A stretch of 64,000 nucleotides of DNA, taken from NCBI GenBank assembly GCA_003697085.1, contig RFFU01000074.1, forward strand, positions 124,001 to 188,000, read 5' to 3'. Below the pieces are notes generated by a model, which was not told the origin of the DNA, did no database searches, and was given only the letters and a program-made list of their open reading frames with translations. The position numbers and the translations under genes are program-made. Shown in pieces: positions 1-64,000 of the stretch. Source of the stretch: Candidatus Hydrogenedentota bacterium (GTDB lineage: Bacteria > UBA8481 > J006). How positions within the stretch are numbered: position 1 is the stretch's first letter; each line of letters opens with the position of its first letter.

Positions 1-603
1 GAGGATGTTGTTCTTTATTATCAGATTAACTATTCATTGGAGGATGTTTCCGAAGAGTGCGCGTACTTTCATGCGCAGTTTCGTCGCACGAATCCCCTGC
101 CCTATAAACAGGTTTATACCATTTTAGACGGTGTCCGCGGCCGCGGACATTATGTGGGGACTTATATGGCCTGGGGTGTCAATAACAATGGATGGTGGGG
201 GGAAGGGGAGATTAAGTTTTATTTGGACGGGGACGGGAAATTTCCAACGATTTGCGGAACCGGAACGGAGGACTACTTTTGCGGTTCCTATAATTTTGAA
301 AACCGTGAGACGAAACAGTACCAGGAGTTTTCGACACCTTATTCCGGCTTGCACCAGGTAATTCGTCCCGACGGCGTCTATCAGTCTCAAACGCGTTTTG
401 GGCTCTATCGCTGGCATCTTGTTGATCCGATCCGTTTTGAACAGGATCTGCAGGTTACCATACAAGCGTTGGGATGGCGAGGAACATCGGGGCGTTACCT
501 TCCGCTCCAGGATGATATCGCTTCCGTGGCGTATTGGTATCAGACTTTACCGACGGCTCCTTTTCCGAGACTCCCAGACAAAGATTACCTGGAGGTGATA
601 TGA
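1..603 (+). CDS. GH172 (DUF2961) family glycoside hydrolase, C-terminal part
   Basis: The reading frame is open from base 1, so the gene begins before the window; about 200 C-terminal residues are present. The family is recognised from FHAQFRR, the glycine-rich GWWGEGEIKFYLDG block and CGTGTEDYFCGSYNFE. Characterised GH172 enzymes act on alpha-fructofuranosides or alpha-arabinofuranosides using two glutamates; the likely equivalents are in the GEGE block and in TEDY, both intact. The second DUF2961 gene of the window (57607-56414, minus strand) shares these blocks. The stop TGA at 601-603 overlaps an ATG at 600, and GGAGG at 591-595 inside this gene serves the disrupted gene that follows, so the two were probably translationally coupled. 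Substrate cannot be told from sequence. Confidence 0.9.
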   Translation, partial: EDVVLYYQINYSLEDVSEECAYFHAQFRRTNPLPYKQVYTILDGVRGRGHYVGTYMAWGVNNNGWWGEGEIKFYLDGDGKFPTICGTGTEDYFCGSYNFENRETKQYQEFSTPYSGLHQVIRPDGVYQSQTRFGLYRWHLVDPIRFEQDLQVTIQALGWRGTSGRYLPLQDDIASVAYWYQTLPTAPFPRLPDKDYLEVI

Positions 604-606
604 ACC

Positions 607-2826
607 TTGAGGGCGGGCTCGGCCTATCCAAGTAGAGAAGAACACGGAAGTCCGGAGGCGATTGTTCTCGAAGACGAACGATTGACGTTCCTTGCGGCGA
701 TTCCGTCACTTGGGGAAGAACCACCCCATTTTGTTCGCGGGGAAGAGGAGGGGTGGAAGAATTTGAGGTTTGCCTGGGATCTCCGGGAGCCCGTGCAACA
801 AGATTCACTGGAGGTCGTGTTTACGCTTCAGGGATTGATAAAGTTTTTCCGGGGCGCCGCATCTTGTCCCGTGTGACGGAAACTGTATTCCCCGCGAAGT
901 GTTTCGGTCTCCAGCACTTATTGCGGGGGACGGGACGGCCATCGTAGCGCTTGTGCCGGATTTGCAGGTCTGTGAACGATATCCCTTGCGGCCGTGGTTT
1001 CTCGATGTGGATGCTTCCGAGCAGAAGTTTGTATTTGGGATTTCCCGAGCGGAAACTGAGGGGCATGTGGGCTTTCGGAAGGTAGGGGGCACGGTATTCC
1101 CGAAGGGGAGAACGGAAATCGGCTTTTATTGGAGGGGATTTCGTGTCAAAGAAGGCATTAAAGACCCTTGGGAAGCGGTAAGCCGGTTTTTATGGCGGAA
1201 ATATGGCCGGCCTCTTTTTCAACAGGGCCAACCGTCTAAGATTCCGTTGGACCGCTATGTTGAAACGGCGTACGGGTGGGCCTTTAACCGGTGGGAAAAG
1301 ATCGTTTGGCGGGAATTTCAAATGGGAGAAACAAAGGTCGGAGCCTGTCGCCTGATCGTCACCGCAAGCGATTCGCCGAATTCACCGGGAAAACGTCCTT
1401 CGTGGGAGAAAGATTCGATCTGGAATCAAGCGTGGTTCAGCTCATTGCGGAGCGCATCGGGACTTTACCGGTATGCGCGCCGTACCGGCAATGTGGCTTT
1501 GAAGGAAAGAGCATGTATGACGAAGGAATTGGCGCTTTCGGCCCCTCAGAGGGCGGAGGGAATCTTTCCTTCCGTGTTTCTGGCGAGTGATCGATATTCC
1601 GAAGACGGAGTGCAATCGTGGGAGGAGGGGCGCTGGAGTAATTCGGATCGGGTCCCCGCTGAGCGCGGAATAACCAGGGAATGGTATCATGTATTGGACA
1701 CCTCATGGACGGCTTTACAGGTGGTGCGATGGTACCGGGAATTGGAAGGAGATGAACGACTGCTCCGATATGCAAAACGGTATGCGGATTTCCCACTTGA
1801 GCGTCAAGAGGAGAAGGGCTTTTTTCCGGCTTGGTTGCATCCTGAAACTCTCGAACCAGCAAAGATTCTTTTCGAATCGCCGGAAACGTCGTTGAGTGTA
1901 ACTTTCCTTTTGGAGTTGGCCGATCAGAAAACTGGGAGGGGTGAAGCCTATCGGAAGGCGGCGCTAAAAGGGATGGATGCCGTGATCGATGAAATTATTC
2001 CGGACGGTCGCTGGGAAGATTTTGAAACATATTGGTCCTGCAGTCCTTTTGGAAGAGAAGAATATTATGGTAAAAAGATCGAGCGTAGTGGAATGTATAA
2101 GCAGTGAAATTTGTCGATGTACTGGACAGCGGAAGCGTTGTTGAAGTGCTTTCGCGCTACCGGGGAAAAGAAGTATCTTCTCTGGGGGGAAAGAACAATT
2201 CACGAACTGAGTATGACACAGCAGATTTGGCAACCTCCCTTTGTTGCTGTTCCGACGTTGGGAGGCTTTGGAGTGATGAACTTTGACGGAGAATGGAATG
2301 ATGCTCGCCAGAGTCTCTTTGCGGAGTTGTTTCTCGATTACTATCGGGTGACAGGAGAGGCGGAATTGTTTGAAAGAGGCGTGGCCGCCTTAAAGGCCGG
2401 ATTCATCATGATGTACTGTCCAGAGAATCCCGCGGTGAAAAAATGTATGAAAAAGCCCATCCATTTTTTGGAAGAGAAGATTACGGTTTTATGATGGAAA
2501 ATTTCGGACATTTTGGAATCTTGACCCCTCCTGAAAAGGGCATCGGAAATTTTACTCTTTACGATTGGGGACCGGGTTCTGCATGTAAGGCGTGGTGTCG
2601 AATCAGAGACCATTATGGGGATGCCTACGTGGACCTCGGACGCAATCGTGCCTTTGGTATTAATTCTGTATCGGTAGATCTGGATAAGAGAAATATTTTG
2701 GTCCGTGATGCTTCTGTTGGGACCGACGGGCGGTCGCGCGATATCAAGGTCGTTTTCAGCGATGGAAAGGAGAGAAACATTGAATTGCCTCGGGAAGGAA
2801 AAGTAGAAATTCCAAAGGCGATTTAA
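607..2826 (+). pseudogene. Disrupted large hydrolase-like (alpha/alpha-barrel) gene
   Basis: One long protein can be read only by changing frame. Coding runs in frame 1 from TTG 607 (GGAGG 11 bases upstream; ATG 600 is an alternative but meets TAG at 633). It moves to frame 3 near 825 (continuing as ASGIDKVFPGRR), to frame 2 near 897 (VFRSPALIAGDG), meets an in-frame TGA at 2105-2107 (between GMYKQ and NLSMYWTAEALL), and returns to frame 1 near 2436. All three shifts are single-base losses inside short G or A runs; at the last, six A stand where seven would keep frame. The repaired product is about 740 residues, with helix-hairpin repeats such as YWTAEALLKCFRATGE typical of six-hairpin (alpha/alpha) glycosidase-like proteins. 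I do not recognise a specific family. Coding character is otherwise well kept, so this is either a recent pseudogene or local indel error. Confidence 0.75.
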
Positions 2827-3388
2827 AAATTGGCCGAGAGTGTGGAATAACCGAACGGTTTATCAGCCTGGAAGGGAGGCGATCGGAGGAGAGAGGGCGG
2901 CGGGGGTCGGAAGCGCGTGTCAGAATACAAGGATAAGCGGAAGAGAGGGCTGTAAATACAGGTGCTTTTTCAATGAGATCGTTTTTCGACGATAAAGCAA
3001 AAGCGGCAGTACGGGCGGCCGGAAGAAAAGAGAAGAAGGAAGGCACGGGGGCGAAGAGGGGGTCGGATTCAGTGTAAGCAGGCTTGAAAATTACGGCTCT
3101 TGTGCGGCAAAGCAAAATAATCTTTACATTAGAACGATTTAAATATTAGATAAAGAATATTTGTGTGGGCAACCGAGAGACGACGGGGTCCCCCCAAGGC
3201 CCCGTATTTTGGGAAGGAACCACTGGGCAAGGAGGGGAAGCGCGGCCGGGCGCTATACGGGGGAGGTTTTGCAAAGCGGATGCGGTTCCGCGCCTCGCGC
3301 GGGTGCCGGCAGAACGTGGGACTGGAAAGGTGTATCTGCGGGACGGTCTGTAAAGCGGCTGGCGTCGATTGATGAAAAGGAGGATGGG
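2827..3388 (+). other. Intergenic region and GC-rich leader before the isomerase gene
   Basis: This stretch of 562 bases has no convincing gene. The first half is purine-rich on the plus strand. The second half, after a candidate promoter at 3123-3152, is a GC-rich leader of about 230 bases with several perfect short stems: ACGGGG 3183-3188 with CCCCGT 3200-3205, AGCGC 3239-3243 with GCGCT 3250-3254, and GCGG/CCGC repeats near 3280-3300. A frame is open upstream of the isomerase start, but the Shine-Dalgarno AAGGAGG just before 3389 argues that it is not translated. No known riboswitch was recognised. Confidence 0.4.
3123..3152 (+). promoter_or_regulatory. Candidate sigma70-type promoter for the isomerase-kinase operon
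   Basis: TTTACA at 3123-3128 (five of six to TTGACA) is followed after 18 bases by TAGATA at 3147-3152, in an AT-rich island within GC-rich flanks. It would give a leader of roughly 230 bases to the isomerase start. Prediction from sequence only. Confidence 0.45.
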
Positions 3389-4852
3389 ATGGTGAAAAGC
3401 GGGATTAAGGTCGGGATATTGACGTTTGGTGACGGGCGGGATTTTTTGGCGGAACCATTGCGTGAGGTCAACGAGCATTTTCTGAGACAACTTTCGCGGA
3501 GGTTGGAGGATTCCGGACACGAAGTTATCACCGGCACCGAGGTCATCTGGCGGAATGAAATCGCCGTTCGTGAGGCGAAGCGGATGGCGGCGGCCGATGT
3601 TGACGTCGTCATTTACAATTATTCCGTCTGGGCATGGCCGCAGTATGCGCGGTTGGCCGCGCAGTTTCTCCCGCAGCCTGTGATACTCTTTTCGAATGTG
3701 AATCCTGAAAAACCGGGTTTGGTCGCCATGCTTGCGCACGCGGGGTCTTTGGATCAGGTGGGGATTTCGTTCTGCAAATTATTTGGTGACATAATGCAGA
3801 ACGAGGTTCTTGAGGCTGTCAACAGGAAGATTAACGCCATTGCCGCGAAGACGCGTTTGAGGGGAAAGACATTCGCGCTGATCGGTGGGCGTTCCCTGGG
3901 GATCGACACGACGGTTTCGGATCCGGCTCTTTGGATGAAACTGTTTGGTATTGATGTGGATCACGTCGACCAGTTTGAGGTTTACCGGCGTGCGGAGGAG
4001 GAGTGTCGGAAAGGGGAGCGTGTAAATGCGGCTCTGGACTATTTGAAAAAGAAGGTACGAAAGATTCATTGGACGAAGCCGGATGCACAGATGAGGCTGA
4101 CCGAGGACCTTCTTCGGAAGCAGTTGGGAATGTATTACGCCGTTTACGATCTCTGTGAGGAGTTCAATTACGACTTCTGCGGTATCAAAGGCCAAAGGGA
4201 GATGACGGAGCATTACGCAACCGCCGATGTGGCGGAGGCCTTTTTGAACGATCCGTATGGTCCTGAGGGGGAGCCAAAGCGAGTGATCGTCTGTTCCACG
4301 GAAGCGGATATGGACGCGGCATTGACGATGCAGGTTCTGCATCACCTTTCGGGAACGCCGGTGCTTTTCGCCGACGTCCGACATTATCACCAGGACGTGG
4401 GTGTGTGGGATCTCTGCAACTCCGGGCAGCATGCGACCTACTTTGCAGGTAAGTCTTTTGATCCGGAGGTCAACCTGGCGAAGACGGAGTTTCGACCGGA
4501 AGGGTTTTACTTTCCCGCCGGCGGCGCCGCCGTCTTCCATATCGCCCATCCCGGGAAGATGACCTTGGCTCGGTTGACGCGGGGGGGGGACACGAATCGG
4601 TATCGGATGACCTTTTTCACGGGCGAGTGCAAGGACTTCGGCGAGGAGAAGAATATGGCCCTGGCCGAAGGAGTTCAGGACAATTGGCCGCATGCATTTT
4701 TGGAATTTTCCTGTTCGATGCGGGAGTTTATTGACAATTTTCACTGCAATCATATTCACGCGGTATACGGCGATTATCGTGAAGAATTGCGTGAGTTCTG
4801 TCGTTGCTCCGGTATCGAAGCCGTCGAATTGGGCCTCTCCGGAAAGAAATGA
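3389..4852 (+). CDS. L-fucose/L-arabinose isomerase-like protein
   Basis: This 487-residue protein belongs to the L-fucose isomerase-like family (COG2407 type), which interconverts aldoses and ketoses with a divalent metal. The start ATG 3389 is chosen because AAGGAGG lies 5-6 bases upstream and the family domain starts at once (KVGILTFGDGRDF). The N-terminal half has the alternating Rossmann-like pattern (DVDVVIYNYSVWAWPQY). The C-terminal half contains CSTEADMDAALTMQVL, VLFADVRHYH and CNSGQHATYF, where Glu, Asp and His resemble the metal ligands of FucI. There is no signal peptide, so it is cytoplasmic. It lies six bases from the following ribulokinase-like gene, so the pair probably converts a pentose or 6-deoxyhexose to a ketose phosphate. 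D-arabinose, L-arabinose and L-fucose are all possible substrates. Confidence 0.85.
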   Translation: MVKSGIKVGILTFGDGRDFLAEPLREVNEHFLRQLSRRLEDSGHEVITGTEVIWRNEIAVREAKRMAAADVDVVIYNYSVWAWPQYARLAAQFLPQPVILFSNVNPEKPGLVAMLAHAGSLDQVGISFCKLFGDIMQNEVLEAVNRKINAIAAKTRLRGKTFALIGGRSLGIDTTVSDPALWMKLFGIDVDHVDQFEVYRRAEEECRKGERVNAALDYLKKKVRKIHWTKPDAQMRLTEDLLRKQLGMYYAVYDLCEEFNYDFCGIKGQREMTEHYATADVAEAFLNDPYGPEGEPKRVIVCSTEADMDAALTMQVLHHLSGTPVLFADVRHYHQDVGVWDLCNSGQHATYFAGKSFDPEVNLAKTEFRPEGFYFPAGGAAVFHIAHPGKMTLARLTRGGDTNRYRMTFFTGECKDFGEEKNMALAEGVQDNWPHAFLEFSCSMREFIDNFHCNHIHAVYGDYREELREFCRCSGIEAVELGLSGKK

Positions 4853-4867
4853 GGAGGATTGAAAGGA

Positions 4868-6529
4868 ATGAGTGAGCCTGTCTTCAGCATAGGAGTTGAT
4901 TACGGGACAAACGCGGTTCGCGTTTTGGTGGTGCGGTGCGATACAGGCGAGGAAATCGGTGCAGCGGTCTACGATTACAAGCATGGTGAAAAGGGGATAT
5001 TGGCGGGGAAAGGGGAAATGCACCTGGCGCGTCAGAGTCCCCGTGATTATATCGACGGACTGAACGAGGCCTTGGGGAAGGCTCTGGCTCAGGCAGATGG
5101 CGCCGAGGCCTTTTCCAGAGAGCGGATCGTCGGTATCGGCGTTTCTGCTACAGCAAGTACTCCGGTGCCCGTGGACAGAGAGGCTGTTCCTTTGGGTGTA
5201 CGGGACGAGTTTCAAGAGGATTTGTCAGCGCAAGCCTGGCTCTGGAAGGACCACACCAGTATAGCGGAGGCGGAGGAGATAGTAGAGGTTGTCAAAAAGA
5301 AGGAATTACCGTATCTGAAATTTTACAGCGGCTTGATGTCTCCGGAGTGGTTTTGGCCGAAGGCGTTGAAGTTTATTCGGTCGGCACCGGAAGTGGTCCG
5401 GAAGGCCACCGCGGCTTGGTTGGAATTGACAGATCTGGTACCGGCTTACCTCACCGGGGTGTCGGTTGCTGATGATGTCGTTCGGGGAATCTGCTCCGCC
5501 GGCTTCAAAGGAATGTACTCAGAAGAGTGGGGAGGGTATCCGCCTAAGGATTTTTTGAAGAACTTTTCGGAAGAAGTGGCGCGATTGGCAGGGAGAAGTC
5601 CGGTTTTCAAGGGCCCTGGGGAGAGTGTCGGATCGTTATCGGATGAGATGGCCTCACGGTACGGATTATCCCGAAAGGTGCAGGTCAGTGCGGGAATCAT
5701 CGATGCTCATTCCGGCGCCTTGGGAAGCGGAGTCGGAGAACGCTCCCTGGTCAGTGTTATGGGGACTTCCTCGTGTAACATCGGTTTGATTCCTTACGAG
5801 CGGTATCGCGGACCGATTCCGGGAATTTCCGGCGTCATCAAAGACGGTGTTGTTCCGGGGATGTATGCTGTTGAATCGGGTCAGGGAGCGGTTGGTGATA
5901 TCTTTGCTTGGTTTGTCGAACGGATCCTCGGCGGAAGGTGCAGTCACGAAGAACTTACCGAACGGGCGCGGAATATGGGACCCGGTGAGACGGGATTGGT
6001 GGCTCTGGATTGGCACAACGGAAATCGCAATGTTCTGATGGATATGGAATTATCCGGGTTGATCGTCGGACTGCGGCTGGATACGACTGTGGAGCAGATC
6101 TACCGGGCTTTGATTGAAGCAACGGCTTTCGGGCTGAGGACGATCATCGAGCGAAAAAAGGAATACGGCTATGAAGTGGAGAATTTGATAGCGTGTGGTG
6201 GGATCGCCAAAAAAAACGACCTGGTGTGCCGGATCTACGCGGATGTTCTTGGAGTTCCTGTTCACGTGGCCGGATCGAGCGAGGCGTGTGCGTTGGGGGC
6301 AGCCGTCTGCGGCGCTGTAGCCGGGGGTGCGTTTCAAAGCTTATCGGCCGCTCAGGAGAAGATGGTCCCGAAGGCGCGAGGAAGTTTTGAACCGAATCTT
6401 GGACAAAGGGGAATCTGGGATGAGGTGTATGGGATTTATCGCGATCGTTACGAACATTATTCACGCGGCGGCGGCGGCGGAGACATCATGAAGTCTCTTT
6501 TGGCACTGCGTGACGAAGCGCAAGCGTAA
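4868..6529 (+). CDS. araB: Ribulokinase-like FGGY-family carbohydrate kinase
   Basis: This kinase of 553 residues phosphorylates a ketose with ATP; the best match is ribulokinase (AraB type), whose usual length is about 550-560. Seen in the sequence: the N-terminal phosphate loop DYGTNAVRVLVV (residues 11-22), the ribulokinase-like HGEKG and HLARQSPRDYIDGL, the catalytic-region stretch GIIDAHSGALGSG, and the C-terminal FGGY signature ACGGIAKKNDLVCRIYADVL. ATG 4868 is preferred over TTG 4859 because AAAGGA precedes it closely, with GAGGAGG further upstream at the end of the isomerase gene. No L-ribulose-5-phosphate 4-epimerase gene is adjacent, so the pathway must be completed elsewhere or the substrate is a different ketose. 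The symbol reflects family resemblance, not proven substrate. Confidence 0.85.
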   Translation: MSEPVFSIGVDYGTNAVRVLVVRCDTGEEIGAAVYDYKHGEKGILAGKGEMHLARQSPRDYIDGLNEALGKALAQADGAEAFSRERIVGIGVSATASTPVPVDREAVPLGVRDEFQEDLSAQAWLWKDHTSIAEAEEIVEVVKKKELPYLKFYSGLMSPEWFWPKALKFIRSAPEVVRKATAAWLELTDLVPAYLTGVSVADDVVRGICSAGFKGMYSEEWGGYPPKDFLKNFSEEVARLAGRSPVFKGPGESVGSLSDEMASRYGLSRKVQVSAGIIDAHSGALGSGVGERSLVSVMGTSSCNIGLIPYERYRGPIPGISGVIKDGVVPGMYAVESGQGAVGDIFAWFVERILGGRCSHEELTERARNMGPGETGLVALDWHNGNRNVLMDMELSGLIVGLRLDTTVEQIYRALIEATAFGLRTIIERKKEYGYEVENLIACGGIAKKNDLVCRIYADVLGVPVHVAGSSEACALGAAVCGAVAGGAFQSLSAAQEKMVPKARGSFEPNLGQRGIWDEVYGIYRDRYEHYSRGGGGGDIMKSLLALRDEAQA

Positions 6530-6547
6530 TCGGTGGAGATTTAATCA

Positions 6548-6709
6548 ATGGAAAAAGAAACCATGAAGAACACCGGAACGCGTTCCATTGTGAGACCTTT
6601 TGCTCGGCCCAGAGATGAAGATAAGAAAGATGTGGGTGGTGTCTTGAGGGGGAAGAGTAGGGGTCGGGAGATCGGCGTGAAAGGCGGATCCGAACGGTGT
6701 TTGAGATGA
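6548..6709 (+). CDS. Possible small protein (53 residues), unrecognised
   Basis: A short frame starts at ATG 6548 with GGTGGAG nine bases upstream and ends at TGA 6707. It is rich in Lys, Arg, Asp and Gly, with no hydrophobic segment or known motif. The Shine-Dalgarno and position 18 bases after the kinase stop are the only support. It may equally be noncoding purine-rich sequence. Confidence 0.25.
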   Translation: MEKETMKNTGTRSIVRPFARPRDEDKKDVGGVLRGKSRGREIGVKGGSERCLR

Positions 6710-6806
6710 CGTGTTTTTACAAAAATAGAAGAGAAGCAAAAGGCGAAAAAGGGAATCATCCGAAATGATATCGAGGAAGGATTAAGAATAAAGAATTTTT
6801 TTGGTG

Positions 6807-6841
6807 TTCGGAGAACCGATGCGCGAATATTTTCGGAGAAC
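6807..6841 (+). repeat. Direct repeat TTCGGAGAAC upstream of the giant gene
   Basis: TTCGGAGAAC occurs at 6807-6816 and again at 6832-6841, start to start 25 bases, just before the candidate structured RNA. Spacing of about 2.5 helical turns places the copies on opposite faces. It could be a regulator site or chance; the second copy overlaps the first bases of the predicted outer stem. Confidence 0.3.
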
Positions 6842-6928
6842 ATCCGGCCTCTTCGAGGTCCCGTTCCGCCGTCGATACCGGGTCGTATCGATTTGGAGCA
6901 GCCCCCAGCCCAAGGAGCAACCGGATGT
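6840..6928 (+). ncRNA. Candidate structured leader RNA, four-way junction
   Basis: An outer stem of eight perfect pairs (ACATCCGG 6840-6847 with CCGGATGT 6921-6928) encloses three hairpins in series: CCTC/GAGG at 6848-6858, TCGATAC/GTATCGA at 6872-6891 with a six-base loop, and TTGG/CCAA at 6893-6913. The arrangement resembles a riboswitch or other cis-regulatory RNA and lies about 130 bases before the start of the giant surface-protein gene. It is not a tRNA: there is no anticodon arm or T-loop and the stems have the wrong lengths. It matches no family I know. The strand is assumed from the downstream gene. Confidence 0.35.
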
Positions 6929-7061
6929 CCGCTCGTTCGACAGCGTTTCGTGAGGGTCAGGGCGTATACATTGCGTGTACGGTTTATTTAGAGATGTATA
7001 AATAAATGCTTTTAATGAGACTTGAAATTTCGGTTGAATGATGTTAATCTTTTTATTTAAG

Positions 7062-10000
7062 ATGGTGAAAAAGAGAAAAAGAGCAACACCTGCTTTTATA
7101 AGTACCTGGTGTTGGCCGTGCGCCCTGGTGTCCTTTCTTCTCGGAAACTTGATTTTTGGTGTCGCGCCTCCGGCTCGTGCCGCGATAGAAGTCTTCAATA
7201 TTACGCCGACGATTGTGAAGGCGGGAAGCGGGGCGCCGATAATTATTTCGGGGCAGAATTTTTCCTCGACAACGCCGGTGAAAATCGGTGACAAACCTGT
7301 GTCCCCGGTGGTGTATCTCAATTCGCATACGCTCAAGGTCTCGGTACCGACCTCGCTTGACTCAGGTGTCTATTCGATTACGGTGGGTTCGGGGGCGGAT
7401 TCCGCGACGCTCGTGAATCCGCGGCTCCACGTGCTTTCTTTCGCGGCGGAGGTGGCCTATATCGCCGGAGGGAACGACACCCTGGCTGTCGTCAACCTTG
7501 ATGACGGCTCGATCATTACGACCGTGTCGATGCCGGGAATCCTTGGAGGTTCCAACCAGCTTCCTGTTGGAATGGCGGCCGCCCCGGACGGAAACAAGAT
7601 TTTTATCGCCTCCTTTGATGGGGCGTTTCCCAGAAAAATTTACGTGTTTTCGACCGTTTCGAATACTATTGTGGATGAGATTTCCGTCAGTGATCCGGTT
7701 CGGATCCGTATGTTTCCGGGGGGAGAAACATTGGCGGTCATCAGTAATGATCCACCGAATAATGTTCACTTCTTTCGGTTGTCGGATACGACGGAAGTGT
7801 ACAGTGGCGGGAGCGTCAGCTGGAACGGCACCGATCTGGCGATGCATCCATCCGGAAAGTACTTTTATGCCATCTATTCAAGTGGAAGCTATATTTCTGT
7901 CATTGATGCCAGGGATGGAACGACGGTGGACAGCATCTCTGTTACTTACAGTGGTGTCGGACCGCATTTCTTGACGATCTCGCCGACGGGGGATTCTCTG
8001 TATGTCAGTTTTTCGGAACAGAATGCGTTCGCGGCGGTGGGGCTAACCGACACGGGGATGATTCGAGGAGACACCGCGGTGATTCCGAAGGCGACGGGGG
8101 TGATGAACAATGCCGTGATGGTAATGAATCTGGATGGAACAAAGCTCTTTTATGGCGGGAATCGGGTTGCGTCGTATGGGGTTACGAATCTAAAGACGGG
8201 AGTCGCGTCGACGATTACAGGAACTTGGAATAATACGAATGGATCTGCAAGGAGTTCCGATGGTCAATACATCTGGGCGACGAATTATTCGACGGAAACA
8301 TTGAACAAGATTCGAATTTCGGATGATGTCGAGGAAAGTACGATAGACATCACGTCGGCAGGGGGGATCGGAGGGATGGGAATTCTTACGCTGCCGCGAG
8401 TGATTCCGATGAACGATTCGATGATACCGTATATTCAATCGGTATCGCTTTATGTTCCCGTAGGCGGCGAAGTGACGATCAACGGTTTTTTTGACAGTGC
8501 GTCACACTATGGTTTCACCTCCACGGATACGGTTTGGATTGGAGGAATTCCGGTGGAGACAATGACGGTTCTCGGCCAAACTCTGATCAAGGCGACGTTA
8601 CCGTCGTCGATCCCCGCTGATACAGTGGTGGATGTTCTGGTCAAGAATGTCGTTTCGGGCATGACGTCCGATTCTCTTGGGTTTCAACCTCAGGATACGG
8701 TGACGGTGACCGGGCCGGCGCCGACGATTACGGCGATCGTTCCTGACAGCGGTTATTCTGGGGCCGTTACGCCGGTGACCATCACGGGGACCAACTTTGA
8801 TCCGGTGTTGACAAAAGCCTATATTGAAGGAACGGAACTGGCGAACGTAACCTATGTGTCACCAACGCAACTTACAGCGGAGATTCCCAATGGACAAAGT
8901 CCAGGAGTGCACAACATCAGTGTGGCGAACTATCCGGTAAATGAACAGTGGGATACGCTGTGGAACGCCTTTACGGTCAATCAGACACAGATGGAAATTT
9001 CCGGAGCGCTTCCAAGAAATCCCGTGCTCAAAGGCGACTCCTTTTGGATGTGGATCTACGGTTCAGGTTTCGACACGTCCATGGTTCCGACGGTTACACT
9101 CGGAGGGGTCGCGCTGAGTCGAGTCAAAGTCCCAAATACCAAGGTGATCACGGCTTTTTATGACGGTGTAACGCCGCTGGCTACGGGATGGAACAACGTG
9201 ACCGTGAGTTATGGGGCGTTTCCAGATAGTCAGGCGCAGTTGGTTAATGCTGTCGAGGTTTTCGACAGCGGCGCACAGTACATTTATCTGCTTCCTTACC
9301 TCGATGCTTCCTCCGATTCCCTGTATGTTGTCGATGTCGCCAAGAATGAAGTTGTCGACACCATAGAAGTAGGAAATGTCGGCTTTGATGGAGCGTTGGA
9401 CATTTCTCCGGACGGAGAATATTTGTTGGTTACGGCGTCCGATGGAAAGACCTTGAAGGTCGTTCGCTTGTCGGACAATACAATTGTTTCAACGAAAACG
9501 TTTTCACAAGTTGTCACGTGCGGGGTCTTTTCGCAGGATGGTTCGGCTGTTTACGTAGGGTACGCTCCTGTTTCGGCTTCCGCCGCGATCAATAAATATT
9601 CCTTTCCTGGTTTCTCCCTCTTGAAATCCTATCCGACGTCGGGGTCGGTTCTGGACTTTGTGGCAATCTCCCCGTTGGAAGATTATGCTGCTTATGGTCG
9701 GAAATGGGATCCCACGATGAAACTGATGGATTTATCCACGGGAGCCGAGACGATACTGGCGGGAACATATGTCAACGGTTCGGACCGGGATATTTATTTT
9801 TCTCCGGACGGATCGAAACTCTATGTTACCAGTGTTAACGGGGGAGCGACGACGGATTCGCTCGTCGTCGTCGATGTGGCGACAAACACCGTCCTTTATG
9901 ATACGCTTCTTCCTGTGTTGACGGGGGGACAGAACGGCGCCTACAGCCTCGTGTTTCATCCATCAGGCGACACCTACTTTGTGTCCTCTTTCGGCGGCTT

Positions 10001-13000
10001 TATAGCCTTCGATGCAGCGACAAACAGGTTGCTGGATTCCGCCGCCCTCGGTTCACAATCAGGTGGGATCGATATTCTTCCGGACGGAACACGCGTCTAC
10101 CAAGGGGTATCATCGTGGTCCGGATGGGATGGTTGGATTTACGCACCGGTGACCTATCCGGGGGGAAATGTTTCCTTGGGGACCCCCGTTCACACGGGAA
10201 TCCCGGGTGATATTCGTGTTATCCCCAGGGGGGTGAAATATGTCTTTCGCGGCTTGGTACCGCCGCATCTTACGATTGCTTCTCCGGACAGTGGAATAGA
10301 AAATGAAACGCAGACGATTACGTTATACGGAAGCGATTTTTCTCCTACACCGACAGTATATTTCGGGGGAGTGGTCTCTTCTTCCGTTACCTATGTAAGC
10401 TCGACGGAGTTGACGGTCGTAGCCCCCGCATTAACGGCAGGTACCTATGCTATTCGCATTGTCAATCCGGATCTGGGTGAAAGTACGAAAGACAGCGCGT
10501 ACACTGTTTATCCCGCTGCGGCTTTCGTTCCGGACACGGCCTTTGGCAGTTTTTACAAGGATCCTTCCCTAAGGGATTCCGTAAGCCTCTTCGTGCCGGG
10601 TGATACGGTGTATTTTCAAGTGGGGGATACGAACCCCAATACGAATGCGGCGCGGCAGGAAACGTTGACGGTGGTGATCATCACGGCAGAAGGGGACAGC
10701 GCATCCCTCCTACTCTATGAGGATGGGGTCTCTTCGGAGACGTTTACCAGCGAAACCACACCTCTCTTTATCACGGACGATGCGGGGATCGGGGTGAACG
10801 GGACGGACACCTACCTTTACGCAGTGTCTGGGGACACATTTTTTGTTATTTACTCGGATCCCCAGGACACCTCGGATACCTTCTTCTTGGTCGCGATGGT
10901 TCTTTCAGGGGCATCGGTCGGCGTTGTTTCTCTTGACAACGGTCAATACAGCCTCGATTCAACCGTAACGGCCACGGTAATCGACACCGACCAGAACAAG
11001 AACGCGGTACTGGCGGAGACGGTGACAGTTCGGTTGGTGTCGGAGGTCGGAAACGACACGGAATGGCTTATTTTGACGGAGACAGGGAACAACACCAATG
11101 TTTTTGACAACAGTGGTGCTCCGGTTGCGCTTTCGGATACGACGGGGGCCGATTCGGGTTACGACGGAATTTTGAGGGTCGGGGGGGCGGACACGATCCA
11201 CCTTTTTTACGCGGATCAGTCCGGTAATATTGAAACTTCGGCGGTGACTGTCCCGCGGCAAACCGCTTCTTCGGTCGCATTTGCTTTATCGGAGTACCGT
11301 ATTGACTCTTCCGTCACGGTTACGGTGACGGACCCGGACGAGAATCTGAATCCGACGGTAAAGGATCAAGTCCTGGTTTTCTTAACGGAGTTATCGACAG
11401 GTGATACGGAAACGGTGACGTTGACGGAGACGATGGACACGTCGGGAGTCTTTGTCTCGGTGGCAGGTGTCTTTCTTTCTGACACCTACGGGGCGGATTC
11501 GGGCCAGGACGGCGTTCTTCTCTGTGGAGATGCCGATTCGATTCAGGTTCTGTACTGGGATCGAAATTTTTCGGCTGCGGCAGACACGGCGGTGGATACG
11601 ACGAGTGTCTTTTTCAACTCCGGAGCGGGGACCGTGACGTTCATGGCTGTTAATGAGGAACTGGCTATAGGAAGCGAATCCATCGTTATTGTTGTATATG
11701 ATAGAGATGGGAACAAAAATCCGCGCCTCCAGGACAGTGTCTATGTTGAAGTAACCGTTGACGGGACAGCACGGGACACCGAACACCTTGTTCTTTACGA
11801 AACGGGAGATACGACGGCGACGTTTTCGGATTCGGTGGTCGGCTTGGTGTCGCCGCTGAAATCCCAAGAAAACGAAACAGGGACAGCCGACAACGGAATC
11901 GTCGAGTGGTTGGTTGGAGATATTTTGCGTGTCACATATAGAGATTCCGACGGCGTCAGCCCAGCGGTTCAAGATACGGTTACAGGGGTTTCGTCGGCCT
12001 CGATCGGAAGTTTTTTTGGGATCAAGCTCGTGTACGAACTGGACTCCGCGGTCCTGATCGGTCTCTCGGATACGGATCAAAATCGGAATCTTTCCGCATC
12101 CGAGACTGTCGAAGTTGTCGTCTTCGATGAGTCGTCGAATGATACCGAGATCGTTGTCCTGACAGAACGTGGAGTAGATTCCTGGTTGTTTGATAACAGC
12201 GGATCGTTGTTGAAATTATCAGACACCTCCGGCGGCGTAGTAGAGAATGATGGAATTCTTTTGGTAGGTGTGGGTGACACGATCCATTTCCGTTACCAGG
12301 ATCAATCAGGTTTAATCGATACAACGACGACGACATTATCCCGGCAGACGCTTGCTTCGGTGTCCTTTTCGGTTTCGGAGTATCGAATTGATTCACGAGT
12401 GGTGGGAATAACCGTTTCGGATGCGGACGAGAATTTGTCCCCGCGCCGGAAAGATGTTGTAAAAGTTCTCCTGCGCAGCAATCTTTCCGGCGATACGGAA
12501 TATGTGCTTTTGGAAGAGACGACGGAGACGTCGGGTGTCTTTGTCGACACTGCCGGAGGCGTTCGTCTTTCCGACACGACGGGAAGGCTCTCTCCGTGGG
12601 ACGGCGTGATTCTGGCGGGAGCGCCGGACAGCATCACCGTTACTTACGTTGATGAAAACAATGACGCCCTCGCGGACAGTGCCGTCGATAGTGTGACGGT
12701 TCTTTTTTATCCTGGTGCTGCGTCTGTAATCATTGATTCTTCCAACGGAGTCATTCAGACAGGTGCGGAATCTCTGGTGATTTTCGTCTTCGACAGGGAT
12801 CAAAATGCCGATCCGACGGTTCGGGACACGGTATTTGTTCTGGTGACGTTGGATACGCGTTATGCGGACACGGAATATCTTATTCTTCGCGAGACAGCAG
12901 AGACCTCCGGGATTTTCTCGGATTCCATTGCAGGGATCGTTAGGGCTCTGAGCACTGAGAATAATGCTGTTGGAACAGTAAACGACGGCGTTCTGCAGAC

Positions 13001-16000
13001 GATTCTTTTTGATACGATTGTAGTAATTTACAGCGATTCCGATGGAGTCAGTAGCGCTGCTTTTGCAACGATTCGGACGGTAGAACCGATTGTGGCCTCC
13101 CCGTCGTCGATCTCTTTTGGGCTTTCCGCCTATGCTTTGGATTCGTCCCTGACGGTGATTTTGATCGACACCGACCAAAACAGAACGCCGTTTGCTGTGG
13201 AAACCTCAGCAGTGGTTCTCATGGATACCGAAACAAACGATTCGCTTGTGTTGTACCTTACGGAAGCTAATGCCAATAATTCAACTTTCGCTGGAGGTGC
13301 CGTTGATCTTTCCGATACGCTTTCCGGCAGCGGCCGTTTGTTGGTGGGAATGCTCGATCAGGTGATCGTTCAGTATGACGACGGGGACGCGCCGGGCGCG
13401 GGTACAGACTCTTCAACGGCCGTAATGACGATTCTCTTTACAGCTTCAAACGGGGCACTGAACCTTGCAGCGGATACGGTTACACCGGGAGGTACGGGTC
13501 TTTTGGTGACGGTTGAAGATCGTGACAGAAATATGGATCCTGTTTCTCCTGATACGTTAGAGGTGACGTTGAGGACGGTCATACCTGCTCCGGACACAGA
13601 AGTTCTCATCCTAACAGAGACGACGGATACATCGGGGATGTTTACCGGGACGCAATACGTGTCGGATACCACGGGGGCAGGCGTTGGAGACGGGATCTTG
13701 TTAGGACGGGTCGGGGAAACAATCTGGATTCTGTATAGTGATACGAGAGAAGGGCAAACGGATAGCGCCGAGGCAACGGTTCTTATAGAACCTGTCGAGG
13801 AAAGTTCACGGACAGCATTTGATACGGCGGTTTATCTTCAAGATTCGTTCGCCACGGTATTCGTTACCGATGCGGACCAAGACATAGATCCATTTTCTCC
13901 TGACACCGTATTGATTACCTTGAGCAACGGAGTTTTAGGCGCGGAAACGGAAATAGTTGTTTTGACGGAGACAACGGATTCAAGCGGGATCTTTTCGGGA
14001 ACGGCGGTTATTTCGTCGAATGTTCTCGATTCCGTTGCCGGAAACGGAAGGCTTTTTGCGGGAGTCGGGGATTCGATTGTGGCGTTTTATACTGATCCGA
14101 CGCGACAGAGTGATACATCGGTGGATACGGCCCTTGTGTTAGCCGTTCCAAGTGTTTCAACGGTGATTCTGGACGATTTGGGGTATGCTTGGGATTCCGC
14201 AGTGACCGTAACAGTGGTGGATACGGATCAGAATCGGAATCGTAATCTTCAAGAAACAGTGACCGTAATCGTATCCGACACAGAAACGAATGATAGTGTT
14301 GTTATTGTGTTGACCGAGTCGGGAGTTAACAGTTCGCTTTTCACGTCGTCGGCTTTGCGGCTTTCGGACACGGCGGGGGGGGAGAGCACGCTTTTGGCCG
14401 GGGCGGGAGATTTATTTAGTGTTGAGTATGAAGACAGGGATTTCCCCGGGATCGGAAATGATACTTCTTTTGGAATAGCCACGGTGCTTTTTATCCCGTC
14501 GTCCGGCACTTTGTCGCTTGCTTCAGACACTGTATCTCCGGGGGCGACCGTTGTGGTGACCGTTGCGGATGCTGATGAAAACATGGATCCTTTGGTCCGC
14601 GATACTCTTGAGGTCATTCTCGTAACCACTGTTCCGGGGGATGATACGGAAATCTTAGAATTGACTGAGACGACGGAGACCTCCGGGATCTTTGCCAACG
14701 GAAACGGCCAGTGGGTGTCGGATACGACGGGAGCAGGGGTTGGGGACGGTATTCTCCTCGGGCGTATCGGATCGCAAATCCGGGTCGTGTATTCGGATAC
14801 GAGGAACGGCCAGAATGATCGTTCGGAAACAACGGTAACGATTGAAGTAGTGCGAAGTTCGGCGGTCCTGACGTTCGATTTGAGTAAATATACCCCGGAT
14901 ACTCCCGTTCGGATCACTGTGACCGATTTCGATCAGAATTTGAATTCTTTTGCAACGGAAACGGTATTTGTGATTCTTGAAAATTTGAACGTGGCGTCGG
15001 AAACGGAAATTTATGAATTGAGAGAAACAACGGAATCGAGCGGAATCTTCCTTGGGACCGCCTCCCTTTCCGATACACCAACGGATTCGGGAGTTTATGG
15101 GGACGGCGTTTTGTATGCGGAACCGGGTCATTTGATTCGAGCGATGTATCAGGATTCCGTCGCGGCGAGCGATACGGCAGCGGAAACGGCCGCAGTGGTG
15201 TCACGGGTTCCCCCTACGGCCAGCACGATCCAGCTTGATAGTACCGACTATCGATTGACAGAGCGTTTTACGATAACGGTTACGGATCCGGATGAGAATC
15301 AAAAAGGATGGGTTGTGGATCAGGTGACGGTGAGGGTGGTATCAAATGGACCTTTGGCGGATACGGAGACGTTTACTTTGACGGAACAGAGCCCCAATGC
15401 CGGGATATTTGTTTCGAATCCGATAGACCTTTCTGATACCAATACGACTGAGGGGGATGGTATCCTTGGAATAACGGTCGGGGCAACACTGACGGCGTCC
15501 TATGTTGATAAGGATGACGCGACGGATTCGGCCAGTGTTCAGGCCACAGCTGTAGCGGTGTTGACACATTCCATTTCAGAATTTGTGGATCAGGGGGGAG
15601 TCGCGAGATCATCCTTCATAATGGGAACGGACACGATTCAAATCCGGGTTGTCGATGCCAACCAGAATAAAAACTCCTTGGCGATCGAGACGATCAATCT
15701 CGGACCTGTTTTTACTTCCGCCTCCGGTGATGCAAATTCCGTGACGCTCACCGAAAGTGATTCCGCCAGTGGAATATTCTTATCGCAGGAATTTTCGATG
15801 GATACGGGGGCCAATGCTGATAACGCCGTTGTGAGTGTCGACACCTCTTTGGAGCAGATCACATTTGTGTATACGGATCCTGATGATCCGGCCGATACTT
15901 CCATGATTTCGGCGCAGGTGGTGTTCGCTATCCCGCCGATAGCCGCTTTGAAGTTTGAAGCCGTTCCGGGAAATGGAGGGACCACGGTGATCAACATCTA

Positions 16001-17018
16001 TCCTTTGACTTCGGCTGGTGATACTTCTGTGAGTTATGATGGAGCGCAGGTGCTGGCGACGCAGAAAAATTTTGGGACGGCAACAGGAGGCCTGCTGGAT
16101 ACGGGAGGTTTCATCTCAAATGGGAAGGTTGCAGTAGGGTATGACAAGATTGAAAATGCGCGCCTCTATCTCGCGATCACGATACAAGGAACGCTTTTTA
16201 ATGGCGTCGTGAATCTTTCGGATCGACCGAATGGAAAGGTTGATTTTGTATCTCAAATGGAAACGGGGGGCGTATTCTTGGTTTTGAACGTGGACTCGCG
16301 CATTACAAGCGGGGTCGATTCCTTTTCCATCGTTGGAAATTCCGGGTTCAATGACTCGCAGTTAATATATATTCAAACGGGAGATACGCTTTTGGAGCAG
16401 ATCCCGGGCCGGGTCTTACTGCGAAAGGTATCGGGTGGGGAAGTCCTTCCGGAATTTTCCGTATTGGCGATAAGAGATTCTGGAATTCAGATTCATGAAT
16501 TCTCAGATACCCCCTTGGTTGTTCGCATCTACTATCCGGATGCCGACAACGACGGATACGTCGATACCACGGCAGGAAAGGTTTTGGAAAAGAGTCTGCT
16601 GATGTACTCTATGGAGGAATCGGAGACGGGGGCTCGGCGTTGGACGCGCGTTGAAGGAGCGCGAGTGAATGCAGAGGAAAATTTCGTCGAGGCGACAGTA
16701 TATCATTTGACACTCTTTACTCTTGTAGGAGGAACGGCGACGAAGTCGCTGTCTTCATTCATCGTATATCCGAATCCGTTTCGTCCGAAATTGGGGCACA
16801 AGAGTGTTATCTTCGATAATCTTCCTTCGGGGGCGACGGTGCAGATTTATACGATTTCCGGTGATTTGGTCGACGAAAAGGTGGTCCCTGCGGGGAGTAA
16901 TCGTTTGCAATGGGACGGACGCAACGCCTTCGGCCGACTCGTTGTTAGTGGGGTTTATATCTATCGGATCTCCACAACGAGTGAGAGTAAAGTAGGAAAG
17001 TTATTCGTGATTCGGTGA
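7062..17018 (+). CDS. Giant exported repeat protein with TIG domains, YVTN-type propellers and a T9SS/FlgD-like C-terminal domain
   Basis: About 3,318 residues in one uninterrupted frame. ATG 7062 gives a classical signal peptide (basic start, hydrophobic core, PPARAA cleavage region); ATG 7038 is an alternative and neither has a good Shine-Dalgarno. Domain order by coordinates: IPT/TIG fold (7180-7440), YVTN-like beta-propeller (7440-8410, blades such as YIAGGNDTLAVVNLDDG), three TIG folds (8430-9270), second propeller (9270-10270), one TIG (10270-10520), about fifteen repeats of 110-125 residues (10523-15950), a C-terminal region with DNDGYVD, and a final FlgD/T9SS-like sorting domain starting YPNPFRP and ending GKLFVIR. 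It is very rich in Asp and Thr. Likely a surface adhesin or scaffold. Its stop overlaps the start of a PorV-like gene, which supports secretion by a T9SS-like route. Confidence 0.85.
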   Translation: MVKKRKRATPAFISTWCWPCALVSFLLGNLIFGVAPPARAAIEVFNITPTIVKAGSGAPIIISGQNFSSTTPVKIGDKPVSPVVYLNSHTLKVSVPTSLDSGVYSITVGSGADSATLVNPRLHVLSFAAEVAYIAGGNDTLAVVNLDDGSIITTVSMPGILGGSNQLPVGMAAAPDGNKIFIASFDGAFPRKIYVFSTVSNTIVDEISVSDPVRIRMFPGGETLAVISNDPPNNVHFFRLSDTTEVYSGGSVSWNGTDLAMHPSGKYFYAIYSSGSYISVIDARDGTTVDSISVTYSGVGPHFLTISPTGDSLYVSFSEQNAFAAVGLTDTGMIRGDTAVIPKATGVMNNAVMVMNLDGTKLFYGGNRVASYGVTNLKTGVASTITGTWNNTNGSARSSDGQYIWATNYSTETLNKIRISDDVEESTIDITSAGGIGGMGILTLPRVIPMNDSMIPYIQSVSLYVPVGGEVTINGFFDSASHYGFTSTDTVWIGGIPVETMTVLGQTLIKATLPSSIPADTVVDVLVKNVVSGMTSDSLGFQPQDTVTVTGPAPTITAIVPDSGYSGAVTPVTITGTNFDPVLTKAYIEGTELANVTYVSPTQLTAEIPNGQSPGVHNISVANYPVNEQWDTLWNAFTVNQTQMEISGALPRNPVLKGDSFWMWIYGSGFDTSMVPTVTLGGVALSRVKVPNTKVITAFYDGVTPLATGWNNVTVSYGAFPDSQAQLVNAVEVFDSGAQYIYLLPYLDASSDSLYVVDVAKNEVVDTIEVGNVGFDGALDISPDGEYLLVTASDGKTLKVVRLSDNTIVSTKTFSQVVTCGVFSQDGSAVYVGYAPVSASAAINKYSFPGFSLLKSYPTSGSVLDFVAISPLEDYAAYGRKWDPTMKLMDLSTGAETILAGTYVNGSDRDIYFSPDGSKLYVTSVNGGATTDSLVVVDVATNTVLYDTLLPVLTGGQNGAYSLVFHPSGDTYFVSSFGGFIAFDAATNRLLDSAALGSQSGGIDILPDGTRVYQGVSSWSGWDGWIYAPVTYPGGNVSLGTPVHTGIPGDIRVIPRGVKYVFRGLVPPHLTIASPDSGIENETQTITLYGSDFSPTPTVYFGGVVSSSVTYVSSTELTVVAPALTAGTYAIRIVNPDLGESTKDSAYTVYPAAAFVPDTAFGSFYKDPSLRDSVSLFVPGDTVYFQVGDTNPNTNAARQETLTVVIITAEGDSASLLLYEDGVSSETFTSETTPLFITDDAGIGVNGTDTYLYAVSGDTFFVIYSDPQDTSDTFFLVAMVLSGASVGVVSLDNGQYSLDSTVTATVIDTDQNKNAVLAETVTVRLVSEVGNDTEWLILTETGNNTNVFDNSGAPVALSDTTGADSGYDGILRVGGADTIHLFYADQSGNIETSAVTVPRQTASSVAFALSEYRIDSSVTVTVTDPDENLNPTVKDQVLVFLTELSTGDTETVTLTETMDTSGVFVSVAGVFLSDTYGADSGQDGVLLCGDADSIQVLYWDRNFSAAADTAVDTTSVFFNSGAGTVTFMAVNEELAIGSESIVIVVYDRDGNKNPRLQDSVYVEVTVDGTARDTEHLVLYETGDTTATFSDSVVGLVSPLKSQENETGTADNGIVEWLVGDILRVTYRDSDGVSPAVQDTVTGVSSASIGSFFGIKLVYELDSAVLIGLSDTDQNRNLSASETVEVVVFDESSNDTEIVVLTERGVDSWLFDNSGSLLKLSDTSGGVVENDGILLVGVGDTIHFRYQDQSGLIDTTTTTLSRQTLASVSFSVSEYRIDSRVVGITVSDADENLSPRRKDVVKVLLRSNLSGDTEYVLLEETTETSGVFVDTAGGVRLSDTTGRLSPWDGVILAGAPDSITVTYVDENNDALADSAVDSVTVLFYPGAASVIIDSSNGVIQTGAESLVIFVFDRDQNADPTVRDTVFVLVTLDTRYADTEYLILRETAETSGIFSDSIAGIVRALSTENNAVGTVNDGVLQTILFDTIVVIYSDSDGVSSAAFATIRTVEPIVASPSSISFGLSAYALDSSLTVILIDTDQNRTPFAVETSAVVLMDTETNDSLVLYLTEANANNSTFAGGAVDLSDTLSGSGRLLVGMLDQVIVQYDDGDAPGAGTDSSTAVMTILFTASNGALNLAADTVTPGGTGLLVTVEDRDRNMDPVSPDTLEVTLRTVIPAPDTEVLILTETTDTSGMFTGTQYVSDTTGAGVGDGILLGRVGETIWILYSDTREGQTDSAEATVLIEPVEESSRTAFDTAVYLQDSFATVFVTDADQDIDPFSPDTVLITLSNGVLGAETEIVVLTETTDSSGIFSGTAVISSNVLDSVAGNGRLFAGVGDSIVAFYTDPTRQSDTSVDTALVLAVPSVSTVILDDLGYAWDSAVTVTVVDTDQNRNRNLQETVTVIVSDTETNDSVVIVLTESGVNSSLFTSSALRLSDTAGGESTLLAGAGDLFSVEYEDRDFPGIGNDTSFGIATVLFIPSSGTLSLASDTVSPGATVVVTVADADENMDPLVRDTLEVILVTTVPGDDTEILELTETTETSGIFANGNGQWVSDTTGAGVGDGILLGRIGSQIRVVYSDTRNGQNDRSETTVTIEVVRSSAVLTFDLSKYTPDTPVRITVTDFDQNLNSFATETVFVILENLNVASETEIYELRETTESSGIFLGTASLSDTPTDSGVYGDGVLYAEPGHLIRAMYQDSVAASDTAAETAAVVSRVPPTASTIQLDSTDYRLTERFTITVTDPDENQKGWVVDQVTVRVVSNGPLADTETFTLTEQSPNAGIFVSNPIDLSDTNTTEGDGILGITVGATLTASYVDKDDATDSASVQATAVAVLTHSISEFVDQGGVARSSFIMGTDTIQIRVVDANQNKNSLAIETINLGPVFTSASGDANSVTLTESDSASGIFLSQEFSMDTGANADNAVVSVDTSLEQITFVYTDPDDPADTSMISAQVVFAIPPIAALKFEAVPGNGGTTVINIYPLTSAGDTSVSYDGAQVLATQKNFGTATGGLLDTGGFISNGKVAVGYDKIENARLYLAITIQGTLFNGVVNLSDRPNGKVDFVSQMETGGVFLVLNVDSRITSGVDSFSIVGNSGFNDSQLIYIQTGDTLLEQIPGRVLLRKVSGGEVLPEFSVLAIRDSGIQIHEFSDTPLVVRIYYPDADNDGYVDTTAGKVLEKSLLMYSMEESETGARRWTRVEGARVNAEENFVEATVYHLTLFTLVGGTATKSLSSFIVYPNPFRPKLGHKSVIFDNLPSGATVQIYTISGDLVDEKVVPAGSNRLQWDGRNAFGRLVVSGVYIYRISTTSESKVGKLFVIR
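10935..13118 (+). repeat. Duplicated three-domain block (units 2-4 and 5-7)
   Basis: Units 2-4 (10935-12020) and 5-7 (12021-13118) correspond in order. ADTIHLFYADQSG, PRQTASSVAF and SEYRIDSSV in the first block match GDTIHFRYQDQSG, SRQTLASVSF and SEYRIDSRV in the second. The third unit of each has the distinctive VYDRDGNKNP or VFDRDQNADP and SDSDGVS. A whole triplet was duplicated. Confidence 0.65.
13119..15236 (+). repeat. Second duplicated three-domain block (units 8-10 and 11-13)
   Basis: Units 8-10 (13119-14171) and 11-13 (14172-15236) correspond in order. VSDTTGAGVGDGILLGR occurs in units 9 and 12, with YSDTREGQ and YSDTRNGQ after it. DAPGAGTDSS and DFPGIGNDTS occur in units 8 and 11. 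Like the first block, this indicates duplication of a triplet. Confidence 0.65.
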
Positions 17019-18187
17019 TGGAGAACATGGCAACAAGAAACAAACGGATGCTGCTTTCGGCGTTATTATTCCTTTTGATGTTAATATCAGCGACGGGAGG
17101 AGCCGGCCCGGCGAAGGCCTTGACCCCCGATCCTCTGGCAGGGACATCCGGGGTTCAGTTTTTGAATTTCGGGCGCGGCCCGCAGATTATCGCGCTGGGA
17201 GAGAGCTACAATGCGCGTGTATTAGGAGCGGCCGGAATATTTGGGAATCCCGCGTCGATTAGTTTTGCTCAAGACGCTGAAATGATGTTCAGTTTTAACC
17301 GAATGATAGCGGACATAAATCACAGTCTCTTTTCTTATGTCTCGCCGAATATGATCCATGATCGCTATTCTTTCGCCCTGGGCGCAATTTATACATCGTT
17401 CGGTCGTATTACTGCTCGGGATGCAACAGGGTTCGAACTGGGAAGGAAGCAAGCGTATTCGGCAGCGGTGTTGGCGACAATCTCCGCGAAGTATAATGAA
17501 CATTTTTCGGCGGCCGTTACGTTCAAGGGGATTGGAGAGAGGATCGCGGATGTATACGGGACGGGAATCGCTTTTGACGGAGGCATATATTTCCGGAACG
17601 TGTTGATTCCGAATCTCGATTTCGGTGCATCGGTGCAAAACATCGGACCTGGTTTGACATTCGACAAAGAAAGCACGCCGTTAACACTGATTTACGGCGG
17701 GGGCTTTTCCTACCGGCCGCCGCGGATCCCGTTGCGCATTTCTCTGGATTTTCAAAAACCTCGCGATGAGAAAACCTCCGCCATGCTGGGGGCGGAGTGG
17801 GACGTGAGGAATCTTCTTTACCTTCGTGGTGGGTGGCGGGAGCGTAGTGGCGCGCGAAGCCATTTTTCGGCCGGAATGGGAATCAGGGTCAATAACGTGG
17901 TTCTGGATTATTCGTATGTCAGGTCGGAGTTTTTAGGCAATACACACAGCATTGCGCTCCGGTATGAGTTTTGGCCGAAGAAGCATTCAGGGGAATCCAA
18001 AAGATACCGTACGGTGGAAAAGGCGGGAAAATATGTGACCGTTGAAGAATCGCCTGGTTCGAGAAGTAATAACTCCGAAAAAACGGAAAAGTCGGTTTCG
18101 AAAAAGGAATCGACCGGAAATGAAAAAACGTCGGCACCGACGCCGCAAAAAACTCCCAGCGAGGGCGAGGATCTATTGGAATTCTGA
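17018..18187 (+). CDS. PorV/PorQ-like (UPF0164-type) outer-membrane beta-barrel protein
   Basis: About 389 residues with a signal peptide (LLSALLFLLMLISATGGAG) followed by the family start, where GESYNARVLGAAGIFGNPAS resembles PorV/PorQ proteins that carry or receive T9SS cargo at the outer membrane. Alternating strands continue to residue ~330 (FALGAIYTSFGRITARD, LDFGASVQNIGPGLTF). The C-terminal ~60 residues are a hydrophilic Lys/Ser/Glu-rich tail unusual for the family. The ATG at 17018 overlaps the TGA of the giant gene (TGATG), so translation is coupled; ATG 17027 is an alternative. The pairing suggests a dedicated carrier for the giant protein. No other T9SS core gene is in the window, so the assignment to T9SS is by family resemblance. 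Confidence 0.75.
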   Translation: MENMATRNKRMLLSALLFLLMLISATGGAGPAKALTPDPLAGTSGVQFLNFGRGPQIIALGESYNARVLGAAGIFGNPASISFAQDAEMMFSFNRMIADINHSLFSYVSPNMIHDRYSFALGAIYTSFGRITARDATGFELGRKQAYSAAVLATISAKYNEHFSAAVTFKGIGERIADVYGTGIAFDGGIYFRNVLIPNLDFGASVQNIGPGLTFDKESTPLTLIYGGGFSYRPPRIPLRISLDFQKPRDEKTSAMLGAEWDVRNLLYLRGGWRERSGARSHFSAGMGIRVNNVVLDYSYVRSEFLGNTHSIALRYEFWPKKHSGESKRYRTVEKAGKYVTVEESPGSRSNNSEKTEKSVSKKESTGNEKTSAPTPQKTPSEGEDLLEF

Positions 18188-18191
18188 AAAG

Positions 18192-18220
18192 CGGCTGATT
18201 AAAACATTTGAAATCAGCCG
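18192..18220. promoter_or_regulatory. Perfect 9-bp inverted repeat after the PorV-like gene
   Basis: CGGCTGATT (18192-18200) and AATCAGCCG (18212-18220) form a perfect stem with an 11-base loop, five bases after the PorV-like stop. There is no T-run on either side, so it is not a standard intrinsic terminator. An mRNA-stabilising hairpin, a U-tract-less terminator or an operator are possible. Confidence 0.45.
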
Positions 18221-18291
18221 ATCAATCGAAAAAATACCGGTATCCTTTTTGGGAAAAGAGAAGAAATCATTCATCAAAGGGAGATTAAAGA

Positions 18292-20538
18292 GTGTCGGCT
18301 CGAAACCGTCGGAGCAAGTCCGTTTCATTTCATTCTTCAAATCTTGGAAAAAAGGATTTACAGCTCTTCGGTGACAGTGTCCGCGGACAGGTGACTTTGC
18401 TTGAGGGGGATATCTTCCGCATTTTTCTTTGGAAGAACGAAGAGGATGAACAAAAGAAAAGCGTTGTTCTTAAGCAGGGCGGGTTAGGAACTTTCGATCT
18501 TCGGCGTGAAAACGACTCCCTTTTCTTGTCGGGAAATTCTGAAAGGTCTTTGAGGATTGATCTGAAGCCGTTTTCCTGGGATTGGGACGGTGTGAGGGGG
18601 GGGATAAAGCTGTTTCAGGATGAACGGACCGGCCAAGGTTTGGTTATGGTTTTGGAAGAAGGGAGCGGGCGGCGTTACTATGGTTTGGGGGAACGCGTAG
18701 GGCGTTTGAATAAAAAGGGGCGCATTTGGACGAATTGGAACACCGATCCAAAGAGGGGGGTGCGTTTGAACACGGATCCGTTATACCAATCACATCCTTT
18801 TTTGATTGGTGTGGAAGAGAAGCGGGCGTTCGGGCTTTATCTGGACGAGTCATGGGAAACGAGATTTGACTTAGCCGCCTCTTCCGGAGGGCGGTCGAAG
18901 ATTGCAACATGTGGTCCGACATTCGATCTCTATTTGATTCCAGGCCCGTCGATCAAGGAAGTTGTGAGGAGATTTACGACGTTGAGCGGCAAGGCTCCGC
19001 TTCCTCCGCTTTGGGCGTTCGGTTATCACCAATGTCGTTGGGGATATAAAAGCGAAAAGTTTGTCGGAAGAGTGGTGCAGCAGTTTCGAAAATATCAGAT
19101 TCCTTTGGAGTCGATATGGTTGGATATTGATTATATGAGGGGTTATCGGGTGTTTTCATTCGATGAGAGGAAATTTCCGGATCCAAAAAGGATGATAAAA
19201 CGTATGCGGGATCAGAATATTCGCACAGTGGTGATCGTTGATCCGGGAGTGAAATTCGATAAACGGTGGCCTGTCTTCAAGGAGGGCTTGGAGAAAGAGG
19301 CATTCTTGAAGAAGATGAACGGGGAAATTTATGTCGGGAAAGTGTGGCCTGGTAATACGGTGTTTCCGGATTTTTCAAGGGACGACGTGAGAAAATGGTG
19401 GGGGGAGAAGCATCGATTTTATCTGAAAAACGGGGTCGCAGGGATATGGAATGATATGAACGAGCCGACTTCCTTTTCCGGACCGGAGAATTCAGTTCCC
19501 TTTGATACGCTGCATTCTTCCGGAACGACACATGCGAAACTTCATAACCTCTATGGTTATTATATGAATCAGGCCTGTTTTGAAGCCTTGAAAAGAGCGC
19601 GGCCACGAACGAGACCGTTTATCTTGACCAGAAGTGGATTTTCCGGGGTCCAAAAATTCGCGTGGGTGTGGACGGGAGATAATAGAAGCGATTGGAAACA
19701 CCTTTCGATGTCAATTCCAATGCTGTTGAACCTCGGGCTCTCGGGTGTTCCTTTTGTAGGGGCGGATATCGGCGGTTTCGGGGGTGATTGCGACGGAGAG
19801 CTGTTTGCCCGATGGATGTGGTTGGGGGCGTTTTATCCTTTTATGAGAAACCATTCGTCGACGGGGACCATTCGACAAGAACCGTGGTGTTTTGGAAGAA
19901 AAATTCTCCGAATTGCTCGAGACGCCATTCGATTTCGGTATCGTCTCCTTCCGTATCTTTATACCGTCGCTGAAGAAGCGTGCCGAACGGGAATCCCCGT
20001 TTTGCGTCCGCTCTGTTTGGAATATCCGGACGACGAGAAATGTGCAGAGATAGAGGACGAGTTCCTATTGGGGAATGATCTCCTTGTAGCGCCGGCGCTG
20101 AAGAAAAATCAGAAATGGCGTCGTGTTTATCTGCCGGAGGGCCAATGGGAAGATTTTTGGAGCGGAAGCCGCTATCTTGGACAAAAGTCCATTCGGGTCG
20201 ATACGCCGTTGGAATCGATTCCGCTGTTTCTTCGGGCAGGAGCGGCTGTTCCGCTTACCGAAGCATCACTTAACACAAAAAGGGCTGTTTGGAAACCTCT
20301 GATCTGGCGGGTGTCCTTGGCGGAGAGGGTAACGGGGCGGGTGTACGAGGACGAAGGAGAAGGTTTTAAAAAAGGCAGAGTTCGAAAGATCCGCGGTTCA
20401 TTTCGGAAAGGGACTTTGAAATTGACACAAGGAAAGAGTGGGACGACCGGAAAGGTGTTTGTCCTCATCGGTTCGGGGAAACGTTATCCTCTGGGAGGAA
20501 GGAGCCTTGTATTAAGGATACGAGAGAAGAAGATATAG
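18292..20538 (+). CDS. GH31 family alpha-glucosidase/alpha-xylosidase
   Basis: A 748-residue retaining GH31 enzyme that removes alpha-linked glucose or xylose from non-reducing ends. Seen: YYGLGERVG in the N-terminal beta-sandwich, WGYKSE and LDIDYMRGYRVF at the start of the TIM barrel, the nucleophile in GIWNDMNEP (Asp388) and the likely acid/base Asp463 in WTGDNRSDW. Then follow GADIGGFGGDCDGELFARWMW and RNHS, and C-terminal beta domains with the family's LVAPAL. No signal peptide is present, so it is cytoplasmic. Start GTG 18292 follows a purine-rich stretch; it is the only start before the conserved N-domain. It begins a set of carbohydrate genes that includes the SGNH esterase and GH9. 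Alpha-glucosidase versus alpha-xylosidase cannot be decided here. Confidence 0.92.
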   Translation: MSARNRRSKSVSFHSSNLGKKDLQLFGDSVRGQVTLLEGDIFRIFLWKNEEDEQKKSVVLKQGGLGTFDLRRENDSLFLSGNSERSLRIDLKPFSWDWDGVRGGIKLFQDERTGQGLVMVLEEGSGRRYYGLGERVGRLNKKGRIWTNWNTDPKRGVRLNTDPLYQSHPFLIGVEEKRAFGLYLDESWETRFDLAASSGGRSKIATCGPTFDLYLIPGPSIKEVVRRFTTLSGKAPLPPLWAFGYHQCRWGYKSEKFVGRVVQQFRKYQIPLESIWLDIDYMRGYRVFSFDERKFPDPKRMIKRMRDQNIRTVVIVDPGVKFDKRWPVFKEGLEKEAFLKKMNGEIYVGKVWPGNTVFPDFSRDDVRKWWGEKHRFYLKNGVAGIWNDMNEPTSFSGPENSVPFDTLHSSGTTHAKLHNLYGYYMNQACFEALKRARPRTRPFILTRSGFSGVQKFAWVWTGDNRSDWKHLSMSIPMLLNLGLSGVPFVGADIGGFGGDCDGELFARWMWLGAFYPFMRNHSSTGTIRQEPWCFGRKILRIARDAIRFRYRLLPYLYTVAEEACRTGIPVLRPLCLEYPDDEKCAEIEDEFLLGNDLLVAPALKKNQKWRRVYLPEGQWEDFWSGSRYLGQKSIRVDTPLESIPLFLRAGAAVPLTEASLNTKRAVWKPLIWRVSLAERVTGRVYEDEGEGFKKGRVRKIRGSFRKGTLKLTQGKSGTTGKVFVLIGSGKRYPLGGRSLVLRIREKKI

Positions 20539-20598
20539 GGGGCCGCATGGAGGAAGGCGTACAATAAAAACAAGAAGCGAAAGGAGGAAGGGAGAAAA

Positions 20599-21243
20599 GT
20601 GTTATTGGAACATGGAACAAAGTTGCTGTTCATCGGAGATTCTATTACGGATGCAGGACGAGACCGGGAATGGGGAAATGGGGGATTGGGAAATGGTTAT
20701 GTTATGTTTGTTGATGCCCTGTTGGCGGTTCTGTATCCGGAGAGGCGGATAAAGGTGGTTAACCGTGGTGTGAGCGGCGACCGGATCACGGATCTTCGAA
20801 AACGTTGGAAAACGGACGTTCTGGATGAGAGGCCGGATTGGTTGACGGTGATGATCGGAATCAACGATGTGTGGAGGCAATTCGATTGGGCCGAAGAGGA
20901 ACTTAACACACGGGAGGAGTTCAAGGAGATCTATTTATCCCTTTTGGAACAGCTAAGAGGAGAGATGAAAGGCATTATCCTGATGAGCCCTTTTTATCTG
21001 GAAAAAAATCGAGAAGAACCGATGCGGAAAATGATGGATGATTATGGGAGCGCCGTCAAAGAGGTTGCCGAGGAAACGGGAGCGCTTTTTATTGATACAC
21101 AACGCGAGTTCGACGAACTGTTAACCGTTCGACCGACACAAGCCGTGTCTTATGACAGAATTCACCCCTTTCCGGTCGGACATATGATTCTGGCAAAGAG
21201 TTTCCTGAGGGCGATTGGTGCAGAAGGAAATAAGAAGGTGTGA
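20599..21243 (+). CDS. SGNH/GDSL-family hydrolase (esterase)
   Basis: A 214-residue SGNH hydrolase, typically an acetyl or acyl esterase acting on acylated sugars. The catalytic serine is in GDSIT (Ser15), the glycine block is NRGVSGDRI, the asparagine is in GINDVW, and the catalytic Asp and His are in YDRIHP. GTG 20599 is chosen because AGGAGG sits about ten bases upstream and the GDSIT motif follows after 12 residues, as is usual. No signal peptide, so it is intracellular. It lies 60 bases after the GH31 gene on the same strand, which suggests a shared transcript and a role in removing acetyl groups from imported oligosaccharides. Confidence 0.9.
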   Translation: MLLEHGTKLLFIGDSITDAGRDREWGNGGLGNGYVMFVDALLAVLYPERRIKVVNRGVSGDRITDLRKRWKTDVLDERPDWLTVMIGINDVWRQFDWAEEELNTREEFKEIYLSLLEQLRGEMKGIILMSPFYLEKNREEPMRKMMDDYGSAVKEVAEETGALFIDTQREFDELLTVRPTQAVSYDRIHPFPVGHMILAKSFLRAIGAEGNKKV

Positions 21244-21382
21244 ACGGTATTGTCTCTGTTCGGGAATGAATTTTGCAGGACGAAAGAGGTGATGACTCGA
21301 GACAGAGGAAGTGTGGAAGGCGATTTCAACCAAAATTAGGTGAGGGTCTTAAACGGCAGAATTGGAGTTGAAGGGTGTTGTA

Positions 21383-24300
21383 ATGGAAAGAATATCGGAT
21401 TTTAACAAACAGGACGGGGTGGGAAAGTCAAGGGGGTTTGGAATGTCCGGGAGATGGGAAAGGCCGGGAACGGAACGGATTTTTGGAGAAAGGGGGAGAG
21501 GATTTCCGGCAATCGTCGCAGCGGTGATATGTTTTGTCGTCTTCACGGTGTGGTCTCCCGTTTATGCGGATTGTTTTATTTTTAGGGAGAAGATGCCGGA
21601 CCAATTGGTGCTGGAGGGCATGGAATTAGCGGAGAACAAGGAGGAAGCCTTTCAGGGAGAAAATTGTCTTATGGCGCAAGGGACGAAAGAGGAGCCGCCC
21701 GAAATTCTTTTCCAGCCCTGTGACATTTCTCATGCGAAAGCGATAAGATTTTTCATCAAAACTCTCGGTACGGAGCCGCTTCCATCCATCGTGATTGAAA
21801 GTTTTTCCGGAAAAAACAGTGATGTTTTGGATTTGAATGATTTTCGATCGGAAACGGGGAGGGGGGGGGGATACGTCGAAATAAGCATTCCGATATCTGC
21901 TTTTCAACGGCGGGGAGAGGACATCTCTTCGGTGAAAGGACTGAAATTTCTCCCGGCGACGGATTTTCAAATTTTTTTTCTCGATGACATTGAAATAAAG
22001 GGAGAGGTAAGGAAGGACGCGGAAAGCGAAGCGCGGACCTTTGGCGGGCCGACTCGTCGGCCTTGGAAGAAGGACGTCTCGGAGAGCGAGCAGGAGCAAA
22101 TGCAAGGGGGAGAAGGGGTGGGTGACGGAGAAGAGGTGGATTCTTCGCGGGGTGACTCTCTCGAGAAAGGTTTGAATCAGAATAAAGCGAAAGAGGAAGA
22201 GGAGGCTCCGCCGCCGGGTGTGCCGGCGAAGGGGGACAAGTGGGTTCTAATAAAGTACCGGCAATTGGTTCAGGTGCAAACGGCGAACAATGACGTTCTG
22301 GTTCTGGTATTCCGCGACAACGGGATGAATGATCCCCCCCCGCAGGATGCGAATGCCTACACGATAAACGGGGAAGCACCTCCGGTTGTCGGCCGGTATT
22401 CGGCGCCGATTTTTGAGGGGCCGAATGTTGATTGGAAAACCCAGCGCTATCCGGTGATCGTGATGCATCGCATGTATCTTCCCTTGCCGAATAAGCAGAT
22501 GCTTGAGGAGGGAAAGACGTATCATATTACCTATCCGGGGGGAGAAACGACTATCGTCTTTTCATCGCGAACGGTTTTGTGTGAGTCGATAAAGGTTAAC
22601 CAGGTGGGATATAATCCGAAAGCGACACAAAAGTATGCCTTTGTTGCGGTTTGGATGGGGGATTTGGGCGGACACCGTCTCAAGGGGAAGAATACATTTG
22701 AGGTGGTCAACGAAAAAACGGGAAAGGTTGTTTTGACGGGGGATGTGGATTTGGTACACGTGGCCCCGCCGAACAGCAAGGACAAGGCGGATGTAGAACA
22801 AGAGGTCGGTGGGCCGTTTTACTTGATCGATCTGTCGAAGGTGCGTCCGCAACCGGGGGAATTCTTTATTGCGATTCCCGGACTCGGACGGTCCTACGAT
22901 TTCGGTCTTGATGATAAGCATGTTTTCCATTCGTTTTATGTTCATATGAAGGGGTTTTATCATCAGAGATGCGGCATTGCTCTTGAGGAACCATATACGA
23001 AATGGACGCGGGGTATTTGTCATACCAAGATGACGATTACCGACGCCGATCCGCCGGATTTCATCAAGGAAAAAGGAACGGAGGTGCGTAAGAGTATCGG
23101 GGGACATCATGACGCCGGTGATTTTGATCAACGATTGAGTCATACGCTGGTTCCCGGGTGGTTGATGAACGCCTACGAACTTTTTCCGGAAAAGTTTGTC
23201 GATGGTCAGTTGGATATTCCCGAGGGGCACAACGGCATCCCCGACATCCTGGACGAGGCTTTGTGGGCCATAAAGCGCTGGGAGGTTCTTCAGGAAGCGG
23301 ACGGGGGTATTCGGGCGGGGGTGGAGTCTTACCGTCACCCGTACGCTTATGGTTCGGATGAGGCGAACGCCGCCGCGGATCCTTTGGAGTACCGCACATA
23401 TAAACGGTACGGCCACACGACATTGGCCGGAGCGGCGTTGTTCGCGTGGGCGTCACGCCTTGTCCGACGTTTCAATGAAGAGAAGGCGAACGAACTTGCC
23501 GAGAGGGCCAAGCGCGCCTGGGGATTTTACGAGATGGTCCTGAAGAAGAAGAAGGAGGCGGAGGCGAAGGTTTCCGAGGACGAGTACACGTTGGAGAAAA
23601 AGACGGGTGACGTAACGGATCTGGAGTTTTCGAAAGGGGTGCTTCTATACGCGGCGTGTCAACTGTATCTTCTTACGGGGGAAGAGAAGTATCATCGTGT
23701 TTTCCGGGAGATCGCAAAGTATTACGGGACTCCTCCCTACGGCGAGTGGCCGGCTCAGTATAACGGGACCTATTACAATTTGAAAGTTGTGAATAAAGGT
23801 ATGGTCTTCACCCATTATTTCATTTCGTACCTGCTGGACAAGACGCGGAGAAAAGATCCGGAGACAGTTGAATTACTGAGAAAGGCGGTTCTGAGGAAGG
23901 CGGATATTGCCTTGTATGTCATCAATCGTCGCAAATGGGCCTATCTCTCTTCAGCGGGATGGGGAATGTCGACGGCCCTGGGACGCTGGGGGGATTTCCT
24001 TCTGAACGCCTATGGATTGACGCGGGATCAGAAATATTTTGACGGCGCCAGCCGGATAGCGGATTACGTCTTGGGGGCGAATCCCCCGGGGTGGTGTTTT
24101 ACGACAGGCTTGGGGGATCGACCACCTTACGATCCGCTTCACCTCGACTCCTATAAGTACATCAAGAAGGGAATGGGGCCGGCTCCGGGAATCGTGATAT
24201 ATGGTTCCCCTTTGGTCCAGCAGGTGCCCTATATGATTCCCGTGGTTGGAAAGACGCATCCCCTATTTTATGACGGCAAGGTTCCTTTGATGAGGGAGAT

Positions 24301-24484
24301 TGTCGACGGGTGGTCGGTTGTTCTTCAGAACGAGTTTACAATTTGGGAGACGATGGCTCCGAATACCTTCCTTCACGCCTGTCTTGCTCCGGAAAAGCCG
24401 CTGAAGGGGCAGCAACTTCCGATGGGGGAACCGAAGATTCCAGGGGGGTATCCGGATCTGAGTCGCTTTCATATTCATCCATGA
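21383..24484 (+). CDS. Exported GH9 family endoglucanase-like protein with N-terminal accessory domain
   Basis: About 1,033 residues. A basic N-terminal stretch of ~40 residues precedes the hydrophobic segment AIVAAVICFVVFTVW, an export signal or anchor. Then come a beta-rich domain (~60-210, possibly carbohydrate binding), a charged low-complexity linker (~210-285), Ig-like modules (~285-530; VNQVGYNPKATQKY is the typical CelD-type Ig motif) and the GH9 (alpha/alpha)6 catalytic domain. The catalytic aspartates are in GGHHDAGDFD (Asp577 and Asp580); NGIPDILDEALW follows; the proton donor is Glu984 in LQNEFTIWE. GH9 enzymes are inverting cellulases or related beta-glucanases. ATG 21383 has GAAGGG nine bases upstream; TTG 21362 is an alternative. 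It belongs with the second GH9 gene at 26626 and the GH94 phosphorylase. Confidence 0.9.
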   Translation: MERISDFNKQDGVGKSRGFGMSGRWERPGTERIFGERGRGFPAIVAAVICFVVFTVWSPVYADCFIFREKMPDQLVLEGMELAENKEEAFQGENCLMAQGTKEEPPEILFQPCDISHAKAIRFFIKTLGTEPLPSIVIESFSGKNSDVLDLNDFRSETGRGGGYVEISIPISAFQRRGEDISSVKGLKFLPATDFQIFFLDDIEIKGEVRKDAESEARTFGGPTRRPWKKDVSESEQEQMQGGEGVGDGEEVDSSRGDSLEKGLNQNKAKEEEEAPPPGVPAKGDKWVLIKYRQLVQVQTANNDVLVLVFRDNGMNDPPPQDANAYTINGEAPPVVGRYSAPIFEGPNVDWKTQRYPVIVMHRMYLPLPNKQMLEEGKTYHITYPGGETTIVFSSRTVLCESIKVNQVGYNPKATQKYAFVAVWMGDLGGHRLKGKNTFEVVNEKTGKVVLTGDVDLVHVAPPNSKDKADVEQEVGGPFYLIDLSKVRPQPGEFFIAIPGLGRSYDFGLDDKHVFHSFYVHMKGFYHQRCGIALEEPYTKWTRGICHTKMTITDADPPDFIKEKGTEVRKSIGGHHDAGDFDQRLSHTLVPGWLMNAYELFPEKFVDGQLDIPEGHNGIPDILDEALWAIKRWEVLQEADGGIRAGVESYRHPYAYGSDEANAAADPLEYRTYKRYGHTTLAGAALFAWASRLVRRFNEEKANELAERAKRAWGFYEMVLKKKKEAEAKVSEDEYTLEKKTGDVTDLEFSKGVLLYAACQLYLLTGEEKYHRVFREIAKYYGTPPYGEWPAQYNGTYYNLKVVNKGMVFTHYFISYLLDKTRRKDPETVELLRKAVLRKADIALYVINRRKWAYLSSAGWGMSTALGRWGDFLLNAYGLTRDQKYFDGASRIADYVLGANPPGWCFTTGLGDRPPYDPLHLDSYKYIKKGMGPAPGIVIYGSPLVQQVPYMIPVVGKTHPLFYDGKVPLMREIVDGWSVVLQNEFTIWETMAPNTFLHACLAPEKPLKGQQLPMGEPKIPGGYPDLSRFHIHP

Positions 24485-24819
24485 GGATTCGTTCAGGAAG
24501 CAGGCATCGCGGAGTTATGGGCACCCCAATGAAGGTAGAGCCGTTTTATGAATGTGAATTTCGTCGGCGCCGAGAAACGGGGCTCTTTTCGGAGAAGGGG
24601 GCGATTCTAAGAAGAGCAGGGTAGGGGGCTTTGTTACGGGGGAGGGTGCGGGCGAGCGGCCGTGTCTGGGCAGGAACGAATTTTCAATTGCCGGCGTGAC
24701 GCCGGAGTTCCGCGTTCCTTCGGCGGTGGTTATTTTATCTTCTTTCAAGAATTATTGCGGTTGAATGCTTTTAATCTGATATTAAGATCTCCGCATCCTG
24801 CGGAAGGAGGAGAAAGAAA
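24485..24819 (+). other. Intergenic region with a perfect 15-base palindrome
   Basis: No gene was found in these 335 bases. The main feature is CCGGCGT-G-ACGCCGG at 24691-24705, a perfect inverted repeat with a single central base. It partly overlaps a weaker pairing of CGCCGGA with TTCGGCG further right. An AT-rich stretch at 24750-24790 (TTGCGG, TTGAAT, GATATTAA) may hold a promoter. CGGTTGAATG and ATGCTTTTAAT in it also occur, in the other order, just before the giant gene near 7005-7040. Confidence 0.35.
24691..24705. promoter_or_regulatory. Perfect palindrome, possible operator
   Basis: CCGGCGT and ACGCCGG flank one base, 115 bases before the start of the trehalase-like gene and upstream of the AT-rich putative promoter. 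A dimeric regulator site is possible; a dispersed genomic repeat is the alternative. Confidence 0.35.
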
Positions 24820-26400
24820 ATGCATTTCGATAAAAAACGATGGGACGGGAAACCGCTCCCAAAATGGGAAGAAGCAAGATCCATTCTTCCGGAACCTGTT
24901 TTCGAAGGGTGGCCTGCGGCCGTCGAGGCCTATTGGGGAGCGTGGAAAATCGCTCTGCGGAACATGAGGCAGCCGACGCCAAAAAATGGATTCGTCAGTA
25001 ATTATATGTATATGGATTTTTCCAATGCTATTTTTGCACACGATACGACCTTTATGGTTGCCTATGGTCGATATGGACACCGCTTGTTCTCGGCGGTCGA
25101 AAGTTTTGATAACTTTTATGTTAAACAGCATCCGACCGGCGAAATCTGCCGCGAAATTGGAATCGAGAACGGGGAGGATTATTGGAAGAATACCGAAGGA
25201 GATCCCCTTTGGGTCGCCTTGTATGAACCACATAAAAATAACCCCGCAGGATATTATTTCACACGGCCGACGATCAAGAGTCATCCCCAACCTTCTTTTT
25301 GCTCTCTTCCCGGCTTGAATGATCCGTCTTGCATGGCTTGGGGGGAGATGGAGTCATACCGGATTACGGCTGATGCGGCACGCCTGCGCCGTATTCTTCC
25401 CGTACAAAAAGCGTGGTACGACGCATTCCAGGTATATGTTCGGGCGGAGTGTGGATTCTACGTCACCGATTGGGCCAGTGCGGACAACCATCCGCGGAAT
25501 CCCTATCTCGGATACGGAGTGGATGTTGTGAATCAAATGATCCACCTGGCGGAGCTCTTGTTGGAAATAGGGGGGATAATCGGTGAGGAAGCGGGAGCAG
25601 ACCGGTATCGCAAAGACGTGGAGGAAACGGTCGAATTAGTTCAGCGGTTTATGTGGCATGAAGAAACGGCGATGTTTTACGATCTCGACAAGGAACTTCG
25701 GATTATTCCCTTTAAGGCGGTATTTGGATTTTGGCCCATGCTGAGCGGGGCGGCTACTGAAGAACAATGCAAAGCCCTGGTCCAACATCTTGATGATCCA
25801 AAAAGCTTTAATCGGAGGGTTCGAGTGCCGACCTTGGCGGCGGATCAGCCAACGTTTACTCCGAAGGGAAGTTATTTTCATGGAGGAGTGTTTCCTTTTA
25901 CGAACCATATGGTCATCCGCGGTTTGGAAAAACAGGGCTACGACCGGCTTGCGCGGGAGATCGCGATCAGCCATTGGTCCGCTTCGGTGGAACTCTTTCA
26001 AAAGACGGGGACGGTGTGGGAATATCTTCAACCTGACGAGATTGCTCCCGGGGAAGCGGCACTGGGAGATCCCGGTGAAAAAGCGCGCCCCGATTTCGCC
26101 GGCTGGGGAGCGCTTCCTGTGATCGGTTATTTGATCGAGTATGCGATCGGTTTGAAGGCCGATGCCCCCGCGAATACCGTCATCTGGAATTTGACGGAGA
26201 CGAAGTGTTGTGGCTGCAGGAGGTTTGCCTTCGGTGACGTGGTAACGGATCTTGTTGCTCTTGAAAGAACGTCTTCCGAGGAAGAACCCCGTTTGGAATT
26301 ACAAACGAACAAACCGTACAAATTGATTCTTCGTTGGGGAAAGAACAAAGAAAAAAGAATATCGGTTGGTGAAGATAATCAGAAAATTAAATCCTGTTAA
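24820..26400 (+). CDS. MGH1/GH63- or trehalase-like (alpha/alpha)6-barrel glycoside hydrolase
   Basis: A 526-residue protein of the six-hairpin trehalase/GH63 (MGH1-like) group. Recognisable parts are DTTFMVAYGRYGH, ESYRITADAARLRR, NQMIHLAELLLEIG, VELVQRFMWHEETAMFYDLDKE (read as two adjoining helices), AVFGFWPMLSGAAT and the C-terminal TGTVWEYLQPD and PDFAGWGALPVIGYLIEYA, the latter typical of this clan. No signal peptide, so it is cytoplasmic. GGAAGGAGGAG eight to ten bases upstream fixes ATG 24820. It lies between two GH9 genes. Family members act on alpha-glucosides, mannosylglycerate-type compounds or unsaturated and rhamnose-containing substrates, so the substrate is open. Confidence 0.75.
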   Translation: MHFDKKRWDGKPLPKWEEARSILPEPVFEGWPAAVEAYWGAWKIALRNMRQPTPKNGFVSNYMYMDFSNAIFAHDTTFMVAYGRYGHRLFSAVESFDNFYVKQHPTGEICREIGIENGEDYWKNTEGDPLWVALYEPHKNNPAGYYFTRPTIKSHPQPSFCSLPGLNDPSCMAWGEMESYRITADAARLRRILPVQKAWYDAFQVYVRAECGFYVTDWASADNHPRNPYLGYGVDVVNQMIHLAELLLEIGGIIGEEAGADRYRKDVEETVELVQRFMWHEETAMFYDLDKELRIIPFKAVFGFWPMLSGAATEEQCKALVQHLDDPKSFNRRVRVPTLAADQPTFTPKGSYFHGGVFPFTNHMVIRGLEKQGYDRLAREIAISHWSASVELFQKTGTVWEYLQPDEIAPGEAALGDPGEKARPDFAGWGALPVIGYLIEYAIGLKADAPANTVIWNLTETKCCGCRRFAFGDVVTDLVALERTSSEEEPRLELQTNKPYKLILRWGKNKEKRISVGEDNQKIKSC

Positions 26401-26477
26401 CAAATGAAATAAACCTTGAAAACGAAATGATGTCGGTTATCCTCCGCCTGAGGAGTGGCGGAAAATTGCGGGATTGA

Positions 26478-26496
26478 ATTCGATAGGCGATCGAAT
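26478..26496. promoter_or_regulatory. Inverted repeat ATTCGAT-5-ATCGAAT, possible operator
   Basis: ATTCGAT at 26478-26484 and ATCGAAT at 26490-26496 form perfect 7-base arms with a 5-base spacer, 130 bases before the second GH9 gene. A second short stem, TCCTC/GAGGA, lies near 26440-26454. Neither is followed by a T-run. A regulator-binding site is the simplest reading. Confidence 0.35.
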
Positions 26497-26625
26497 AGCT
26501 ATGGTCGATATCTACAGTGGTCGGTAGGGATTCTGTGGGATAAGTAACCGCACGGAGTGGAAAGAATGTTTTTGGACCGGCCGAAATGCAGAGAAATGAG
26601 AAACGAAATAAGGGGAGGTTGATCT

Positions 26626-29600
26626 ATGAGTAAGCGATCGGTTGTGTTCCTTTGCCTTATGGTGTTTTTATGTGTGCTTTCCGGTTCAGGTCATGCCTTA
26701 ACCTTCGATGAATTCCAAAATCTTCCGGATCAGAAGATTGAAATTCGGAGATCGTTGGGAGTGAGAAAAGCCGTCCCCGTTGCTTCGGATCGGATTCTGG
26801 TTGTTCTGGGAATGGACATTACGGGGGCGTTTGAAAATCCCTTGTCCTATCGCATCGTATCTCTCGAGGACGAAAATTATTCTTATGAGAAATTCGTCAA
26901 GCCCGTTGAAGTTTTGAAAGTCAATGAAGTAAAGGAGAGCAAGGGGGCGGAAGGTGCTCTGTTTCGGCCGTTTATGCGGACGGAAGTAACGTTGAGCATT
27001 CCTTACCCGATGAAGGCGGGGAAACGGTATTTTGTCGTCGCCCAAGGGCATCGGGAGACGATGGTGACGGGGGCGCACACCGCGGCATCCTTTGTTTACG
27101 AGGGTCCGATCAAGGCTTTTTCCTACGATAATACTCTGGATCTTGCGGTTCTGGGGTTGAGAGGAATTGAACCGGTTGGGAATGGAATAATCAAGCTGAG
27201 TTTCGGGCCGGATTTCTCCTTTGAAAAGGGAAAATTGATTCGGAATTATTCCGTGAAAATCAATGGGGAAGAGACGAGAATTCAAAATTTGGGTCTTTAT
27301 CGAAACATCGAGGCGTACATCCAGGTGGGGTGGCCGCCCCGGGCGGTTCCCTATGAGGAAGTCTTTCTCCAACTGGCGACCATCTACAAGAGCGGCGATA
27401 AAATCGAAGTCGAGGTTTCGGAGGAAGTTACGGCGTCAAATCGGATGGCCGAGATCGTCTTTGACGATCTAGAGACGTATTCCCGATCATTGAAGGTGAA
27501 TCAGGTGGGCTATCTGGTGAATTCCCCTGTAAAAATCGCTTATCTCGGAAGGTGGCTTGGTTCTTTTCCGGAGAAACAACCCAGTGAAACGGGAGGGGCG
27601 GGAAAGGATGTCGGTGCCTTGGAGGAGAATTTTTGGAGTGAGTTGGAGGGGGAAGGAAAGAAGAACGGGGCGAAGGACCAAGAGGGACGGAAGGCGGGCG
27701 CGGGAGAAAGGGTCCCGCCGGCTCTCTTCTTTCCGGGACCGCCGGAGTTTCACATAGTAAAGCGCGGGACACGAGAGGTTGTTTTTACAGGGCAAACGAG
27801 GTTGATCCACAAATCAGGGGAATTCGATGAGGGCATTTATCATTATGACCATTCTGGTGAAAATGTTTATGAAATCGATTTTTCGGATTTTCGGGAGCCC
27901 GGTGAATATTTTATCAGTGTGCCCGGCGTCGGTCGAAGCGTGGATTTTGAGATCGCTGACACCGTCTACGAGAAGGCCTTTCGCGCCGCTGCGTCAGGCG
28001 TTTTCAAGCAGAGGTGCGGCATTGAATTAGCACCTCCTTATTCTCCGGACTGGTACCGCATTCCTTGTCACAAAAAGGGGATCATTGCTGTTACTCAGAA
28101 AAAATATCTTCCTCACGATTTTAGAAAGTTGGACAAGATGATTGATTTTTCTCGCGTGAAATCGGGGGAACCCAGCCCGGAAATCATTGCTTTGAATAGG
28201 GATCGCAAACTCCTGGCCTATTATCCTTTCGACCGGGATATGAAAGACCACAGCGGTCATGGTTATGATTTGCGTCCGGTGGCCGTCGCCTCGGGTTACG
28301 AGCGGGAGGCGGCTTTGATGCCCGGTGAAAATTATACTTATGGACCGACGGGTGAAGATACAGGGACGGGGCTCTATACGGACGAAATTCCTCCGGAGAA
28401 GATCGATTTAAAGGATGGTATGACGATTACGATGTGGTTTCGCGACAAGGGGCTCTTTCAATTCCAGGGACCTATTGTAGGGTTTTTCGAGAAAAAGCCG
28501 GGTTGGTCGAAACCGCAGTTGGGGCTTTCAGCAAATTGGGGTGTCTTTTCCGCGGCGGTCGGGGGGGGTGATCGAAGCGGAGGTAACGTTGGAAGATGGA
28601 GTGATGGAAAATGGCACCATTTCGCGTTGGTCGTGGATCCTCAAAAAGGAATGGGGAACAGTTCCTCGGGAGGGAAAAAGAGGAGGAGACGTAAGGAAAA
28701 AGGACCGCGGATAAGGAAGATTGGGTCAAGACATCACCGAGGGAAAAACGAGCAAGAGGAAGAGGAAAAGAAAAAGCGTCAGGGTGTTTATGACAAGATT
28801 CCTTATCGTATTTACGTCGATGGGCAGGAGATGGCTCACGGAGAAGGAAGCGGAGACATCCGTGCGTCGCGGTTTTACATTATGAACGTCGGCCGGACAC
28901 AGCGAGGAGGACTGGGGGGGAAGAACTGGGACGATGTGCGGATCTACACGCGGGCGTTGAGGCCGCGGGAGATTCGAAGTTTGGCGAGAAAGGAAGGCTT
29001 GGAGGGACTCAAAATCGCTGCTTTCGGTGGCCACCATGATGCCGGTGACTACAACCCTCGCTCCCATATCGATGTAGCACAACGATTGATGGATGCCTAT
29101 GAGATCGCCCCGCGGAAGTTTTATGACGGACAACTGAATATTCCAGAGAACAACAATGGAATTCCCGATATCCTCGATGAGGCTTATTGGGCGATGCGCT
29201 TATGGGAGCCGTTGCAGGATGAAGATGGTGGTGTGTTTAACGGTACGGAGTCTAACGGTGACCCGAATTTTATTCAGACGGTGGAACTTGATCCCCTGGG
29301 AGATTTTGCGTATGCCAAGGACGCTCAGGCCTCTTTCACGTTAGCGGGGGTGTGGGCGCAGGCGGCCCGCATTTGGAGAAAAATCGGGCAGGAGGAGAAA
29401 GCGGATGGATTTTTGGATCGGGCGGTTCGAGCTTACGATTGGGCGAAAGCGCACCCTCCGACGGATGTGAGAAAAGGCCCTCAGTTTGCAGACATTTATA
29501 TTTCACCTCAAGCGTATGCAGCTGCGCAGTTGCTTCATACGACAGGGGAAGAAAAATACAACGAAGATTTTATTAATGTCGCCGTCTGGGCGAAAAAGCC

Positions 29601-30225
29601 GGATGCGAAACTGTCTGTCTATAAAAAATATAATCAAGAACTGGCCGCGTGGGCCTACGTCAATTGTCCGGAGGATATTGTGGATCCCGATCTTCAGGAA
29701 ACGATCCGGAATGCTATTCTGCGGGAGGCGGATTATTATATCGAGAAATCGGGAACGATGGCCTATAAGTTCATCCGGCATCCAGAGGCGCCGATTGTAT
29801 GGGGGGTTGGAGCGTATGAAAACTTCCTCCATCCGGTGTATTGGGCCTATAAACTGACCGGGGAGGAGAGATACAGGGAGTGGATGGTTCGGACCGCGGA
29901 CAATACATTGGGGGATAATCCTCTGAGTCTTAGTTACATAGTCGGTTTAGGGGAAAGAACGATTCGGGCTCCGCTCCACAACAGCCGTTTTGGTTTTTTA
30001 AAAGGGGAAGTGGCTTCGGGCCTCCAATGCCAGGGACCGAATGAACAAAACCCCGGATATCGTATGAACGAGATAGCCTACCCCAAAACGGAGCGGAAAT
30101 TCGCGGCGTTGTACCATTATGCGGATGCTCACATCGCGATAGCGATGAATGAGGGGACGATGGGGTCGTTGGCCAATACGATGGCTGCTTTCGGCCTCTT
30201 GCTTCCCGACCACGAAGAGCAATAA
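26626..30225 (+). CDS. Exported GH9 protein with an inserted LamG-like (concanavalin-type) domain
   Basis: A 1,199-residue protein whose ATG 26626 has GGGGAGG seven bases upstream and encodes a clear signal peptide (SVVFLCLMVFLCVLSGSGHA). Order: two or more Ig-like modules (~25-290), CelD-type Ig module from VNQVGYLVNSPVK, interrupted by a charged linker, a LamG-like jelly-roll (~520-790; LLAYYPFDRDMKDHSGHG, MTITMWFR, GKWHHFALVVD, DDVRIYTRAL), then the GH9 catalytic domain. The catalytic aspartates are Asp805 and Asp808 in GGHHDAGDYN, NGIPDILDEAYW follows, and the proton donor is Glu1176 in MNEGTMGS. The LamG domain sits exactly where the GH9 catalytic domain should begin. A polybasic then polyacidic stretch lies inside the LamG fold. 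Likely a cellulase or xyloglucanase-type enzyme acting outside the cytoplasm. Confidence 0.88.
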   Translation: MSKRSVVFLCLMVFLCVLSGSGHALTFDEFQNLPDQKIEIRRSLGVRKAVPVASDRILVVLGMDITGAFENPLSYRIVSLEDENYSYEKFVKPVEVLKVNEVKESKGAEGALFRPFMRTEVTLSIPYPMKAGKRYFVVAQGHRETMVTGAHTAASFVYEGPIKAFSYDNTLDLAVLGLRGIEPVGNGIIKLSFGPDFSFEKGKLIRNYSVKINGEETRIQNLGLYRNIEAYIQVGWPPRAVPYEEVFLQLATIYKSGDKIEVEVSEEVTASNRMAEIVFDDLETYSRSLKVNQVGYLVNSPVKIAYLGRWLGSFPEKQPSETGGAGKDVGALEENFWSELEGEGKKNGAKDQEGRKAGAGERVPPALFFPGPPEFHIVKRGTREVVFTGQTRLIHKSGEFDEGIYHYDHSGENVYEIDFSDFREPGEYFISVPGVGRSVDFEIADTVYEKAFRAAASGVFKQRCGIELAPPYSPDWYRIPCHKKGIIAVTQKKYLPHDFRKLDKMIDFSRVKSGEPSPEIIALNRDRKLLAYYPFDRDMKDHSGHGYDLRPVAVASGYEREAALMPGENYTYGPTGEDTGTGLYTDEIPPEKIDLKDGMTITMWFRDKGLFQFQGPIVGFFEKKPGWSKPQLGLSANWGVFSAAVGGGDRSGGNVGRWSDGKWHHFALVVDPQKGMGNSSSGGKKRRRRKEKGPRIRKIGSRHHRGKNEQEEEEKKKRQGVYDKIPYRIYVDGQEMAHGEGSGDIRASRFYIMNVGRTQRGGLGGKNWDDVRIYTRALRPREIRSLARKEGLEGLKIAAFGGHHDAGDYNPRSHIDVAQRLMDAYEIAPRKFYDGQLNIPENNNGIPDILDEAYWAMRLWEPLQDEDGGVFNGTESNGDPNFIQTVELDPLGDFAYAKDAQASFTLAGVWAQAARIWRKIGQEEKADGFLDRAVRAYDWAKAHPPTDVRKGPQFADIYISPQAYAAAQLLHTTGEEKYNEDFINVAVWAKKPDAKLSVYKKYNQELAAWAYVNCPEDIVDPDLQETIRNAILREADYYIEKSGTMAYKFIRHPEAPIVWGVGAYENFLHPVYWAYKLTGEERYREWMVRTADNTLGDNPLSLSYIVGLGERTIRAPLHNSRFGFLKGEVASGLQCQGPNEQNPGYRMNEIAYPKTERKFAALYHYADAHIAIAMNEGTMGSLANTMAAFGLLLPDHEEQ

Positions 30226-30305
30226 GAGTAAAAACGAAATACGGGTCGTTCTTCTGATCGGCCCAGCTGTCTAGGTATCAGCGCTGACGAGTAACGGGGA
30301 AGAGA

Positions 30306-32777
30306 TCAGGAAGGAATCATCCGTGCGGTGACATAACACGGCCTATTTGGGTCTGTGACAATCGGTATCGTATTTCCGGGCACGGGGTGCCCGTCGACTT
30401 TCAGCTCAATTCGGCCTTTTTCAAGGCCATCGGGATTGAGGACGGTGATTTTATAACGACCGTTTCGAAAAAAACGTTCTACAGTGAAACGCTTCCAGTG
30501 GGCGGGAACGCAGGGGTCGACGACGAGGCCGTCGAAAGAAGGCCGAATGCCGAGAATTCTCTGAGTGATGAGGACATAGTTCCAGGCAGCGCTTCCGGTG
30601 AGCCAGGAATTTTTTCCCTCGCCGGGAAGCGCGGCCGCCTTTCCGGAGATCATTTGACAATAAACGTAGGGTTCAACTTTGTGGAGAAGCCGGCGTTTCT
30701 CGTCGAAGAACGTCGGGGTAATACGCTGATAGATATCGAACGCGCGGTTTCCATGTCCCACAATAGTTTCCGCGATACCCAACCAGGGATTATTATGACA
30801 AAACACACCGCCGTTTTCCTTGTATCCCGGCGGATAGGAAGTGATTTCCCCGAGAGATTTGTCATAGCGGGTGTAAGCGGGTTCCACGAGGACGGAGCCA
30901 AAGGGCGTGTCCAAGTGTGTTTTGGCTGAGGAGAGGGCTTTTTCAGCGCGGCCGTCGTTCAAACCGACACCGGCCATGACACAAAAGGCCTGGGATTCGA
31001 TGAAGATTTTTCCTTCAGGACACAAATGGCTTCCCACCCTTTTTCCCGTAGCGTCAAAGGCGCGGAGGAACCATTGGCCGTCCCACCCGTGTTCTTCAAC
31101 AGCCGTTCTGAATTTTGTTGTTTCTTTTTCGAGAAATTCCGCCAGTTCGTTTCTTCCTGTGATGCGACAGAGCTGAATAAAATCGGGGGCGACAAAGAGG
31201 AAAAGACCGGCGATCATCAGCGATTCCGCGATTGGTCCCTCGGAAGGGCCGGTCGTCTGAAAAGGTTCATCGGGGGTTTCGGAGAAGCAGTTGAGATTGA
31301 GACAATCGTTCCAATCGGCGCGGCCGATCAGAGGGAGGCCGTGGGGGCCTTTATGATCAATCGTGAAGACGATAGCGCGCCGAAGATGTTCGAAAAACGG
31401 CGCTGTCGACCCGCGGCCGCAATCAAAGCGCACGGGTTCGGAAAGGATCGAGAAGTCACCGGTTTCCTTGATATAGGATGTTGCGGCGAGAACTAGCCAA
31501 AGGGGGTCATCGTTGAAACCGCTTCCTATTTCGTTGTTTCCTATGCGGGTGAGGGGTTGATACTGGTGATAGGCATGGCCGTTTTCAAGTTGGGTCGAGG
31601 CGAGATCAAGAAGGCGGATTCGAGTGCGCGTGGGTTCCATGTGGACGAATCCCAGGATATCCTGCGCGGAATCACGAAAGCCCATTCCCCTGCCGATTCC
31701 GGATTCGAAATAAGAAGCCGATCGTGAAAAATTAAATGTGGTCATGCATTGGTAAGGATTCCAGATATTGATCGATCGATCGAGAGCAGGGATTCCTGTT
31801 GAGGCGCGGAAACGTGACAGTCGTTCGTCCCAATATTCCCCCAAGGTTTCTAAAGATCTCTGGATTTGTTCTTTGGTGGCGAACTCCTTTTTTATGGCTT
31901 CTGCAGGTTCCTTATTAATACCGCGTTTCGAGCTCCATTTTTTGTCAGGCGGTACCTCGACGTACCCCAACAAAAAAATAAAGTCTCGTTTTTCTCCCGA
32001 TTCAAGACTGAACCTCAAATGGTGAGAGGAAACCGGGGACCAGCCATGAGCCAAAGAATTTCGGGAAACGTTATCTTCAAGGACCTGCGGGCTTTCTAAA
32101 CCCCGATTTATTCCAATGAATTCTTTACGATCGGTGTCAAAGCCGACCAGAGGAGCGTTGACCGAGTGAAAAGCGTAATGGTTTCGACGCTCCCGAAATT
32201 CCGTTTTATGGTAAATGGTCGAAGCGTTTTGATCCACCTCGACTTCTCCGGTGCTGAAATTCCTTTGAAAATTGGTCATATCGTCGAAAGCATTCCACAG
32301 ACAGAATTCAATAAAGGAATAAAGATCGAGATTTCGTCGCGAGGAAGACAAGTTTGTAAGGGTCATATGATGAATTTCGACATTCGCCTTCAGCGGAACG
32401 AAAAACAGCGTTTCCACGCGGAGACCGTACAATTCCGTCGTGATCACTGTGTAACCCAACCCATGGCGGCATTCGAAGAAATCGGGTTTGATCCGCATAG
32501 GACGGACGGTCGGGGACCAAAAGCGCGTTCCATCATGAAGGAAAAAAGTTCGGCCGTCGTTGTCGAGAGGGATATTGTTGTAGCGGTAACGGGTTATTCG
32601 ACGAAGCCGGGCATCCTTGTAAAAACAATAACCTCCCGCGGTATGAGAGATCAGAGAGTAGAAATCCTCCGTCCCCAGGTAATTGATCCACGGATGGGGG
32701 AGATCAGGGGTATGGATAATAAATTCCTTGCGCGAATCATCGAAGGTTCCAAGAGTTGTGGCCTGCTTTTCTTTCAT
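30306..32777 (-). CDS. GH94 cellobiose/cello-oligosaccharide phosphorylase
   Basis: An 823-residue GH94 enzyme, close to the usual length of cellobiose phosphorylases. It splits beta-glucosidic bonds with phosphate, giving alpha-glucose 1-phosphate and a shortened sugar. Seen: the N-terminal beta-sandwich (GGYCFYKDARLRRITRYRYN), the barrel motifs GMGFRDSAQDILGF, ENGHAYHQYQPLTR, GFNDDPLWL, the catalytic acid region GRADWNDCLN, and ENGGVFCHNNPW near the phosphate site. No signal peptide, so it is cytoplasmic, as for known phosphorylases. AGGAGG lies 14 bases before the ATG, a long spacing. It follows gspF by only 32 bases on the same strand and may be read from the gspEF promoter. It converges with the second GH9 gene, and suits uptake of GH9 products. 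Confidence 0.92.
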   Translation of the reverse strand: MKEKQATTLGTFDDSRKEFIIHTPDLPHPWINYLGTEDFYSLISHTAGGYCFYKDARLRRITRYRYNNIPLDNDGRTFFLHDGTRFWSPTVRPMRIKPDFFECRHGLGYTVITTELYGLRVETLFFVPLKANVEIHHMTLTNLSSSRRNLDLYSFIEFCLWNAFDDMTNFQRNFSTGEVEVDQNASTIYHKTEFRERRNHYAFHSVNAPLVGFDTDRKEFIGINRGLESPQVLEDNVSRNSLAHGWSPVSSHHLRFSLESGEKRDFIFLLGYVEVPPDKKWSSKRGINKEPAEAIKKEFATKEQIQRSLETLGEYWDERLSRFRASTGIPALDRSINIWNPYQCMTTFNFSRSASYFESGIGRGMGFRDSAQDILGFVHMEPTRTRIRLLDLASTQLENGHAYHQYQPLTRIGNNEIGSGFNDDPLWLVLAATSYIKETGDFSILSEPVRFDCGRGSTAPFFEHLRRAIVFTIDHKGPHGLPLIGRADWNDCLNLNCFSETPDEPFQTTGPSEGPIAESLMIAGLFLFVAPDFIQLCRITGRNELAEFLEKETTKFRTAVEEHGWDGQWFLRAFDATGKRVGSHLCPEGKIFIESQAFCVMAGVGLNDGRAEKALSSAKTHLDTPFGSVLVEPAYTRYDKSLGEITSYPPGYKENGGVFCHNNPWLGIAETIVGHGNRAFDIYQRITPTFFDEKRRLLHKVEPYVYCQMISGKAAALPGEGKNSWLTGSAAWNYVLITQRILGIRPSFDGLVVDPCVPAHWKRFTVERFFRNGRYKITVLNPDGLEKGRIELKVDGHPVPGNTIPIVTDPNRPCYVTARMIPS

Positions 32778-32809
32778 AGGTTTTCGTTCAACCTCCTGTG
32801 TCTTTGTAT

Positions 32810-33904
32810 TTAAACAGTGCGGATTTTCAACATTGGAAGATAGAGAGAAATTACTACCCCTCCCAAGAGAGCGACGATAAAAACAATTGCGATTGGTTCA
32901 AGAACCGCAGTGAATATTCTCAGCGTTAAGTCCACCTCACTCTCGAAAAATTCAGCTGCTTGGACGAGCATTTCCGGAAGTTCTCCGGTTTCCTCTCCGG
33001 CGGCCGAAAGTTCCGACATCAACTTCGGGAACAACTCTTGATCCGATAACGCTTGGGAGAAAGAAATTCCTTGAGAGATTGCGGATTCGATACTTTGTGC
33101 CGTCCTCATGAAAACAACGTTTTCCAACACCTGGCTAACGACCGCCAGCGCATCGACGATATTTACGCCGCTCGCCATAAGAAGCGCCAAGGTCGAGGCG
33201 AAACGCGCCGTAAGAGTCTTCGTCAAAAGGGCCCCCCAGATAGGAGTTCTCAATAGAAATCGGTCGCGAAACTCTTGGAATTGCGGGATGTTCCGGGTTC
33301 GTGTGAGCAAATAGATCAATACCACGGAAGAGATCAGGAGGAGAAGATTGTTCGGAAACGTGAAAAGGTTGTGTGTGAGGAAGTCGCTGATTCCGAGAAC
33401 GACGCGCGTTGGAAGAGGAAGCGCTGTTCCGTGTTTCAAAATGGTGCTCTTCAAGCGGGGTACCAAATAGATCAGAAAGGCTCCCAATATCAGGAAACTT
33501 ACGAGGAGAACAACAATGGGATACGCCAACGCCGTAATAATTTTCGATTTTAGAGCAATGGATTTTTCCTGAAACGCATAAACCCGCGCCAACATTTCCG
33601 GGAGTTGTCCGGATGTTTCCCCCGCGCGAACCAAGTTGACGTAGACAGGGCGAAAAGTTCTCGGGTGTTTCGCGAGGGCTTGGGAGAGGGGGACGCCTGC
33701 AGTCACATCATGGTGAATGGATGACAGGATCCCTCTGAAGAATTCGTTTTCCGTTTGATCGCGGGTGATCAATAACGCCCGATCCAAGGGAAGACGAGCC
33801 TTCAAAAGCGTGAGAAGAATTCGCGTAAAAATCAAAAGGTCTTTATCGGAAACGCGCTGGCGAAAAATAATTTTTTTGTTGGCGGAGTGTCTCCTGAAAA
33901 CCAT
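32810..33904 (-). CDS. gspF: Type II secretion inner-membrane platform protein GspF
   Basis: A 364-residue polytopic protein with two GspF/PilC domains. Each has the short helical motif (ARLPLDRALLITRDQ and SGVNIVDALAVVSQ) followed by the GETSGQLPEML and GEETGELPEML signatures. Three membrane segments are visible: ALAYPIVVLLVSFLILGAFL, NNLLLLISSVVLIYLL and TAVLEPIAIVFIVALLGGVV. GspF forms the platform that couples the GspE ATPase to pseudopilus assembly. ATG 33904 is 11 bases after the gspE stop, with no strong Shine-Dalgarno, so coupled translation is likely. Somewhat shorter than the usual ~400 residues, with a reduced N-terminal arm. Confidence 0.93.
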   Translation of the reverse strand: MVFRRHSANKKIIFRQRVSDKDLLIFTRILLTLLKARLPLDRALLITRDQTENEFFRGILSSIHHDVTAGVPLSQALAKHPRTFRPVYVNLVRAGETSGQLPEMLARVYAFQEKSIALKSKIITALAYPIVVLLVSFLILGAFLIYLVPRLKSTILKHGTALPLPTRVVLGISDFLTHNLFTFPNNLLLLISSVVLIYLLTRTRNIPQFQEFRDRFLLRTPIWGALLTKTLTARFASTLALLMASGVNIVDALAVVSQVLENVVFMRTAQSIESAISQGISFSQALSDQELFPKLMSELSAAGEETGELPEMLVQAAEFFESEVDLTLRIFTAVLEPIAIVFIVALLGGVVISLYLPMLKIRTV

Positions 33905-33915
33905 TGGAGTTCTGG

Positions 33916-35652
33916 TTATTCCGATTCCGTAAGAGATACGCGCAGGACTTCGTCCATCGTCGTTATCCCCTGAAGCGCTTTGTCAAAACCACATTCCACC
34001 ATCGTGCGCATTCCAGAGGTTTTGGCGACCCGCCGGATTTCGTGGGGAGACCGTTTTTCCAAGACCATTTTTCGAATTTCGTCGTTCGGTTTCAGGAGTT
34101 CATAAATGGTCGTCCGGCCCCGGTATCCGGTCCCCAGACATTCATCGCAGCCTGCACCGCGATAGAGAACAAAAGGGTCATCGGGGATATTGCGGAGCCC
34201 CAGCTGCTCCAGCCCATTTCGTTCAGCAGGATAGGAAGTTCTGCAACAGGGGCAGATTTTCCGTACAAGCCGCTGGGCTTCTGTTAGATGAACCGAGGAG
34301 GTTATCAAAAAGGGCTCAACCCCCATATCGATCAACCGCGTCATAGCGCTCGTCGAGTCATTGGTATGGAGCGTGCTGAGAACCAGATGCCCGGTGAGGG
34401 CGGCGCGAATCGCGATTTCGGCCGTTTCCAAGTCGCGGATTTCGCCGATCATGACGATGTCGGGATCCTGGCGGAGGATGGAACGCAGAGCGGCGGCAAA
34501 AGTCATTCCTATTTCACTCTTGACAGCGACGGCATTGACGCCTTTGAGCCGATATTCTACCGGATCTTCCACAGTTGTGATGTTTTTTTCGGGCGAATTG
34601 ATCGAATTTAATCCGGCGTAAAGAGTGGTGGTTTTACCGCTTCCGGTCGGACCGGTTACAAGAACCATCCCGTACGGCCGTTTAAGGGCCTCCAAGAGGT
34701 GTTTCAGATCTTGATCTTCAAAACCGAGAGTATGGAGGTCGAGAGGGATGCTTTCCATGTCTAAGAGACGCATTACGATTTTTTCCCCATAGACATCGGG
34801 GAGAATTGAAACGCGGATATCAATATTATTTCCATCCACTTTTATCAAAATTCGCCCGTCCTGAGGAAGGCGTTTTTCAGCGATATCCAGGCCGGCCATT
34901 ATTTTGACGCGGCTCAGAATAGCGGGATACATAGCGAGCGGCGGGGCTTGAATTTCGTGGAGGATTCCGTCGATGCGGTAACGCAGCCGAAGTTCACGCT
35001 CGAAGGGTTCTAAATGAATATCACTGGCCCCTTTTTTAGCGGCCTCGAGTAGGATGAGGTTGACGACACGAATTGTCGGGACTTCACTCGATTTTTGTTG
35101 AAGAACGGAGATGTCTTCCTCTTCTTCCTGCTCCACGATTTCGAAATCACTTTCCCCCACGATGGTCATCATCTCATTGATACTGTTTTTGCCGCGGAAC
35201 GCTTTTCGGAGCTCGCGTTGGATTTCGGGGATCGACGCGACCAAGATATCAAGGTTTCGTTTCGAATGAAAACGAAGGACTGCGCGCGCTTCAGGGTTGT
35301 TTGGATTTGCCATCGCCACGGTTAACGTTTTTTCTGTGACGTTAATGGGAAGCAAATGAAATCTGTAACACACCGATTCTGGAACAACCTTCAGAGCCTC
35401 CGGGTCAGTGGGATGTCGTTCGGGAATATATGGCGGAAGACCATGGAGGCGTGCCAAGAAGATCGTAAGAGTTTGGGCGGGGACCGCTTCCATTTCAGCG
35501 AGAACTTCATCCAGACGCTTGTCGGGATGGGATGACAGTTGCTCTTTTGCGAGAACCAGGGTTCTTTCATCAACAACATTTTCTTTCAAAAGAAGGGATT
35601 CCAATGTCTCTAAGACCTGGGTCACAACACTGCCACTCCACTTTCTAAACAA
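33916..35652 (-). CDS. gspE: Type II secretion ATPase GspE
   Basis: A 578-residue GspE/PilB-type hexameric ATPase that powers pseudopilus assembly. It has the N-terminal GspE domain (~25-150), an acidic linker (QEEEEDIS), the N2 domain with ASDIHLEP and RYRIDG, Walker A GPTGSGKTTTLY (~334-345), the Asp box VEDPVEYRL, Walker B DIVMIGEIRDLETAE, the His box LSTLHTNDS, and a zinc-binding tetracysteine (CPCC and CDEC). The N-terminal RLDEVLAEMEAVPAQ resembles, but does not fully match, the c-di-GMP-binding MshEN motif. Start TTG 35652 is the longest reading; GTG 35625 has GGAG ten bases upstream and may be the real start. Transcribed divergently from the pseudopilin genes. Confidence 0.95.
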   Translation of the reverse strand: MFRKWSGSVVTQVLETLESLLLKENVVDERTLVLAKEQLSSHPDKRLDEVLAEMEAVPAQTLTIFLARLHGLPPYIPERHPTDPEALKVVPESVCYRFHLLPINVTEKTLTVAMANPNNPEARAVLRFHSKRNLDILVASIPEIQRELRKAFRGKNSINEMMTIVGESDFEIVEQEEEEDISVLQQKSSEVPTIRVVNLILLEAAKKGASDIHLEPFERELRLRYRIDGILHEIQAPPLAMYPAILSRVKIMAGLDIAEKRLPQDGRILIKVDGNNIDIRVSILPDVYGEKIVMRLLDMESIPLDLHTLGFEDQDLKHLLEALKRPYGMVLVTGPTGSGKTTTLYAGLNSINSPEKNITTVEDPVEYRLKGVNAVAVKSEIGMTFAAALRSILRQDPDIVMIGEIRDLETAEIAIRAALTGHLVLSTLHTNDSTSAMTRLIDMGVEPFLITSSVHLTEAQRLVRKICPCCRTSYPAERNGLEQLGLRNIPDDPFVLYRGAGCDECLGTGYRGRTTIYELLKPNDEIRKMVLEKRSPHEIRRVAKTSGMRTMVECGFDKALQGITTMDEVLRVSLTESE

Positions 35653-35702
35653 TACCTGCGGTCAGTTTCTTCACGGCGTATTGAGTTAATTTGCCAGCAT
35701 TA

Positions 35703-35731
35703 AAGATAGCGGTTTCTTTTTGTTGCGGCAA
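35703..35731 (-). promoter_or_regulatory. Candidate promoter for gspE-gspF
   Basis: Read on the minus strand, TTGCCG (35731-35726) is followed after 17 bases by TATCTT (35708-35703). It would start transcription about 40-50 bases before the gspE start, back to back with the gspG promoter. Confidence 0.45.
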
Positions 35732-35744
35732 AGAAAAAATCTTA

Positions 35745-35772
35745 TTGCTTCTTTATGAAAAGGTTTTATAAT
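35745..35772 (+). promoter_or_regulatory. Candidate sigma70-type promoter for the gspG operon
   Basis: TTGCTT at 35745-35750 and a perfect TATAAT at 35767-35772 are separated by 16 bases, in an AT-rich divergent region. Transcription would start near 35779, about 100 bases before the gspG start codon. Confidence 0.55.
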
Positions 35773-35880
35773 CCTTTTTATAAGGTAGGAAAGGATTCCG
35801 GAAGGATTTTCGGTGGATGTTGGTTTTGGAGGAGAGTATCTCCGGCGGGGGAAGGGAGTGCAGAGAAGGAGAGGGTCGTC

Positions 35881-36411
35881 ATGATTCAAAGAGTGGGTTT
35901 CAGAAAACAAGGCGGATTTACGATAATCGAACTCACAGCGGTTTTGTTGATCATTGGGATTTTGATGGCGGTGGCGGCGCTGAGTTTTCGAGGGAATGAG
36001 GAAGCCGCCAAAATCACCTCGGCTCGCGCTTCGCTGAGAAATATACAAAATGCTCTCGAGACGTATCGATTACAAAAGAAATATTATCCCACGGGAACGG
36101 ATCGCGTGGGGTTGGCGAAACTTGTCAATGCCGGTCTGATTTCGGAGGAGAACCTCGAAGATCCCTGGGGGAACGACTATCATTATGAGCCGGTTCCTGA
36201 AGACAAGCCGACGGGTTATCGGCTGGAGAGCTACGGATCGGATGGGGTGGACGGACCGGAGGATCCGACGCTCCAGATGAGTAGTGCTTCGGCCGACGAG
36301 GAGGTGCAGAATCTGGATGAAGAAGCATTAGAGGGAGTCGATATTCCGGCTCCCATAGACAGCCGTCGGCATGATTGGGACGATTCCAATGACAACGTTG
36401 AGGTTCAATAA
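35881..36411 (+). CDS. gspG: Major pseudopilin GspG
   Basis: A 176-residue type IV pilin-like protein. The prepilin peptidase site is G-FTIIE, with the conserved Glu at +5, followed by the hydrophobic helix LTAVLLIIGILMAVAAL. GspG hallmarks follow: NALETYRLQKKYYPT, NLEDPWGNDYHYEPVP and YGSDGVDGPEDP, the last being the calcium-binding loop region. After it comes an unusual acidic tail of ~45 residues (VQNLDEEALEGVDIP, HDWDDSNDN), absent from typical GspG of ~140 residues. ATG 35881 has AAGGAGAG about eight bases upstream. First gene of a rightward T2SS operon. GspG forms the shaft of the pseudopilus that pushes cargo through the secretin. Confidence 0.92.
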   Translation: MIQRVGFRKQGGFTIIELTAVLLIIGILMAVAALSFRGNEEAAKITSARASLRNIQNALETYRLQKKYYPTGTDRVGLAKLVNAGLISEENLEDPWGNDYHYEPVPEDKPTGYRLESYGSDGVDGPEDPTLQMSSASADEEVQNLDEEALEGVDIPAPIDSRRHDWDDSNDNVEVQ

Positions 36412-36486
36412 GATTTGGAAGACGTATTGCCGTTGTGGGAATACGAAGGAAGGAGAGGGGGATTGACGGCGAATAGATCGGACTAG

Positions 36487-37173
36487 GTGGTGTCTGAACG
36501 AAGCGGTAGAGTTGCGGGGGACGGGTGTGGGAATCGGGGGATCCCGGGGAGAATTTCCGGCTTTACGATCGTCGAGCTGACTCTCAGTCTGTTTCTGATG
36601 GCCCTTATTCTTTCGGCCGTGTTTGGTGTCTTTTTTTCAACTGCGAAATCCGGGAACGAAGTGGAGCGGCATGCAACGGCTTTGCGGTTGGCGTCGAGTG
36701 AAATGGAGCGGTTGGCCTCTTATTCAAATCCCTTGTATATCGGAATTTCCGGGGGAAAGGGAACGGGAGAAAAGCCGAAGGTTGTCGGCAGGGATATTTC
36801 ATTTAAGGATCATTTTTCCATCGTGAGGAGAATTCACGCGGCGGAAACGAACCAAGATGTTCCGGGATTCATTCCGTCGGCGGACGATCTGATAACGGCG
36901 TTTATCGAGCCCAAGGACTATGTTCGTCGTCTTGCTGTTGTAGAAACGGAGGAGGAAAAAGCAGAAGCGGCTTCCGGTTCGACCGGAGAGTTGCGGCATG
37001 TTAGTAGAGACGCGGTTTTCGCTCGGACGGTAGAGAGAGAGATCCTTTCCTTTCATCCGCCTCTCGTCAAGGTATGGGTGACGGTCTATTGGAACGACAG
37101 GAGCGCGGGAATAGATCCTTTGGAGGATGGAGAGGCGGACTCCGTTCAGATCAGCACGTTATTGGCAGGTTAG
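36487..37173 (+). CDS. Minor pseudopilin, GspI/PilV-like
   Basis: A 228-residue prepilin-like protein. A leader of about 25 residues rich in Gly and Arg ends in ISG-FTIVE, followed by a hydrophobic helix (LTLSLFLMALILSAVFGVFF) with Glu at +5. The helix continues into ALRLASSEMERLASY, as in GspI/PilV proteins that cap the pseudopilus. The rest is a soluble domain without a clear match. The start is GTG 36487 or GTG 36490; a TAG stop lies immediately upstream in the same frame and no Shine-Dalgarno is obvious, so exact start is uncertain. Third-position in the gsp operon between gspG and a GspJ-like gene argues for a minor pseudopilin. Confidence 0.75.
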   Translation: MVSERSGRVAGDGCGNRGIPGRISGFTIVELTLSLFLMALILSAVFGVFFSTAKSGNEVERHATALRLASSEMERLASYSNPLYIGISGGKGTGEKPKVVGRDISFKDHFSIVRRIHAAETNQDVPGFIPSADDLITAFIEPKDYVRRLAVVETEEEKAEAASGSTGELRHVSRDAVFARTVEREILSFHPPLVKVWVTVYWNDRSAGIDPLEDGEADSVQISTLLAG

Positions 37174-37183
37174 GTTTTCGAAA

Positions 37184-38098
37184 ATGGAAATGATCGCTCG
37201 AAGGAAGAGGGAAGGGTTCACAATCATTGAACTGGTGGCCGTTTTGTTAATTTTGGGAATCGTGACTTTGGCTATTTCCGAAGCGTATAATGGAATGATA
37301 TTCACTTCGGAAGAACAAAGGTCGAAGATGTTTGCCAACCAGGATATCACGTTTTTCGCCCGGAAAATGACGAATGAGATGCTTGGGATATCGCGTCTTC
37401 TTCCGACAGGAAACGGCCAAATATTCACAGGTGATTTTTTTCTGGACAAAATTATTTCCGTGCTTCCCACCGGCGATAAAGTGGTGGAAGGCCGCCTTGC
37501 GGCTTTTCGTTTGGTTGAGGTCAAGAGCCCATATTCATCAAGTCAGGCCGAGCGATTTCTTGAGTTACAAGTGAGAAGAAGTCGGTATCGTTGGACGGAT
37601 CAGTTGGCGATCAACAAAGACAATGACGGCCCGGACGGAGTATCGGCCGATGAATATCGAAAAGATGCGGAGGGGGCTTTTCTGGATGTCGATAACGCCG
37701 ATGAAGATGAGGATCCTAAAACGGGTGTCGACGTCTTCGACGACGATGGCTTTCCCGACGATTTAGGAAAGATTGAAGTGGTCGATGGGGAAATTTCAAA
37801 GGCGGAACATCGGGAACTCGTGGAACAAGGTGACTGGGAAACTTTTTTTAACGGTATTTCACCCCGGGAAAAAGAGGCCTATATTCTTCCTGTTTCGATG
37901 TCGTTTACGTTTTTTGATTCTCTGGGGATACCCCTTAATGAAAGAAACGAAGATTTATCGAGCCTTGGTATCTATGAGCTGAACCAAGCAAGGACGATGC
38001 GAGTGTCGATCGTGTATCGAAGGCGTGTAGGGGGGAGGATCCTGGATTCGGAAGAGGAGGCCAGCTTCGTCGTTGGTCTTGGAACATTGAATTCTTAG
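37184..38098 (+). CDS. Minor pseudopilin, GspJ/PilW-like
   Basis: A 304-residue prepilin-like protein starting at ATG 37184, 10 bases after the previous stop. It has a short basic leader ending KREG-FTIIE, a hydrophobic helix (LVAVLLILGIVTLAISEAY) with Glu at +5, and a large soluble domain. An acidic, probably calcium-binding loop is visible (DVDNADEDEDPKTGVDVFDD, close to DNDGPDG). The length and position suit GspJ, which forms the tip of the pseudopilus with GspI and GspK. ATG 37190 is an alternative start. A GspK-type partner may be the gene beginning at 62778. Confidence 0.75.
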   Translation: MEMIARRKREGFTIIELVAVLLILGIVTLAISEAYNGMIFTSEEQRSKMFANQDITFFARKMTNEMLGISRLLPTGNGQIFTGDFFLDKIISVLPTGDKVVEGRLAAFRLVEVKSPYSSSQAERFLELQVRRSRYRWTDQLAINKDNDGPDGVSADEYRKDAEGAFLDVDNADEDEDPKTGVDVFDDDGFPDDLGKIEVVDGEISKAEHRELVEQGDWETFFNGISPREKEAYILPVSMSFTFFDSLGIPLNERNEDLSSLGIYELNQARTMRVSIVYRRRVGGRILDSEEEASFVVGLGTLNS

Positions 38099-38166
38099 AG
38101 AACGGAAAAGTCATGGGGAGGGAAAGAAGGGGAGAATGAAAGAAAGGGAAGAGAAGGGAACGATAA

Positions 38167-39600
38167 ATGGTGCGTGCCGCTGCAATTGAAATTGATTCGC
38201 GTGCCCTTCGGTATCTCAAAGGGTGGGTCGGGAAGAAAAAGGTTACCGTGAAAGAAAAAGGGGAGATGATTTCCGCTGATGAAAAAAGAGGCGCTGAGGG
38301 GGGGGACACGGCGGGAATCGCTTGGTACAACGAGGTTTTGGAAAAATGGAAAGCGACCGGAATGTTTCAAGATGTTGAAGAGTTGGTCGTCGTGGTGCCG
38401 GGGCCGAACGCCTTTTATTGTTCTGTGGTGTTGAGGCCGGAAGATTTGGTCTCGGCCTCCAAAGTTAGTGAACGTTGCGCGGCGGTATTGAAGGACGCCT
38501 TGGCATTCTCGAAAGTAGATACGCGTGTGGGTATTCCCGCCCGGCTTTTGGCGGCGGATGTTCGGGAAGGGCGCGATACCGTTGCAGCAGCCGTACCGCG
38601 GTCGGATTTTTCAGTATTCGATGGATTATTGCCGAGTCTTTCGGGATTGGGCTGTGACCTGGTCCGGCTGGATATCCGGGGAACCACTCTGGGAGCGGTC
38701 GGCGCGGCGCATTTTTCAAACGGAATGGTTGTCGACATCAGCGATCGGGCTGCGCGGGGTGTTCTCATTCAGGAGGGAGTAATCCGAAGGTATTTTTATG
38801 TGGAGTCTTTGATTGCCCACGGTAAAGAAGAGGGGTTTTGGGAGAAAGTCTTACACGAGATCACGCTGGCGTTGCCAAACGCCCAAAGAGCCGAAACGCT
38901 GCTCGAGAATGTTATGGTTTTAGGGGTGACGCCGGCTCAAGAGAACCGAATTGCGGAAACATTGAGATGTTTGACGGACCGTCCTCAAATCGATGGCCTG
39001 GGAGACGATGATTCAGAAAAGTATTCTTCGTGTTACGGGGCGCTTCTCGGCCTGGCGAGAGCGGACGTGCCGGCGCTGAATTTTCTGCCGGAAGAGGCCA
39101 TCGATTTGATTTACGGTGCTCGGCGTCGGGGAAGGTATCGCAAGAGGATGCAATGGGTATGTGGGATCGCGTTCGGTGTTTTTCTTATAAGCCAAGCGGC
39201 GATGATGGTACAGGAGGAAAAAAGGGAGGCGTTAAGAGAGGATCTTCGAAAAGATAGAAGTAAAGTTGAAGCAGTAATGAGAAGAAAAAGTGAACTGGAG
39301 GAAAAGTATAAGCTCCTGGAAGCGGCGGAAAATTTGAGGCTGTGGAATTTTTCTTGGGCGGAGTTTCTTTCAAATTTGAGGGATATATTGCCGCGAAAGA
39401 CGTGGTTGGAGAGTGTTTCGTATGGAAGGGACGGGGTTTTGAAAATTCGAGGGAGTTCATATTTGAAAAACGCCTCAAAGAAATTAGAGAAATCTCTTAA
39501 GGGATTCGAACGACTTGAAAACGTTCAAATACGAAAAAACAAGCGGAGTTCGGACGGAAAAGTTTTCCGTTTCGAAATTTGGTGCGGAATTCGGAAATGA
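38167..39600 (+). CDS. gspL: Type II secretion assembly protein GspL (PilM-PilN-like fusion)
   Basis: A 477-residue inner-membrane protein. The cytoplasmic N-terminal part (~1-310) has the actin-like ASKHA layout of PilM/GspL (AAIEIDSRALRYLKGW, VVDISDRAARGVLIQEG, NFLPEEAIDL before the membrane). A single membrane helix (WVCGIAFGVFLISQAAMMV) is followed by a coiled coil (EEKREALREDLRKD) and a ferredoxin-like periplasmic domain of PilN type (NLRDILPRKTWLESVSYGRD). GspL recruits GspE through its ASKHA domain. ATG 38167 follows a purine-rich stretch with AAGGGAA. Its TGA overlaps the ATG of the next gene (ATGA), so GspL and the GspM-like protein are made in coupled fashion. Confidence 0.85.
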   Translation: MVRAAAIEIDSRALRYLKGWVGKKKVTVKEKGEMISADEKRGAEGGDTAGIAWYNEVLEKWKATGMFQDVEELVVVVPGPNAFYCSVVLRPEDLVSASKVSERCAAVLKDALAFSKVDTRVGIPARLLAADVREGRDTVAAAVPRSDFSVFDGLLPSLSGLGCDLVRLDIRGTTLGAVGAAHFSNGMVVDISDRAARGVLIQEGVIRRYFYVESLIAHGKEEGFWEKVLHEITLALPNAQRAETLLENVMVLGVTPAQENRIAETLRCLTDRPQIDGLGDDDSEKYSSCYGALLGLARADVPALNFLPEEAIDLIYGARRRGRYRKRMQWVCGIAFGVFLISQAAMMVQEEKREALREDLRKDRSKVEAVMRRKSELEEKYKLLEAAENLRLWNFSWAEFLSNLRDILPRKTWLESVSYGRDGVLKIRGSSYLKNASKKLEKSLKGFERLENVQIRKNKRSSDGKVFRFEIWCGIRK

Positions 39601-40892
39601 AGGCGCCTCCGGTAACGGACAAATGGATTCTCGCGCTGGGAGTGCTGACAGGGGTTGCCTTATTCCTGACGTTTCATAATGTTAAACGAATCAATGTTTT
39701 AATAAATACGAACAGTACTTTGAAAAATCGCGTCGAGAAAAACCGTGATGAAATATTGAATGGAAAAGAGATTGAAAAGGAAAGAAGAGAATTATTCAAA
39801 CAGTTGGAAGTTTTGAAAACGCATTTCTATGCTCCGGGAAACCCCGAAACGGTCAAGGAGGATTTGGAGCGGCTCGCAACAGAATTGAATGCGGCTTTTG
39901 GGGATGCCTGTCACTCGCGGGATATTCAAATAGTTGTTGGGCAGGCCTATCCCAGTGGGACGAAGGGTCTTTGGGAGTATCCGGTTGCATTGGACATGGT
40001 CGGAAATTATAACGCCTTGGGAAAAACGTTGGAGATGTTGGAAAGAGGGGGGAAGGTGTTACGAGTGAGTGCCCTTGAGGTTCTTCCTCGGTCCGGCGGT
40101 TTTGATTTGAAGATTCACCTGGAGTTTTCGGTAGGGGCTGTGGATGGAGGGAAACGACGGAAGAATTCCGACAGGGAATTAAAAAAGACACTCCCTTCGG
40201 CAGAAGCAAAGTGGTTGTTTGAAGACGAGCGGTTTCGCATTGTGATGAGCCCGATCCGTTCTCCTTTCGTCGACCTCGAAGAGATTGAGAATTCCCGTTT
40301 GGTTTTGCGGGTTCCACTAACAACAAAGGAGGTCAAGGCTTCGGATGGATCCCCCGTCCGAGTGTCCCCGGAACCGGAGTTGTCGTTAGGGGTTCCACCG
40401 CCGATAGAAAAGGAGTATCGCTCGAAAAACGGACAACCGATTCGGGTTATATTTGAGGATGAAAGTCCATATTATGTAATGGTGAAAGCAGGGGAGAAAA
40501 CTTTCATTGGGCCGGATGGTGCCAAGCGGTCGTTGCCCGAAGGACGGCCGGCGTCAATGATCGATAGAAAAACAGGTCGGCGGATTGTATTCACGTACGA
40601 ATCAAAACCGAAATTACCGGCGATTTTTAAAAACGTGGTATATACAGGAAATATTGTCGGTGGTAAGGCGATGGTTCTTCTTCCGCGGGGCGATGTATCT
40701 GCGGATTCAAAAGAGGGCGGTAGTCGGAGGAAGAGAGCGTTTTGGGGAAAAGGACAGATTGTCGGTCGGGAGGTGGGAACGCAGCATAGGGTCTATGTAA
40801 AGGAAATAAAGAAAGAATACATCGTTTTAACACTTTATTTGGACAAGAAAACGGAATATAATTTCACACTCCTACGGTCTCGAAAACGGTGA
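39597..40892 (+). CDS. GspM/PilO-like protein with C-terminal PilP/GspC-like domain
   Basis: A 431-residue protein with one N-terminal membrane helix (WILALGVLTGVALFLTF), a coiled coil (~30-75) and a ferredoxin-like PilO/GspM-type periplasmic domain (SRDIQIVVGQAY, YPVALDMVGNYNALGKTLEM). After ~200 a basic linker and a second region lead to a beta-rich C-terminal part (FKNVVYTGNIVGGKAMVLL, FWGKGQIVGREVG, YIVLTLYLDKK) resembling the homology-region fold of GspC or PilP, which binds the secretin N-domains. If so, one polypeptide links GspL/M with the secretin, replacing a separate GspC, and no separate gspC is seen here. ATG 39597 overlaps the gspL stop as ATGA. The C-terminal call is inference from pattern. 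Confidence 0.65.
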   Translation: MKAPPVTDKWILALGVLTGVALFLTFHNVKRINVLINTNSTLKNRVEKNRDEILNGKEIEKERRELFKQLEVLKTHFYAPGNPETVKEDLERLATELNAAFGDACHSRDIQIVVGQAYPSGTKGLWEYPVALDMVGNYNALGKTLEMLERGGKVLRVSALEVLPRSGGFDLKIHLEFSVGAVDGGKRRKNSDRELKKTLPSAEAKWLFEDERFRIVMSPIRSPFVDLEEIENSRLVLRVPLTTKEVKASDGSPVRVSPEPELSLGVPPPIEKEYRSKNGQPIRVIFEDESPYYVMVKAGEKTFIGPDGAKRSLPEGRPASMIDRKTGRRIVFTYESKPKLPAIFKNVVYTGNIVGGKAMVLLPRGDVSADSKEGGSRRKRAFWGKGQIVGREVGTQHRVYVKEIKKEYIVLTLYLDKKTEYNFTLLRSRKR

Positions 40893-40920
40893 GAGAGGAG
40901 CGGAGAGGAACGGTGACTCT

Positions 40921-43900
40921 GTGAAGACGGGAAAAGGCGGACAATTTCATCAAAAACGGGGTGCCGTTGATATTATGAAATGTGGGATTCTCCTCTTAGC
41001 TTTCGGGATGACGGTGCTTGCGGCTTCGGCCAGGGTGAATATGGATTTTGAAGACGCATCAGTTGAGGAGATTGTTACGAATTTGTTTGGTGCCGAGGGG
41101 AAACGGTTTGTGGCAGAGGAGCCTCTTCCCCAGCAGAAAAGCACGATTCATGTGGAAAACTCGGATTTCGACGAAGCCTTATCCGCGGTTCTCGAGAAGA
41201 TCGGCTTTTCTTTTCGTGTGGATGAGAGCGGGGTTTACCATTTATTTCGAGAAGAAGGGCGGAAAGAGAAAGCCGGTACGTCGGAAGAGGCGACTTCAGG
41301 GAGAATATCGTTGGAGTTTAGTGGTGATGTACGGGAAGCGGTTCAGTTGGCTTTTGAGCAGCTGACCAAAAAACCAGAATACGTCATTATGCCCGAGGTT
41401 GGGGGAAAAACGGAGGTGAACTTTCGCGACAAGGATTTGAAGACGGCGTTAAAGCTCATTTTGACACCGCGGGGATATGAGGCCGTGGAAAAGGACGGGG
41501 TAATCTGGATACAGAAGGGAAAGCGTTCGAGGGAAGGGAAAACCGGGAGCAAGAAACGTGATCTGGTTACGAAGATTATCGAGGTAAAGAAGCCCGCGGA
41601 GAAGTATAAAAACATTGTAAAAAATTTGTTGACGCCGGGAAGAGGAAAGGTTGTCATCGACAAAGATTTCAACCTTGTAATAATAACGGATACGAAAGAA
41701 AAGATCGCGGAAATAGAAAACGTCATTTCCCGGTATGACACAAGAGAAGAGGGGGAGAGGGAAAAGCGGCCGGGTCAGGGCGAAAAAAAAGGAAGGGCGG
41801 ACGAGTTTGTTACGCAGATTTACAAGGCCCAATACAAGAGTGTCGGTTTTCTCGAAAAACGCGTTCGAAAATATCTTAGCCCAGATGGAAACATTTATGC
41901 GGACGAGGAAGAGGGGACGTTGGAAATCGAGGACAAGAAATCGCATGTGGACAAGATTCTCTACGCGTTGAAAACATATGATATTGAGAAAGTTCGGTAT
42001 GTAACAATAAAGAAACAACTAAATTTTTCGAAAGCAGAAGATTTGGTTGATGAGTTGCGGGATATTTTATCATCCGATGCGCAGGTGACATTTAATGAGA
42101 GGACGAATAGAATCTTTGTCCGTGAAACCGAAGAAAACGCCGATCAAGTCGTCGAGTTTCTCAACGATGCGGATCAACCTCCGTTGCAGGTGTCTATTGA
42201 GGCGACCATCTTGGATTTGCAGTTGTCAGGGGACAATGAATTCGGGATTGATTGGCAGGCGGTTTTTAATTCGATGAATCCCATGGGGTCGAATTTTGCC
42301 GTGGGAACAAATCTTATTACGGATATTACGGTTGATAATCCCCAATTTGTTGAATACCAGAGAGATATGAACGGCAACCTGATTCTGGGGGCGAACAACG
42401 ATGCAGTACCCGTATCTCACACTCCCGGGTCCGTTGTTGGAAATCGACAAGGGGCGTTCGTGTCTCAGGTCCAGCTTCACAATGTCGATTTGTTCGGGCA
42501 TAAGGACCTGATAAAGGTGTTGACGGCGCGGTTATTGGCTTCGAAGGTCATTTCGAAGGCGGATATTCTGGCATCTCCGAAGATCAACGTGATCAACAAC
42601 GAACAGGCTTTGATCGAAGTAGGCTCGAAGATTCCTTTCGTGACATCAACGACAACGGGAGGTGCGGCGACGGAGAATATTACGTTTGAGGATGCTGTTC
42701 TGAGCCTGGAGGTAACTCCAACGATCAACCCGGATCACATTGTGAATATGCGAATTGATTTGACCAATGATCGTCCCGGTCCGAGCGTGAGATCGGATGT
42801 TAACGTGCCAGTTATCTTAAAACAGCATCTGACAACCAATTTAGATGTTAAATCGGGCAATACGGTGATATTGGGAGGATTGGATCGGAAAACCATTGAT
42901 GAGGATAAGACGGGGGTTCCGATTTTGATGGATATTCCCCTTCTCGGACGGCTTTTTTCGAGAAAGACGAAAACCCAGGTAAAAAGAGAGTTAGTTCTTT
43001 TTATTACGCCGACGATATTACCGTCTCCTTACGAAAATGACAACACGAAAGAAGCCCTTCGAAAAAAGCGGGAACATGAATTTGTTGACGAAAAGCCTGT
43101 TCAGTTTGTGGAGGCGTTCGTAGAACCGGAGGAATTAACGATATCGCGGGATCCTGATTTTGCCGGCGATACGCTTCGTGTGACATTTCGTGTCGATAAA
43201 GAATTGCGGGCTGATCCGATGGTTCTTGTGGCGGGGAGAAAAGCGAGAAAAATGGAAGCAGACGGGAAATCCTTTTCCTACGCATTTTCCCCCGGGGTGA
43301 ATTTCCCGCAAGGAAGGAATGAAGTTATGATCAGGGTCGAGGACAAGGCGGGAAATGAAAATTCGATACAAATTCCTTTTTCCGCGTATTTAGAGAGGTT
43401 TCCACCAGAGTTTACAAACATAAAACAAAGCCCTCGTCCCGGGGTGATGGGAGAAGAAATGGAAATCTCTTTTCGAGTCAACAAAACATTGAAAGAAGAG
43501 CCGAAAGTCCGTGTGGGGGGGAAGGATCTTGTTTTGGAAAAAGCGGGGCCGCGGTCGTATCGCTATAAGTTTCAGGTTCCGATGGCTCCGCGGGAGGGCA
43601 GATACCGTTTGGAAATTGAAGGAATAGATCTCGACGGGAATGTAGGGAGGACGACCACGGGGGTCGATATCGTCTTTGAAAAGACCCCACCCAATCTTCA
43701 GTTTAAATCGGTGGTTCCGGCCACGGTTGCCCTGGGAGAAACACTTGAGGTGAATGTTGTTTCGAATGAGGCTTTGCGGAGACCTCCGGTACTCCTTATC
43801 AATGGTCACACAGCGAACCTGACGTATTGGGACACGAGAATACATTCCTTTACGTTTCAATATCGTCCTTCGGAAGTTTCAGAAATAGGTCGGGTGCCGA

Positions 43901-45549
43901 TTAAGGTTCGAGGGATCGATAAGGTTGGAAACCTCGGCGAGGCGAGCGATACCATTCGAATAATCGGCGATCATATCCCGCCGGTGGCAAGGGAGATTCA
44001 TCTTAAACCGAAGTGTCTCGTTTACTACCCCGGCGGCAAAGCATCGCGGCTGCTTCTCGGCGTTGATTTTACTGAAGATTTGGCCGAAGAGCCACACGTA
44101 TATTTCGGAAAGAAACGAGGCGAAATACGCAGACATGAGGGGCGGCATTATGAGTATGAGTACGCCTTCAAAACGAAAAAGACGGATGAAGAAGAATTAA
44201 ATATCAGAATCGAAGCGGTGGACGAATGGGGGAACCATTCGGAAACGACGATTCGCGTCCCTTTGAGGGCGGAGACCGAAGCGCCTGAGATTACAGAGAT
44301 CACAGTGGAACCAAGGGAGGTGGTGATTTATCCCGGGAACAGAAAGAAAAGAGCAGAGGCGATAATACGGTTTAAGGTGTCGGAGAAGTTGAAAGGGGAT
44401 CCTCTTGTCACGGTGGGAGGTCATTTGGCGCGCAAGATCAAGGAGGAAGGAGGAATATATCTGTACAAATTTGTTCTCGGAAGACATTCTTCAGAGACGG
44501 GAGTGCGGCCGGTGAGAATTGTAGTCACGGACTTGGCAGGCAATAGTACAGAGGTCTCGGATGAAATAGAGTTTGTATTGGAGAACGAGCCGCCCGCTTT
44601 TCGGGATTTGCGGGTTCTTCCGAAAGCGGAGGTGATGCTGTATCCTGGGGATCCAAAAAAGAAAACGAGAATCATTCTATTAAAGTTTGAGGCCAGCGAA
44701 GAGTTGAGGGGGGATCCGGAAGTAACGGTTGGAGGTAAACCGGCACAATTTGTAACGCGTTCCGGACTTAGATATACCTATCGGGTGGGGATTGAATCAG
44801 CGGATACGCGAGATTTTCTGGACGTAATTGCGGCGGGACGGGATTTGGCCGGGAATTTCGGCCGAGAGCGTATAGGAAAGATAAGGTTGGTTCGGGAAAC
44901 AAAGCCGCCGATTGTCAGGAAAATTAAAGTTGAACCGAAAAGTGTTGTGGTGTACCCCGGGCAACCGGAAAAAAACAAGGAGATTGAGATTCTTTTCGAA
45001 GTGGATGAACCATTAGGAAAAAATCCCGAGGTTTACGTAGGGGGAAATCCGGCGCGTTTTGACCCGAAAACCTCGGCGGCACCATTCCTTTTTGGGTTTT
45101 CTTACCGGCCCGGCCGGGAGGAACGCGAAGGTGCCATACCGGTAGTTATTAAAATTCAGGATCTAGCAGGGAACAAAACTTCGTTGGTTCGAAAGGTCAT
45201 TTATCGTTTTGAAAAAGACCCCCCGGTGATATCGGATGTTCACCTAGTAGGGAAACCTCTGTTGGGAAGTTGGATCAAGATCATATTTCGTGTGAATGAA
45301 ACGCTTGTCGAACCGCCTTCTGTAATCGTTTCAGGACGGCGTGCCTCTTTTGAGAATTATGATTCAAAGAAACGGGAGTATGTTTATCGGTATCATATTC
45401 CTCGGAAAACGGGATCGCCTCAACTTTATGTTGAGATTGTCGCCCGTGATCTCGTTGGAAATGAGGCGACATTTTCGGGAAACCTTCCGGCTCATCCGGG
45501 GGCGTTATCCTACGGGGAAACAGTAAAAGGAAAATGGCGGGGGCGATAG
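40921..45549 (+). CDS. gspD: Secretin GspD with about eight C-terminal Ig-like domains
   Basis: A 1,542-residue outer-membrane secretin, roughly twice the usual 600-700. GTG 40921 gives an 18-residue extension; ATG 40975 starts directly at the signal peptide (KCGILLLAFGMTVLAASA). The N-terminal part has STN/N0-like and N1-N3-type domains (NMDFEDASVEEIVTNLF, EVNFRDKDLKTALKLIL, IIEVKKPAEKYKNIVKNLL). The secretin pore domain (~480-705) has LLASKVISKADILASPKINV, KTGVPILMDIPLLGRLF and RELVLFITPTIL. From residue ~731 to the end come about eight repeats of 80-105 residues with ITFRV- or VSF-type strands and D-x-x-GN motifs (DKAGNEN, DLAGNST, DLAGNFG). Normally the C-terminal S-domain follows the pore and nothing more. 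The repeats are probably at the outer-membrane face. Confidence 0.88.
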   Translation: MKTGKGGQFHQKRGAVDIMKCGILLLAFGMTVLAASARVNMDFEDASVEEIVTNLFGAEGKRFVAEEPLPQQKSTIHVENSDFDEALSAVLEKIGFSFRVDESGVYHLFREEGRKEKAGTSEEATSGRISLEFSGDVREAVQLAFEQLTKKPEYVIMPEVGGKTEVNFRDKDLKTALKLILTPRGYEAVEKDGVIWIQKGKRSREGKTGSKKRDLVTKIIEVKKPAEKYKNIVKNLLTPGRGKVVIDKDFNLVIITDTKEKIAEIENVISRYDTREEGEREKRPGQGEKKGRADEFVTQIYKAQYKSVGFLEKRVRKYLSPDGNIYADEEEGTLEIEDKKSHVDKILYALKTYDIEKVRYVTIKKQLNFSKAEDLVDELRDILSSDAQVTFNERTNRIFVRETEENADQVVEFLNDADQPPLQVSIEATILDLQLSGDNEFGIDWQAVFNSMNPMGSNFAVGTNLITDITVDNPQFVEYQRDMNGNLILGANNDAVPVSHTPGSVVGNRQGAFVSQVQLHNVDLFGHKDLIKVLTARLLASKVISKADILASPKINVINNEQALIEVGSKIPFVTSTTTGGAATENITFEDAVLSLEVTPTINPDHIVNMRIDLTNDRPGPSVRSDVNVPVILKQHLTTNLDVKSGNTVILGGLDRKTIDEDKTGVPILMDIPLLGRLFSRKTKTQVKRELVLFITPTILPSPYENDNTKEALRKKREHEFVDEKPVQFVEAFVEPEELTISRDPDFAGDTLRVTFRVDKELRADPMVLVAGRKARKMEADGKSFSYAFSPGVNFPQGRNEVMIRVEDKAGNENSIQIPFSAYLERFPPEFTNIKQSPRPGVMGEEMEISFRVNKTLKEEPKVRVGGKDLVLEKAGPRSYRYKFQVPMAPREGRYRLEIEGIDLDGNVGRTTTGVDIVFEKTPPNLQFKSVVPATVALGETLEVNVVSNEALRRPPVLLINGHTANLTYWDTRIHSFTFQYRPSEVSEIGRVPIKVRGIDKVGNLGEASDTIRIIGDHIPPVAREIHLKPKCLVYYPGGKASRLLLGVDFTEDLAEEPHVYFGKKRGEIRRHEGRHYEYEYAFKTKKTDEEELNIRIEAVDEWGNHSETTIRVPLRAETEAPEITEITVEPREVVIYPGNRKKRAEAIIRFKVSEKLKGDPLVTVGGHLARKIKEEGGIYLYKFVLGRHSSETGVRPVRIVVTDLAGNSTEVSDEIEFVLENEPPAFRDLRVLPKAEVMLYPGDPKKKTRIILLKFEASEELRGDPEVTVGGKPAQFVTRSGLRYTYRVGIESADTRDFLDVIAAGRDLAGNFGRERIGKIRLVRETKPPIVRKIKVEPKSVVVYPGQPEKNKEIEILFEVDEPLGKNPEVYVGGNPARFDPKTSAAPFLFGFSYRPGREEREGAIPVVIKIQDLAGNKTSLVRKVIYRFEKDPPVISDVHLVGKPLLGSWIKIIFRVNETLVEPPSVIVSGRRASFENYDSKKREYVYRYHIPRKTGSPQLYVEIVARDLVGNEATFSGNLPAHPGALSYGETVKGKWRGR
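43115..45520 (+). repeat. About eight tandem Ig-like repeats in the secretin C-terminus
   Basis: Each unit starts with a short strand after a PP motif (for example EPPAF, KPPIV, DPPVIS), has a middle V-x-V-G-G/H motif (VTVGGHLARK, VTVGGKPAQF, VYVGGNPARF) and ends with a D-x-x-GN turn. Units 4-7 share PxxVxxYPG (YYPGGK, IYPGNRKK, LYPGDPKK, VYPGQPEK). The layout resembles bacterial Ig-like or cadherin-like domains. Confidence 0.75.
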
Positions 45550-45568
45550 GTAGACAGCGGACCGGGCG

Positions 45569-46726
45569 ATGGCGCTATTTGTTTTGGGAAACTTGAGAAC
45601 AGGTGCTCTCATCAGTGTTCTTCTTTTTTTTCTGTCGATTCGTGCGGATGCGTTGGCCGGAACCACAGTGGAGAAATTGGAACGATGGGAGGCGAGGATA
45701 AAAGAAGTTTCGCGAAGGGATCGGTATCCGGAGGAATTCAAGAAGGAATTGGTCTTTCAAAAGGGAGTTCTTGAGATTCTTTTGAGGGGCCTCGAGACAG
45801 ATGCGAAAGTACGTAGAAAGTGGAGAGAGGAGGTAATAATCCACCGAAAAAGAATAAAGAAGAACGCGGATTATCTGAAGATAAGGAAATTGCGGAAAGA
45901 GAGGCGGGCACTTCGAGAGGAGTTTTGGGATTCCGCGACAAGGATTTACCAAGTGATGGGAGGAAAAGCAAAGAAAAAGTGGGGGGAGATGGTTGAGGAG
46001 TTGGACTATTTGTGGGAAACGGCCGAATTAGAACTCCAAAGGGAGAGGAGTCTGTTAGCGCAGAATGAAAAAAAGGAGAAGAATTTGGAAAAAGAGATTC
46101 GAAAGCGAAAAGAAACTTTTCTCAAGTTGGAAGCCGCGATGAGAGAAATTTCTTTTAATCAGGAAGAAGAGATCGTTTTCGAATTTGGCGAAAGGTGTTT
46201 TTCGGACGGCGTTCGGGCGGGTGCTTTGGAGGAGCAGATTGCCTTGTTAAAGGGCGATTTCGGAAGGGTGAATCGGGAAAAGCAGATTGGAGTGGCTCTA
46301 AGGCATCTAAAGCTGCTGCGGGAAAAGGAGGAGATCGACTGGAGCGTCGATCTTCTCGTGGACGACCTTTATTACAGAAATATGAAAAAGCTCGTGGAGC
46401 GAAATCGGGTACTCCCGAAGGATATTCGGCGATCACGATTGAAACAATTAACGTCCGAAGAAAAAATCAACAGGTTAAGAGGCGAATTGAGACATCTGCA
46501 AGTGCTTCTAGCGATTTTGGGAGAAGAGCGGCAGTATTGTGAAAAACTCGACGGGTTTCCTTGTGAAATACGGAAGATTGAAGGAGAAAGAGAAAGAACG
46601 GCGTATGAAATTGAAACGAAGATGATGGAGATCGAACGAATGGAAGCGCAACAAAAAGGGGATAGGAAGACATTACGGAGACTTGAAAAGAAGATGCAGG
46701 AGCATAAGCGGTTGAGGATTCGATGA
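45569..46726 (+). CDS. Unrecognised exported coiled-coil protein in the T2SS operon
   Basis: A 385-residue protein with no family I recognise. ATG 45569 starts 19 bases after the secretin stop. A signal peptide or anchor is visible (GALISVLLFFLSIRADALAG); nearly all the rest is charged helix with heptad-like spacing (KLRKERRALREEFWD, EKKEKNLEKEIRKRKE, KTLRRLEKKMQEHKRL), predicted to be long coiled coil. Lys, Arg and Glu make up a large share. The TGA overlaps the ATG of the next gene (ATGA), so the two are coupled. Position suggests a periplasmic structural or assembly partner of this secretion system, perhaps replacing a pilotin or peptidoglycan-spacer function. That role is inference. Confidence 0.7.
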   Translation: MALFVLGNLRTGALISVLLFFLSIRADALAGTTVEKLERWEARIKEVSRRDRYPEEFKKELVFQKGVLEILLRGLETDAKVRRKWREEVIIHRKRIKKNADYLKIRKLRKERRALREEFWDSATRIYQVMGGKAKKKWGEMVEELDYLWETAELELQRERSLLAQNEKKEKNLEKEIRKRKETFLKLEAAMREISFNQEEEIVFEFGERCFSDGVRAGALEEQIALLKGDFGRVNREKQIGVALRHLKLLREKEEIDWSVDLLVDDLYYRNMKKLVERNRVLPKDIRRSRLKQLTSEEKINRLRGELRHLQVLLAILGEERQYCEKLDGFPCEIRKIEGERERTAYEIETKMMEIERMEAQQKGDRKTLRRLEKKMQEHKRLRIR

Positions 46727-48045
46727 TTCGTTCGAAACGCATTTTTTATCCGATCGCGGGTGTCGTCATTTCCACAGTGGTCGTATTAGGAATGCAATTT
46801 ATCTGCAACAAAGCGCCAGGAGAGTTAAGGTATCTTAATAAAAGAGGTGAAAGAGCGAAGTATCGCATGATGATCCACGTTGTATGCAGGACGTCAGAAG
46901 GCGACTCTATTCTTCAAAGTGTCGATTGGACCCTACGAGGAGAATTAAAGGAATACGTAAAGAGCATCGGGAAAAAGTCGGGTGTGGCTCAAGTGGAGTA
47001 CTCTTTTTCTGGGGGAAAACTTTCGTTTCTTAATTCGGAGGGAGAGGGTGGGGTTTTTCGGTTGCCTGCTACTAAAATAGTCTGCAAAAGAAATTCATTT
47101 TCTACGCTGCGAAAAATGGTTTCTCGAAGGGGAAAAGGCGTTAAGGAGGAAAAAGATCTTGCATCCTTATTTGAAAGGACGTTTGTCCCGGATTTTCTGG
47201 AGCCTCCCTTATCTCAAGAAAAGAAGAGGAAATGGAGGTGGTTTCGGAGTTTGCGGGAGGGGGAAAGATGGAAAAAAAGCGTCCCGGTAATAATTCCTTT
47301 TTTGGAGGAAGAGGTATCGTTGCCGGGACGATATCATGTAGAAAATATCGAGATCAGAAAGAAGACCGTGGATATAAAAGGGGAGTATGAGAAAAGGATT
47401 GCAACGAGGGAAGGCCTCGGTTTTACTTCAAGCGATGGCATCGTCTTTTATCTGCGGGGCGGCATTTCCGGAGTCTCCCGATCAAAATTTGATTACCGGT
47501 TGGGACGGGTTCTCGCATCTTCGGCAAAAATCAATGCCCAGTTTCGTTATGCGGATTTTCCACTGGATAAGGAAAAGAGTGATGCAGGAGGTAAGAGAAG
47601 AACAAGCATTAGTAAACCGGTCGAGAGGGGGAGAGATATCCTAAAGATCGCAATGCAAATCCTTCAGACGGTTTTTCTTCCGGTTCCGGCCCGTGCACAG
47701 GAAGGTCGCTGGATTTTCGTGGATGGGAGAAAGCCGACAGAAGAAAAAAAGGAGACCCTTTCCGAGAACGGAACGAAAGGAAGTGAAGCTCCGACAGGAC
47801 GATCAGCGAAAGAAGACGAATTCTTGGCGCAGTACGATGTGTTTTTTGAAGATGAGACGGACAAGGTTCTGGAAGACACGGGGGTGTTCCAGGAGGAAGG
47901 ATCGAATGACACGTCGAAAGCCGAACAATACGGAGGAAGTGGCTTTCGTCCAGAGGTGGAGATTTATTTTGATGAAGATGAAGTATCTCCTTTGCTTCGC
48001 GCGATGATAGAGATTCAATATGAGTTTAGAAGAGTCGGCAAATGA
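46723..48045 (+). CDS. Unrecognised membrane-anchored protein in the T2SS operon
   Basis: A 440-residue protein with an N-terminal membrane helix (YPIAGVVISTVVVLGMQFI) and a largely soluble beta-rich middle (RYHVENIEIRKKTVDIKGEY, KFDYRLGRVLASSAKINAQF). Near residue 310 a second hydrophobic stretch ends in PVPARAQEG, which resembles a signal-peptidase site inside the protein. The C-terminal ~110 residues are acidic and low in complexity (SEAPTGRSAKEDEF, DEDEVSPLL). Family is not recognised. Its ATG overlaps the stop of the coiled-coil gene, and it is the last gene of the gspG-gspD run, so it is probably an accessory part of the secretion apparatus or a cargo factor. Confidence 0.65.
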   Translation: MIRSKRIFYPIAGVVISTVVVLGMQFICNKAPGELRYLNKRGERAKYRMMIHVVCRTSEGDSILQSVDWTLRGELKEYVKSIGKKSGVAQVEYSFSGGKLSFLNSEGEGGVFRLPATKIVCKRNSFSTLRKMVSRRGKGVKEEKDLASLFERTFVPDFLEPPLSQEKKRKWRWFRSLREGERWKKSVPVIIPFLEEEVSLPGRYHVENIEIRKKTVDIKGEYEKRIATREGLGFTSSDGIVFYLRGGISGVSRSKFDYRLGRVLASSAKINAQFRYADFPLDKEKSDAGGKRRTSISKPVERGRDILKIAMQILQTVFLPVPARAQEGRWIFVDGRKPTEEKKETLSENGTKGSEAPTGRSAKEDEFLAQYDVFFEDETDKVLEDTGVFQEEGSNDTSKAEQYGGSGFRPEVEIYFDEDEVSPLLRAMIEIQYEFRRVGK

Positions 48046-48078
48046 GTGTTTGAAGAATCGAAGAAAAATCCAATTAAG

Positions 48079-48113
48079 GTCCCGAGGGGACTAAACTCAA
48101 TGCCGGGAGTTTA
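48079..48113. promoter_or_regulatory. Two adjacent stem-loops before the acyltransferase gene
   Basis: GTCCC (48079-48083) pairs with GGGAC (48087-48091), and TAAACTC (48092-48098) with GAGTTTA (48107-48113), both perfect. GACT (48089-48092) could also pair with AGTC (48121-48124). They lie between the T2SS operon and the GTG start of the acyltransferase. They could be a terminator without T-run or a leader element. Confidence 0.35.
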
Positions 48114-48129
48114 ACGATCTAGTCAATGC

Positions 48130-48912
48130 GTGCGTAACGAAGCAATCGCCTCAAAATATTGGGATTTGCTTCGTCGCTGCGCTTCTTGCAATCACCCGGA
48201 ATGGCTTAAGTTCCTGACATTGGGGCTAAACTTGAATACAACAATGAGGTGGAAAATGGGAGCTTTCATAAAAGAATTTCCAAAATTTGATTCCGCGCTG
48301 AGAAAGATCAAAACAGGGTTGCATCGAAGGCGTTTGGGGGCATTGGGGGCTGATACCTTCATCGATATCGACACGGTCATAAAAGTTCCGGAGAAGATCT
48401 TTATAGGAAGTGAGTGTTTTTTGGCGGAGAAGGTCATATTGGAGGCACGGACGGAGAAGGACCGCGGTATTGTTTTAGGGGACAGGGTGGTGATTCGAGA
48501 AAACACGATATTAACAGCCACGCGGGGAACGATAGTTCTCGATGACAATGCGTGGGTTGGCCCGAATTGTCTTTTTTATGGAAACGGTGGTCTTGTCATT
48601 GGAAAGAAAGTTCTGATTGCCGGCCATACAGTGATTGCGACTATCAATCACAATTTTGACCGGTTAGACGTTCCCATATACGATCAGGGGACGACATTCG
48701 AACCTGTAACAATTTGTGACGGAGCCTGGGTGGGCCTTAACACCTCGATAATGCCCGGTGTCACGATCGGAGAAGGGGCTGTTGTAGGCGCTGGTTCGGT
48801 GGTGACAAAAAACATTCCGCCCTACTGTATCGCCGTAGGAAATCCCGCACGTGTCGTTAAGAAGAGAGAGGGCAAGACAGAGAGGCCGAGTCTACGAGTT
48901 ATGGAAGAATAA
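48130..48912 (+). CDS. Hexapeptide-repeat acyltransferase (LbetaH, O-acetyltransferase-like)
   Basis: A 260-residue protein with a helical N-terminal part and a left-handed beta-helix formed by hexapeptide repeats ([LIV]-G-x4), for example IFIGSECFLAEKVILEA, IVLDDNAWVGPNCLFYGN, LVIGKKVLIAGHTVIA and VTIGEGAVVGAGSVVTK. The catalytic His region of maltose/galactoside-type acetyltransferases is ATINHNFD. The end GNPARVVKKR is typical of this family. It most likely moves an acetyl group from acetyl-CoA to a sugar or nucleotide sugar in cell-surface glycan synthesis. Start GTG 48130 is the first in frame; no clear Shine-Dalgarno is near, and ATG 48244 is a possible shorter start. Confidence 0.85.
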   Translation: MRNEAIASKYWDLLRRCASCNHPEWLKFLTLGLNLNTTMRWKMGAFIKEFPKFDSALRKIKTGLHRRRLGALGADTFIDIDTVIKVPEKIFIGSECFLAEKVILEARTEKDRGIVLGDRVVIRENTILTATRGTIVLDDNAWVGPNCLFYGNGGLVIGKKVLIAGHTVIATINHNFDRLDVPIYDQGTTFEPVTICDGAWVGLNTSIMPGVTIGEGAVVGAGSVVTKNIPPYCIAVGNPARVVKKREGKTERPSLRVMEE

Positions 48913-48932
48913 TCAGCGGCCGGCCGAGGAGG

Positions 48933-51314
48933 TCAATCGGCAACGATACGAAGGGTTTTTATCTCGTTGGGTTGGAAGGTAAGAGAAGAGGAGGTAACGA
49001 TAGAGAGCGGTTCCTCTAGGAGGTTGGACAGGTAAACGTGTCGAAAAGAGGGACAAAGTCGGAAGCGAGGCCGCACTGTTCTTTTGGAGGTATTGTACAA
49101 ACGTACAATAATGGCCTTTTTATCTTCTGAAATTTTCAAGGTTGATAATTGAATCGCAGGGTTGGACAGAGAGAAAGGTGCTTGGGGAAGCGGCCCAAAG
49201 GGGATCAGTCGGACGGAGTTCATAAAGAGATCTGCCCGAAGAAAGCATTCTTCGAAAGTTTCGAACGGAGACCAACCATATTCAACGGATATTTTTCCGA
49301 TGCACTGAGATTCTCCGGTTCGTATGAAGGGACCGGCCTCGTTTCTTCGATTTGGAATATTGCCGCGGGAAAGCCATCCGGTGGAGCGGAGCAAGGTTAT
49401 TCCAAGACTTGGCTGGGAAAGGTGTGCATCGTATTCAGGGAGTCCGAGGCCGAAGAGGACGATATGGCGATCGGTAACGAAACGTTGCATGGGCGCTGTT
49501 GAAGAGGGCGCCTCATGGCGTAAGGAAACCGGCCGCCGTAACTCGTGGAGGGAGGGGGGGGTTCTTTCTACAACACCAAAATGGTCTTCAGCGAAAATCC
49601 TCGATATCCTTTTTGTCGAAAAACGGACTTGGAAACGATGGTCGCAAGCCTCGTTTATCCACTGTGTTCGGAAGCGAAGCAGAGGATCTCCCGCCCGGAT
49701 TTCCATTGTAGTGGAAAATCGGGTGGGGATTGTGTAGGGGGAACGTGTCTTTTCATCGGGGTGAAGAGCGGTTGGAACCGAAAGAAAATGGAAGAATTTA
49801 ATTCGCGCGATTTCAGGCGTGAGAATTTCAAGGGACCAATCCAGGAATTTCGGAGAGAGTGGCCGATCCTTCTCCAAGGGACAGAAGTTGTATTCGTCGC
49901 CCTTGTCGGCCTCATCTTGAAAAAAGAAAAGGTTTCGAAACGAATTATTTGTTTTCAAGTCTCGGACGGTCACGCGGCCTTTTTTTGATATTGTAATGAC
50001 CAAACGTCCGTTTTTTATCACGTTGTTTTCTGCGCGGACGGCGATTCCTTTAGGTGGCCGGGTAGAGTGAGAAAGCGGCACGGTCGTCAAAGGAGGTATG
50101 GAAGGGAAGAAGTGAAAGGCGTCGTCGGTTGGATCGTGAACGACACCACGGAAGGGGTGCAAAGTTGCATTAAAAACAAAAGCGTTCTTTTGGCCTTTGG
50201 GTACGGAAGAAAAGATTTTGCGAAAGGAAGCGGTAATTCCGCGGCGGAGGGCACGATAGCGTTTCAGCATATCTCGGTGAACGGCATCAATGGAACAGCC
50301 GCAGATCGAGTCGTGAGGATGGTTTTCCAAGAGGAGGTTCCAGAGCATCTTCGAACTTGAAAGGGTGGAGGACGGTTGGTTTGCTGATGAAAGGGCCAAC
50401 AACGGATCAAGGATTCGCGCCAATGTCCATTGGTGTTCAGCGTTTTCTTTTTTGAGATAGAGTCTAGAGGAATAGACGCCCGGAAGGAGAAAAATCCGGC
50501 CTGTATCGCGAAACTCGCCCGTCAATTTTGGGAGGTCGTCTGGAAGGCGGTCAAGGAAGTCGATCGGAGTGCTTGGAACAAATTTGATATTTTTTAAGTG
50601 CGAACAAAGAAACCGGAGTTTGGATTTTAGACGATTTGGAAGAGGATGATGATCAGCCCCTATAGGTAAAAGTAGTTTCGGAACACCAGAGCGTTTTTTC
50701 ACCGAGGAGAGCCATGTTTGGAAGGCGCGAAGGCGTTTTTGCGGGGTGATCGGCCCCTCCAGAGGATGAGAATCGTGAAAAAAGACATGATAATAGCCCT
50801 CTGTTAAGTGATAGGTTTTCACAGTGGAACCGTCCGGCCCTTCCCACCAAAATGCCGATAGGGGAGGGTCAATACCTCTCCAAACGATGGACGAATTGAT
50901 GCCAACTCCTTTGAGGAGGGTGGGGATCCAGCGTGAGTGGCCGAAGGAATCCGGAAGGTAGCCGACGAAATCTTTAACGTGGAATTGTCTAGCGGTTTCG
51001 ATTCCATAGAGGAGGTTGCGAACGAGGGATTCGCCCGAGACGAGAAATTCATCGGCCAATACAGTCCAGGGGCCGAAAAAAAGGCGCTGCGAGCGGCAAA
51101 AATCGATGATGTCCTTTTTTCTTTCGGGGCGACGATCTAAGTAATCCCGGAGGACAATGGTTTGCCCATCGAAGTAAAACGAATGGATCGTATCCTCGGC
51201 GAGAGCGTCGAGGACTCCGTCGAAGGTTTTGATGAGTTCCGATTGGAATTCGCGAAACGTCTTGTGCCATTCGCGATCCCAATGGGTGTGAAGATAAAAA
51301 TAAACTTTTAACAC
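48933..51314 (-). CDS. GH38 family alpha-mannosidase
   Basis: A 793-residue GH38 enzyme, a zinc-dependent retaining alpha-mannosidase. Seen: the zinc-binding HTHWDREW (residues 9-16, likely ligands His11 and Asp13), the nucleophile Asp122 in PDSFGHSRW, LPIGADHHPL, and a further zinc His in the HPHDSICGCS motif. The C-terminal beta domains are present (HDPTDDAFHFF onward, YGWSPFETFEECF). No signal peptide, so it is cytoplasmic. The start is GTG 51314, just before KVYFYLHTHWD, as usual for the family. Bacterial relatives trim alpha-mannose from host or microbial glycans, or mannosylglycerate. The gene stands alone on the minus strand, convergent with the acyltransferase and divergent from the histidine-phosphatase gene. 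Confidence 0.93.
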   Translation of the reverse strand: MLKVYFYLHTHWDREWHKTFREFQSELIKTFDGVLDALAEDTIHSFYFDGQTIVLRDYLDRRPERKKDIIDFCRSQRLFFGPWTVLADEFLVSGESLVRNLLYGIETARQFHVKDFVGYLPDSFGHSRWIPTLLKGVGINSSIVWRGIDPPLSAFWWEGPDGSTVKTYHLTEGYYHVFFHDSHPLEGPITPQKRLRAFQTWLSSVKKRSGVPKLLLPIGADHHPLPNRLKSKLRFLCSHLKNIKFVPSTPIDFLDRLPDDLPKLTGEFRDTGRIFLLPGVYSSRLYLKKENAEHQWTLARILDPLLALSSANQPSSTLSSSKMLWNLLLENHPHDSICGCSIDAVHRDMLKRYRALRRGITASFRKIFSSVPKGQKNAFVFNATLHPFRGVVHDPTDDAFHFFPSIPPLTTVPLSHSTRPPKGIAVRAENNVIKNGRLVITISKKGRVTVRDLKTNNSFRNLFFFQDEADKGDEYNFCPLEKDRPLSPKFLDWSLEILTPEIARIKFFHFLSVPTALHPDEKTRSPYTIPTRFSTTMEIRAGDPLLRFRTQWINEACDHRFQVRFSTKRISRIFAEDHFGVVERTPPSLHELRRPVSLRHEAPSSTAPMQRFVTDRHIVLFGLGLPEYDAHLSQPSLGITLLRSTGWLSRGNIPNRRNEAGPFIRTGESQCIGKISVEYGWSPFETFEECFLRADLFMNSVRLIPFGPLPQAPFSLSNPAIQLSTLKISEDKKAIIVRLYNTSKRTVRPRFRLCPSFRHVYLSNLLEEPLSIVTSSSLTFQPNEIKTLRIVAD

Positions 51315-51463
51315 CTGGTGCTAAACCTTTCCAAAAACGGAGTTACAGACAAGAACGATTCTGACGTATCTACACTTAACGAGAAATTTCTTTTCGCGCA
51401 AGCCTAATTGTGTTAGAATTTTTGTATTTACAGCGTTATAAGTTAGGAAAAGGAGAGGGTTCA

Positions 51464-52129
51464 TTGAAATTAATGTTCGTGCGGCATGGTGAGATGGGGG
51501 ATCATCCCCGCCCTCACTCCGAGGTCGAAATTCCTCCTGAGGGATACCTGACGGACCTTGGTATCCAACAAGCCCGGATGGTAACCCGATATTTGGAGCG
51601 CTTTTCGTTCCGGGCCATTTATTCGTCTCCCTATGGCCGGGCCTACCAAACGGGGTATGAACTTGCTCGGCGGAAGGGAATGGCAATAAAAATCTTGGAG
51701 TGGTTCAGGGAATTTTCGATGGGGGATGTGCATGAGGATCTTCCGGAAGAAAAACGGTATATGGAAGAGACTTGGGAAAACCCGGAAGGGTGGGAAAGCT
51801 GTCTCGGGTTTGCCGAGAGGGTTCGTAATGGGATGCGGAGGCTTCTGAGGGAATATGGAATCTGTGAGAGATACGGGGGGTTTGTATTTGAGGGCACTCC
51901 GGAAGGTACGCTTTTGTTCTTCGGTCACGGAGGGTCGATTGGGGAAGCCTTGAAATATTTACTTGGAATTCCCCCGTCTCCGCGGCCGTTTGTAAACATT
52001 CATTGCGGGGCCGCGATAATGGTGTTATTCAAAGAGATCAGAGGTGTTCATTATCCGGTGCTTTCTCTGGAGCCGCCCTTCTTCCCCGATTTCCCCGGGT
52101 GGGAGGACGGCATCAGTGTATATAATTGA
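51464..52129 (+). CDS. Histidine phosphatase (phosphoglycerate mutase-like) family protein
   Basis: A 221-residue protein of the histidine phosphatase superfamily. The catalytic RHG motif is MFVRHGEMG, with further active-site residues in SSPYGRAYQTG and FFGHGGSIGEAL. TTG 51464 is chosen because AAGGAGAGG lies five or six bases upstream and RHG follows at once; an open frame further upstream lacks such a site. The members remove phosphates from sugars, nucleotides or small phosphoesters. Given the carbohydrate genes around it a sugar phosphatase is plausible. A likely promoter, with TAGAAT at 51414-51419, lies upstream. Confidence 0.85.
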   Translation: MKLMFVRHGEMGDHPRPHSEVEIPPEGYLTDLGIQQARMVTRYLERFSFRAIYSSPYGRAYQTGYELARRKGMAIKILEWFREFSMGDVHEDLPEEKRYMEETWENPEGWESCLGFAERVRNGMRRLLREYGICERYGGFVFEGTPEGTLLFFGHGGSIGEALKYLLGIPPSPRPFVNIHCGAAIMVLFKEIRGVHYPVLSLEPPFFPDFPGWEDGISVYN

Positions 52130-52241
52130 AAGGATAAGAGGCAGGAACCCGGGAGGACGTTCTCGCTGGAGGTCTAAAACAAAGAAGATTCGGGCTGCGG
52201 TATCGAATGGTCTCAAGATACGGTGAGGGAGGGAAAGAAGG

Positions 52242-53345
52242 ATGGCGGATGTAGTTTTAAAGAACATACGGAAGGTTTATCCGGGGGGCGTTGTGGCTGT
52301 CAAAGATATCAATATCGAAATTAAGGATCAGGAGTTTGTTGTTCTGGTCGGGCCATCAGGGTGTGGAAAAACCACAACGTTGAGAATGGTGGCGGGTTTG
52401 GAGGAGATTTCGAGCGGAGATTTGTTGATTGACGGTGAGCGAATGAATGATGTCCCTCCAAAGAATCGTAACATCGCGATGGTTTTCCAGAACTATGCCT
52501 TGTATCCACATTTGACAGTTCGAGAAAACATGGCTTTTGGACTTAAGTTAAGAGGGGTTCCCAAGGTGGAGATCGAAAGACGGGTGAAAGAGGTTGCGGC
52601 GATTCTCGGTTTGGAAAGTTATCTCGATCGTCAGCCGAGTGCTCTTTCAGGGGGACAGAGGCAGCGCGTTGCACTGGGAAGAGCGATAGTGAGGAAACCA
52701 AAGGTGTTTCTCTTTGACGAACCGCTTTCCAATCTCGATGCAAAATTGAGGGTCCAGACGCGGGCTGAATTGTCAAAACTTCACCAAAAGCTACGGGCGA
52801 CGGTTTTATATGTGACTCACGATCAAGTGGAAGCGATGACCATGGGGACGCGGATCATTGTGATGAAAGACGGGGTTGTCCAACAAAATGCCTCCCCGAT
52901 CGAGACCTATGATCATCCAGCGAATATTTTTGTTGCTGGATTTATCGGTAGCCCTCCAATGAACTTTCTAGAGGTGGAAATCAAAAGAGAAGGCGACGAA
53001 TTGTATCTGGTAGGAAGCGGGTTTTCATTGCGCGCAACTCAAAACCAGAGGCAAGCGTTGGAACGAACGGGGGTTTCAGAAGTGGTTTTGGGGATTCGGC
53101 CCGAACACTTCCATGACAAATTAATGGTACCGGATGCTCCAGACGATCAGACGGTGACGGCGGTTGTGGATGTTGTTGAACCGATGGGACACGAGACATA
53201 TCTTTACTTGACGTTGGGGGGACAGACGGTAACGGCCAGGGTTGATCCGCACTGTCGCGCCCGTGTCGGACAGGACATGGATTTGGTGGTGGAAATGAAA
53301 CAGACACATGTTTTTGACAAAAGGACTGAGAGGGCGATCACCTGA
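52242..53345 (+). CDS. ABC transporter ATPase, MsmX/UgpC/MalK type
   Basis: A 367-residue ATPase of carbohydrate-uptake ABC transporters (CUT1). Seen: Walker A GPSGCGKTT (residues 38-46), the Q-loop VFQNYALYPHLTV, signature LSGGQRQRVALGRA, Walker B VFLFDEPLSNLDAKL, the H-loop YVTHDQVEAMTMG, and the C-terminal TOBE/OB region after FIGSPPMNFLEV, typical of sn-glycerol-3-phosphate, maltose and MsmX-type ATPases. GAGGGAGGG precedes ATG 52242. No permease or substrate-binding gene lies next to it, so it probably serves several CUT1 permeases encoded elsewhere, as MsmX does. It could energise uptake of oligosaccharides released by the extracellular hydrolases. Confidence 0.92.
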   Translation: MADVVLKNIRKVYPGGVVAVKDINIEIKDQEFVVLVGPSGCGKTTTLRMVAGLEEISSGDLLIDGERMNDVPPKNRNIAMVFQNYALYPHLTVRENMAFGLKLRGVPKVEIERRVKEVAAILGLESYLDRQPSALSGGQRQRVALGRAIVRKPKVFLFDEPLSNLDAKLRVQTRAELSKLHQKLRATVLYVTHDQVEAMTMGTRIIVMKDGVVQQNASPIETYDHPANIFVAGFIGSPPMNFLEVEIKREGDELYLVGSGFSLRATQNQRQALERTGVSEVVLGIRPEHFHDKLMVPDAPDDQTVTAVVDVVEPMGHETYLYLTLGGQTVTARVDPHCRARVGQDMDLVVEMKQTHVFDKRTERAIT

Positions 53346-53406
53346 CCATCGGAGGCGGATAAAACCAGGGAGATTGGGAGAACGCTCGGCGAGATCGGGA
53401 TAGGCG

Positions 53407-54837
53407 ATGGAGATTTTTATTCGAAGAAATGACCGATTTTCGGTTCGTTTTTTCGCCGCTTCCATTTTTGTTCTTCTGACAATATTTGTTGCGTGGGTGT
53501 ATGAGTATGCCGTTGGAAGCGGGGGGGCGATTCTCGCGTCGTTGGTTTTTTCGATAACCTTTCTGTTTGGGGGGTATATCGGTGGAGTTACATTTTTTCT
53601 CTTTCTTCCTTTTTTATGGTTCGTGACGCGGATGGAACCGATGTTGATGGGGAGTGTCATCGTCAGAACAGCCTATTTAGGTACGGGCGTACTAATCGTG
53701 GCGCGCACACGGCGTTTAATGGAGGCACGCCAAGCTTACGAGGGGTATCAGAGCGTCGATTCAGAGGGCGAGTTGAATCATCTCAAAAATCTTCTTTTGC
53801 ACAAGAGCGAACGGGTGGAGGCATTGCGAAGGGGAATAAAACGGATGGAAGGATTGGCTGTGGCGGCGAAAGAGTTGAACGCGGCGAACAGTGTTACGGA
53901 GGTGGCCAGAATACTGGCTGATTATGCTTCAAGGGGAGGCCGCGAAGGAACGCGAGTGGTGATATTTGCTGTTGATGATCAAGATGATGCTGAACCGCTT
54001 GCAGCGGGTAAGAACGGTGAAATTGTTACGGGAGGAAGAGAGCTGAAGCAGTTGGACGGTCAAGATTTCAATCCTTATCTTTTACGGCGGCGGATCAATA
54101 TCTTTGTAGAGGACGTTTCCGACGAGTTTCGGACGCCGCCGTTGGCGAAGGTCAACCGTGATGTTGCTTGTGTAATGGCTGTTCCTATGGTTATCGGAGA
54201 TAAGGTAGTGGGGATTATTCGGTGTGAATCGGATACGCCGCGAAATTATGAAATGGAGGACTTGCGATATATCAATTCCCTGGCCGTTCCCGGGGCTATC
54301 GCTTTAGAAAATGCACGGCTTTATTCTCAAACGGAAGAACATGCAAAGTTAGATGGATTGACGGGTGTTTTCCGCAGGGGAAGGTTAGAAGCGAGGTTGG
54401 ATTGGGAGATCAAGAGAGCCATCCGATACGGAAAACCGCTTTCTGTTCTTTTGTTGGATGTAGATCATTTCAAATCCATTAATGATTCGTACGGGCATGT
54501 GGTTGGAGATGATGTCTTACGGCGGATGGGAGGGATTCTAAAAGAGAATTTTTCAGAGCCGTATTTCGTGGGGAGATATGGAGGTGAAGAATTTTTGGTA
54601 TTGATGCCGAATCATGACACGAAGGAAGCGAAAGACCGTGCCGAGGCATTTCGAAGAAGGGTGGAAGAGACAACGTTCGGGGAAAAGATAAAAATCACTA
54701 TTTCTGGAGGAATTGCCACCTGTCCGAAGGATGCGAAAACTGACAAAAAGCTGCTCAAAATGGCGGATCGGGCTCTGTATTGTGCCAAGGAAAGTGGAAG
54801 GAATCGGATTGAAATCTTTAACGAGGGATCTCGATGA
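53407..54837 (+). CDS. Membrane diguanylate cyclase with GAF and GGDEF domains
   Basis: A 476-residue protein with two to three N-terminal membrane helices (FFAASIFVLLTIFVAWVY, ILASLVFSITFLFGGYIGG, VTFFLFLPFLWFV), a coiled-coil segment (~120-150), a GAF sensory domain (~150-310) and a GGDEF domain (~318-470). The active site is YGGEEF (preceded by GR), with DVDHFKSINDSYGH for metal and GTP binding, so it should make c-di-GMP. The residues before GR (SEPYFV) do not form an RxxD inhibitory site, so product feedback is not expected. The TGA overlaps the ATG of the second cyclase (ATGA). Start ATG 53407 has only a weak Shine-Dalgarno. Confidence 0.9.
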   Translation: MEIFIRRNDRFSVRFFAASIFVLLTIFVAWVYEYAVGSGGAILASLVFSITFLFGGYIGGVTFFLFLPFLWFVTRMEPMLMGSVIVRTAYLGTGVLIVARTRRLMEARQAYEGYQSVDSEGELNHLKNLLLHKSERVEALRRGIKRMEGLAVAAKELNAANSVTEVARILADYASRGGREGTRVVIFAVDDQDDAEPLAAGKNGEIVTGGRELKQLDGQDFNPYLLRRRINIFVEDVSDEFRTPPLAKVNRDVACVMAVPMVIGDKVVGIIRCESDTPRNYEMEDLRYINSLAVPGAIALENARLYSQTEEHAKLDGLTGVFRRGRLEARLDWEIKRAIRYGKPLSVLLLDVDHFKSINDSYGHVVGDDVLRRMGGILKENFSEPYFVGRYGGEEFLVLMPNHDTKEAKDRAEAFRRRVEETTFGEKIKITISGGIATCPKDAKTDKKLLKMADRALYCAKESGRNRIEIFNEGSR

Positions 54838-56132
54838 GAATATTGGGGGCGGCGATGTCGGCGATCTTGCTTGGCCTTCTCTTGCAAGGGGGAGGGGAAT
54901 ATCTTCTTGAAGGATATTTTGTGATGGGGATAGGGGGAGGATTATTAATCATATGGCCATTTTCGGACGAAGAAAAAAGATTTGATTTTGGAAAGATCGT
55001 GCTTGTCGTTTGCGTTTCGGTGGCGCTCTTTTTTATGGGAGGCGGGTATTTTGGAAAGGATTTACTGGCGTTTCTTATTCCTCTAGTGATGATTGAATTC
55101 GTGACGGATCGCTTTCTTCGCCAGAGCGATAGAAGATCGGAAGAAATTTGGAGAAAATTTCGTAGAAGAAAGCAGGTGTTGGAAGAGCAAATCAGGAGGG
55201 AGGAAGAGAGAATCAACGAATTAATGGAGACGATGCGGAATTTGACGAGAACCTATGATACGATCAAAACATTGAGTGAATCCTTGGATCAGAGAGAAAC
55301 GCTTTCAAGATTGGGACGGATCTTGCATTCTGAGTTCGCCGTTCTGGATGCCTGCGTAATTTTGAAAAATTCGGACACAAGAGAAGAAGAAGTATGGTAT
55401 CTAGGATACGGCGAAGTGAAAAAACGAAGGCGGGGAGAATTCCGAGGGGAAAAAGGAGGGGGCATTGTTTATCGCATTCCATTACGTTCGGAAGGCGGAC
55501 GGATCGGGGAAATCTATATAAGGACGAAGACCGTTGAAAAGCGGGAGATTCTAGAAGCGATTGGTGAACAAGCAGGAATGGCATTGACGCGGGCGGTTCT
55601 ATACCAGAAGGTGGCCCATGAAGCACGAACAGATGCCCTTACAGGTTTATTAAATCACAAAAGTATTTTGGAATATGTTGAAGAGGAGATGACGAGGGCG
55701 AGAGCAACAGGGGAAGAATTTTCTTTTATGATGGCGGATATCGACCATTTTAAAAGGTTTAATGATATCTATGGGCATGAAGCAGGAGATGCCGTGTTGA
55801 TTGCCGTGGCTCGAACATTGACTCACGGCTTAAGAGCCAGTGATCGGGTGGGGCGTTGGGGGGGGGAAGAATTTGCGGTGCTTTTTCCAGAAACTCCGGC
55901 TTCCGGTGCCGCGGTTTATGCGGAGCGCTTTCGCCGAAACGTGGAAGCGAAGAAAATACATTTCAGCCAGTACGAAAAGCCGTTATCCGTCACCATTAGT
56001 GTCGGTGTGGCAGGTTATCCGGAGCATGCTACCACCGTCGAAGAACTGATAAATGCTGCCGATGCAGCACTTTACACCGCGAAAAGAAAAGGGCGAAATC
56101 AAATACAGAAGGCACAGGGAAAAAAGCAATAA
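54834..56132 (+). CDS. Second membrane diguanylate cyclase (GAF-like, GGDEF)
   Basis: A 432-residue protein, translationally coupled to the first cyclase (ATG 54834 inside its stop; GAGGG seven bases upstream). It has four short hydrophobic segments (AMSAILLGLLLQ, VMGIGGGLLIIW, IVLVVCVSVALFFMGGG, LLAFLIPLVMIEFV), a long coiled coil (~90-145), a divergent GAF-like domain (~145-270) and a GGDEF domain. Active-site WGGEEF and DIDHFKRFNDIYGHEAGD are complete. RASD stands at the inhibitory RxxD site five residues before the motif, so this enzyme is probably product-inhibited, unlike its partner. A pair with different feedback could set both threshold and level of c-di-GMP; the target is not in the window. 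Confidence 0.9.
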   Translation: MRILGAAMSAILLGLLLQGGGEYLLEGYFVMGIGGGLLIIWPFSDEEKRFDFGKIVLVVCVSVALFFMGGGYFGKDLLAFLIPLVMIEFVTDRFLRQSDRRSEEIWRKFRRRKQVLEEQIRREEERINELMETMRNLTRTYDTIKTLSESLDQRETLSRLGRILHSEFAVLDACVILKNSDTREEEVWYLGYGEVKKRRRGEFRGEKGGGIVYRIPLRSEGGRIGEIYIRTKTVEKREILEAIGEQAGMALTRAVLYQKVAHEARTDALTGLLNHKSILEYVEEEMTRARATGEEFSFMMADIDHFKRFNDIYGHEAGDAVLIAVARTLTHGLRASDRVGRWGGEEFAVLFPETPASGAAVYAERFRRNVEAKKIHFSQYEKPLSVTISVGVAGYPEHATTVEELINAADAALYTAKRKGRNQIQKAQGKKQ

Positions 56133-56167
56133 CGACAAGGCAGAAACCTGTTGGGGATAAAGACGGG

Positions 56168-56186
56168 GGCGTGAAGCGCCATTTTT
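56168..56186 (+). terminator. Weak candidate terminator after the cyclase pair
   Basis: GGCG (56168-56171) and CGCC (56177-56180) form a short stem with a five-base loop, followed by A and five T. It lies about 35 bases after the second cyclase stop. The stem is short, so support is weak. Confidence 0.3.
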
Positions 56187-56413
56187 GGGCCAACATCGGG
56201 CGAACGGATTCGCTTCCTGTCGGGGCCAAATCCGTGGTTGTTTTGCTTTACGGCGGAACTGCGGGAGTTGGATATCCTTCTCCTTTCGGGCCGGGACGTT
56301 GTTGTTGTTGCTGTGGCTTTTGTCAGGGGCGGGTGTCAGTGTTCCACGTTCTGTTGGAGGCGCGAAAGAAAGGGCCTTAGAAGGGAGAATACCAAGAAAG
56401 GATCACACGAACG

Positions 56414-57607
56414 TCAACCATCAACACGTTGCTGGTGATTTTGTTCCGATGGAGCGGAGAGGCCGGCGACGCGGAGTTGCAGAGGGGGGAGAGTATAATG
56501 AGGGCAAATTGGAGAATCGAGATAAAAGTAAGCGGTCGCTGACCAATCATCCTGTCGAAAAAAGTTGCACCATTGTCCCTCTTCGGGAGAGGACACATTT
56601 TCAAGTTCAAAGGGGGATTGAGGGGAAAAGATTTGTTGAATCGCCCCCGCAGGACCACATATTGTTACGGGGATCAGAGGGGCCTTTTTTTTATGAAGGC
56701 GTATGGCGTCGGGAAGCCATGTTCCTCCGATTGTTTGAATGGAAACGCGGCAAGCGCGATCAAAATAAACCGGATCACTGATATGATAGCGGTAGAACGA
56801 CCACTGGCGGTTTTCGGCATCGGCGATCAGGCATCCCTGAGTTTGATGAGAATAGGTGTTCATTCCCCAGGCCGTACCGATGTAATCTTCTGTCCCGGAT
56901 CCGCAGAGAGTCGGGTTTTTTTCATTGTCCAACCAGATTTTTACTTCGCCTTCCCCCCACCATGCGTTTTCATAAACGGGATTCGTGATAATTCCGATGT
57001 TACAGCCCAGGAATCGACCCGCTCCCTGGACAGGGGGGAGAATGACAAAATCCCTGCCGAGTTGATTCGGGGATTCCCGTCGCCACTGGGCATGGAAGTA
57101 ACAGACGTCGGAGGGATGAGATATTCCAAGAAGGAAATCGATATCATAAAAGAGAGAGTCAACAAAAAAGTCGGAGTCATTTGTCAGAGTGACGGAGGCG
57201 GAATTTCGAAACGGCATTGGGATGAAACAATTGAAGCTCCGGCCTTCCGGATTGGAAAAGAGCGCGGATTCAAAAGGGGTTGTGCGTCCCAATCCGATCC
57301 CGAAGAAGTCGCCCAAAGGAACCGATACAGCGGGCAAGGAAGAATCGTCCCATGTCATTTCAATTTTCAGAGACCGGAGAATTTCGGGGGAGCGGTCGCT
57401 GAGCGTCAGCCAAATACGAGTGATGAGACCACTTCCCCTTACTTCAAGCAGGTGTTTCTTTTCTCTCGGGCGGATTGGTTCACTAGGATGTCCCTTCGCC
57501 CCAAAGTTTTCCAAGCCCCCGCGGTTGGGGAGAGCACGGAGATTTTCGAATCCCGCCCAACGCGAGACCAATCCACGAGGTTTTCTATACAGTTCCATGG
57601 TTCTCAT
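56414..57607 (-). CDS. GH172 (DUF2961) family glycoside hydrolase
   Basis: A complete 397-residue DUF2961/GH172 protein with the family's parts in order: PRGLVSRWAGFENLRAL, the jelly-roll VRGSGLITRIWLTLS, PLGDFFGIG, CFIPMPFRNSASVTL, YFHAQWRRE, NAWWGEGEVKIWLDN and CGSGTEDYIGTAWG. The two Glu expected to be catalytic (GEGE and TEDY) are intact. Family enzymes cleave alpha-D-fructofuranosides or D-arabinofuranosides, often as homotrimers or multimers. ATG 57607 is the first start; ATG 57598 is an alternative, and neither has a strong Shine-Dalgarno. No signal peptide. It follows the GH42-like gene by 137 bases on the same strand, so the two may act on the same glycan. It shares motifs with the partial gene at 1-603. 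Confidence 0.92.
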   Translation of the reverse strand: MRTMELYRKPRGLVSRWAGFENLRALPNRGGLENFGAKGHPSEPIRPREKKHLLEVRGSGLITRIWLTLSDRSPEILRSLKIEMTWDDSSLPAVSVPLGDFFGIGLGRTTPFESALFSNPEGRSFNCFIPMPFRNSASVTLTNDSDFFVDSLFYDIDFLLGISHPSDVCYFHAQWRRESPNQLGRDFVILPPVQGAGRFLGCNIGIITNPVYENAWWGEGEVKIWLDNEKNPTLCGSGTEDYIGTAWGMNTYSHQTQGCLIADAENRQWSFYRYHISDPVYFDRACRVSIQTIGGTWLPDAIRLHKKKAPLIPVTICGPAGAIQQIFSPQSPFELENVSSPEEGQWCNFFRQDDWSATAYFYLDSPICPHYTLPPLQLRVAGLSAPSEQNHQQRVDG

Positions 57608-57744
57608 CTAATGTAGGTTTATTCATAGTCCGTAAAAAGGTAACGTCCGAGATTCTGCAGATTCACGGGACAAGGTGCAAGAGGCAACAAAACCGATGAA
57701 CTTTTGAAAAACTTGAAGAGAGGGAAACACCATAATTCTTTCGA

Positions 57745-60672
57745 CTAACTCAGTCTCAGATAGAGTCCCTTACCGGAAACAATAGGAACGGAAAAAGAGA
57801 ACCACTGTTCCCCTTCTTCCATTAAAGCATAGCGCTCACCGGTGGCCAAGTCTTCCACGAAATCAGCTCGAGGTTGATCGATCCGGACCTTAAAAGTATG
57901 AAAGAAAGGCTGTGTCTTGAGAAAACTCAGAGCCAGAAAAAATTCTCCGCTGGAGCCACGCACGACGTCTTTGAAGATGTTCAGCTGTTCAGAGGTGAAG
58001 TCCCTCGGTTGGATTTTCAAATATTGAGCCATTCGAACAAGGGAATGATGCTTTAAAGAGAGGCAGGATTCGTTATGGATATTACCATCAAGGGAATCGG
58101 AGGAATCATCGTATCCGGCGAGGAGAAGATTTCCTTTCCCGAAGGGACGTTTTACGAGGACAGGGCGGCCGGAAAGATCTTTCCAGAGGACGATTCCTTC
58201 AGATTTAACCGTGAAAGCGTTCCCCGTTGCTTGGCCTCCGCCAAACGAATCGGGGAAACGGACAGTCTTGAGCGAATAATCGTCGTATTGAACATCTTCG
58301 ATCTTGAAGATCTGCCTTAAAAAAGTTCGTGGTGGGTTTGTCGGGAGGCAAGAATGCGGAAAGATCAAAAGGTTGAGTCCTTTTTCGACAGACTCTCTGA
58401 GGAGCCAATAATATTCTTCATCTTCAGGGAGGAGGGGAACTCCCGATTCCGTGGTGTCGGAAGATGGAAGAGCGAGGAGACGGTAGCAGGAAAAGTCGAA
58501 ACGGTGTTTCTTACAAAGGTAGTCCGCGGTTTCATCAATCCGGAGGGCGACATGAGGCAGTTTGTTAGGGGTATTCCAACGGCCTTCCCCGAGAACGGCG
58601 ATTTCCGGATGGCGGCGTTGCGCCCCCATAATCGAGCGGCGGATATATCCGATACGCGCAACCTCTTCGCCAAAGACGTTGAGATCCGGGCCGGGTATTG
58701 TGTTGTAGTAGGCATTGAAGCGAAGGGAGCCGAAAAGCGCTTGATCAAGTTCCTTATAGGTGCCTCCAACCTGCCACGCTTCCCCTCCCCATTTTCGACC
58801 TGCGTTGTGTAAATATACCTTTGAAGGGTGAAATTTTTTTTCTTCCTGGAAATGTCGTTTTTTAACGTCGTACCAGGCGGTTTCAAGGTCGGAAATGGAG
58901 CCTAAGCCGTGTCCCGGGATATCCTCAGGAGTCTTGTTCGGTGCATATTTTAATAATATTCGGCGAATTTCCCGCATCCCTTGTCCCACCGACCATTCTC
59001 GGAAGCCGAGATAAACGGACCAGGCTTGGGGGGAATCGGGTGTAGGGACCGGTATTTCGTCAAAGGTCAAAAATGTTCTTTGAAAGAGAGCATTAATTTT
59101 GTGCAAGTCGAAGTTTAGTTCCTTGGTCAGGTAGCGAACAAATTCTTTGCGTTCGATCGGAGAGTAATCGAAGTAGTCGGGTGGATTAACGTAGTAATGA
59201 TAGCTGTAGGGAAAATCAGAATTTCCAAAATCAATAATGAGAAGATCGAGTGCTTTTTCATTTGCATAGCGCATTGCGAGTTGACAAACCATGCCAAAGT
59301 AGTGTTGGCGGTAGAAGGGACTCCAAATTGTGGGGAAATTGCCAGGGCGGCCGAATTTATCGATTGCAGGTTCTTTCAGGGTCCAGCGGGGGACACCGGC
59401 TTCCGCCAAACCGGAGCCGAAGGCGGTTGGAAAAAGCCAGAAACTAATGGAAAAGTTTTCGGATTCAGCGAAAGAGATTAGTTGATCAGGGATGGCCCAG
59501 TCGTAACGGCCGGGTTCGGGTTCGATATCTTCCCAAGGAAGATTTGCACGAATGAACTGTACCCCCCGATCGAGCAGGCCGCGGACAAAGGTCTTGTATT
59601 CTTCAGAAACTCTTCTTGTTTTAAAGGCGTGATATGTTGAGGCTCCAAAGCCGGGATGACGGCTCGTTCGTTCTTCAAGAACAAATTCTGATTTTTCATG
59701 GAAGGAGAGTATTTGGGAGCGCTTTCGGACGGAAAGATTCCATTTATGGATTCCGGGCTTTCTCGGAGGAAGAGGAATGTCGCGGAGGAGTCGGCCCTCG
59801 GCGGGAAGGGAGACAATGTCACGGAAAACGGTCTTGTGGGAAGAAGTGTTTTCAAGCAAAACTTCGATCTCTTCCAGATGTATTCCCGAGATATTGCGCA
59901 GTTCGATTGTTATTGGAGACGATTCGGATTCCAAATGGACGGCGGGAACGCGGATTGCTCCTTCGATCTCCACAGGGGTCAACCATTTCAACAATTTGAG
60001 GATCATCGAGGGAAGGACTTTCCATTTGCGATTCAAAAGTCCAGGATTGTAGGACCATTCAAGGGGGTAGGCGCCGCAAGCGACCTCCCGGGGTTCGCCG
60101 CCGTTGAATCCGATATGAACGACACGGCCTCCAAGAAAACGAGGGTCTTTTCTTTGGATTGTCACGACACAGTTTCTTTCCCAAGCGTCCCCGTTATCGT
60201 TACGAATGAGATTTTGCGTTATGTCATCCGGAAAGCCCGTCGTGCGAATAGCAACGCATTCCAACCCCTCGATCTCTCGAAAATCGTCGAGGGGAGCGAA
60301 GATTTCGCGGCCGGCCTCCGTTATTCCGGTGATTCGAATGGGATCATTGGCGCGGGTCATATGTAGTTCAAAAGAGTAGACGTTTCTATACGGATACCAC
60401 GAATCTTTGTGGGGAATATCGCCAAGGAAAAAGAGGCTTCCCCCTTCTTCATGGAAGCGGATAATCGCCCGTAATGCTTCGTGGGAGAAGTTACCTTTCG
60501 AATAAGGAAGCGCGAGAACATCTGTATGGGTTCGCGAGAGGTTTTCCAACTCGTGATGCCGGATGAAAACAGGGGAGAACTCAGGATGTTTTTCTAGAAG
60601 TTGCATGAGGTCATCGGCTGTATATTCGGCAACCGGTTGGAAGGCAGGGTCTTTCAAAATAGCAACTTTCAT
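57745..60672 (-). CDS. Large clan-A (GH42/beta-galactosidase-like) hydrolase with N-terminal amidotransferase-like fold
   Basis: A 975-residue protein. AGGAGA eight bases upstream fixes ATG 60672. The N-terminal ~230 residues resemble a ThuA or class-I amidotransferase-like fold (RFHEEGGSLFFLGDIPH). A beta domain follows (~230-330), then a TIM barrel related to GH42 and similar clan-A enzymes (GLLDRGVQFIRANLPWEDIE, PGRYDWAIPDQLISFAE). At the usual site of the acid/base (N-E) the sequence reads IDFGNSDFPYSYHY, with no Glu. Later FGEEVARIGYIRRS may hold the other carboxylate. The C-terminal part has a second amidotransferase-like region (RFDFSCYRLLALPS) and a beta domain. It could be an unusual beta-galactosidase-like enzyme, or a protein that binds but does not cut. 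Confidence 0.7.
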   Translation of the reverse strand: MKVAILKDPAFQPVAEYTADDLMQLLEKHPEFSPVFIRHHELENLSRTHTDVLALPYSKGNFSHEALRAIIRFHEEGGSLFFLGDIPHKDSWYPYRNVYSFELHMTRANDPIRITGITEAGREIFAPLDDFREIEGLECVAIRTTGFPDDITQNLIRNDNGDAWERNCVVTIQRKDPRFLGGRVVHIGFNGGEPREVACGAYPLEWSYNPGLLNRKWKVLPSMILKLLKWLTPVEIEGAIRVPAVHLESESSPITIELRNISGIHLEEIEVLLENTSSHKTVFRDIVSLPAEGRLLRDIPLPPRKPGIHKWNLSVRKRSQILSFHEKSEFVLEERTSRHPGFGASTYHAFKTRRVSEEYKTFVRGLLDRGVQFIRANLPWEDIEPEPGRYDWAIPDQLISFAESENFSISFWLFPTAFGSGLAEAGVPRWTLKEPAIDKFGRPGNFPTIWSPFYRQHYFGMVCQLAMRYANEKALDLLIIDFGNSDFPYSYHYYVNPPDYFDYSPIERKEFVRYLTKELNFDLHKINALFQRTFLTFDEIPVPTPDSPQAWSVYLGFREWSVGQGMREIRRILLKYAPNKTPEDIPGHGLGSISDLETAWYDVKKRHFQEEKKFHPSKVYLHNAGRKWGGEAWQVGGTYKELDQALFGSLRFNAYYNTIPGPDLNVFGEEVARIGYIRRSIMGAQRRHPEIAVLGEGRWNTPNKLPHVALRIDETADYLCKKHRFDFSCYRLLALPSSDTTESGVPLLPEDEEYYWLLRESVEKGLNLLIFPHSCLPTNPPRTFLRQIFKIEDVQYDDYSLKTVRFPDSFGGGQATGNAFTVKSEGIVLWKDLSGRPVLVKRPFGKGNLLLAGYDDSSDSLDGNIHNESCLSLKHHSLVRMAQYLKIQPRDFTSEQLNIFKDVVRGSSGEFFLALSFLKTQPFFHTFKVRIDQPRADFVEDLATGERYALMEEGEQWFSFSVPIVSGKGLYLRLS

Positions 60673-60911
60673 CCGTGAATCTCCTATTTTTGAAGTTGTT
60701 GCGTTTTAAAAAAAGGAAGATAAGATGTTAAATCGGAAACGAGGGGGAGAGTATCAATTTTTATCCTGGCGGCAAGGCGTTTATTTCGCAAAGACGCTCC
60801 CTGGAATCAAGCGGAAGAAAACCAGCGAAGGAATACGCATTTGGAGGAAACGGTGGGGAGGAAAAACGTGCGATCGTCTGCGGCTCGTCAAAAAGAGGAG
60901 GAAATGGGAAC
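60673..60911 (+). other. Divergent region between the GH42-like and PHP genes
   Basis: These 239 bases contain an A-rich stretch (GTTTTAAAAAAAGG near 60703) and the possible small frame at 60725-60928. No clear promoter with good -35 and -10 boxes was found on either strand. Confidence 0.3.
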
Positions 60912-60928
60912 TTGCGGGTAATTATTGA
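60725..60928 (+). CDS. Possible small basic protein (67 residues), unrecognised
   Basis: ATG 60725 has AAGGAAG six bases upstream and opens a 67-residue frame ending at TAA 60926, which overlaps the start region of the PHP gene. The product is very basic (LVKKRRKWE, GIKRKKTS) with no membrane segment or known motif. The Shine-Dalgarno and overlap suggest a coupled leader; the composition could also be chance in A/G-rich DNA. Confidence 0.3.
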   Translation: MLNRKRGGEYQFLSWRQGVYFAKTLPGIKRKKTSEGIRIWRKRWGGKTCDRLRLVKKRRKWELAGNY

Positions 60929-62699
60929 GACAAAGAATGAAAGAGGTCAAAGGATTCCGTGCACGATTCATCTCAAGGATAAGGAGGAAAGGTGTTTTTC
61001 GAGGGGATGGTATACGGATTACGAATGGATCTATTCTTCCGGACGGGCTGTTTTTGAGGTGGAGGGAGCGGCGTTTCCCTTGAGGGTCATCGTTCGTCGA
61101 GGTGCAAGATGCAGGGAAATAGTCGATGAAATCGGAGAGGAGGCATGCGGGGACTCCCAAGAGGTCGTCCGGGAGTACTCCCTTCAGAGGTGGGATAAGG
61201 GGATATTAGAGGGGTGGTTTTGTGGAGATGCACACAACCATGTGGCGAGGTCAGAAAAAGTCGAGGATTTTCGAACGATGTGGGATGCGGCCGAGGTGGC
61301 TGCGGCTGAGGGGCTCGATTTTGTGGGTTTGGGTTCGCCATGGACGCGAACTCACCACGTGAAATATCGGGACTCTATCGGACGGCCATTGGAGGCGATA
61401 ACAGAAGATGAGCGGGTGAAAGGGAAGTCGGTACCGGAGATTTGCGAAGAGATATCGCAGAAAGGTATTGTTTTAGCGATACCGGGGAACGAATTCATAA
61501 AAACGCGTTTTGCTCATCTTTTCCTCTTTGGTGGGAATATCGACGAAGATTACTGGCGGTATTACGATGATGTTTTTGATTTTTGGCAGTGTTCACGCTC
61601 AAGACGCGTTCGGGAACAGGAGCCCGAGTATCGTCTGAGGCCGATTTATGAAATATTGACGGACGAACGGTACTGCTGGGGAGCACGGGTATATGCTCAT
61701 CCCACAAGTTGGTGGTATGAACCCGAGGCGGGTTTTGTAACAAATATTGCGGCCACTCTTCCCTTCGATACCCTTGTTGGCCCCTTGTACGATGCGATAG
61801 TGGTGATGGGGTATGAACCGGAGAGGCGAGAGTATCAGGAGTTATGGTACGAGTTATTGAATAGAGGATATCGTATCACGGCGGTTTCGGAATTAGATGC
61901 ATGTTTTGATAATCGAAGATCCTTTTGCAATCGCCCGTTGGTATTGACTTATTGTCATATAGGGGACGATGTGATTGGGGCGAAGACGATAGCGGAAGCT
62001 GTAAAAAAGGGAAAAACGTTTGTAAGTTCCGGACCTCTGTTGGACATACGGGAAGAGGGAAAGACGGTTATCGGTGCGGTTTTGCCCTCCGACGGGCAAG
62101 AGCGGAAATGGAGCCTATTCGGAGATTATCAAATGCGATCGAGCGACGGCATTTCGCGTGTTCAATTAATTAGAAACGGGAAAATCCTACGGGAGTGGCG
62201 GCCGTGCGGGAGTTTCGAGGAATCTATTACAATCTGTGAACGGGAAGATTCTTGGTATGTGATGAAGGTGTATGGGAAGGAGGAGAAACGGGAACTTGCC
62301 CTATCGAGTGCTGTGTATTTCCGGAGAGATCTGAAACATCCCTTTTCCGGCCCGGTGATGACTCCTTTTGAGATTCGGGGGGGGAGGAATCAAGTTTTGG
62401 GATGCCGGGTTCACGATTTTGCGACGGGAAAGGAGAAAACGTATTGGGGAAAGGAGCGGGTTGAATTCGAAGCAACCGCGGCGTGTACCATAGAGGTGTT
62501 TGACCGGGAGGCGGGGAAAAAGATAAGAGAGGTTCGTCCGTTTTTCGATCACAAGCCGATATGGGATCACGCGCGGCATCTGTATTTGGGCAGATTTATT
62601 CGAAAGGAATTGGCATGCGGAGAGGTGCCGGTTGAGGCATTTCGAATAGGCGAGCTCCGAGACATTTTGCTACGAAAGATGATATTTCACGTGTCCTAA
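60912..62699 (+). CDS. CehA/McbA-type PHP-domain metallophosphoesterase-like protein
   Basis: A 595-residue protein. After an N-terminal beta domain (~1-95), GDAHNH at 105-110 opens a PHP domain, a distorted TIM barrel that binds up to three metals. Further likely ligands are GLDFVGLGSPW, IPGNEF, VYAHPTSWW and SELDACF. A beta-sandwich C-terminal domain follows (~395-595; RVQLIRNGKIL). The layout matches CehA/McbA-like proteins, which often accompany polysaccharide-utilisation genes and include phosphoesterases or carbohydrate-related hydrolases. TTG 60912 is chosen because GAGGAGGA lies ten bases upstream and no other start suits the N-terminal domain. Divergent from the GH42-like gene. No signal peptide. 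Confidence 0.8.
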   Translation: MRVIIETKNERGQRIPCTIHLKDKEERCFSRGWYTDYEWIYSSGRAVFEVEGAAFPLRVIVRRGARCREIVDEIGEEACGDSQEVVREYSLQRWDKGILEGWFCGDAHNHVARSEKVEDFRTMWDAAEVAAAEGLDFVGLGSPWTRTHHVKYRDSIGRPLEAITEDERVKGKSVPEICEEISQKGIVLAIPGNEFIKTRFAHLFLFGGNIDEDYWRYYDDVFDFWQCSRSRRVREQEPEYRLRPIYEILTDERYCWGARVYAHPTSWWYEPEAGFVTNIAATLPFDTLVGPLYDAIVVMGYEPERREYQELWYELLNRGYRITAVSELDACFDNRRSFCNRPLVLTYCHIGDDVIGAKTIAEAVKKGKTFVSSGPLLDIREEGKTVIGAVLPSDGQERKWSLFGDYQMRSSDGISRVQLIRNGKILREWRPCGSFEESITICEREDSWYVMKVYGKEEKRELALSSAVYFRRDLKHPFSGPVMTPFEIRGGRNQVLGCRVHDFATGKEKTYWGKERVEFEATAACTIEVFDREAGKKIREVRPFFDHKPIWDHARHLYLGRFIRKELACGEVPVEAFRIGELRDILLRKMIFHVS

Positions 62700-62741
62700 C
62701 GAAGCGGGAACATACCGTATACCACCAAGAGAATGGGTTGT

Positions 62742-62771
62742 TTGCAAGGAATTTAAAACGTTTGTTATAAT
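62742..62771 (+). promoter_or_regulatory. Candidate promoter, probably leaderless, for the PilX-like gene
   Basis: TTGCAA (62742-62747) and a perfect TATAAT (62766-62771) lie 18 bases apart. The expected transcription start falls near 62778, exactly the A of the first ATG, so the mRNA may have no leader. No Shine-Dalgarno precedes 62778. Confidence 0.5.
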
Positions 62772-62777
62772 GATGCA

Positions 62778-64000
62778 ATGAGAAAGTCATTCGGTGGAGA
62801 AATGAAAAGGCCCGAAGGGAGGCATCGCGATCAAAGGGGGAGCGCTTTGCTTTTTCTTTTTCTGATACTGGCGGTTGGAACGATACTTGGTATTACCTTG
62901 AGCCAAATATTGAAAAATCAAACAAAGACGCTTGAAGTGCAGGATGATTTGGTTCGCGCACGTTGGATCGCTCAGGCGGGCATGGCTCAAATTGTCTTTC
63001 TCCTCAAGGAAAATTATTTTAAGAACCGGTACAAAGTGATTCCTGAAATCGGAGATACCGAGCCGAGATACCGCTCCCCAGACGAAGACGATGAGATCAA
63101 ATACGAACCGTTTGAAGGAGGAGGATATATTGCCGCTGTTTCAGAGATTCCGAACTCCGTCGGGAACCACGTTGCCGAGATTCTGGTAGCCGCTGATTTT
63201 AAAGGTTCGAAATCGGTCTTATTGACTCAGGTTGCTTTTGATGCGCCGACAGACTACGTACTCTATTCCCGGCAACCGGAGTTCTTTTCGGAACAGTCGA
63301 TCTACGGGCCGATATATGTGGATAATCCGATCGAGGCGATAGAGCGTTTTCACATCTATCGTCGGAAGGATATTCGAGGCCCATTGATCAACACAACAAG
63401 TGTGTATTTTCAGAGCAAGGCGGCCCACACGGCACCGGATGTCAAACAGTTTCATATTTCGGAGAGTACGGATCCGATCACAGGAAATTTGACCGACGAG
63501 ATCGGGAAAGAGAGTTTAAGTGACGTGCAAACGACGAACGTAGAGAATTCCGGATATTGGATCGGAACGATAGGAGGAAATAAGGCTCAATTTCTAAATA
63601 CTATTGCGGATCCGACCTTTCCGACGAACATTTATCCAGGAGGGACGCCGGCTTCTCCGACGTACACGAACGTGTTCGGCGTGTCGGAAAACCTTGTTCG
63701 AGATCAGTTTCACGATCCCATCGAGATCAAACTGACACCTGTCACCCAAACGGATATCAACGATCTAATAGATCCCGATTTTACCATTACGGATGTCAGT
63801 TCTCCGGAGTTGGGGGCTCCGGTTAGTTTTCGCAATCTATGGTTAAAGAACTGGGAGGGGCCGTTAACGCCAGCAGGGACGAACGGGATAGGCGAGAAAA
63901 GATACAAATATGATGCGGGAGTAAGCGGCGGGAAGGAGAAAATTCCGATCGTGGTCATTATACCCAAGGGGCAGGATTTCAATACTTTTACGGACCAGGT
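62778..64000 (+). CDS. PilX/GspK-like minor pilin or pseudopilin, partial
   Basis: The frame is open from ATG 62778 to the window end (407 codons), so the C-terminus is missing. After a basic leader (EMKRPEGRHRDQRG) comes a long hydrophobic helix (SALLFLFLILAVGTILGITL) and then LEVQDDLVRARWIAQAGMAQ, the typical start of PilX/GspK-type proteins, which lack the Glu at +5. The processing site would be RG-SALLF. The rest is a large extracytoplasmic domain rich in Pro, Asp and Thr without a clear match. GspK-type proteins cap the pseudopilus, and no GspK is in the gsp operon 15 kb to the left. ATG 62802 is an alternative start with GGTGGAG too close for use. Confidence 0.75.
   Translation, partial: MRKSFGGEMKRPEGRHRDQRGSALLFLFLILAVGTILGITLSQILKNQTKTLEVQDDLVRARWIAQAGMAQIVFLLKENYFKNRYKVIPEIGDTEPRYRSPDEDDEIKYEPFEGGGYIAAVSEIPNSVGNHVAEILVAADFKGSKSVLLTQVAFDAPTDYVLYSRQPEFFSEQSIYGPIYVDNPIEAIERFHIYRRKDIRGPLINTTSVYFQSKAAHTAPDVKQFHISESTDPITGNLTDEIGKESLSDVQTTNVENSGYWIGTIGGNKAQFLNTIADPTFPTNIYPGGTPASPTYTNVFGVSENLVRDQFHDPIEIKLTPVTQTDINDLIDPDFTITDVSSPELGAPVSFRNLWLKNWEGPLTPAGTNGIGEKRYKYDAGVSGGKEKIPIVVIIPKGQDFNTFTDQ

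Follow-up and report, generated by a model that had tools for sequence, protein, structure and literature searches.

A secretin with eight Ig-like domains after its pore domain in a Candidatus Hydrogenedentota bacterium

Introduction

In solved secretins of type II secretion systems (T2SS), entry into the outer membrane is ascribed to the beta-lip and an amphipathic helix alone, the remainder being periplasmic; after the barrel comes a C-terminal S-domain, to which lipoprotein pilotins bind in the periplasm (PMC6532946, PMC6882859). The scaffold GspB/OutB anchors the secretin to peptidoglycan and to the inner membrane, acting together with the pilotin (PMC9239104). GspB/OutB and the pilotins are separate proteins; GspB binds the N0 domain of the secretin, and GspS its C-terminal region. 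For type IVa pilus (T4aP) secretins, a set of 197 from Proteobacteria had AMIN(0-3)-N0-N3-secretin as its dominant architecture, the AMIN domain being thought to bind peptidoglycan in PilQ, and 27 of the 197 carried no AMIN domain (PMC7545093). Solved secretin rings mostly contain 14-15 chains.

Here we analyse a secretin gene in a 64,000-nucleotide stretch of DNA from a Candidatus Hydrogenedentota bacterium, hereafter the window, in which a complete pore domain is followed by eight Ig-like domains. A search of the open-licence full-text literature found no paper describing a secretin with an Ig-like C-terminal extension.

Results and Discussion

The secretin gene and its tail

The features of the gene, in window positions, are as follows.

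40921..45549, + strand: secretin gene of 1542 codons with a GTG start and an alternative ATG start at 40975
40975..41031, + strand: probable Sec signal peptide, MKCGILLLAFGMTVLAASA, without a lipobox, by eye from the translation
41038..42552, + strand: periplasmic N-domain region with two STN and two Secretin_N stretches and no AMIN domain found (Pfam)
42553..43020, + strand: Secretin pore domain PF00263, residues 545-700, profile positions 6-168 of 169 (Pfam)
43021..43092, + strand: charged 24-residue linker, residues 701-724, at the place of the GspD S-domain
43093..43398, + strand: Ig-like repeat 1, residues 725-826
43399..43683, + strand: Ig-like repeat 2, residues 827-921
43684..43974, + strand: Ig-like repeat 3, residues 922-1018
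43975..44277, + strand: Ig-like repeat 4, residues 1019-1119
44278..44586, + strand: Ig-like repeat 5, residues 1120-1222, modelled jointly with repeat 6
44587..44901, + strand: Ig-like repeat 6, residues 1223-1327, modelled jointly with repeat 5
44902..45216, + strand: Ig-like repeat 7, residues 1328-1432, modelled alone
45217..45489, + strand: Ig-like repeat 8, residues 1433-1523
45490..45546, + strand: basic C-terminus of 19 residues without a recognised sorting signal

The sequence-only reading had described a secretin of about 1,542 residues with eight D-x-x-GN repeats after its pore, and this description was upheld, as the frame runs without a stop across all 1542 codons and the tail consists of exactly eight repeats of 91-105 aa each (residues 725-1523, window positions 43093-45489). 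The extent given for the tail needed one correction, since its start had been put at 43115, which is 22 bases inside repeat 1. The ATG at 40975, where the probable signal peptide begins, may be the likelier start codon of the gene.

A tail encoded by a separate gene and joined to the secretin by an assembly or frameshift error would be compatible with the fragmented assembly (145 contigs) and with the fusion having been seen once. However, there is a single open frame within a contig of 199.7 kb, the gene spacing is compact on both sides, and the secretin part and the tail are similar in codon usage (distance 0.099, tied smallest in the table), and this explanation was thus rejected as barely credible. 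The GC content of the two parts is also alike (0.465 and 0.490, respectively). Isoelectric points are 8.9 for the tail, which is basic, and 5.2 for the acidic N-domain part.

With the tail left out, the pore is still complete. The PF00263 match scores 148.5 bits against a cut-off of 27.5, which places the protein in the secretin superfamily, the upstream N-domains are likewise over their cut-offs (STN 35 bits, Secretin_N 73.7 bits; Pfam), and the aligned stretch of solved PilQ and GspD chains coincides with the PF00263 match. A search of genome_contigs with a four-row secretin alignment gave a set of 80 secretin loci, and these closest relatives (Geobacter, Alteromonas, Glaciecola and others) all stop 0-10 residues past the pore domain, while 842 residues follow it in the window secretin. 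The tail therefore lies after the pore and outside the barrel, as the sequence-only reading had it, and the candidate explanation that it is part of the secretin barrel was ruled out.

Sequence and fold of the repeats

The invariant columns across the eight repeats are L, P, D, G and N, and D-x-x-G-N is present in 8/8. When each repeat was scored with an HMM built from the other seven it reached 38.7-73.0 bits, compared to at most 13.5 bits for shuffled sequences (417-472 scored shuffles for each repeat), indicating that the repeat array is not due to chance. The protein identity of the repeats to repeat 7 is 22-37%, and direct repeats at the DNA level are short and sparse only; the duplications are therefore old.

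Searches against Pfam gave the tail weaker matches to bacterial Ig-like families, Big_13 (PF19077) with 30.7 bits against a cut-off of 27 and HYR with 21.9 bits against 21.7, both being whole-protein scores with no single stretch passing alone. No solved structure matched the tail by sequence. Repeat 7, folded by AlphaFold2 on the eight-repeat alignment, was predicted as a seven-stranded sandwich (pLDDT 93.5, pTM 0.84), and repeats 5-6 as a directly adjoining pair of sandwiches (pLDDT 85.7, pTM 0.63). Foldseek with the repeat 7 model returned mostly Ig-type domains (best E 2.6e-3), and a structural aligner gave an ICAM-1 domain at Z 9.4 and rmsd 2.3 over 92 of 105 residues, with many Ig-type domains tied; the matches include modules of carbohydrate-active enzymes and the streptococcal GspB siglec adhesin. 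The models and structural matches together support the Ig-like label which had been proposed for the tail from the letters of the DNA, a label that carries no function. The repeats thus resemble Big_13, HYR and OmpL47-type bacterial Ig-like domains in their predicted beta-sandwich, D-x-x-G-N hairpin and tandem arrangement, but differ in that the whole-protein sums barely pass or miss the cut-offs, and the searches made turned up no secretin bearing an array of these types.

Relation to PilQ and GspD

The secretin core is nearer to PilQ of the type IV pilus than to GspD, within neither family cut-off. The PilQ profile TIGR02515 scored 256 bits against a subfamily cut-off of 284.35, which is below the cut-off though higher than the score of the GspD profile TIGR02517 (231.4 bits against an equivalog cut-off of 351.35; NCBIfam). 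Among solved relatives, PilQ 6w6m of Vibrio cholerae was best (E 3e-34) with GspD 5wq8 behind (E 1e-23), and the nearest genomic relatives of the core sit in pilMNOPQ-like operons. While the pore domain in this way best matches PilQ of the type IVa pilus in both structures and profile, PilQ ends at the barrel (6w6m aligned to residue 569 of 571) and the window secretin continues. Moreover, an N-terminal AMIN domain is usual in PilQ, being common and not strictly defining, and gave no match at E 0.1 in the window secretin (Pfam).

With GspD the protein shares the superfamily fold and the company of a GspG-like pseudopilin and GspE/GspF-type genes, but the S-domain of about 60 residues that follows the barrel in GspD is replaced by the 24-residue linker, which alone precedes repeat 1, and the eight Ig-like domains. 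The alignment with 5wq8 ends at residue 707 of the window secretin, corresponding to residue 593 of 650 in 5wq8, where its S-domain starts. The name GspD used in the sequence-only reading is only partly borne out: it agrees with the GspG-like major pilin next to the gene, but not with the PilQ models and structures, which outscore those of GspD with both cut-offs missed.

Gene neighbourhood

The following genes flank the secretin gene.

32810..33904, - strand: GspF/PilC-type platform protein, 304.5 bits, missing the equivalog cut-off of 424
33916..35652, - strand: GspE/PilB-type assembly ATPase, divergent, 619.7 bits, missing the equivalog cut-off of 630
35755..36411, + strand: GspG-like major pseudopilin, PF08334 50.7 bits against a cut-off of 21
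36487..37173, + strand: minor pilin-like protein with a weak N-methylation motif
37127..38098, + strand: minor pilin with an N-methylation motif
38167..39600, + strand: GspL-like or PilM-N-like protein, whose C-terminal 180 residues match PilN (PF05137, E 3e-5; hhalign E 1e-8)
39579..40892, + strand: 437-aa protein in the position of GspM or PilO/PilP, assigned by position only, with no profile match
45569..46726, + strand: 385-aa charged protein, probably coiled-coil and likely to have a signal peptide, separated from the secretin gene by 19 bp, no family match
46723..48045, + strand: 440-aa orphan protein overlapping the 385-aa gene, no family match

The T2SS set of GspG-type pseudopilin, GspE-type and GspF-type genes is thus present near the secretin, and the neighbourhood is a compact plus-strand set, with the GspE/PilB-type and GspF/PilC-type genes divergent, which mixes T2SS and T4P traits. 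The 385-aa protein is a candidate partner of the Ig tail. An Omp85 protein encoded in the genome is consistent with the presence of a true outer membrane. Three further secretins lie elsewhere in the genome, none with an Ig tail; a search with the tail found no second protein carrying such a tail in the genome.

No GspC or PilP was recognised by profiles among the proteins beside the secretin, and it could be imagined that the arms span a deep periplasm or thick envelope and link the pore to the inner-membrane platform as PilP or GspC would. The two neighbouring repeats modelled as beta-sandwiches in direct tandem would suit such a bridge, and another secretin of the same genome, with 14 scored Secretin_N stretches, is compatible with a deep periplasm. 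However, the N-domains already face the inner membrane, so that an arm leaving the barrel would have to turn back, and the T2SS-like secretin on contig C63 of the genome is of ordinary build. The 437-aa neighbour, for which a comparison with PilO and PilP profiles made from 8-11 loci gave no identity, could also supply PilO/PilP function unrecognised. A role as spacer or bridge is therefore regarded as improbable.

Further genes of the window were observed around this set. Glycoside hydrolases cluster around the secretion genes at 18292-32777 and 48933-51314 (GH31, two GH9 with CelD_N, MGH1-like, GH94 and GH38), a 3326-aa protein at 7038-17018 (+ strand) carries TIG domains, beta-propeller-like repeats and a C-terminus like FlgD_ig or Por_Secre_tail, and two GGDEF diguanylate cyclase genes lie side by side with a slight overlap at 53407-56132 (+ strand).

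Distribution of the fusion and other C-terminal modules

The survey comprised 386 genomes of very diverse families, 339 of them with secretins. The tail query matched 15 of the 386 genomes, the window's own included, and none of the 16 other tail matches fetched with about 1.5 kb of flank lay in a recognisable secretin. With a query made of the pore and repeats 1-2, only one of about 150 best listed matches (genome G009) ran well into repeat 1, to residue 768, and the 186-residue tail of that secretin is a different sequence from the Ig tail. No other secretin with such an Ig tail was thus found among the matches listed from the 386 genomes, which bears out the earlier impression that the fusion is unusual. 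A search for the same fusion in related genomes, which had been proposed as a check, came out negative for the one other genome of the phylum that was searched (86% complete), which has three secretins, none of them Ig-tailed, and a whole-protein search of genome_contigs gave no related locus. We conclude that the Ig-tailed secretin is a real and rare architecture, of which the parts are known and the combination was not found elsewhere in the searches made.

Large modules of other kinds were observed after the pore in several secretins. The genome itself encodes a giant secretin of 2779 aa on contig C88 (locus L005, 7880-16219, - strand), the one with 14 Secretin_N stretches mentioned above, which has Big_1 domains in its N-terminal part and four helix-hairpin-helix domains (HhH; HHH_3) after the pore and is therefore a secretin-ComEA-like fusion. 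Related HhH-tailed secretins are found at L033, from the same phylum, and at L036 and L037, from other lineages. The window secretin is like these giants in having a large C-terminal module after the pore, but their module is of the ComEA type and that of the window is Ig-like. In genome G174, a secretin (L063, ORF 598-2916, + strand) has about 315 post-pore residues with TPR-type helical repeats that resemble TPR pilotins, both by eye, and the secretins L022 (genome G009) and L075 (genome G157) have 146-186 post-pore residues consisting of a low-complexity linker and then beta-rich-looking sequence. A Tad-type secretin of the window's own genome (1220 aa, long for its class; L006, 9547-13209, - strand, contig C14) lies in a cpa/tad-like operon, by eye.

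The occurrence in one genome only, the absence from the one relative of the phylum and the absence of a close relative in genome_contigs would also be expected of an Ig array that was captured by fusion in this lineage and is tolerated in the periplasm, neutral or weakly selected and with no specific role. On the other hand, the eight repeats keep their fold signature at 22-37% identity to repeat 7 and no stop or frameshift interrupts about 2.4 kb, which would be hard to maintain without selection, and the HhH-tailed secretins are shared between lineages. Such a neutral tail is hence quite unlikely.

Location and role of the tail

The sequence-only reading had placed the tail at the outer-membrane exit, where it might bind polysaccharide, hold cargo, replace a pilotin or span a thick envelope. 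The tail begins at the position of the S-domain, which is periplasmic in T2SS secretins (PMC6532946, PMC6882859), and would therefore be expected in the periplasm by default, so that the placement at the exit is unsupported. Polysaccharide binding and the holding of cargo become less likely, and the replacement of a pilotin or scaffold is what is left. This topology is argued from T2SS homologues, and for PilQ the extent to which it crosses the outer membrane is uncertain (PMC7545093). ComEA binds DNA in the periplasm (PMC3879209), and the resemblance of the C-terminal HhH modules of the giant secretins to it fits a periplasmic secretin C-terminus.

Could the arms nevertheless extend to the outside, where the pore opens, and bind polysaccharide, the cell surface or secreted enzymes there? 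Ig-like arrays of bacteria often serve as adhesins on the surface, the structural matches include a siglec adhesin and modules of carbohydrate-active enzymes, and the window encodes many glycoside hydrolases (GH31, two GH9, GH94 and GH38). In contrast, solved T2SS structures have the secretin-fold C-terminus on the periplasmic side, the sequence bears no sign of a tail crossing a membrane, and likeness in Ig fold shows no function. Surface arms are consequently considered unlikely.

We tentatively favour, at somewhat less than even confidence, a periplasmic collar of Ig arms that would anchor or position the pore. The architecture, the Ig-like fold of the repeat, a pore that is whole without its tail and the rarity of the fusion are observed; the location is inferred from the architecture, and the role is conjectured from the location. 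Counting in favour of the collar, besides the start of the tail at the S-domain position, are the lack of an AMIN match, the GspB/OutB precedent and the basic character of the tail beside acidic N-domains. In this reading the protein forms the pore in the outer membrane for a type II secretion or type IV pilus-like machine, a complete PilQ/GspD-type secretin extended at its C-terminus by an eight-domain Ig-like arm. Its C-terminus would exit the barrel on the periplasmic side and, since secretin rings have about 14-15 subunits, some 14-15 arms would surround the pore, or lie beneath it, as a periplasmic collar. These arms may contact peptidoglycan, the outer membrane from its inner side and/or partners in the periplasm, the 385-aa protein being the first candidate, and could thereby position and stabilise the pore, standing in for an S-domain plus pilotin, for AMIN domains or for a GspB-type scaffold. 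The proposed job of holding and positioning the secretin would, as a functional analogy, be that of GspB/OutB and the pilotins (GspS, PilF, TadD), with the difference that the window tail is the secretin's own arm. Several points count against this anchoring role: an arm of eight domains is far larger than an S-domain requires, a single example gives no evidence of selection for the tail, and no known peptidoglycan-binding domain (LysM, AMIN, OmpA-like) was detected in the tail (Pfam).

More broadly, and more doubtfully, the secretin C-terminus might serve generally as a fusion site in the periplasm, where lineages equip every subunit of the pore with whole modules that replace pilotins, scaffolds or DNA-uptake proteins. 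The modules would then be the Ig-like arms in the window, as a built-in anchor, HhH domains of the ComEA type in this bacterium's own genome and in at least three others, and possibly helical repeats elsewhere.

Conclusion

The window secretin is a reminder that C-terminal secretin extensions should be tested before they are assigned to the cell surface. A pore with a 90-kDa Ig-like arm of its own on each subunit would show that the secretin C-terminus, usually seen as a short S-domain or as nothing, can host large modules. It would also be a natural system for pilotin-free targeting, insertion and retention of a secretin in the outer membrane.
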